From a virus: DNA of 24,655 nucleotides. Location: the IMG/VR virus record IMGVR_UViG_3300032820_000115, positions 1 through 24,655 of that record, one strand, 5' to 3'. A program made the translations under genes and the position numbers. The notes beneath the pieces are model-generated. The model saw nothing but the letters and a program-made list of their open reading frames with translations. It made no database searches and had not been told where the DNA came from. Shown here in pieces: positions 1-24,655 of the stretch (position 1 is its first letter; the number at the start of each line of letters is the position of its first letter).

Positions 1-60
1 ATGTCGCGTCGATTTCTACGAAATAAAACGTTTAGCGATCTAAGGATCTGAGGATCGACA

Positions 61-1314
61 GTGAAAATCCGCGACAGAATCAAGAGTTTGCGGCGCGTAG
101 CCGCCAAGGATCTGATTCCAAACCCGAAAAACTGGCGAACGCATCCGAGCGAGCAGTCGGACGCGATGCGCGGCGTGCTGGCCGAGATCGGGTTCGCTGA
201 CGCGGTGTTGGCGCGCGAAACGAAGGACGGATTGCAGCTGATCGACGGGCATCTCCGCGCCGAGATCGCACCCGATAGCAAGATCCCGGTACTGATTTTG
301 GACGTTACCGACGAAGAGGCTGACAAGATCTTGGCGACGCATGATCCACTCGCGGCAATGGCTGGCACGAATGATGACATGCTACAGTCGCTCGTGGCTG
401 ACCTGGACTTCGATAGCGAAGCCACGCAGGCGATGTTGGACGAACTTTGCCCGAGCGAGCCCGCAGAACTGGACGATGTGCCGCCGCAAGATCCCAGCGA
501 AGATCTGCGAGACAAGTGGAAAACCGAACGCGGGCAGTTGTGGCTGATCGAAGGGAAGCAGACGCACCGCCTGCTGTGCGGCGACTCGACGAACGCGGAC
601 GACGTGGGGCGGTTGATGGCGGGCGAACTCGCGGGGTTAGTTGCGACAGACCCACCCTACGGCGTCGAAGCAGCTAATCGACGGACTCGACGAGACGCTG
701 GCGATACAAATAGGTTTAGAGACTGGGGCGGGATCGAGAACGACAAGCGGCAAGGCGGCGAGTTATCTGCATGGCTTGTGACAATGTGGGAGACATGGCT
801 TCGTAACAGCGACCCGCAGGCGGCTTTCTATTTGTGGACGGCAGCGATGGAAGAAGGGGCGGCGGCGGCGGCGGCGATGCGATCGGCTGGGATTCACATC
901 CAAAGTCAAATAGTATGGGTGAAAAATCAACTGACGCTCGGTCAAACTGATTACCAATGGAAGCACGAGAACTGCTGGTTCGGTTTTCTGAAAGGCAAGC
1001 AACACATATGGAACGGCGGACGCAAGCAAACGACTGTCTGGGAAGTCAAGAAGGTGGCTCACGGAGCCTACCTACACCCAATGCAGAAGCCCGCTGAACT
1101 TTACGCGATCCCGATCCGCAATCACACTTCGGAAGGTGATGTTGTCGCCGAGCCGTTTTCGGGAAGTGGCACACAGTTACTCGCCGCAGATCAACTCAAC
1201 CGCCGCTGCTACGCGATGGAAATAGAACCGAAATATATTGCAGTTTGTCTACAACGACTGACGGACGCGGGATGTAAATGCACGCTGGAGAACACCAATG
1301 GCAAAACAACGTAG
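61..1314 (+). CDS. ParB-like nuclease domain / DNA methyltransferase fusion
   Basis: A 417-residue protein starting at GTG, with a GAGGA ribosome binding site about 5 bases upstream. Residues 1-100 look like a ParB/Srx-type domain (N-terminal NPKNWRTHP, then LIDGHLR at 60-66). Residues 155-417 are an N4/N6 amino-methyltransferase: catalytic DPPY at 197-200 comes before the SAM-binding FSGSG at about 366-370, an order typical of beta-class enzymes. Family knowledge: phage ParB-methyltransferase fusions often sit beside terminase genes and modify phage DNA, which can protect it from host restriction; the target site cannot be read here. Residues 204-215, in the variable loop after DPPY, are encoded by a 37-bp exact copy of capsid-gene DNA read in another frame. 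The 3' end overlaps the small terminase gene by 17 bases. Confidence 0.9.
   Translation: MKIRDRIKSLRRVAAKDLIPNPKNWRTHPSEQSDAMRGVLAEIGFADAVLARETKDGLQLIDGHLRAEIAPDSKIPVLILDVTDEEADKILATHDPLAAMAGTNDDMLQSLVADLDFDSEATQAMLDELCPSEPAELDDVPPQDPSEDLRDKWKTERGQLWLIEGKQTHRLLCGDSTNADDVGRLMAGELAGLVATDPPYGVEAANRRTRRDAGDTNRFRDWGGIENDKRQGGELSAWLVTMWETWLRNSDPQAAFYLWTAAMEEGAAAAAAMRSAGIHIQSQIVWVKNQLTLGQTDYQWKHENCWFGFLKGKQHIWNGGRKQTTVWEVKKVAHGAYLHPMQKPAELYAIPIRNHTSEGDVVAEPFSGSGTQLLAADQLNRRCYAMEIEPKYIAVCLQRLTDAGCKCTLENTNGKTT
669..705 (+). repeat. 37-bp exact copy of major capsid gene segment, inside methyltransferase
   Basis: Positions 669-705 are identical to 6965-7001 in the major capsid gene. Reading phase differs: here it encodes AANRRTRRDAGD, in the capsid gene QLIDGLDETLAI. 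The capsid reading fits its family, so the capsid gene is the likely source and the methyltransferase the recipient. Confidence 0.9.
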
Positions 1315-1813
1315 ACGCGGAGGCGGGCGCAAACCAACGCCAACAAAACTTAAGCTGCTTCGCGGCGTCGACAAGGTTCAACCATCACGAATCAATCGCG
1401 CAGAACCGGAAGCACCTACCGGACGCCCCGACCCACCGCAGCACCTAGAAGGGCGCGAGCTGGAAGCGTTCACGTGGTTCTTGGATCAAGTCGACGCCAT
1501 GTCTCTTAGTTCGACGACGTGGCTGCACGCTGCCGAGATATACGCCGACTCGTACGCTAAGTGGCGACAGGCAAAAGAAATGGTTGAGCGGCTCGGACAA
1601 GCGGTCGTGTTGCGTGGCAAGGACGGCCAGACAGAGATTCGCCGCAATCCATTTAGCGTCGAGGCACACAAGTACAAGGACCAGTGCGTTCGTATGCTCG
1701 CCGAGTTCGGAATGACGGCGTCGAGCAAATCACGCATCGTCGGCACGAATAACACGCAGGAGGAAAGCACGAGTCGATGGGCGGAGTTTTTGAAAGGATC
1801 GAAAACAGGTTAG
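1298..1813 (+). CDS. terS: Terminase small subunit, P27-like
   Basis: A 171-residue protein that matches the P27 family of small terminase subunits in length, in the basic N-terminus (RRRGGGRKPTPTKLKLLRG), and in the C-terminal pattern AEFGMTASSKSRI. In this family the protein recognises phage DNA and loads the large subunit ATPase for packaging into the prohead. The central stretch contains the typical helical region with WLHAAEIYADSYAKW followed by a VVLRGKDGQTEIRRNPF-like segment. It begins within the end of the methyltransferase gene and ends three bases before the large subunit start, so the genes are very probably co-transcribed and translationally coupled. The gene symbol is a functional label. 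Confidence 0.85.
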   Translation: MAKQRRRGGGRKPTPTKLKLLRGVDKVQPSRINRAEPEAPTGRPDPPQHLEGRELEAFTWFLDQVDAMSLSSTTWLHAAEIYADSYAKWRQAKEMVERLGQAVVLRGKDGQTEIRRNPFSVEAHKYKDQCVRMLAEFGMTASSKSRIVGTNNTQEESTSRWAEFLKGSKTG

Positions 1814-1816
1814 TCG

Positions 1817-3559
1817 ATGGATCACGCTAATGATGTTGCGAAGTACATTAGCGGCGTTCAGAACGGGTCAATAGTCGCTGGAAGACACGTTATTTCCGCT
1901 GTTGAACGTCACGTCGCCGACCTGACAAGCGGCGAGAAACGCGGCATTCATTTCGATGCCTCATACGCTAACGAGGCCATAAACTTCGTTCGCGTGCTCA
2001 ACCATACGACGGGCGAATATGCTGGCGAACAGTTCGAGCCGCGACTATGGCAGAAGTTTATTTTATGGTGCTTGTTTGGGTGGCGTCGCGGCGAGCTGCG
2101 GCGATTTCGGTGGGCGTTCATAACGGTGGCGCGAGGGAACGGAAAGAGTCCCTTATCCGCTGCGATCGCAAACTATATCTTTCTGGTGTGCGGACGCGCA
2201 AGCCCGCGAGGGCAGGTGTATTGTTTTGCGACCAAGGAAGCGCAGGCGCGCGACATAGTTTTCCGCGAGGCACAAAAGCAGATCGAGCAAAGCGGCATAC
2301 CGGAACTCGTAAATCTAATCGAGCGGAGAAAAAGCATATCAACAATTCTGACGCATCCCTATAACGGATCGGTCATGGAACCGAAAGGTAGCGATTCAAA
2401 AAAGTCGGACGGATGGATATTGTCTGCGGGATTTATCGACGAGCTGCACGAATGGCACGATACACAGCGAGGACTGTTTGAGAAAATCGAAACGGCAATG
2501 GCTAAACGCGAAGATCCTTTGATTGTGATCACCACAACAGCGGGCGACGATAACTCATCTATCTGGCAAGAGCAGTACGACTTTTATCAGGCGGTTACAC
2601 AAGGGACGTTCGCCAGCGACAATCACTTTGCGTATATGGCGGAGATCGACGAGATTGAACGGTGCCCGAAATGCACCGGCAGCGGCTGTCAGTATTGCGA
2701 CCAGCACGGGAATATACCCGTTGACGTACTCGACGAGGCGTACTGGCCGCAAGCCAATCCAATGCTGAACGAGCCGCGATCACCGGTAAAAATAGAAGAG
2801 CTGAGAAGCTTAGCCGCTAAAGCAACTCGCTTCCCGCAATCGCGGCAGACGTTTCGACGATACTACGCGAATCAGAGAGTGGCCTCGTTCTTTCAGTTAA
2901 TCACGCCGGAATTGTGGGACTGCGGGAGCGGCGAGGACGACTTCGAGTTCGCTGGCAAACCATGCCATGCTGGCTTTGACTGGGGATGGAAAGACGACCT
3001 TGCGGCGCTCGTGTTGGTGTTTCCCGACAATGGCAGATTCCACGTAAAATGCTGGGCGTGGATGCCACGCGACGGACGCCGAGACATAACCATTGAGCCA
3101 TGGCTGTCATGGATAGACCAGGGATATGTGGTCGCGACAGATGGCGACACGACTGATATCGACGCCATCTATCGCGTCATGAAAGAATCTATCGACGACT
3201 ATCAGGTGTTGACGCTCGCCGCCGATCCTAAGAACTGTCGCGAGTTTCTAACGCGTGTTAAAAACCAATGGGGCGTGACCGATTACAGTTTCCACCAATC
3301 TTGCTCGCGATACCACGAGCCGACGACAGCCTTTTGTAAATCTCTAGGGCTTGGTCTTGTTCGCCATAACGACAACCCGCTATTGCGTTGGTGCGCTAAC
3401 AACGTAAGCGTCCGGCGAGACTCAGCCGATTACATAATGCCAGCCAAGAACAAAAGCAAAGACAAGATAGATCCCATCGTGGCGTTAATCATGGCGTACA
3501 GCGAGTGTATGTTCTCGGAACTCGAAGGCGATTTAACAGACGACGAAGCGGGAATATGA
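1817..3559 (+). CDS. terL: Terminase large subunit (packaging ATPase and nuclease)
   Basis: A 580-residue large terminase of the HK97/P27 type. The ATPase half has Walker A ARGNGKS (105-111) and a Walker B region ILSAGFIDELHE (201-212, with D208 and E209). The nuclease half shows GFDWGWKDDLAAL (386-398) and the C-terminal DPIVALIMAYS, typical of this family. It powers DNA translocation into the prohead and cuts the concatemer. Odd feature: a CxxC-x4-CxxC zinc-knuckle-like insert (C283, C286, C291, C294) lies between the two halves, which most family members I know lack. It follows the small subunit by three bases. Confidence 0.93.
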   Translation: MDHANDVAKYISGVQNGSIVAGRHVISAVERHVADLTSGEKRGIHFDASYANEAINFVRVLNHTTGEYAGEQFEPRLWQKFILWCLFGWRRGELRRFRWAFITVARGNGKSPLSAAIANYIFLVCGRASPRGQVYCFATKEAQARDIVFREAQKQIEQSGIPELVNLIERRKSISTILTHPYNGSVMEPKGSDSKKSDGWILSAGFIDELHEWHDTQRGLFEKIETAMAKREDPLIVITTTAGDDNSSIWQEQYDFYQAVTQGTFASDNHFAYMAEIDEIERCPKCTGSGCQYCDQHGNIPVDVLDEAYWPQANPMLNEPRSPVKIEELRSLAAKATRFPQSRQTFRRYYANQRVASFFQLITPELWDCGSGEDDFEFAGKPCHAGFDWGWKDDLAALVLVFPDNGRFHVKCWAWMPRDGRRDITIEPWLSWIDQGYVVATDGDTTDIDAIYRVMKESIDDYQVLTLAADPKNCREFLTRVKNQWGVTDYSFHQSCSRYHEPTTAFCKSLGLGLVRHNDNPLLRWCANNVSVRRDSADYIMPAKNKSKDKIDPIVALIMAYSECMFSELEGDLTDDEAGI

Positions 3560-3592
3560 GTCCCCATAGCGCACAGAAGGGATTCTCAGTTT

Positions 3593-3739
3593 ATGGGACG
3601 AGATACAATACACACGATATTAGGTACACTTAGCATGGCACTGATTTCGGGTGGGCTGGCGTGGTTCTGGCATCCCGGAGCGGCGTGTGCTGTCGTGGGC
3701 TGCCTGATACTTGCCGGGATCGTTCATGCGAGATCGTAA
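3593..3739 (+). CDS. Small membrane protein between terminase and portal
   Basis: A 48-residue open frame starting MGRDTIHTILGTLSMALISG and ending IVHARS. It has two hydrophobic stretches flanking FWHPGA, so it probably forms two short membrane segments. An AGAAGG ribosome binding site lies about 12 bases before the ATG. It fills the gap between the large terminase and portal genes and ends three bases before the portal start. Similar tiny membrane proteins with a HPGAA-like turn occur at this position in many HK97-type phages and prophages; their function is not known to me. Start and reality of the gene are inferred from spacing, ribosome site and hydrophobic pattern. Confidence 0.65.
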   Translation: MGRDTIHTILGTLSMALISGGLAWFWHPGAACAVVGCLILAGIVHARS

Positions 3740-3742
3740 CTG

Positions 3743-5485
3743 ATGATCAACTTTCTTCTTCCTGAGTCGTCAGCAGTCAAGCAAGAACTCGGCCACCCTG
3801 CCGCTGGAGTTGTCGGCTGGTTCGATCGTTCCGAGAACACCGCACAAGTAGACGTTAATGCGGAAACCGCGTTATCGTATTCTGCCGTCTGGGCGGCAAC
3901 TCGCGTCATCAGCGAGACAGTTGCGACGCTGCCTTGCATACTGTATCGGCGCATGCCAGGAGGGGGGAAAGAGCGTCAGTCAGATGACCCGCGAATGACA
4001 GTCGTGCACGACAGCCCCAACGACTTCATGAGTCCCTATCAGTTTTTCGAGACCGCCACGGCTCACATGGCAATCAGGGGCAATTCATATTCGCGCATAA
4101 CCGAAGCGGCGGGTGGTCTATCGCTCGAACTGCGACTCCCGCAATCGGTGAGGATCGAAGGTAGCGGCGACGACTTTGTGTATCACGTAGACAAAATGAA
4201 AGAAACAATACCACGGTCGGAAATGCTGCATGTCCCGTCGTTGTCCAGCGATGGCATAACAGGATATTCAGTAGTGACCCAAGCCGCGCAGGCGATCGGT
4301 ACGGCAATGGCGACCGAAAACTATGCGGGCGGGCTGTTTGGGAACTCGGCGCAACCGTCAGGCGCGTTGGTCGTACAGCAACGGCTAAGCAAAGAACACC
4401 GCGAGAACTTCCGTAAAGAATGGGACGAGATACATCGAGGAAATACAAGTTCCCATAAAGTCGCGATACTACACGGCGGCATCACCTACACTCAACTGGG
4501 AATGACGAATGACGATGCGCAATTTCTGGAAAGTCGACGCTTCAGCATAGACGATATAGCACGTTGGTTCCGCGTACCCCCGCACATGATAGGCTCGCTG
4601 GAACGGGCGACGTTTTCAAATATCGAACAACAGGCAATTGAGTTTGTGACGTATTCTCTGACGCCGTGGTTAAAGCGTTGGGAGGGTGCGTTAAACAAAA
4701 AACTATTGCGCAGTAATGAACGGCGCGGACTATTTTTCGAGTTCCTGGTTGACGCTCTGCTACGCGGAGATATAGCCAGCAGGTACAACGCGTTCGCAAC
4801 CGCAAAACAATGGGGCTGGTTGAGCACGAACGAAATAAGATCATTAGAGAATATGAACCCGGTCCCGAATGGTGACGTTTATTTACAGCCGTTAAATATG
4901 TCGCCAGCTGGCAGCGTGCCAGATACGATCGCTGACAACTGGCAGGATCAGTGGATCAAGTCTCTCGCCGCGATTAAGGATGAAGCTATACAGTTAAGTA
5001 AGTTGGGAATGGATGCTTTGTGCGATGTCGAAGCGCGTCTGGAAAGCAGGCTATCATCCGTTCACGACCAGCAGGCCGAAATGAAAAAGGATTTATCAGA
5101 AATGGATAGTCGCACGCAAGTAGCTATATCAGCTTCAAGCGCCGACGAAATAGAATCGGCTGCCATCGGTTTAATTAAGGATGCATTGTGGACGAGTTCC
5201 AAGCGCGAAAATCGAGCCGCAAAAAAAGCTTCCCGCGCGCAGGAGTATTGCAACGCGTCATTTCTGGGGTGGCTGGACGAGCATTACGAAGATACTCGCG
5301 CGTGGTTAACGGAAAGGCTGGCTGAACCGCTGTCAGCGCTAGAGAAAATCGGGCGTCCGCAGAGTAATTGCATCGAAAACCACATCGACTCGCGACGGCT
5401 GTTTTTTCTTGAACTCACGAACGGACGGAAAGACGGCTTTGCGGATCGCGTCGCCGATGCGATCCGAGATTTGGAGAACTCATGA
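3743..5485 (+). CDS. Portal protein, HK97 family
   Basis: A 580-residue portal protein. The family pattern is clear in the N-terminal two thirds: ALSYSAVWAATRVISETVAT near residue 45, then LYRRMPGG, DSPNDFMSPYQFFE, and the later DDIARWFRVPPHMIGSLERA and NIEQQAIEFVTYSLTPW. Portals form the ring at the unique head vertex through which DNA is packaged and ejected. Typical HK97 portals are about 400-430 residues. This one has a C-terminal extension of about 160 residues, charged and probably helical (EARLESRLSSVHDQQAEMKK onward). Its last codons overlap the maturation protease gene by ATGA, indicating coupled translation. Confidence 0.92.
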   Translation: MINFLLPESSAVKQELGHPAAGVVGWFDRSENTAQVDVNAETALSYSAVWAATRVISETVATLPCILYRRMPGGGKERQSDDPRMTVVHDSPNDFMSPYQFFETATAHMAIRGNSYSRITEAAGGLSLELRLPQSVRIEGSGDDFVYHVDKMKETIPRSEMLHVPSLSSDGITGYSVVTQAAQAIGTAMATENYAGGLFGNSAQPSGALVVQQRLSKEHRENFRKEWDEIHRGNTSSHKVAILHGGITYTQLGMTNDDAQFLESRRFSIDDIARWFRVPPHMIGSLERATFSNIEQQAIEFVTYSLTPWLKRWEGALNKKLLRSNERRGLFFEFLVDALLRGDIASRYNAFATAKQWGWLSTNEIRSLENMNPVPNGDVYLQPLNMSPAGSVPDTIADNWQDQWIKSLAAIKDEAIQLSKLGMDALCDVEARLESRLSSVHDQQAEMKKDLSEMDSRTQVAISASSADEIESAAIGLIKDALWTSSKRENRAAKKASRAQEYCNASFLGWLDEHYEDTRAWLTERLAEPLSALEKIGRPQSNCIENHIDSRRLFFLELTNGRKDGFADRVADAIRDLENS

Positions 5486-6399
5486 CGGTCTATGACTGGC
5501 TGATAGCCGAAGATTACCCGCTAAGAACAAAACTTGAAAATATGATTGCGGCCCAGCGGGCAGGTATTAAGCGTTCATCGCGCCTGCCTATGTCTCGCGG
5601 TAACGTCGCTATCATTCCCCTACACGGGATGATCACGCAACGCGGCAGCGTGTTCGACTTAGAGTCGGGCGGGACTTCGACGCACGGCTTCGAGGCCGCC
5701 TTCCAGCGTGCGGTAAACTCGGATCGCATTGGAGCTATAGTAATCGACGTAGACTCTCCTGGGGGGACGTCAGCGGGCGTAGAGCAGGCAGCGGACAGAG
5801 TATTCGCAGCTCGCGGAACTAAGCCAATTGTCGCAGTCGCGAATTCTCAGGCAGCGTCTGCTGCGTACTGGATACCGTCAGCGGCGGACACATTTATCGC
5901 CGCCCCAGGTAGCGACGTAGGGTCTATCGGTGTATTCCGAATGCACTGGGACTATTCGTCAGCGCTGGAATCGGACGGTATAAGCGTGGAGTTTTTCGCT
6001 GAGCCAGCACGCAAAGTGGAGGGCAACCCGTTCGAGCCGCTGACCGATGAAGCGAGAACGCATCAGCTCGAACAAGTTCATGAAACGTATGCTGCGTTCA
6101 GCTCAGCCGTTGCGCGTCATCGCGGCGTCAGTGTCAGCGAGGCGCGCGAGAAGTTAGGAAATGGGCGTACGTTCCACGCGCAGTCCGCCAAACAGATAGG
6201 ACTCATAGATCGCGTCGCGTCGATGTCGCAGGTGCTCGCGGAGCTTGGCGTCGGGAAGGCTGGCACGAATGCCGAAAATACGCGACTTCTGGTCGACGCA
6301 TGGGAGTCGTGCGAAATTATCGAACAACGGAAACGCCGTGTAGGCACAGAGCGCAGGCGCATCACACTTGACGATGCGCGTCGAAAGCGAGTAACCTAG
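5482..6399 (+). CDS. Capsid maturation protease, S49 (SppA/ClpP-like) family
   Basis: A 305-residue serine protease of family S49. Visible landmarks are IPLHGMITQRG (about 45-55), DSPGG (91-95), the nucleophile region NSQAASAAYW with Ser126, and ARKVEGNPFEPL with Lys178, the likely second member of the Ser-Lys dyad. In HK97-type phages such proteases cut the scaffold or delta domain of the capsid protein inside the prohead. Its place between portal and capsid genes fits that role. The start overlaps the portal stop by ATGA. The C-terminus is basic. A terminator-like hairpin follows before the capsid gene. Confidence 0.9.
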   Translation: MTVYDWLIAEDYPLRTKLENMIAAQRAGIKRSSRLPMSRGNVAIIPLHGMITQRGSVFDLESGGTSTHGFEAAFQRAVNSDRIGAIVIDVDSPGGTSAGVEQAADRVFAARGTKPIVAVANSQAASAAYWIPSAADTFIAAPGSDVGSIGVFRMHWDYSSALESDGISVEFFAEPARKVEGNPFEPLTDEARTHQLEQVHETYAAFSSAVARHRGVSVSEAREKLGNGRTFHAQSAKQIGLIDRVASMSQVLAELGVGKAGTNAENTRLLVDAWESCEIIEQRKRRVGTERRRITLDDARRKRVT

Positions 6400-6410
6400 A
6401 ACGCTGCTGG

Positions 6411-6437
6411 TGCGCGTTCGCATGGCGTCGCGGGCTG
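6411..6437 (+). repeat. First copy of 27-bp direct repeat upstream of capsid gene
   Basis: The segment differs at one base from 6461-6487, exactly 50 bases further on. The second copy supplies the 5' arm of the downstream terminator hairpin; this first copy contains the same arm (GCGTCGCGGGCT) and could pair with the same 3' arm instead. Confidence 0.85.
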
Positions 6438-6460
6438 GCAAGGTACGCTGTAAATAATAG

Positions 6461-6487
6461 TGCGCGTTCGCAAGGCGTCGCGGGCTG
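6461..6487 (+). repeat. Second copy of 27-bp direct repeat upstream of capsid gene
   Basis: Matches 6411-6437 with one T/A difference. Its 3' half forms the 5' arm of the terminator hairpin at 6475-6522. Confidence 0.85.
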
Positions 6488-6522
6488 AATCTAATCCATT
6501 CGGCTCGCGACGCTTTTTTTTT
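6475..6522 (+). terminator. Intrinsic terminator between protease and capsid genes
   Basis: The 5' arm GCGTCGCGGGC (6475-6485) pairs with GCTCGCGACGC (6503-6513) with one G-T pair, over an AT-rich loop, followed at once by nine T (6514-6522). This is the textbook layout of a Rho-independent terminator. The capsid gene starts only 28 bases after the T run, so either termination is partial, or the hairpin acts as a processing or stability element for the capsid mRNA. Confidence 0.85.
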
Positions 6523-6549
6523 CGTTAGCCGACAACCCAGGGGGTCGTA

Positions 6550-7791
6550 ATGGCTACGAAAAATCTATACGAGGAACGTGCCGAGTTGGTCTCGCAGATG
6601 CGGCGCATTCTCGACGATTCGGACAGCGAAAGTCGCGATTTGACATCTGAGGACGAAGCGAAATACGAGGCGTTAGAGGCAGACGTCGGGAAATACGACG
6701 AGCAAATCGAGATCGACGAGCAGAGGGCTGAACGACGTAGCAGGCTCGCGGAGCGGGAGGCTACGATTATCAATCAGCCGCCTACACGACCGCAAACAGG
6801 GATCGTCGGCGATACCCTGACGGATACGCGCGAACGCGAGATGTCGGCGTTCAGATCCTATCTGGTCAACCCGAGAAGCTTTCGCGCGCAACAGGAACTC
6901 GCCGCGCTGCAAATGGACAGCGACACGGGCGGCGGTACGCTGACGATCCCGGAAACCTTCATTCAGCAGCTAATCGACGGACTCGACGAGACGCTGGCGA
7001 TTCGCAGCGTGGCGACTATTCTTCCGCTCACGAACGCAGCATCAATCGGCGCTCCGTCGTTGGACAACGACCCCTCTGACGCCGAGTGGACTGTCGAGCT
7101 ATCGACGGGGTCAGCTGACTCTACGATGTCCACTGGCAAGCGATCGCTGACGCCGCACCCGCTCGCGCAGCTGGTTAAAGTCAGCAAAACGCTTTTGCGT
7201 CGATCGCCGATTCCAGTTGATTCGCTTGTCCGTAGCAGACTCCAATTCAAACTCGGCGTCACCGAAGAAAAAGGATTCCTGACGGGGTCGGGGTCGCAGC
7301 AACCGCTCGGCCTGTTCACGGCGTCTGCTGACGGCGTGAGCACGACTGCCGACGTGTCGACGGACAACACGTCGTCAGCGATAACGGCAGACGGTTTGGT
7401 AAACGCACTCTACAGCCTAAAGGAGCAGTATCTGCGGTCTTCCAATTTACGGTGGTTGTTCCATCGCGACGCGATCAAGATGATCCGAAAATTGAAAGAC
7501 GGGAACGGCGATTACCTATGGACGCGCGGACTGGCTAACGATCGTCAGTCGACCATTCTCGACGTGCCGTATATGGTATCTGAGTTCGCGCCCAACACGT
7601 TTACCACTGGACTATATGTGGGGGCTATCGGCGACTTCTCATATTACTGGATCGCGGAATCTCTCGCGATGTCGATTGAAGTTGCAAGCGAACTGTATAT
7701 GGGGAGTAACGAGGATGGGTATTTTATTCGCGCCGAATTGGACGGAATGCCGGTACTTGAGGAAGCGTTCGCTCGCGTAACGCTCGCCTAG
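6550..7791 (+). CDS. Major capsid protein, HK97 fold
   Basis: A 413-residue major capsid protein. Residues 1 to about 75 form a charged, probably coiled-coil delta/scaffold region. A proline-rich linker (QPPTRP, 76-81) follows, then the HK97-fold domain with GGGTLTIPETFIQQLIDGLD, LVKVSKTLLRRSPIPV, FLTGSGSQQPLGLF and, near the end, DGMPVLEEAFARVTLA. The delta region is normally removed by the neighbouring protease during head maturation; no cleavage site is marked with certainty. The ribosome site AGGGGG lies about 6 bases upstream. Two stretches of this gene recur elsewhere: 6965-7001 in the methyltransferase and 6774-6793 in the CMP-sugar synthetase. Confidence 0.94.
   Translation: MATKNLYEERAELVSQMRRILDDSDSESRDLTSEDEAKYEALEADVGKYDEQIEIDEQRAERRSRLAEREATIINQPPTRPQTGIVGDTLTDTREREMSAFRSYLVNPRSFRAQQELAALQMDSDTGGGTLTIPETFIQQLIDGLDETLAIRSVATILPLTNAASIGAPSLDNDPSDAEWTVELSTGSADSTMSTGKRSLTPHPLAQLVKVSKTLLRRSPIPVDSLVRSRLQFKLGVTEEKGFLTGSGSQQPLGLFTASADGVSTTADVSTDNTSSAITADGLVNALYSLKEQYLRSSNLRWLFHRDAIKMIRKLKDGNGDYLWTRGLANDRQSTILDVPYMVSEFAPNTFTTGLYVGAIGDFSYYWIAESLAMSIEVASELYMGSNEDGYFIRAELDGMPVLEEAFARVTLA
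6774..6793 (+). repeat. 20-bp segment of capsid gene repeated in CMP-sugar synthetase
   Basis: Identical to 9575-9594. In both genes it is read in the same phase and encodes QPPTRP: here the linker after the delta region, there an unexpected segment just before a conserved strand. Confidence 0.8.
6965..7001 (+). repeat. 37-bp capsid gene segment repeated in methyltransferase
   Basis: Identical to 669-705. Here it encodes residues around 139-151 of the capsid protein in the frame expected for the family. Confidence 0.9.
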
Positions 7792-7830
7792 TCGTGTTCT
7801 TTCTGTCCATCATGATGGAGTTAATCAACT

Positions 7831-8226
7831 ATGCAGGCTTCAAACTACGACAAATATTCTCACCTTGCAGACGCTACGACGGCTGTGTCGTCTGGTATTT
7901 CTGGCGAAATCGACATGGCGGGATTCGAGGGGTGCCAATTCGTCGCAATCATTGGCTCGTCTGGTTTGGCTACAACGGTCACAGTTTCGCAGGCAGCGTC
8001 GACAACGGCAACATTCGTTAACGTGGACGGCGGGACGAAGTCATCGACAGGAGGAAAAGCGTTAGTCCTCGTAGACGTCTACCGGCCGCGTAAGCGATAC
8101 CTGAAGGCAACGACAACGAACACGACGGTGGGTTGCCGCCATCAACTTGTCGCGCGCCAGTACGGAGTTCGTAAGTTGCAAAGCGCGACGACATACGACA
8201 CGGCAGTTGTCTCGCCTGACACGTAG
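7831..8226 (+). CDS. Small structural protein after capsid gene, possibly decoration
   Basis: A 131-residue protein with GGAG ten bases before its ATG. The sequence is rich in Thr, Ser, Ala and Val (many beta-type stretches) and contains VLVDVYRPRKRYLKATTTN and a later LVARQYGVRKL. I recall similar small proteins with a VDxYxPxxRY motif directly downstream of HK97-type capsid genes in many phages. By position it could be a head decoration or stabilising protein, but no function is established from the sequence. The C-terminal 25 residues are overlapped by an upstream extension of the next frame, which I regard as non-coding. Confidence 0.7.
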   Translation: MQASNYDKYSHLADATTAVSSGISGEIDMAGFEGCQFVAIIGSSGLATTVTVSQAASTTATFVNVDGGTKSSTGGKALVLVDVYRPRKRYLKATTTNTTVGCRHQLVARQYGVRKLQSATTYDTAVVSPDT

Positions 8227-8287
8227 TCCGTGGGCGTGCGTTATTGTCTTGTCTCTACGGTCAACAAGGACTTGCTGCGCAAACACA

Positions 8288-9121
8288 ATGGGCGACGATA
8301 ACGGAACGTCTTCTGTGGCTAGCCGATTGACGACTTTACAGTCTGATAGTCCTGAGACGCAGACGCGGAAAATCGCAGTTTTAGGGAAAGCGCCGAGCAC
8401 CGTTCAGCTCGCGCCTTTTGATGATCCGTCGTGGGAGATATGGATATTAAATACACTCGGCAGTAATAACGAGATACCACGATGGGACCGGCAATATGAG
8501 TTGCACGAGCTGGAATTGACGAAGGCAAAAGCGTACGGGAACTATTACGATTGGCTTCGCCAGCAGTCACACGGCGAGCGAAGCATATTCCTGCGAGACG
8601 ATCCGCCGAAGGAATTTGGGTCAGCTGCGGCAGCATACCCACTAGACGCCATAAGGAAAACGTTTGCGCACCTGCCGCGACTATATTTAACGAACTCAAT
8701 TTCGTTGATGTTGTGCCATGCGTTGTTCGAGTCCATTCATGGCGACGTTAAGATCTCTCATGTCGGCGCATGGGGCGTCGATATGGCACAGCACGCAATG
8801 GCGAACGGTCATGCCTCGTGGTTCACGAGCGAGTATGCCCGCCAACGCCCCAGCGTGGAGTATTGGTTTGGGCTTTTAGCGGGGCACGGGATCAACCTTT
8901 TTATTCCCGCCGCGTCGGACGTGCTGAGGTCTCCTTGTATATATGGGCACCATCACACCGAAGGATTTAAGAAGATGCAAGCGCGGCGGCAGGAGTTGCA
9001 GCAGCGAATAAACAACGCGCAAGCGATCGAACAGCAGAAACACGACGAGGCAGCCTATCTGTCGGGCGCGCTAGAATCGACGCTATACGAAATGCAAAGC
9101 AATCTTTACCCGGAGAAATAG
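8288..9121 (+). CDS. Phage protein with MptE/GT42-like pattern, possible sialyltransferase
   Basis: About 277 residues from ATG 8288, chosen because it follows the previous gene and sits shortly before the conserved region; the frame is open further upstream (to 8147), but that part overlaps the previous gene. Landmarks: KIAVLGKAPST near the N-terminus (nucleotide-binding-like strand and turn), PFDDPSWEIWILN, YLTNSISLMLCHALFE, ISHVGAWGVDMAQH, SEYARQRPSVEYW, and a final IPAASDVLRSPCIYG, followed by a helical, probably coiled-coil tail. The family is recurrent in phages and lacks a settled function as far as I know. The order of motifs recalls GT42 sialyltransferases (GxGPS, TSxxxM, GxD, CPxS) and MptE-like enzymes. 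Its position just before a CMP-sialic acid-type cassette makes a transferase role attractive, but unproven. Confidence 0.65.
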   Translation: MGDDNGTSSVASRLTTLQSDSPETQTRKIAVLGKAPSTVQLAPFDDPSWEIWILNTLGSNNEIPRWDRQYELHELELTKAKAYGNYYDWLRQQSHGERSIFLRDDPPKEFGSAAAAYPLDAIRKTFAHLPRLYLTNSISLMLCHALFESIHGDVKISHVGAWGVDMAQHAMANGHASWFTSEYARQRPSVEYWFGLLAGHGINLFIPAASDVLRSPCIYGHHHTEGFKKMQARRQELQQRINNAQAIEQQKHDEAAYLSGALESTLYEMQSNLYPEK

Positions 9122-9123
9122 CT

Positions 9124-9303
9124 GTGAAAATAACGATGCTTAAAACAATGTGCGGACCTGACGGAAACGCGTTTCCAGGAACAGTACTAGACGTCGATAA
9201 GAAACAAGCAGACGAGCTGCTGAGCGGAATGTTCGCCCGCAACTACGATCGCGAGCGAGACGCAAAAGCACGGCAGAAAGGACTCGTAACGCCAGAGCGA
9301 TGA
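9124..9303 (+). CDS. Small capsid-region protein
   Basis: A 59-residue frame starting at GTG three bases after the previous stop and ending in an ATGA overlap with the CMP-sugar synthetase gene. It reads KITMLKTMCGPDGNAFPGTV near the N-terminus, followed by LDVDKKQADELL. This matches a common type of tiny phage protein (a KLLKxxxGPDGxxxxGxxxxV strand pair, then a short helix), usually found near head genes and of unknown role. The tight packing on both sides supports a real gene; the function is not known. Confidence 0.7.
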   Translation: MKITMLKTMCGPDGNAFPGTVLDVDKKQADELLSGMFARNYDRERDAKARQKGLVTPER

Positions 9304-10106
9304 AAATATTGGCGATCATACCTGCACGAGGAGGATCGAAGGGCATCCCCCGAAAGAACATGATCCCGCTTTGCGGAAAGCCGCTGATTCAATGGACGAT
9401 AGAACAGGCGTTGGACTCGGCCAAGATAGATCAGCTGATTGTAGCGACGGACGACTTCGACATAGGGACAACCGCGCAGTCGTTAGGCGCAGAATGGTTC
9501 CGACGCAGCGACGAAACGGCAACAGACGATGCTACGACGGAGTTATGCCTGAAAGAAGTTATCGACGATGTCAGTCAGCCGCCTACACGACCGCCAGATA
9601 TTGTTGTGTTGTTACAGCCGACGTCGCCAATACGACAGCCAGGGCTAATCGACGCCGCGATCTGTAACTTCGAGCGCAGCAATCTTGATTCGATGTTCTC
9701 CGCGCGCAAGGTAGAAGGCTATACGTGGTCAGTAAGCAGGACGGACGTAACGCCGAACTATAGCTCGCGGCGGCGACGACAAGAACAAGTAATGTCGAGG
9801 ATTGAAGAAAACGGGAGTATCTACATTTTCAGGAAAGAAGTGCTGTCAATGTACAACTCGCGTCTTGGCGGGAGAATCGGACACTTTGACATGCACCCTC
9901 TCGACTCGTTTCAAATCGACAGCACTGGCGATGTGGAGACAGTGTCACAGATATTACCAATGCGGCTAAACGCACCCGTGATAACAGCAACGCTTACAGC
10001 GATCGCGAAACAACGTGTCAGCGTTCCGATTCAAGACCGGAACCACAGTTCCGCTCTTAACGCCAAGACCGGAACCACAGTTCCGCAAGACCGGAACCAC
10101 AGATAG
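9300..10106 (+). CDS. neuA: CMP-sialic acid synthetase-like cytidylyltransferase
   Basis: A 268-residue protein with the signature IPARGGSKGIPRKN (residues 8-21), then ATDD, and VVLLQPTSPIR. These are the CTP-binding motifs of acylneuraminate cytidylyltransferases, which couple CTP to a nonulosonic acid to give the CMP-sugar donor. The exact sugar (sialic, legionaminic, pseudaminic or related) cannot be fixed. Residues 93-98 (QPPTRP) lie in a segment copied from, or shared with, the capsid gene. The last 25 or so residues come from a hairpin-forming tandem repeat, so the C-terminus is probably not conserved. Start overlaps the previous gene by ATGA. Confidence 0.88.
   Translation: MKILAIIPARGGSKGIPRKNMIPLCGKPLIQWTIEQALDSAKIDQLIVATDDFDIGTTAQSLGAEWFRRSDETATDDATTELCLKEVIDDVSQPPTRPPDIVVLLQPTSPIRQPGLIDAAICNFERSNLDSMFSARKVEGYTWSVSRTDVTPNYSSRRRRQEQVMSRIEENGSIYIFRKEVLSMYNSRLGGRIGHFDMHPLDSFQIDSTGDVETVSQILPMRLNAPVITATLTAIAKQRVSVPIQDRNHSSALNAKTGTTVPQDRNHR
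9575..9594 (+). repeat. 20-bp segment shared with capsid gene
   Basis: Identical to 6774-6793 and read in the same phase (QPPTRP). In ordinary members of the cytidylyltransferase family this stretch is a variable loop before the VVLLQPTSP strand. Confidence 0.8.
10032..10102 (+). repeat. Triple hairpin-forming repeat at the end of the CMP-sugar synthetase gene
   Basis: Two identical 23-base copies (10032-10054 and 10064-10086) and a shortened third (10086-10102) of a unit beginning CAAGACCGGAACCACAG. The two full copies each contain a perfect inverted repeat CGGAAC-CACA-GTTCCG (10038-10053 and 10070-10085). The copies are read in different frames (QDRNH, then KTGTTVP, then QDRNH), so selection is not on protein sequence. 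No T run follows. Confidence 0.9.
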
Positions 10107-10120
10107 CACGGGCGTAAGGC

Positions 10121-10402
10121 ATGAAAATCAGAGTTGATATCGACGGAGTTATTTGCACAAACGAGGGAGGAAACTACGACCACGCCAAACCGCTAAAAGC
10201 GAACATTAACAAGATTAACAGACTGTTCGACGACCAACATTTTATCACGCTATGGACGGCACGAGGCACTGAGACCGGCGTTGACTGGATGGACCTAACG
10301 CTAATGCAGCTCAGGTTGTGGGACGTGCAGTACAACGCGCTTGAGTTTGGCAAGCCTTACTACGACCTGTTGATTGACGATCGAACGCAGTGTCAGCCAT
10401 GA
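10121..10402 (+). CDS. Minimal HAD-superfamily phosphatase
   Basis: A 93-residue protein with all four HAD motifs in compact form: nucleophile DIDG (6-9), Thr46 in LWTARG, Lys78 in GKPYYD, and the acidic pair in LLIDDR (86-87). Such small cap-less HAD proteins are phosphatases often found in capsule and sugar gene clusters. Between the CMP-sugar synthetase and the NeuB-like synthase, it could remove phosphate from a sugar phosphate intermediate. That substrate is inferred from context only. Its stop overlaps the ATG of the methyltransferase gene (ATGA). Confidence 0.8.
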   Translation: MKIRVDIDGVICTNEGGNYDHAKPLKANINKINRLFDDQHFITLWTARGTETGVDWMDLTLMQLRLWDVQYNALEFGKPYYDLLIDDRTQCQP

Positions 10403-11091
10403 TTATTTCGCAGTACGATTATTATGCCGCCCGCGTACCAACACGCACTTGCGATGACTACTGGGATCGACGCGTCGATCCAGACGGCAACGTACGCGAG
10501 CGAATAGGCAGCGACGAGGAGAGACAGTACGTAGAAGACGTCGCAGACGAAATATCATACGTGGCATCGCAAAAGCCGCACAGCGTTCTAGATGTCGGCT
10601 GTGGACCGGGGTGGTTCTTGTCGGCACTGCCTGGGAATATCGTGAAATACGGCACGGACATTTGCAAGAAAGCAATGGACGAGGCGGAGGCACGCGGGGT
10701 TATATCTCTCTTATCATACGGGGCGTTCCAGTTCGACGTTGTTAGATGTCATCACGTAATCGAGCACATGCCAGAGCCGATTACGGAATTGCGGCGAATG
10801 CGACTGGCGACACGCCGAACGTTCATTCTGTCTACGCCGGACTTCGGCAGCCCTTGCGCGGAAAGATTTGGTGGCAATTATAGGATGTTGCGCGACGAAA
10901 CGCATTGCAGTCTATTTACGTTAGAATCGATGACGCGTGCATTAATCGACGTCGGCTTTATACTCGACCGAATAACGTTTCCGTTTCCTGACAGATACGC
11001 GACGCCTGATACTATGGCCCGCTGGCTGGATACTGAGCACGTCAGCCCGCCGTGGCCCGGAAACTGGATGACATTTTACTGCACGGTGTGA
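10399..11091 (+). CDS. SAM-dependent methyltransferase, class I
   Basis: About 230 residues from ATG 10399; a GTG nine bases upstream is a possible alternative, but the ATGA overlap with the phosphatase gene favours the ATG. SAM-binding motif VLDVGCGPGWF lies around residues 63-73. FDVVRCHHVIEHMPEP follows, then ILSTPDFGSP, matching small-molecule methyltransferases of the Methyltransf_11/23 type. In this cassette it may methylate a sugar or a glycan end, but the substrate is not readable from sequence. One base separates its stop from the NeuB-like gene. Confidence 0.85.
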   Translation: MIISQYDYYAARVPTRTCDDYWDRRVDPDGNVRERIGSDEERQYVEDVADEISYVASQKPHSVLDVGCGPGWFLSALPGNIVKYGTDICKKAMDEAEARGVISLLSYGAFQFDVVRCHHVIEHMPEPITELRRMRLATRRTFILSTPDFGSPCAERFGGNYRMLRDETHCSLFTLESMTRALIDVGFILDRITFPFPDRYATPDTMARWLDTEHVSPPWPGNWMTFYCTV

Positions 11092-11092
11092 C

Positions 11093-11977
11093 ATGAAAAT
11101 TGGTGACCGCACGATCTCGCCTGATCAACAGACGTTTATCATCGGCGAGATCGGAATAAACCATAACGGAGATATGGGTATATGTACTCAGCTGATAGAC
11201 GCAGCTGCGGAGGCTGGATTTGATGCAGTGAAATTCCAAACACGCACGGTCGACACCGTGTACTCGAAGCGAGAACTAGCGACGTTACGAGAACATCCGT
11301 GGGGCACTACTAACCGACAACTAAAAGACCGTCTGGAGTTAAGCGTATCACAATATAACGTCATCGATCGCATATGCCGCACGCGCGGCATCCAGTGGTT
11401 TACGTCGTGTTGGGATGGTCCCAGCGTAGATAGGATGGAATCAAGCTTCGATGTCCCGTGCTATAAAATCGCGTCTGCTTGCCTGACGGATCACGAGTTG
11501 ATTGCGACAGTCTGCAAGACGGGAAAGCCTATAGTTCTATCAACTGGCATGTCAGATATCTGCGAGATATCGTCGGCTGTCGAGGAAATAACAGGACACG
11601 GAAACGAGTTGTTGTTGCTGCACTGCACGTCTAGTTACCCGTGCCGTAACGCTGACCTGAATCTGCGAGGAATTGAAACTCTTTCCGAGTTATTTTACAG
11701 CATCGAACCCCACTGCCCGATTGGTTATAGCGGACATGAGGCAGGTCTCACGACTACGTATGCAGCCGTCGCGTTGGGCGCGTGCGCAATAGAACGCCAC
11801 ATCACACTTGACCGGACTATGTTCGGCTCTGATCAGTCCGCGTCGATCGAGCCGCAAGGGATGAGCCAACTCGTGAAGGGTATCAGGGCCATCGAGCAGG
11901 CGCGAGGCGACGGCGTGCTGTGTGTATATGAGGCGGAACTGCCAGCACGCGATAAACTTCGGAAGGTGCTCAGATGA
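11093..11977 (+). CDS. neuB: NeuB-like nonulosonic acid (sialic acid) synthase
   Basis: A 294-residue TIM-barrel synthase. Landmarks are FIIGEIGINHNGD, GFDAVKFQT, CYKIASACLTDHELI, IVLSTGM, LLHCTSSYP, GYSGHEAGL and AIERHITLDRTMFGSDQSAS. NeuB enzymes condense phosphoenolpyruvate with an N-acetylated hexose (ManNAc or a relative) to form the nine-carbon acid. Usual bacterial NeuB proteins are about 340-350 residues with a C-terminal SAF (antifreeze-like) domain; this one ends after the barrel and has no recognisable SAF domain. The stop overlaps the head-tail connector gene by ATGA, so the sugar cassette is embedded in the structural operon. Confidence 0.9.
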   Translation: MKIGDRTISPDQQTFIIGEIGINHNGDMGICTQLIDAAAEAGFDAVKFQTRTVDTVYSKRELATLREHPWGTTNRQLKDRLELSVSQYNVIDRICRTRGIQWFTSCWDGPSVDRMESSFDVPCYKIASACLTDHELIATVCKTGKPIVLSTGMSDICEISSAVEEITGHGNELLLLHCTSSYPCRNADLNLRGIETLSELFYSIEPHCPIGYSGHEAGLTTTYAAVALGACAIERHITLDRTMFGSDQSASIEPQGMSQLVKGIRAIEQARGDGVLCVYEAELPARDKLRKVLR

Positions 11978-12567
11978 GCGACGTACTGACTACAGCGGCG
12001 ACAACTGACCCAGTTACGTTAGCCGAAGCAAAACGGCATCTGAACGTCTCGACGACGCACGACGATGCGTACATTGGCGAAGTGCTCGACAGCGTCACCG
12101 CGCAACTTGAAACGCGTTACAGCGTCGGCCTACTAAACCAGACACGCACGCTCAGTATGCGTGGCTGGGACGATCCGAGATACACGCACGACCGCGTGAT
12201 TTGCCCGCCTCGTGTTCCGCTGTCGAGCGTCACTAAGATCGTTTATATCGACAGTGCGGGCGTCAGCACAACGGCGAGCACAACGACGTATAAAGTGACA
12301 ACAGATTCTCCAGGGCAGATACACGAGGCGCAGAACAATACTTGGCCCGCTCTGCGCGACGAGCCGGATAACGTAGTTGTAACGTACGTCTGCGGGCACG
12401 GCACGACACAAAGCAGCGTACCAGCGAACGCAACGCACGCGCACAAAATGCTGACCGCACACCTATACCGAAACCGCGAAGCCGTTGTGACCGGGACGAT
12501 AACGAAAGCGGTTGAATGGGGCGTCGACGCGTTGATGGCGGAAGATGCGATTGAGCATTATGGCTAA
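11974..12567 (+). CDS. Head-tail connector protein, gp6/phiE125 gp8-like
   Basis: A 197-residue protein with the family opening DPVTLAEAKRHLNVSTTHDD, a central beta-rich part (PPRVPLSSVTKIVYIDSAG) and VVVTYVCGHG. This fits the gp6-type head-tail connector family. Such proteins form a ring below the portal after packaging and start the neck. Starts by ATGA overlap with the NeuB-like gene and ends inside the start of the adaptor gene. Confidence 0.82.
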   Translation: MSDVLTTAATTDPVTLAEAKRHLNVSTTHDDAYIGEVLDSVTAQLETRYSVGLLNQTRTLSMRGWDDPRYTHDRVICPPRVPLSSVTKIVYIDSAGVSTTASTTTYKVTTDSPGQIHEAQNNTWPALRDEPDNVVVTYVCGHGTTQSSVPANATHAHKMLTAHLYRNREAVVTGTITKAVEWGVDALMAEDAIEHYG

Positions 12568-12910
12568 ACGAATACCCGCCGGAATGCTAAGGCATCGCGT
12601 CGCGATTCAGTCGAACACAACAGCACTCGATTCGTTCGGGCACCAAGTGGCAACGTCGAGCGGCTGGACAACCGACGCGAACGTTCGTGCGCATATCGAA
12701 TCACTGGAAGGCAGAGAAGCGGAACTCGCACAGCAGGTGTACCCGAACGCGACGCGACGCGTGACGATCGAATATTTATCGACAATGGACACGACAGGCG
12801 CAACACGAAAACGACTTTTGCTTGGCAGCCGCCCGCTGTTTATCGGGCACGTTAATAATCCTGAGTTCGAGAACTGGCACTTAGAACTTTTGTGCGGCGA
12901 AGAGCGATGA
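12560..12910 (+). CDS. Head-tail adaptor (joining) protein
   Basis: 116 residues from ATG 12560 (MAKRIPAGMLRHRVAIQ); the frame is open to an ATG five codons upstream, but this start gives the usual short overlap and family-like N-terminus. The pattern GMLRHRVAIQ, then DSFGHQVATSSGW, ANVRAHIESLEGRE and a final HLELLCGEER is typical of SPP1 gp16-like/Phage_H_T_join proteins. These close the connector and help join the tail. The stop overlaps the next gene by ATGA. Confidence 0.85.
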   Translation: MAKRIPAGMLRHRVAIQSNTTALDSFGHQVATSSGWTTDANVRAHIESLEGREAELAQQVYPNATRRVTIEYLSTMDTTGATRKRLLLGSRPLFIGHVNNPEFENWHLELLCGEER

Positions 12911-13320
12911 CAGTTTTTCCAGAGGACTTGCGAACCTTCTTAATTGCGTCAACGTCGCTGGCTGACAGCCTCGGCACGACGCAGAGCGTGCATTACAACT
13001 TCGTTCCGCAGCACATGAACCGCGCATATATCTGGTTTCGCACAGCAAGCGACACAGTGCCACGCACGCTTGATCAGGTGGGCGGGATTCACGAAGCGTT
13101 TATTGATATCGAAGTTGTCGCCGACTCAGAAAGCAACGCACAGACTGTCGCGGATCACGTTCACGCTCGGCTTGACGGCGTAAAGACAGCGGCGGGCAAT
13201 AGCTCGATTAAGGGGATGTTTCTTGCAGACAAAGAGGACGATTATCTTTCCAGGAACATCGACAGCGACGACGGGCGACACGTGATCGCTTACGAACTTC
13301 GCGTCTGGTACTCAACGTAA
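12907..13320 (+). CDS. DUF3168-like tail completion protein
   Basis: About 137 residues from ATG 12907, chosen for the ATGA overlap with the adaptor gene. The pattern (FPEDLRTFLIASTSLADSLG at the start, YNFVPQHMNRAYIWFRT, EAFIDIEVVADSESNAQTVA, ending AYELRVWYST) fits the DUF3168/gp17-type family found between head-tail joining and tail tube genes. Members are thought to be tail terminator or completion proteins. The assignment rests on length, pattern and position. Confidence 0.75.
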   Translation: MTVFPEDLRTFLIASTSLADSLGTTQSVHYNFVPQHMNRAYIWFRTASDTVPRTLDQVGGIHEAFIDIEVVADSESNAQTVADHVHARLDGVKTAAGNSSIKGMFLADKEDDYLSRNIDSDDGRHVIAYELRVWYST

Positions 13321-13332
13321 AGGGAATACACA

Positions 13333-13752
13333 ATGGCAAAGATATTCGGTTACGGCTCGGCAATCACAGTTCAGACGACAACAGCCGAAATCATAATCGG
13401 GCAAGTGCGATCAATCAGCGGTCCCGGCGATTCGATGGACGACGTAGATGTTACGTGTTTAGATTCCACACCGGCAATTCATCGCGAGTTCGCGCCCGGT
13501 CTTAGTGACCCAGGCACCGTGGATCTCGATCTGATCTACGACTCTGGAAATTTCATGCACAAAAGACTTGTTACATATCAGTTAGCGCGATCCGAAAAAA
13601 CGTTCAAGGTATACCCAGGAAGCACGACAGGCACCGCCGACAGTTTCAAGGCGTACGTTAAGGACATTGGTCGCGAAATTCCGCTTGACGATCTGATCAC
13701 GGCGACGCTGTCGTTGAAAGTCTCAGGCGAGCCGGGCTATCAGACGACGTAA
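13333..13752 (+). CDS. Major tail (tube) protein
   Basis: A 139-residue protein, with an AAGGGA ribosome site before the ATG. VRSISGPGDSMDDVDVTCLD near residues 25-44 and the repeated beta-type stretches that follow (DLDLIYDSGN, FKVYPGSTTG, ISG-like ends) are typical of tail tube proteins of the TP901-1/phage_tail type. It would polymerise around the tape measure to form the tail tube. The 12-base gap from the previous stop and the good ribosome site suggest high expression. Confidence 0.8.
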   Translation: MAKIFGYGSAITVQTTTAEIIIGQVRSISGPGDSMDDVDVTCLDSTPAIHREFAPGLSDPGTVDLDLIYDSGNFMHKRLVTYQLARSEKTFKVYPGSTTGTADSFKAYVKDIGREIPLDDLITATLSLKVSGEPGYQTT

Positions 13753-13753
13753 C

Positions 13754-14188
13754 ATGATCACCGCAAGAATCACGGGCGGCAAACAGATTACGAAACGACT
13801 CAACGCACTTGAGCCGAAAGTGCGCAATAAGATTATTCGCAAGGCGACGCGTGCGGCAGCTCGCCCGATCGCGTCTGCTGTTAAACGGCGGGCACCCGTG
13901 CTATCCGGGATGCTCAAAAAGTCAGTCAAGATTCGAGCACTCAAACGCAGTCGAAAGGCCAAGGGAATACGCGTAATGACAGGCAAAATTGCGTTCCAGG
14001 GCGACGAATTTTACGGCGGGTTCGTTGAGTTTGGGCACCATATCGGGCGACGCGGAGTAGCGAATAGGCGATTCGTTGGTGGCGTGCATTTCATGGAAGA
14101 GGCATTCGACGCGCGAAGACGACTCTCGCAGAAGATATTGCGACTAAAAACCGTACAGCTGATTGCAGAAGAGACAAAACGAAAATGA
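13754..14188 (+). CDS. HK97 gp10-like neck/tail completion protein
   Basis: A 144-residue, very basic protein (ATRAAARPIASAVKRRAPVLSGMLKKSVKIRALKRSRKAKG in several parts). It matches the HK97 gp10 family: paired helix, then RAPVxSGxLxxS, then FYGGFVEFGH and an RRFVGGVHFMEEAF-like end. It is a minor structural protein at the head-tail joint. Its position after the tail tube gene differs from the more common order, where gp10-like genes come before it. ATG follows the previous stop by one base. Confidence 0.85.
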   Translation: MITARITGGKQITKRLNALEPKVRNKIIRKATRAAARPIASAVKRRAPVLSGMLKKSVKIRALKRSRKAKGIRVMTGKIAFQGDEFYGGFVEFGHHIGRRGVANRRFVGGVHFMEEAFDARRRLSQKILRLKTVQLIAEETKRK

Positions 14189-14532
14189 CAATTCGCGAAC
14201 GCGTATTGGCGGCGACAGACTGGGACACGAGCGAGATAGAAGCGGGGGCGTGGGGCACGCTTACAATCCGTTCATTTTCAGCACGCGAAAAATTGGAACT
14301 CGCAGATACACTTGGCGACAACGGAGAACTCAGCAACACGGACGCTGCCAAGTTTTACTGTCGGTTGATTGTGCTGTCTGTGATAGACGCCGATTCTAAT
14401 CCGGCGTTTACTGAAAGCGACGTTGACGATCTGCTCGGTAAGAACTGGAACACGATAGAGAAAGTATCGAACGCTGTGCTCGAATTTAACGGCATGGCAA
14501 AGGACAGCATTGAAGGCACAGCAAAAAACTGA
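14185..14532 (+). CDS. Tail assembly chaperone, upstream frame (gpG-like)
   Basis: A 115-residue protein overlapping the previous gene by ATGA. It reads TIRERVLAATDWDTSEIE, then GTLTIRSFSAREKLELADTL and a C-terminal VLEFNGMAKDSIEG. The place just before the tape measure gene, the length, and a perfect -1 slippery site over its last two sense codons identify it as the short form of the tail assembly chaperone. In lambda, gpG and the frameshifted gpGT bind the tape measure and recruit tail tube protein. The main product would be this short form; a fraction of ribosomes should continue into the frame that ends at 14888. Confidence 0.82.
   Translation: MTIRERVLAATDWDTSEIEAGAWGTLTIRSFSAREKLELADTLGDNGELSNTDAAKFYCRLIVLSVIDADSNPAFTESDVDDLLGKNWNTIEKVSNAVLEFNGMAKDSIEGTAKN
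14523..14529 (+). other. Programmed -1 ribosomal frameshift site A AAA AAC
   Basis: The heptamer AAAAAAC lies in the exact zero-frame phase needed (gcA AAA AAC) and is followed at once by the stop TGA at 14530-14532. Slipping back one base makes the next codon CTG at 14529, in frame with the open frame ending at 14888. This is a canonical X XXY YYZ site in the expected gene pair. Confidence 0.88.
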
Positions 14533-14888
14533 AAAAGTCGCCGGAACGCATGATCGCGTTTCGGCTCGCTCTTGCGTTAGGCTATCGGCACCCGAACGAT
14601 CTGCTTGACCGCCTGACGTGTGCCGAATGGTGCGAGTGGCTGGCGTTTTTCAGTCTTGAGCCGTTCGGGGACGAGCGGGCAGATTTACGGGCAGGCATTG
14701 TTGCGTCGACTATCAGCAACAGGTTGAGGAGCAAGGGCGAGAAAGCACTACAGCCACACGAGTTCATGCCGTATTACACGGCACCACAACAAACGCCCGA
14801 AGAAATACAACGAGCGTTGCGAACGTTTTTAGTAGGTCAGCATGGCAACAATCGGAACGATCGCGATCAACCTAGTAGCTCGGACTGA
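14529..14888 (+). CDS. Tail assembly chaperone, frameshifted extension (gpT-like)
   Basis: After the -1 shift the reading continues LKKSPERMIAFRLALALGYR for 119 codons, giving a 234-residue fusion with the upstream gene. It contains WLAFFSLEPFGDERADLRAG and IVASTISNRLRSKG, a pattern typical of the DUF4035-like extension of tail chaperones. An ATG at 14550 gives an independent 112-residue frame, but its ribosome site is poor, and fusion is more likely. The 3' end overlaps the start of the tape measure gene by 47 bases. Confidence 0.85.
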   Translation: MKKSPERMIAFRLALALGYRHPNDLLDRLTCAEWCEWLAFFSLEPFGDERADLRAGIVASTISNRLRSKGEKALQPHEFMPYYTAPQQTPEEIQRALRTFLVGQHGNNRNDRDQPSSSD

Positions 14889-16437
14889 TCGTTTGCGCAA
14901 GGATCTCAGGAAAGGCTCGCAGTCGATTAGCGTATTCGCGCAGTCGACGCAACAACTACAAGGCGGACTCGGTAGGATTGTCGCACCGCTCGCGGCGACT
15001 GCCGCCGCTCTGCTGTCAGTTCGGGCGGCATACGGGAAAGTCAAGCAAGAGTTTGCCGACGTCGACGCATTAGCAAAGACCGCTGACAAACTGGGGCTAA
15101 CGACTGAAGAGCTGGCGTCGCTGCGTCACGCTGCAAGTATCACGGCGGGCGTCACGTCACAGACGCTTGACATGGCGTTGCAGCGAATGACTCGGCGGCT
15201 GTCAGAAGCAGCCAGTGGCACGGGCGAAGCGAAAGCCGCTATTAAAGAACTGGGCCTATCCGCTAAAGAACTCGAACGGGCTGGGCCTGCGGCGGCATTC
15301 TCCGCAATCGCCGACGCAATACAAGATGTCGAGAATCCCGCCGACCGCTTGCGGCTATCCTTCAAACTGTTCGACAGCGAGGGTGCGGCACTCGTCAACA
15401 CCTTACGCGTCGGAAGTGCTGGCTTGGCAGGCTTTCGAGAGGATGCCGAGAAGTTGGGCGTTACATTAAACCGGCAAGACGCGTCGAAGATCGAGTCTGC
15501 TAATGATGCCATGACGCGTCTGGGTGCCCTGTTCAGCGGTGTGGCTCGCAGAATCGCTGTAGAACTTGCGCCGTTTTTAGAGTTCGCCGTCGAGTCTATG
15601 GTGGCGTTCGGCACGGAAGGCGAGGGGGCGTCAGGCATGGTTCGCGGCGGCGTTGATCTCGTGATTAAAGGGATCGGATTTCTGCTCGACGGTGTGGACT
15701 TGCTGCGAACGGGCTGGATGGCAATGGGCGTCGGCGGCCAGCTTGTCTTTGAGGGCATGTTGCAAGGCGTTGCTGCGATGGTTCGCGGGATCGAGTTCGC
15801 TGCTGAGACTGTCGTCTCAGTGTTCCGTTCAGCGTTCGCAAGTGCGCATCAATTTGTATCAGAAGCGATCGGCAGGATGATCGATTTACTGGCACGCGTT
15901 GCGACGTTCATAGAATCAAAGTTGCCAGAGCGATTCCGTATCGGAATTGGCAATGCGGCGAATGAGTTTAGCAGTGCTTTCCAAGATGTTGTCGCGACCA
16001 ATCGCGAAATGCTAGCTAATACAGATTTCAGCACTGACTTTAAGTTAGGCGGCGAAACAACTACAGCGTTTGCGAATGCTTTTAGTGACGGCGTAAGGCA
16101 GGCGGAAGACGATTTCAACAAGTTTGCCAATAGAGAAAAGCTGTCGGACAGGCTGAAGAGCGGAGTCGAAGAGGTTCGAGCAAAGGCAGATGCGGCGGCA
16201 GAGAACGCAACCGCAGCGGCGGGCGAACTGGGAACGGAAACGCAAGCACTGGCGACCGCAAAACAAGTCACGCCCCGCGCACTCGAACGAGGCAGTCAAC
16301 AAGCGTTTTCTGCATTTCAAAAATCGCAGAAGGGCGGGCAGACTGAAGAGCAGATACTCGCAGAGAATAAGCGGCAGCGCAAGGCACTCGAAACGATCGC
16401 ACGTAATCCAATTGTTTTAGGTGCGGCAGGGATCTGA
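14842..16437 (+). CDS. Tail tape measure protein
   Basis: A 531-residue protein with the tape-measure layout: helical N-terminus (ARTDRLRKDLRKGSQSIS), Ala/Gly-rich central part, and a hydrophobic region around residues 260-335 (GVDLVIKGIGFLLDGVDLLR onward). The C-terminus is charged. Tape measures set tail length and are ejected with DNA. At the usual rough scale of 0.15 nm per residue it would give a tail near 80 nm, which is short for a siphovirus. Located directly after the chaperone pair, as in nearly all long-tailed phages. Confidence 0.9.
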   Translation: MATIGTIAINLVARTDRLRKDLRKGSQSISVFAQSTQQLQGGLGRIVAPLAATAAALLSVRAAYGKVKQEFADVDALAKTADKLGLTTEELASLRHAASITAGVTSQTLDMALQRMTRRLSEAASGTGEAKAAIKELGLSAKELERAGPAAAFSAIADAIQDVENPADRLRLSFKLFDSEGAALVNTLRVGSAGLAGFREDAEKLGVTLNRQDASKIESANDAMTRLGALFSGVARRIAVELAPFLEFAVESMVAFGTEGEGASGMVRGGVDLVIKGIGFLLDGVDLLRTGWMAMGVGGQLVFEGMLQGVAAMVRGIEFAAETVVSVFRSAFASAHQFVSEAIGRMIDLLARVATFIESKLPERFRIGIGNAANEFSSAFQDVVATNREMLANTDFSTDFKLGGETTTAFANAFSDGVRQAEDDFNKFANREKLSDRLKSGVEEVRAKADAAAENATAAAGELGTETQALATAKQVTPRALERGSQQAFSAFQKSQKGGQTEEQILAENKRQRKALETIARNPIVLGAAGI

Positions 16438-17330
16438 TGGCAGCAACAGTACGCGGAATATCTGTAGACGGCAGACAAGGCTCCGTTAACGCTAAGGGCG
16501 AACGCGATTACAAAGTCGTTTACAAAGTGTCGACGGACAACGTAAACGACGGAGCAAAGGAAGTTCGGCAGGCGTTCGGGGTTCCGCAGATTGGCGACGT
16601 TTACTCAGCGGGAAACGACGCTGACACTGACGCAGTCGTTACAAATAAAAGCGTGTCGCAAAGTGACTCACCGTGGGAGTGGGAAGTTGAGATCACTTAT
16701 TCGACGGTACTCGAAGATGAGCCTGAGCAACCCATAAGCCCACTCGCGGCGGCACCCAAGATAAGCTACGGAGCACAGACGCGGCGAATTATGATCCCAG
16801 GCTATTTCGATAACGCTGGCAGTCCACCGTCTAGCAAGGATTTTGACAGGGGAATAGTTGCACCAAATGGCGAGTTGTTCGATCCGCAACCGGAAATGGA
16901 TATCACAGAACCGTCGCTAACGATTAGGAGGAACATTGCAACGGTGAGCGGTCCCGCGTTGATGGCATTGGCGAGCACAGTCAACGCAACGGCGTTTTTC
17001 GGTGCAGACGCGAGGCAGTTAAAATTGTCGATACCGCAAGTGTCGTCGCAGTGGGACAAGACGATCGGCGACTACTGGGACATTACGTATACGTTGACTT
17101 ATAAATGGGACACGTGGGACATTCAGCTTCTGAATCAAGGCGCATATTACTGGACGGGCGGAAAGCCTGCCGACGTGACGAGCACAACGCCAAAAGTAAA
17201 GACCGCGTCAGGAAACCCGATTATCGTTAATCTGACAACCGACGGCGACATTAACACGACTGACGTTCCAACGTACACCCGCTTAAGGGTGTATCGTGAA
17301 ATAGACTTTAACGGTCTGGGGATAATCTGA
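16437..17330 (+). CDS. Tail-tip/distal tail protein, putative
   Basis: A 297-residue protein overlapping the tape measure stop by one base. It has stretches such as RGISVDGRQG, VSQSDSPWEWEVEITYSTV, ALASTVNATAFFGADARQLK and YKWDTWDIQLLNQGAYYW. I recall similar proteins, with a final WDxxLLxQGxYx motif, directly after tape measure genes in siphovirus-like phages. That supports a tail-tip or distal tail role, but no characterised homologue comes to mind. Tight coupling to the tape measure gene and the next gene (one base gap) places it in the tail operon. Confidence 0.65.
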   Translation: MAATVRGISVDGRQGSVNAKGERDYKVVYKVSTDNVNDGAKEVRQAFGVPQIGDVYSAGNDADTDAVVTNKSVSQSDSPWEWEVEITYSTVLEDEPEQPISPLAAAPKISYGAQTRRIMIPGYFDNAGSPPSSKDFDRGIVAPNGELFDPQPEMDITEPSLTIRRNIATVSGPALMALASTVNATAFFGADARQLKLSIPQVSSQWDKTIGDYWDITYTLTYKWDTWDIQLLNQGAYYWTGGKPADVTSTTPKVKTASGNPIIVNLTTDGDINTTDVPTYTRLRVYREIDFNGLGII

Positions 17331-17331
17331 A

Positions 17332-17724
17332 ATGGCTAACGAACTGAAAGTCACAACGTCGGTTGTCTACGAAAACGGGCAACTCAAATACACGCACTCG
17401 CCCGGTACGTTACAACTTCCGCAGGCGGCGGCAGGCTACTCGACGCAGGTTGTCACAGCGACAAGCGCGGAAGCGGCGGTGACGCTTGCGGGTATAACGT
17501 CGCCCGGCATGTTGGTTCTGCAATCGCTTGAGGCGACAACGACAGGCACCGCTGTAGACTTCGGCGTGACGAGCACAACGGGCGGCATGGGCAATCCGTT
17601 CGGAACGCTTGAGCCAAGGAGCCAAGTCGTCACGAACCTGAACTCGACGAGCACGCTGCGAGTCAAGAACGAAGGGGCGGCGGCGGGCAATGTCGATGTC
17701 CTCGTGATCGCGTTTGAGGCGTAG
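17332..17724 (+). CDS. Small tail-region structural protein, unknown
   Basis: A 130-residue protein rich in Thr, Ser, Ala, Val and Gly without charged helices. It reads as mainly beta-structure (VTTSVVYENGQLKYTHSPG, VTLAGITSPGMLVLQSLEAT, STLRVKNEGAAAGNVDVLVI). This suggests a virion surface or tail-tip protein, such as a small fibre or Ig-like piece, but I recognise no family with certainty. It lies one base after the distal tail candidate and two bases before the next gene. Confidence 0.6.
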   Translation: MANELKVTTSVVYENGQLKYTHSPGTLQLPQAAAGYSTQVVTATSAEAAVTLAGITSPGMLVLQSLEATTTGTAVDFGVTSTTGGMGNPFGTLEPRSQVVTNLNSTSTLRVKNEGAAAGNVDVLVIAFEA

Positions 17725-17726
17725 TA

Positions 17727-18098
17727 ATGCCAGACGAACTATTCGGGTTCACGGCGGAACAAGTCGAGCGGCTTAAGGCGTCGCTGCAATATACGGAGGC
17801 TCAGGAACTCGGTCGTCCGCAACAGCACGGCAGGCGACGCCCGTGGGCGCGGCTGTCGACAGTGGTAGGATTCCTTGACGTGGCGATCGCTGGTATATCG
17901 GACATCGACGATGCACCGAATAGCGGAACATTGTCGCTATACTCCTATACGTCGACCGGCAAAACAGACACAACTGAAAACGAGACTGTATGGCATTTCG
18001 CGACAGTCAACGCGACAACTGACCGCTGGACTTTTGCGAACTGGGATCATAGAAGCGGCAAATACGTGCTGTCGTATCAGGCCTGCTCCACTACCTAA
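17727..18098 (+). CDS. Hypothetical tail-region protein
   Basis: A 123-residue protein. The N-terminal 45 residues are charged and probably helical (FTAEQVERLKASLQYTEAQ), the rest looks beta-rich (SGTLSLYSYTSTG, TVWHFATVNATTDRWTF, KYVLSYQACSTT). I do not recognise the family. The one-base overlap of its stop with the next ATG indicates coupled translation with the Cys-rich protein. A structural role is inferred from location only. Confidence 0.6.
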   Translation: MPDELFGFTAEQVERLKASLQYTEAQELGRPQQHGRRRPWARLSTVVGFLDVAIAGISDIDDAPNSGTLSLYSYTSTGKTDTTENETVWHFATVNATTDRWTFANWDHRSGKYVLSYQACSTT

Positions 18099-19006
18099 TG
18101 GCCGTTAATCGATTCGCTCCGAACTGTTGCCCAACGACTCAGCCGACAACGGGACACTACTGCCCGGCGTGCGCGTCTGGCGGTAACTTCGTCCCGCAGT
18201 ATCTCGGCATAACAGTGTCCGGCGTCGGTACGTCGACAGACTCTCCGTGCTGCAAAACAGTGAACGCCCTATTTCGTTTCCCGCAGACTGGCACGGCGTG
18301 CAATTGGGATATCTCGGAATGTTTTTGCGTTCGGAACATTGGCAATAGAGGGTCAATATCTGTCGCGATGACAACGATAGGGCTAGGCATGTCTCAAATG
18401 GACATCGTAGCCAACATCGACTCGCAGGCGAGCACTACGTCGACGCAATATAGATGGACGCGACAGTTCGCTGGAGGCGTGCCGTGCGATAGCCTTGCGG
18501 GCACGACCTTTCCTGCGCCGACCGCGACGGGAGGTGCGGTGTGTAGCTCCACCGTATCTCCCACCGTCGCGGTGACTGTCCCGTCAACGCAGGACGAATC
18601 CGACGAATGCTCGATGTGCCTGCGGCAGGATACGCCAGCGACTATCAGCGCGACAATACGCGGATTAACACCGACAGCGACAACAACAGACAATGAGTGC
18701 TTGTGTTCTCCGCCGACGTTTGCAATTACGCGCACAACGTCAGGCACGAACGACTGCTGCACGTATTACGGAGCAGTTGTGCAGGGCTTGTGTACATACG
18801 AACTGTCTCTGGAGTTGCTCGACACCGGCTTTGCGGGTGAGCTGGCAATAACACCACACAACAAGGCGACGTTCAGGAAGTCGCTTTCGCCGCGTTATGA
18901 TTGCGGCTCGGGCGCGTCGCATCTGATGACATTCTCGACCACGGTGGGTACCCCGGGTCCACATTGCGTTATACCGACCAGCAGCGAGATAAATCTGGAG
19001 TTCTGA
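18098..19006 (+). CDS. Cysteine-rich tail-end protein, unknown
   Basis: A 302-residue protein with about 20 cysteines, several as CC or CxC/CxxC pairs (NCCPT, CPAC, SPCC, ECFC, ECSMC, ECLC, NDCC). No signal peptide is apparent. The rest is Thr/Ser-rich and probably beta-structured. The pairs could bind metal or form disulfides in an exposed adhesion protein. It comes after the tail-tip genes, where receptor-binding proteins are usual. No family is recognised. It overlaps the previous gene by one base and is followed by a zinc-ribbon gene one base later. Confidence 0.7.
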   Translation: MAVNRFAPNCCPTTQPTTGHYCPACASGGNFVPQYLGITVSGVGTSTDSPCCKTVNALFRFPQTGTACNWDISECFCVRNIGNRGSISVAMTTIGLGMSQMDIVANIDSQASTTSTQYRWTRQFAGGVPCDSLAGTTFPAPTATGGAVCSSTVSPTVAVTVPSTQDESDECSMCLRQDTPATISATIRGLTPTATTTDNECLCSPPTFAITRTTSGTNDCCTYYGAVVQGLCTYELSLELLDTGFAGELAITPHNKATFRKSLSPRYDCGSGASHLMTFSTTVGTPGPHCVIPTSSEINLEF

Positions 19007-19007
19007 C

Positions 19008-19292
19008 ATGAGCTGGCGTTGCCCATATTGTCGTGAGACGCACGGGGCGACTCCCGACATCCACGGACCGATAACATGCGGCTACTGTGGCAACGCAACG
19101 TTCCCGAATAAACGCTGGAAATGGGGCGACGGTCTAGCGTGGCTAATCGCGTCGACGACTCGCATTGAGCCGCGCAATGGTTGCCGGTGCAAACACAGAA
19201 TGCATCGTCTAAACCGTTTCGGTTACTGGCTACAGCACGCGATCGCAGGGCGTAGTCGATCTATCAGGCTCGACAGCAAACGCAAACGATAA
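19008..19292 (+). CDS. Zinc-ribbon protein
   Basis: A 94-residue protein with two CxxC pairs (C5/C8 in CPYC and C24/C27 in CGYC) forming a likely zinc ribbon. Residues 58-76 form a second basic motif with GCRCKHRMHRLNRFGYW. The GCxC-K-R-xx-LNRxG pattern occurs at the end of other small phage proteins that I recall, but with no role assigned. It is the last + strand gene of the tail operon and converges with the minus-strand gene ending at 19304, only 11 bases away. Confidence 0.7.
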   Translation: MSWRCPYCRETHGATPDIHGPITCGYCGNATFPNKRWKWGDGLAWLIASTTRIEPRNGCRCKHRMHRLNRFGYWLQHAIAGRSRSIRLDSKRKR

Positions 19293-19303
19293 TTGTTGCT
19301 GCG

Positions 19304-19696
19304 TCATTTATCTAGGCTGGCAGTGCTGTCTATGTCTATTTGTTGGTGGATCTGATATTCGCGCATGGTTAGGCAGACGACGTGTTGGAATCTGTGTAGT
19401 GTTTCACTTCCACCCCACTCGTCGCTTCCGCTAAATTCGCTATGGCCATAACGGAGATCGCATGCACCACGTGTGTAGTAGCGAGGCCGTCTTCCGTGCC
19501 GCTTGATGTATCGGCATCTGCCGCAGACGATAAAGCCGCTGCAATCATAGACGTCATCATCATATATGCCACGGCATAGCGCGCAGATGAAATCACCCCC
19601 GACATGCACAGCAGACGCGGGTACGGAGTTATGGGGCGCGCACATGAGCGGCGTTAGATTAAAGCGATCGAGTCGTCCTTCTGTCGCGTGTGTCAT
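19304..19696 (-). CDS. Zinc-finger protein on the minus strand
   Basis: 130 residues when started at the ATG at 19696 (the frame is open to 19777, but an AGGA ribosome site lies just upstream of 19696, and the upstream gene ends at 19705). The core has two CxxC pairs, CALC (C38, C41) and CGRC (C58, C61), spaced by an acidic stretch DDDVYDC. It resembles small zinc-binding phage or host proteins. Function unknown. It lies eight bases after the end of the secreted-protein gene on the same strand, so the two probably form an operon opposed to the structural genes. Confidence 0.65.
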   Translation of the reverse strand: MTHATEGRLDRFNLTPLMCAPHNSVPASAVHVGGDFICALCRGIYDDDVYDCSGFIVCGRCRYIKRHGRRPRYYTRGACDLRYGHSEFSGSDEWGGSETLHRFQHVVCLTMREYQIHQQIDIDSTASLDK

Positions 19697-19704
19697 TAAA
19701 CGTC

Positions 19705-20091
19705 CTATTTGTAGATCTTGCATGCGTGCCATCCGTACCGCCCGCGAACGCACGACTCCGCAGCAACTGGCAGCCATCCGCTAAAGCAGCAGTTAGCCAG
19801 CGCGTCTCGCGCGGATCGCGGCGAGTAGCCGACGCCCTCTGCGATGCCTCCGCCGAAATCCCCGCCCGGATGGAAACACGCACCCGCGCGCGCTTGGATT
19901 TCGGCCTTGGCTTGTGCGGCAGCCCGTGCGGTCGCGTATCGTGCGATCGCAGCGGGTGGCGCAATGACGCGCGTCGGCCACGCGACCGCGATAGATCGAC
20001 GCTGCGGGCGTCTGCTGCGGACTGTCGCGTGAGCGTCACTAGCTAGCGATATCAGCACGACCAGCGACAGCATGAATGTTGTTCGCGGCAT
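19705..20091 (-). CDS. Small secreted protein, planctomycete-like
   Basis: A 128-residue protein on the minus strand with a GAGGG ribosome site before its ATG at 20091. The N-terminus is a clear signal peptide (basic MPRTTFM, then LSLVVLISLASDAHA). The mature part ends GVGYSPRSARDALANCCFSG, then RGRYGWHACKIYK, with five cysteines. I recall related small exported proteins with an EGVGxS...CC...GWxACxxY pattern mainly from Planctomycetota; this is memory, not a search. It could be a moron gene expressed by a prophage, or acquired from the host. Function unknown. Confidence 0.7.
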   Translation of the reverse strand: MPRTTFMLSLVVLISLASDAHATVRSRRPQRRSIAVAWPTRVIAPPAAIARYATARAAAQAKAEIQARAGACFHPGGDFGGGIAEGVGYSPRSARDALANCCFSGWLPVAAESCVRGRYGWHACKIYK

Positions 20092-20700
20092 CGATTCCCT
20101 CGTGTTTTAGCGGCCGAAAAAACTTCCGTAATATCCGAGATTTTACCGCGACCGCTATTGCAAAGCATCGCGACATGGACTAACATGCGTGTAGTTGAAG
20201 TGACTAAAGCAGACATTCAAAACGAGGAGACGACATAGCGGCGACCAGAGCCGGGGGACGAAACCCAAACGATCATCACGGACGCGACCCCAGCACACCA
20301 CGCCGGTCGCCGGAGACAATCGGCCACGTCTCGTAAATAACTGGTCACGAGTGGTGACGATATCACCCGATAGCTGCGACAGCAGAATCGCACCAGCACT
20401 ACACGACGAGGCACCTGTCATCCTCAGACGCGATAACGGAGACACGAGACACGACGAGACGAGACACGAAACACGACGAGACGAGGCTCAACCGGCAAAA
20501 AGTAGTCGACGAGAGATCAACGACGCGGCTAATCTTGTATCGCAATGATTGGTTACTTATTCCATCGGCGAAGCGACCCGGCGTTAATAGGCCATACGTG
20601 GCCGACCTCTCAGCCCGGGGGCAGACACGGTCGATCCACGATGATCGGTCCTATCGGTGGCAGCCAACGAAGCCTACTCGTTAGCGAGACACAATACACA
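20092..20700. other. Intergenic region without a convincing gene
   Basis: About 600 bases between the minus-strand pair and the first element-led gene. Short frames on both strands look random in composition; the one at 20351-20548 runs through a tandem repeat. It is the natural site for divergent promoters, but I see no clear -35/-10 pair. A repeat lies at 20440-20486, and an isolated AACGAGGAG string near 20220 has no usable start codon after it. Confidence 0.6.
20440..20486 (+). repeat. Short purine-rich tandem repeat
   Basis: The unit ACACGACGAGACGAG occurs at 20449-20463 and 20471-20485, a 22-base period, with a ten-base partial copy at 20401-20410 and flanking GAGACACG variants. Confidence 0.75.
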
Positions 20701-20755
20701 GTCGAGTCGCTCGACTACGCTGCCGCACGTTGCGGCAGCGACTTGGGGCGATTTA
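20701..20755 (+). repeat. Structured leader element, copy 1
   Basis: Dyad GTCGAG-TCG-CTCGAC (20701-20715) followed by a perfect 10-bp hairpin CGCTGCCGCA-CGT-TGCGGCAGCG (20718-20740) and the conserved TTGGGGCGATTTA (20743-20755). A GAAAGGCGA ribosome site and the ATG at 20785 follow. Confidence 0.9.
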
Positions 20756-20784
20756 CCAACTCTGTTTGAAAGGCGAGCACCGCA

Positions 20785-21171
20785 ATGACATTTATTGAAA
20801 CACGAGTCGTCAACGGGACAAACTACGAGAACCACGTCAGTGGACCGGTCGACGCTGATCAGGTTCGGGAGGGCGGCGCAACGGCTTATGTCGAAGTACG
20901 ATCGCAGCATGCAAAAGGGTCGGGCTGGCAGTCAGGACCGGATCGGTACGTTGCTGTGCAGATCGTACCAGCTGGAGTCGATCCGCTCACGAGCCTCAAT
21001 TCGCGTGTGGCAGAATGTCGCGGGATCGAAATCAGGCAATTCGGCGAGGGGTACTCGCATCGCACCGGACCGCGATCGGCACTCGGGATGGCGATCGCAG
21101 ACGCTGAGGAATTCGCAACCGCGAGGAACGCGCTGGTCTATTTGGGGTTTGTGGGACCGGAAAAAAGCTAG
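20785..21171 (+). CDS. Hypothetical early-module protein
   Basis: A 128-residue protein of no recognised family. It starts MTFIETRVVNGTNYENHVSG and includes YVEVRSQHAKGSGWQSGPDR, YVAVQIVPAGVDPLTSLNSR and a helical C-terminus with ALGMAIADAEEFATARNAL. It is preceded by repeat element copy 1 and a GAAAGG ribosome site about 9 bases before the ATG. The compact, mixed alpha/beta pattern and the shared leader with its neighbours support a real gene. Function unknown. Confidence 0.65.
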   Translation: MTFIETRVVNGTNYENHVSGPVDADQVREGGATAYVEVRSQHAKGSGWQSGPDRYVAVQIVPAGVDPLTSLNSRVAECRGIEIRQFGEGYSHRTGPRSALGMAIADAEEFATARNALVYLGFVGPEKS

Positions 21172-21173
21172 GC

Positions 21174-21189
21174 GCAGCACGTTGCGACA
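21174..21189 (+). repeat. Fragment of the leader element
   Basis: The 16 bases GCAGCACGTTGCGACA match the hairpin part of copy 3 (21612 onward) and lie just before copy 2. It looks like a remnant of an earlier copy. Confidence 0.65.
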
Positions 21190-21204
21190 TCCGCACGAGA
21201 CACA

Positions 21205-21259
21205 GTCGAGTCGCTCGACTACGCTGCCGCAACGTGCGACAGCGACTTGGGGCGATTTA
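21205..21259 (+). repeat. Structured leader element, copy 2
   Basis: Dyad GTCGAG-TCG-CTCGAC, a hairpin with one C-A mismatch (GCTGCCGCA / TGCGACAGC), then TTGGGGCGATTTA. It is followed by ACG plus seven T and by GAAAGGCGA before the ATG at 21297. The 14 bases before it (TCCGCACGAGACAC) also precede copy 4. Confidence 0.9.
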
Positions 21260-21296
21260 AACGTTTTTTTCTATCTCTGTTTGAAAGGCGAAATTA

Positions 21297-21596
21297 ATGA
21301 CAAACAACGAAAAGCAGGTTGCCAGCTATTTACGCGATCACGGTAGTAGATTCGATGGTGGCGGCCGCGCAAGCCGAGCGGAACTGGCCACGCAGTGGAT
21401 GGATTGTTTTTCCGATCCGTTCGAGTGCGCAGACTGGATGGCCGCAGGTTTTTGGTGCCCGCAAACCGCGTGCGCTGTGTCGTATCTTGGGATACGTCCA
21501 GCCGACGTTGCCGCGATTTGCGACCCGAGTCACATTATTCCGCTTTCAACAGGCGACAAGGTAAATTCGCTACGCCAGGGACAGACGGTGCGCTAG
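21297..21596 (+). CDS. Hypothetical early-module protein
   Basis: A 99-residue protein: charged N-terminus (NNEKQVASYLRDHG), then WMDCFSDPFECADWMAAGFW and CPQTACAVSYLGIRPADVAA. The segment ADWMAAGFWCPxTA recalls a short helical phage motif (xxWxxAGxxxPxxAxxLxxxGxxP), but I cannot name a family. It is preceded by element copy 2 and a GAAAGG ribosome site, and its stop lies at the first bases of element copy 3. Function unknown. Confidence 0.65.
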   Translation: MTNNEKQVASYLRDHGSRFDGGGRASRAELATQWMDCFSDPFECADWMAAGFWCPQTACAVSYLGIRPADVAAICDPSHIIPLSTGDKVNSLRQGQTVR

Positions 21597-21645
21597 TCGC
21601 TCGACTACGCTGCAGCACGTTGCGACAGCGACGTGGGGCGAAAAA
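21595..21645 (+). repeat. Structured leader element, copy 3 (diverged)
   Basis: Shortened dyad AGTCG-CT-CGACT overlapping the previous stop codon, a weaker hairpin (GCTGCAGCA / TGCGACAGC with internal mismatches), and a variant string GTGGGGCGAAAAA instead of TTGGGGCGATTTA. A T-rich tract and GAAAGGCGA before the ATG at 21682 are kept. Confidence 0.8.
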
Positions 21646-21681
21646 GAAACGTTTTTTACTCTCTTCTGAAAGGCGAAAGTA

Positions 21682-21957
21682 ATGAATTACCGAATATGTA
21701 GCATAAAGACGACGGTGATTTTCAATGGCGAACTGTCGGACGCAATCAGACAGGCACTGTTGATCGACTCCGAGTTCCGCCCCGCCTTCGGCGTTCAGGT
21801 CTACATCGCCGAGGGCGAGGGCGAGGGTTCGCACGACGACGATGACATGCTGTGGGACACGGAGGATCCCGAATACTATCGGGATGTCCTGGAGGACGAC
21901 GAGAGATACGACACCAGCCCTCACTCGGAACTGGGCAGGGTGATCGACACCGCGTAG
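21682..21957 (+). CDS. Hypothetical acidic protein, paralogue of the 23566 gene product
   Basis: A 91-residue, strongly acidic protein. The start NYRICSIKTTVIFNGELSDA, the motif GVQVY and the later WDTEDPEYYRDVLEDDERYD align with the protein encoded at 23566-23970 (IYRIG, EGGLSGAI, GVQVY, VWDTDDPDDYWESL). This indicates an old duplication within the module. It is preceded by element copy 3 and a GAAAGGCGA ribosome site. The function is unknown; the acidic, compact form would fit a small regulator or DNA mimic, which is speculation. Confidence 0.7.
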   Translation: MNYRICSIKTTVIFNGELSDAIRQALLIDSEFRPAFGVQVYIAEGEGEGSHDDDDMLWDTEDPEYYRDVLEDDERYDTSPHSELGRVIDTA

Positions 21958-21977
21958 CAGAGTCCGCACGAGACACG

Positions 21978-22032
21978 GTCGAGTCGCTCGACTACGCTGC
22001 CGCACGTTGCGACAGCGACTTGGGGCGATTTA
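21978..22032 (+). repeat. Structured leader element, copy 4
   Basis: Dyad GTCGAG-TCG-CTCGAC, hairpin GCTGCCGCA / TGCGACAGC with one mismatch, and TTGGGGCGATTTA. A long T/C tract and AAAGGCGA follow, before the ATG at 22069. Shares the upstream TCCGCACGAGACAC with copy 2. Confidence 0.9.
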
Positions 22033-22068
22033 AACTCTTTTTTTTCTCTCTTTTTAAAGGCGATCACG

Positions 22069-23487
22069 ATGAATTTTAGCGACATGATGAAGCAGGACAT
22101 TACGAACAGTGGCCCGAACGTTGTAAAGGAAGAGCACGACTCGAACAAAATCGACATCAGCAACGCGACGGACAATGCTCGAGCGGGTACGCTGTCGCGA
22201 CGTCGAGACGCGAGCAATCGCGGCGAAGGCTGGGACGCGTACGAGTACGGGATGAGCGAAACGGAAGCCGTTCGCCTCGCGACGACAGAAGAGGGGCGAC
22301 AGCAGATTCGCGAGAGTGCGAAGGCTCGGGCGGATCTCGACGACTCGACGGGAAAGGTGGCCATGCTGAGTGCCCTACAGCCCGCGTGGCATGGACTGGG
22401 AGTGCAGATCGATCGAGCTGTTGACGGACAGCAGGCGATCGAGTTTGCTTCGCTCGCGGGATGGGGTTTAAGGAAGCATGAGCACCGCGTCGACGTCACA
22501 CTCGGTCCCGGCGTACCCATGGAGGATGGCGACCGCGTCATGCACTCGGACATGGAGGCCCAGGTGGTCAGCCGACCGTCTGGGAATTACGCGATCGTTC
22601 GCGGCGACACGGGCGCGGTGATCGGAAAAAGTGTCGGCAGCCAATATGAGATTTTCGAGAATGAACAGCTCGCGGATCTCGTGGACGCCGTGCTCGACTT
22701 TGGTGCGGAAGTGATCACAGCCGGATCGCTCGGGAAAGGTGAGAGGGTTTGGATTCTCGCGAAGATGCCCGAGACTGCGACTGTCGCGGAAGGCGACACG
22801 CTCGAGCAGTACATTCTGTTCGTCAACGCTCACGACGGTTCGGGTGCTATCAAAGTCATGCCGACGAGCGTGCGAGTAGAGTGTGCGAACACAATGCCGA
22901 ACACGCGAGGGCGACGCGGGATCTCGATCCGACACACGAAGAACGCGAAGCAACGAGTGGCAGAAGTTAAGCGCGCACTCGGGCTGGCTGTGCAAGAGTT
23001 CGACGAGTTCGCGGATATGGCTCGCGAGTTGGCGGCGGCGGAAATGACAGTGTCGCCCGAGTCGTTCTTTGACGACGTGCTGGATCAGGCACTGACTAGC
23101 AACGTCGCGGGCGAGCGGGTGACGTCCGCGAAAATTCTCGACGGGACGATTCGCAAGGCAATCGGATCGGTTGTCAACGAGGAACTGCGAGATGCTGAAC
23201 TGAAAAAGTTCGATCGCCACCTGAAGCGTCGTGCGTCGCTCATGGACGACATGCTCGCTCGCTTCGCCAACGAACGCTGCAACGGCAAAGAGTCGATCTC
23301 TGGCTCGATATGGGCTGCCGTAAACGCTGTCACGGAGAACCTTGACCACAGCCCGTTGTGGCAATTGAATAATCCCGAGTCGACTCGACAGAATCGCGCC
23401 GAGTCGCGGTTTGATTCCTTGCTGACGGGAACGGCAGCGGATCTCACCGAGTACACGTTGAGTGCCGCAAAGGCTCTGCTGAACTAA
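22069..23487 (+). CDS. DUF932 (phage/plasmid-like) protein
   Basis: A 472-residue protein whose residues from about 100 on match DUF932: PAWHGLGVQIDRAV (WHGLG at 107-111), then GDTGAVIGKSVGSQYEIFEN, FGAEVITAGSLGKGERVWIL, EQYILFVNAHDGSGAIKVMP and VRVECANTMPN. The first 95 residues are an extra charged, low-complexity part not typical of the family. DUF932 proteins are common on phages and plasmids; their function is not settled (roles in DNA recombination or defence-related processes have been suggested). It is the largest gene of the element-led module and has copy 4 with an AAAGG ribosome site upstream. Confidence 0.88.
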   Translation: MNFSDMMKQDITNSGPNVVKEEHDSNKIDISNATDNARAGTLSRRRDASNRGEGWDAYEYGMSETEAVRLATTEEGRQQIRESAKARADLDDSTGKVAMLSALQPAWHGLGVQIDRAVDGQQAIEFASLAGWGLRKHEHRVDVTLGPGVPMEDGDRVMHSDMEAQVVSRPSGNYAIVRGDTGAVIGKSVGSQYEIFENEQLADLVDAVLDFGAEVITAGSLGKGERVWILAKMPETATVAEGDTLEQYILFVNAHDGSGAIKVMPTSVRVECANTMPNTRGRRGISIRHTKNAKQRVAEVKRALGLAVQEFDEFADMARELAAAEMTVSPESFFDDVLDQALTSNVAGERVTSAKILDGTIRKAIGSVVNEELRDAELKKFDRHLKRRASLMDDMLARFANERCNGKESISGSIWAAVNAVTENLDHSPLWQLNNPESTRQNRAESRFDSLLTGTAADLTEYTLSAAKALLN

Positions 23488-23489
23488 GC

Positions 23490-23546
23490 GAGTCGCTCGA
23501 CTACGCTGCCACGAGTCCGATCGTGGCGGCGACTTGGGGCGATTTA
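23490..23546 (+). repeat. Structured leader element, copy 5
   Basis: Shortened dyad AGTCG-CT-CGACT, then a hairpin CGCTGCCACGA / TCGTGGCGGCG of 11 bp with one G-T pair and a six-base loop, then TTGGGGCGATTTA. Arm sequence differs from copies 1-4 but pairing is kept. AAGGAG precedes the ATG at 23566. Confidence 0.9.
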
Positions 23547-23565
23547 CCAACTTAAGGAGTGTCGA

Positions 23566-23970
23566 ATGATCTACAGAATTGGAAGTGAGGGACTTGAGGG
23601 CAGTGGCTCGGTCAGTATCAGCGGCAATAGATGGTCGCTCGCAGACGATGGATACCTCGTCTATGAGGGTGGCCTGTCGGGCGCAATCAAGCTGGCGATC
23701 GACATCGAGGACGCGCACAATCCGGACGGGGGCGTCCAGGTGTACGAAGGCGTTCGCGACGGCTGGGGCGATCCTGTCTTACCTGCGGCTATTCTTTACC
23801 GACAGGTCTGGGACACGGACGACCCCGACGACTACTGGGAGTCGCTTTGCGACGAACATGGGCACAGTGTCGTCTCGTATCAAGTCGACAAGAACGGCGA
23901 TCTTGAGGCGGTCATCCACTTAGATTGTCCCCTGCCTGCAACTGGAGGAATGCGTGATGACAATGCATGA
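23566..23970 (+). CDS. Hypothetical acidic protein, paralogue of the 21682 gene product
   Basis: A 134-residue protein with AAGGAG seven bases before the ATG. It starts MIYRIGSEGLEGSGSVSISG and carries YEGGLSGAIKLAIDIEDAHN, GVQVYEG and VWDTDDPDDYWESLCDEHGH. The spacing of GVQVY and WDTxDPxxY matches the protein at 21682, with about 10 more residues between them and a C-terminal extension (SYQVDKNGDLEAVIHLD). No family is recognised. The end overlaps the next gene by 14 bases, suggesting coupled translation. Confidence 0.7.
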   Translation: MIYRIGSEGLEGSGSVSISGNRWSLADDGYLVYEGGLSGAIKLAIDIEDAHNPDGGVQVYEGVRDGWGDPVLPAAILYRQVWDTDDPDDYWESLCDEHGHSVVSYQVDKNGDLEAVIHLDCPLPATGGMRDDNA

Positions 23971-24190
23971 TCCAAGGCCGACTCTCATCGACACTGTGAA
24001 CGAGGATCTTGCACCCATCCTTGCCAAGCATGGCATTCGCCATGTCTTGGAATCCTTGGGCGATACGCTGGAATACAATGCCCAGGAGTTCCTACGCCGG
24101 GCACCCGGTGCGATGGGTGACGCCCTGGCTAATGAGAGACTGGAGGCCGCACGACACGCACGTCAGGCTGCCGAATGGATCAACCGGTAA
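23957..24190 (+). CDS. Small helical protein, unknown
   Basis: 77 residues from ATG 23957, chosen because GGAGGA lies seven bases upstream; a GTG one codon earlier and an ATG two codons later are alternatives. The sequence is mostly helical (LIDTVNEDLAPILAKHGIRH, LESLGDTLEYNAQEFLRR, EAARHARQAAEWINR). I do not recognise the family. It is the one gene of this module without its own leader element. It overlaps the preceding gene instead, so it is likely translated as a coupled second cistron. Confidence 0.65.
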   Translation: MTMHDPRPTLIDTVNEDLAPILAKHGIRHVLESLGDTLEYNAQEFLRRAPGAMGDALANERLEAARHARQAAEWINR

Positions 24191-24206
24191 GCCGACGATC
24201 CCGTAA

Positions 24207-24275
24207 GGCAGCGTAGCCGAGCGACTCGACTACGCTGCCACGATCGGAATCGCGGCGGCGACTTGGGGCGATTTA
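24207..24275 (+). repeat. Structured leader element, copy 6 (long fold-back form)
   Basis: Here a 33-base inverted repeat runs from 24207 to 24239: GGCAGCGTAG pairs with CTACGCTGCC, CGAG with CTCG, around the centre CGA, with only one mismatch (24217/24229). The centre is the reverse complement of that in the other copies. The second hairpin (GCTGCC-A-CGAT / ATCG-C-GGCGGC) and TTGGGGCGATTTA follow. AAGGGCGA precedes the ATG at 24301. Confidence 0.88.
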
Positions 24276-24300
24276 ACCACTTCTTTTAAGGGCGAACGCG

Positions 24301-24552
24301 ATGACCCAACAAACACACGAATACCCAGTCGCCAAATTTGTCGACGGCGAGCGCACCGAGAATTTCTACGTCGCCAGTACCAGCCGCAGTGCGGCTGCCG
24401 CGACGATCTACAAAATGTGCAACGCGCCGCAGGCATTGCCAGGGGCGATCGCACTCGGGGCTTCGGGTTTCACGGTCCTCATAGATGGAGGCGTTACTAG
24501 TTACACGATTATGGACCACGATTATACCGACGACGTATTCGTCGGCCGATAG
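24301..24552 (+). CDS. Hypothetical small protein
   Basis: An 83-residue protein: EYPVAKFVDGERTENFYVAS, then SRSAAAATIYKMCNAPQALP and FTVLIDGGVTSYTIMDHDY. Mixed alpha/beta, no known family, no signal or membrane segment. Preceded by element copy 6 with a ribosome site AAGGGCG nine bases before the ATG. Followed by element copy 7, which should lead a further gene beyond the window end. Confidence 0.65.
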   Translation: MTQQTHEYPVAKFVDGERTENFYVASTSRSAAAATIYKMCNAPQALPGAIALGASGFTVLIDGGVTSYTIMDHDYTDDVFVGR

Positions 24553-24578
24553 GCAGCGTTAACAACTGAAGGAATTTA

Positions 24579-24638
24579 GTCGAGTCGCTCGACTACGCTG
24601 CCACGAGTCCGATCGTGGCGGCGACTTGGGGCGATTTA
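24579..24638 (+). repeat. Structured leader element, copy 7
   Basis: Dyad GTCGAG-TCG-CTCGAC, the same hairpin as copy 5 and TTGGGGCGATTTA. After it come ACGTTTTTT and GAAAG, the start of a ribosome site, at the window end. A GGCAGCGT 20-30 bases upstream (24552-24559) could pair with ACGCTGCC at 24595-24602, as in the fold-back of copy 6. Confidence 0.9.
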
Positions 24639-24655
24639 GAAACGTTTTTTGAAAG

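Follow-up and report, generated by a model that had tools for sequence, protein, structure and literature searches.

A repeated, foldable leader element precedes nearly every gene of one module in a tailed phage known from metagenomes

The DNA analyzed here (the window, 24,655 nt) belongs to a tailed phage known from metagenomes alone, and a module of seven plus-strand genes follows its structural region. Gene 1 (20785..21171; 128 aa) and gene 2 (21297..21596; 99 aa) have no family match, and gene 7 (24301..24552; 83 aa) has none above the cut-off. Gene 3 (21682..21957; 91 aa) and gene 5 (23566..23970; 134 aa) are paralogs (BLASTP 34% over 74 positions, E 3e-8). Gene 4 (22069..23487; 472 aa) encodes a DUF932 protein (PF06067; Pfam 152.8 bits at a cut-off of 23; phrog_1221). 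Gene 6 (23954..24190; 78 aa) overlaps gene 5, carries the Shine-Dalgarno (SD) sequence GGAGGA, and starts either at 23954 (GTG) or at 23957 (ATG). The module is probably polycistronic. No relatives of gene 5 were found in viral contigs or phages and none of gene 1 in phages, and gene 4 has only distant relatives (<60% identity; ~25–30% among the matches listed), a DUF932 gene being present in 1 of 30 terminase- or capsid-related records.

A single element of ~60 nt occurs seven times in the window, always on the plus strand. Copy 1 (20700..20755; covariance-model score 86.2 bits) ends 29 nt before the ATG at 20785, copy 2 (21204..21259; 82.4 bits) 37 nt before the ATG at 21297, copy 3 (21592..21645; 66.3 bits) 36 nt before the ATG at 21682, copy 4 (21977..22032; 83.9 bits) 36 nt before the ATG at 22069, copy 5 (23488..23546; 76.5 bits) 19 nt before the ATG at 23566, and copy 6 (24207..24275; 65.9 bits) 25 nt before the ATG at 24301. 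The gene behind copy 7 (24577..24638; 80.6 bits) lies beyond the window end, which also cuts the downstream part of this copy. For the six copies with a gene inside the window, the element's 3′ end thus stands 19–37 nt ahead of the start codon. Copy 3 overlaps the stop codon of the preceding gene, and copy 5 begins directly 3′ of the DUF932 gene's stop codon.

An earlier note, made from the letters of this DNA, had placed seven copies before start codons here, and both motif counts and the covariance model (65.9–86.2 bits) confirm it. The 16-mer GACTTGGGGCGATTTA has six exact occurrences in the window against a chance expectation of 0.17 at ≤3 mismatches, as does TCGCTCGACTACGCTGC against an expectation of 0.23 at the same tolerance. 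An unfiltered covariance-model search of the window returned exactly seven strong plus-strand matches; next in rank came the seven elements echoed on the reverse strand (≤23.9 bits), together with one match at 575–616 (17 bits). No copy was detected by this search in the first 20.6 kb, in agreement with the note's statement that the 20 kb of structural genes hold none, and its observation that the gene at 23957 has no copy and overlaps its upstream neighbor also stands. A second assembly (L007; 9,489 bp, 99.9% identical) has copies 1–3 at the same places, and the element is therefore not a one-off assembly artefact. Several details given in the note are corrected: CTTGGGGCGATTTA is exact in six of the seven, the degenerate copy 3 reading GTGGGGCGAAAAA, and the T/C tract is strong in copies 2–4 only. 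The proposed common dyad is near-perfect in several copies, with its left arm truncated in copy 3 and its sequence altered in copy 6.

What does the element look like as RNA? Unconstrained RNAalifold on the seven copies yields an outer stem (P1), an A-U pair within an internal loop, and a hairpin (P2). P1 is formed by GAGUCGCUC and GGGCGAUUU, with TTGGGGCGATTTA as its 3′ strand, and it encloses a conserved 5x5 internal loop (GACUA/ACUUG) followed by P2, which has 9–11 pairs and a tip that varies and still pairs; P1 and P2 together contribute 19–20 pairs around the internal loop. For the note, the dyad, the hairpin and TTGGGGCGATTTA were three distinct parts, whereas in the consensus fold GAGUCGCUC of the dyad region pairs with TTGGGGCGATTTA around the hairpin. 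The dyad is an alternative fold, mutually exclusive with P1, and P1+P2 lies 3–9 kcal/mol below dyad+P2 in the five copies with an intact P1 (1, 2, 4, 5 and 7). In copy 3 P1 is cut to 6 bp, P2 is mismatched, and the copy's own best fold differs from P1+P2; in copy 6 P1 is broken. Two P2 types are seen, type A in copies 1, 2 and 4 and type B in copies 5–7, and between their tips two pairs have changed on both sides and one U-A has become U-G, with pairing kept.

The strongly conserved block extends from about the 5′ end of P1 to its 3′ end. In every copy the plus-strand fold is at least equal to that of the minus strand, and the polarity read from P2 alone is equivocal, a C.A mismatch in copies 2 and 4 being G.U on the other strand. 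When the 13-nt tails were shuffled, 0.1–1.2% folded as well as P1 in copies 1, 2, 3 and 5, 2% in copy 7, 10% in copy 4 and 47% in copy 6. P1 by itself is only modestly above chance, and the copies are not independent; elsewhere in the window the architecture turns up in loose form ~0.4 times per kb. TTGGGGCGATTTA is exact in copy 6 although P1 is broken there, which suggests either that the sequence matters in its own right or that the change is recent.

Behind P2 and P1 comes a short, weakly structured stretch with an SD sequence at its end. The motif GAAAGGCGA, which the note had listed as a separate element, is this SD sequence: it is exact in copies 1–3 and replaced by TAAAGGCGA in copy 4, TTAAGGAGT in copy 5 and TAAGGGCGA in copy 6. 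In copy 1 the SD region (20766..20784, plus strand) containing GAAAGGCGA gives an anti-SD duplex of −8.2 kcal/mol. Mean SD pairing is stronger in the module than in the structural genes (−7.2 vs −5.1, the module mean being taken over all seven genes, leaderless gene 6 included), and local folding energies at the initiation regions behind the element are −0.4 to −5.5 kcal/mol, structural genes usually giving −4 to −12. The computed accessibility of the ribosome-binding site is not raised by the element except in copy 3, opening energies being close to those of shuffled leaders, and an unmasking or insulating effect is not significant outside that copy. Masking likewise is no general rule.

These results bear on one alternative hypothesis, namely that the element is an RNA operator at which a phage or host protein would bind the internal loop and P1 and, without cleavage, control all genes of the module together through their translation or stability. 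The conservation of the internal loop and both P1 strands as opposed to the variable P2 tip is what such a binding site would predict, a start codon follows every copy with a visible gene, and two mutually exclusive folds are available. However, most copies form no stable pairing with the SD sequence or start codon, opening energies outside copy 3 resemble the values for shuffled leaders, and no candidate regulator was found, the small proteins having no family match. We regard this operator as rather unlikely.

A second question is whether each element marks the start of a transcription unit, in which a promoter for host or phage RNA polymerase and an operator-like dyad would serve each gene, with the 18-mer GCGACTTGGGGCGATTTA as recognition sequence. 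In favor, even copy 6, which cannot form P1, retains the 18-mer, several copies have a dyad that is a near-perfect inverted repeat of 7 bp, and the comparably placed Extended Start-Associated Sequences (ESAS) of mycobacteriophage Adephagia have been reread as inverted repeats with a putative SigA-like promoter (PMC11373665). A sigma-70 scan found one match, on the minus strand, against 2.1 expected, and none on the plus strand, for a consensus that may not be the host's promoter type; since the scan also missed the promoter that the module itself must have, the missing consensus says little for this host. Against a promoter in each copy, the 18-mer has no conserved −10-like hexamer or second box at a fixed distance downstream, the spacer to the start codon varies, and nothing is conserved upstream of copies 3 and 5, both of which begin at or directly after the preceding stop codon. 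Moreover, a 5-nt indel changes the spacing of the 5′ and 3′ blocks between type A and type B copies, so that a promoter would need to sit in one block. A promoter in each copy is an unlikely reading, though slightly less so than the RNA operator. A sigma-54-like reading of TTGGGGCGATTTA and leader-peptide attenuation were both dropped on inspection by eye, their defining parts being missing.

That the elements are intrinsic terminators between genes is very improbable. A stable hairpin does lie within the intergenic gaps, and copies 2, 3, 4 and 7 have T-runs of 6–8; these runs nevertheless begin several nucleotides past the last stem and are absent from copies 1, 5 and 6, and copy 1 stands before the first gene. 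No terminator-like site, sought as a GC-rich hairpin with a T-run within 0–2 nt, was found on the plus strand of the module, while the same search detected the phage's clear terminator at 6472–6516 (19 pairs, T9), which is of a different form.

The copies also record how they have changed. Copies 5 and 7 share an identical 58-nt core, and differences in the hairpin loops are largely inversions: a hairpin loop of copy 2 reads ACG in place of CGT, and in copy 6 both the dyad loop (TCG to CGA) and the P2 loop are inverted, the left 22 nt of this copy repeating the element's 5′ part in inverted orientation. Such inversions form a readable record of how palindromic leaders mutate. Could the element then be mainly a repeat at the DNA level, a mobile or recombinogenic junction travelling with gene cassettes and having little role in expression? 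Three loop inversions have a joint chance of ~1e-6 under uniform bases, and the inverted duplication in copy 6, the identity of copies 5 and 7 and the paralogy of genes 3 and 5 all point the same way. Yet small loop inversions are normal palindrome mutation and need no recombinase, and all copies are oriented alike and stand in a constant relation to the SD sequence and start codon that follow them. An integron attC-like site is not supported, the core site GTTRRRY (R′) occurring in no copy and RYYYAAC (R″) in one. We consider a mainly DNA-level role improbable.

The explanation we favor, at somewhat less than even confidence, is that the element is an mRNA leader, repeated before one gene after another, which would work like the intercistronic RNase III sites of phage T7 and be followed by an open, SD-bearing start. 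All the data agree with the note's broader suggestion of a repeated regulatory cassette by which every small gene has a leader to itself. We hypothesize that a plus-strand RNA leader lies ahead of each gene or overlapping gene pair, and that P1 and P2 form a processing site of the T7 kind. The unconstrained consensus fold, the pairing retained in P2, the limits of the conserved block, the energy advantage of P1+P2, the plus-strand folding, the likeness to folded T7 sites, the weakly folded starts with their stronger SD pairing and the hairpins of the capsid-related phage L098 (below) speak for it. The modest significance of P1, its loss in copy 6, the divergent copy 3, the loose look-alikes elsewhere in the window, the equivocal strand signal of P2 and the accessibility of the ribosome-binding site, unraised outside copy 3, speak against it. 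Cleavage at or close to the internal loop would fall to a double-strand-specific RNase, most obviously the host's RNase III, and the resulting mRNAs would each have a short leader at the start and an accessible ribosome-binding site, such that mRNA level and translation could be set separately for each gene. The copies may have spread by duplication of the leader or of gene-plus-leader units. More tentatively, this may be an undescribed phage RNA element that makes the genes of an early module independent mRNA units, by means of an internal-loop RNA recognized by a nuclease or phage protein and copied gene by gene with its own ribosome-binding site. Should the element prove to be a processing site, an isolated lineage of phages would have independently reached T7's route from one long transcript to separately tuned mRNAs, and would have applied such tuning to almost every gene of a module. 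Being compact and foldable, the element lends itself to a plasmid reporter assay that needs neither phage nor host.

The note had counted a lack of further copies in related phages among the results that would refute its reading, and no copy turned up in relatives. Exact and gapped pattern searches of viral and genome contigs and blastn against phages and plasmids were combined with covariance-model searches of terminase-related loci, 46 capsid-related records and pattern-matched contigs, and outside the second assembly the ~170 related or pattern-matched loci, the phages, the plasmids and the genomes yielded no copy. One candidate carrier (L008) proved to be a chance match inside an ORF, after pentapeptide-like repeats, and Rfam gave no covariance-model match at E≤1. 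Even the nearest relatives found reach only ~50% capsid and ~40% terminase identity, and most of them are fragments, which makes this a weak test; the closest terminases in genomes (35–38% identity) are on MAG contigs labelled Acidobacteria and Planctomycetaceae. In L098, a phage whose capsid is related (47% identity), three unrelated hairpins, long and interrupted, stand directly 5′ of start codons.

How does the element compare with known phage repeats? The promoter-early stem-loops (PeSLs) of T4-type phages (Arbiol 2010 and Comeau 2014, cited in PMC4503421) combine an early promoter with a terminator and, like the present element, are small repeated stem-loop cassettes between small early genes; the element here has no terminator-like site on the module's plus strand, and the note's contrast with PeSLs is right as far as testable: neither a terminator nor a consensus promoter, of a type that may not be the host's, was found. 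Cluster O mycobacteriophages carry 17-bp palindromic repeats, about a third of them inside genes and not bound to start codons (PMC4351075). These share a 7-bp inverted repeat with a 3-bp spacer, many copies and a dense distribution in the non-structural arm, and differ in that no larger structure is described for them (PMC4351075).

The Start-Associated Sequences (SAS) and ESAS of Cluster K mycobacteriophages are repeats before non-structural start codons, in gaps >50 bp and mostly in one orientation, with an inverted repeat 5′ of an SD-containing motif, and are absent from structural genes (PMC3203893, PMC12699233, PMC11373665). The present element likewise has its inverted repeat just upstream and is confined to non-structural genes with wide gaps. 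In contrast, the 13-bp GGGATAGGAGCCC beside the Cluster K start codon is absent here (no match anywhere in the window at ≤2 mismatches), the structured region is the most conserved part and the SD part is variable, and SigA-like hexamers were not found. The Cluster K repeats have had no proven function after more than a decade.

For T7, DNA was folded around five early RNase III cut points in NC_001604, and most gave a similar architecture. The shared features are an outer stem, a small internal loop, an inner stem of 9–13 pairs and a short loop, with several copies in a small-gene region; four of the five folded sites lie ~30 nt ahead of the gene. The T7-type combination of two helices and an internal loop, of ~20 bp in an intercistronic leader, is present in copies 1, 2, 4, 5 and 7, partial in copy 3 and absent from copy 6. 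The differences are that the two share no sequence similarity, the element's covariance model finding nothing in T7 500–6700, and that the element here, a putative cleavage site, has a T/C tract after some copies and precedes nearly every gene of its module. T7 itself has 10 RNase III sites (PMC9135205).

Seven copies of one element of ~60 nt, located on the + strand at 20700, 21204, 21592, 21977, 23488, 24207 and 24577, were claimed in the earlier note to be confined to a module of small genes. This was borne out by a covariance model, which matched the copies at 66–86 bits; the claimed absence from the structural genes also held, with the rest of the + strand reaching at most 17.2 bits in an unfiltered search. 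A chance origin of the copies is excluded because a 16-mer of the element occurs in six exact copies, compared with 0.17 matches expected even when three mismatches are allowed. Copy 3 is degenerate. A second assembly of the same phage, 99.9% identical to the window, contains copies 1–3. The window is a single virus contig of 24,655 bases, the long first part of which carries genes for a DNA methylase, terminase, portal, protease and HK97-type capsid, among others. Between this part and the module, which runs on the + strand from 20,785 to the window end, lie ~600 bases without clear genes (~20100–20700) that represent a possible promoter or origin region. A GAGACAC-type tandem array is present in this stretch at 20439–20485.

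The anatomy of the element was derived from alignments A1 and A3 and an unconstrained consensus fold. The outer stem, P1, pairs GAGUCGCUC with GGGCGAUUU through nine pairs, including three G.U and one U.G, and is separated by a 5x5 internal loop (GACUA/ACUUG, with a single A-U pair possible) from the inner hairpin stem, P2, of 9–11 pairs (CGCUG...CAGCG or CGCUG...CGGCG). The tips of P2 are of two kinds, type A in copies 1–4 and type B in copies 5–7. The start codon follows the end of P1 by 19–37 nt. A T/C tract, described earlier as usual, is present 3' of P1 in copies 2–4 and is shorter or absent in the others; after this region comes a Shine-Dalgarno (SD) sequence (GAAAGG, TAAAGG, TAAGGAG or TAAGGG). 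Since the dyad GUCGAG-UCG-CUCGAC occupies bases of the P1 5' strand, the two folds are mutually exclusive, and P1 with P2 is 3–9 kcal/mol lower than the dyad alternative in five copies.

P2 is well supported, in that both tip types pair, two pairs are altered on both sides, and one U-A is changed to U-G. Support for P1 comes from energy, from conservation matching the stem boundaries and from shuffled-tail tests, which gave 0.1–1.2% in copies 1, 2, 3 (via a different fold) and 5, and 2% in copy 7, whereas copies 4 and 6 gave 10% and 47%, respectively. Pair counts exceed those of slid controls, although these copies are few and related. The P1 plus P2-like architecture is in itself not rare (~0.4 per kb under loose rules); form alone therefore proves nothing, and it is the repeated placement that counts. 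P1 is lost in copy 6, although TTGGGGCGATTTA is exact there, which reflects either a recent change or a role of the sequence itself.

Three loop differences among the copies are inversions. The dyad loop of copy 6 is inverted (TCG to CGA), as is the P2 loop of copy 2 (CGT to ACG), and the P2 loop of copy 6 (GTCCGA to TCGGAA) is one mismatch from an exact inverse; the joint chance of the three is ~1e-6, assuming uniform bases. In copy 6, the 5' part of the element also occurs in inverse as the leftmost 22 nt, forming a 15-nt inverted repeat (93%) at 24207–24239. Loop inversions and an inverted 5' duplication are probably traces of template switching at DNA hairpins, and they suggest that the loop sequence is free to vary.

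Does such an element act in RNA or in DNA? Its position, orientation, SD coupling and self-contained fold argue that it is probably a 5' leader acting in RNA. It precedes each gene or overlapping pair, the first gene included, and the initiation regions behind it have less structure and stronger mean SD pairing than those of the structural genes; in the computed folds, the element itself is not the cause of this openness. Two module genes that are paralogs (21682–21957 and 23566–23970; 34% over 74 positions) each have their own leader, with different P2 types. The DUF932 protein (22069–23487) shares at best only ~30% identity with its counterparts in actinophages and plasmids; among the structural-gene relatives of this phage, its gene is nearly missing. 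The strongest rival is that each gene has its own promoter or operator: the ESAS of Adephagia, which resemble the element in placement, have been given a new reading (PMC11373665) as inverted repeats that hold a putative SigA-like promoter, and an 18-mer of the element is kept in copy 6. However, no second conserved box was found, spacing varies among copies, and no conserved sequence lies upstream of the element in copies 3 and 5. A protein-bound RNA operator is possible. Readings as an attC site or an intrinsic terminator fail on the defining features, and the same phage has a very different, textbook terminator between the head protease and major capsid genes (6472–6516; 19 pairs, then a T-run). 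The left-hand sequence of this terminator, GTGCGCGTTCGCAWGGCGTCGCGGGCTG, is present twice, ~51 bases apart.

Outside this phage, the element was found neither in viral contigs and plasmids nor in Rfam or 50,697 phage records, and a search with one gapped exact pattern gave no copy in 84,980 bacterial and archaeal genomes. The check for further copies in related phages proposed in the earlier note, by covariance model, yielded none among terminase or capsid relatives. As the DNA patterns were exact or near-exact and the relatives are distant and fragmentary, a diverged element may have escaped. Three relatives bear repeated leaders unrelated to the element. L098, with a capsid 47% identical, has a long interrupted hairpin, CCACAGAGACACAGAG...CTCTGTGCCTCTGTGGC, in three copies (10404–10550, 14619–14765 and 16428–16570), each directly 5' of a start codon. 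L141 has a ~99-nt leader in five copies (798–896, 1307–1405, 1840–1938, 2760–2858 and 3493–3591), most of them observed directly preceding an SD and ATG; two also have an upstream GAGCC-hairpin-TTTT and CATAATA box resembling PeSL. In L010, a GC-rich hairpin, GCCGGCCCCCACGCGGGGCCGGC, is attached in both of its copies (350–405 and 772–827) to an SD and ATG.

The function of the element is what we infer from these features, and among RNA mechanisms the intercistronic RNase III sites of T7 come closest to the element in both form and location. When T7 DNA was folded around five early cut points, at what we take to be the RNase III positions, a similar order of parts was obtained in most. By analogy, cleavage at the element would free the mRNA of each gene with its own short leader. 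T7 carries ten RNase III sites (PMC9135205). The present element is real and structured and is apparently specific to this phage, and it belongs with the known repeated gene-start elements of phages.
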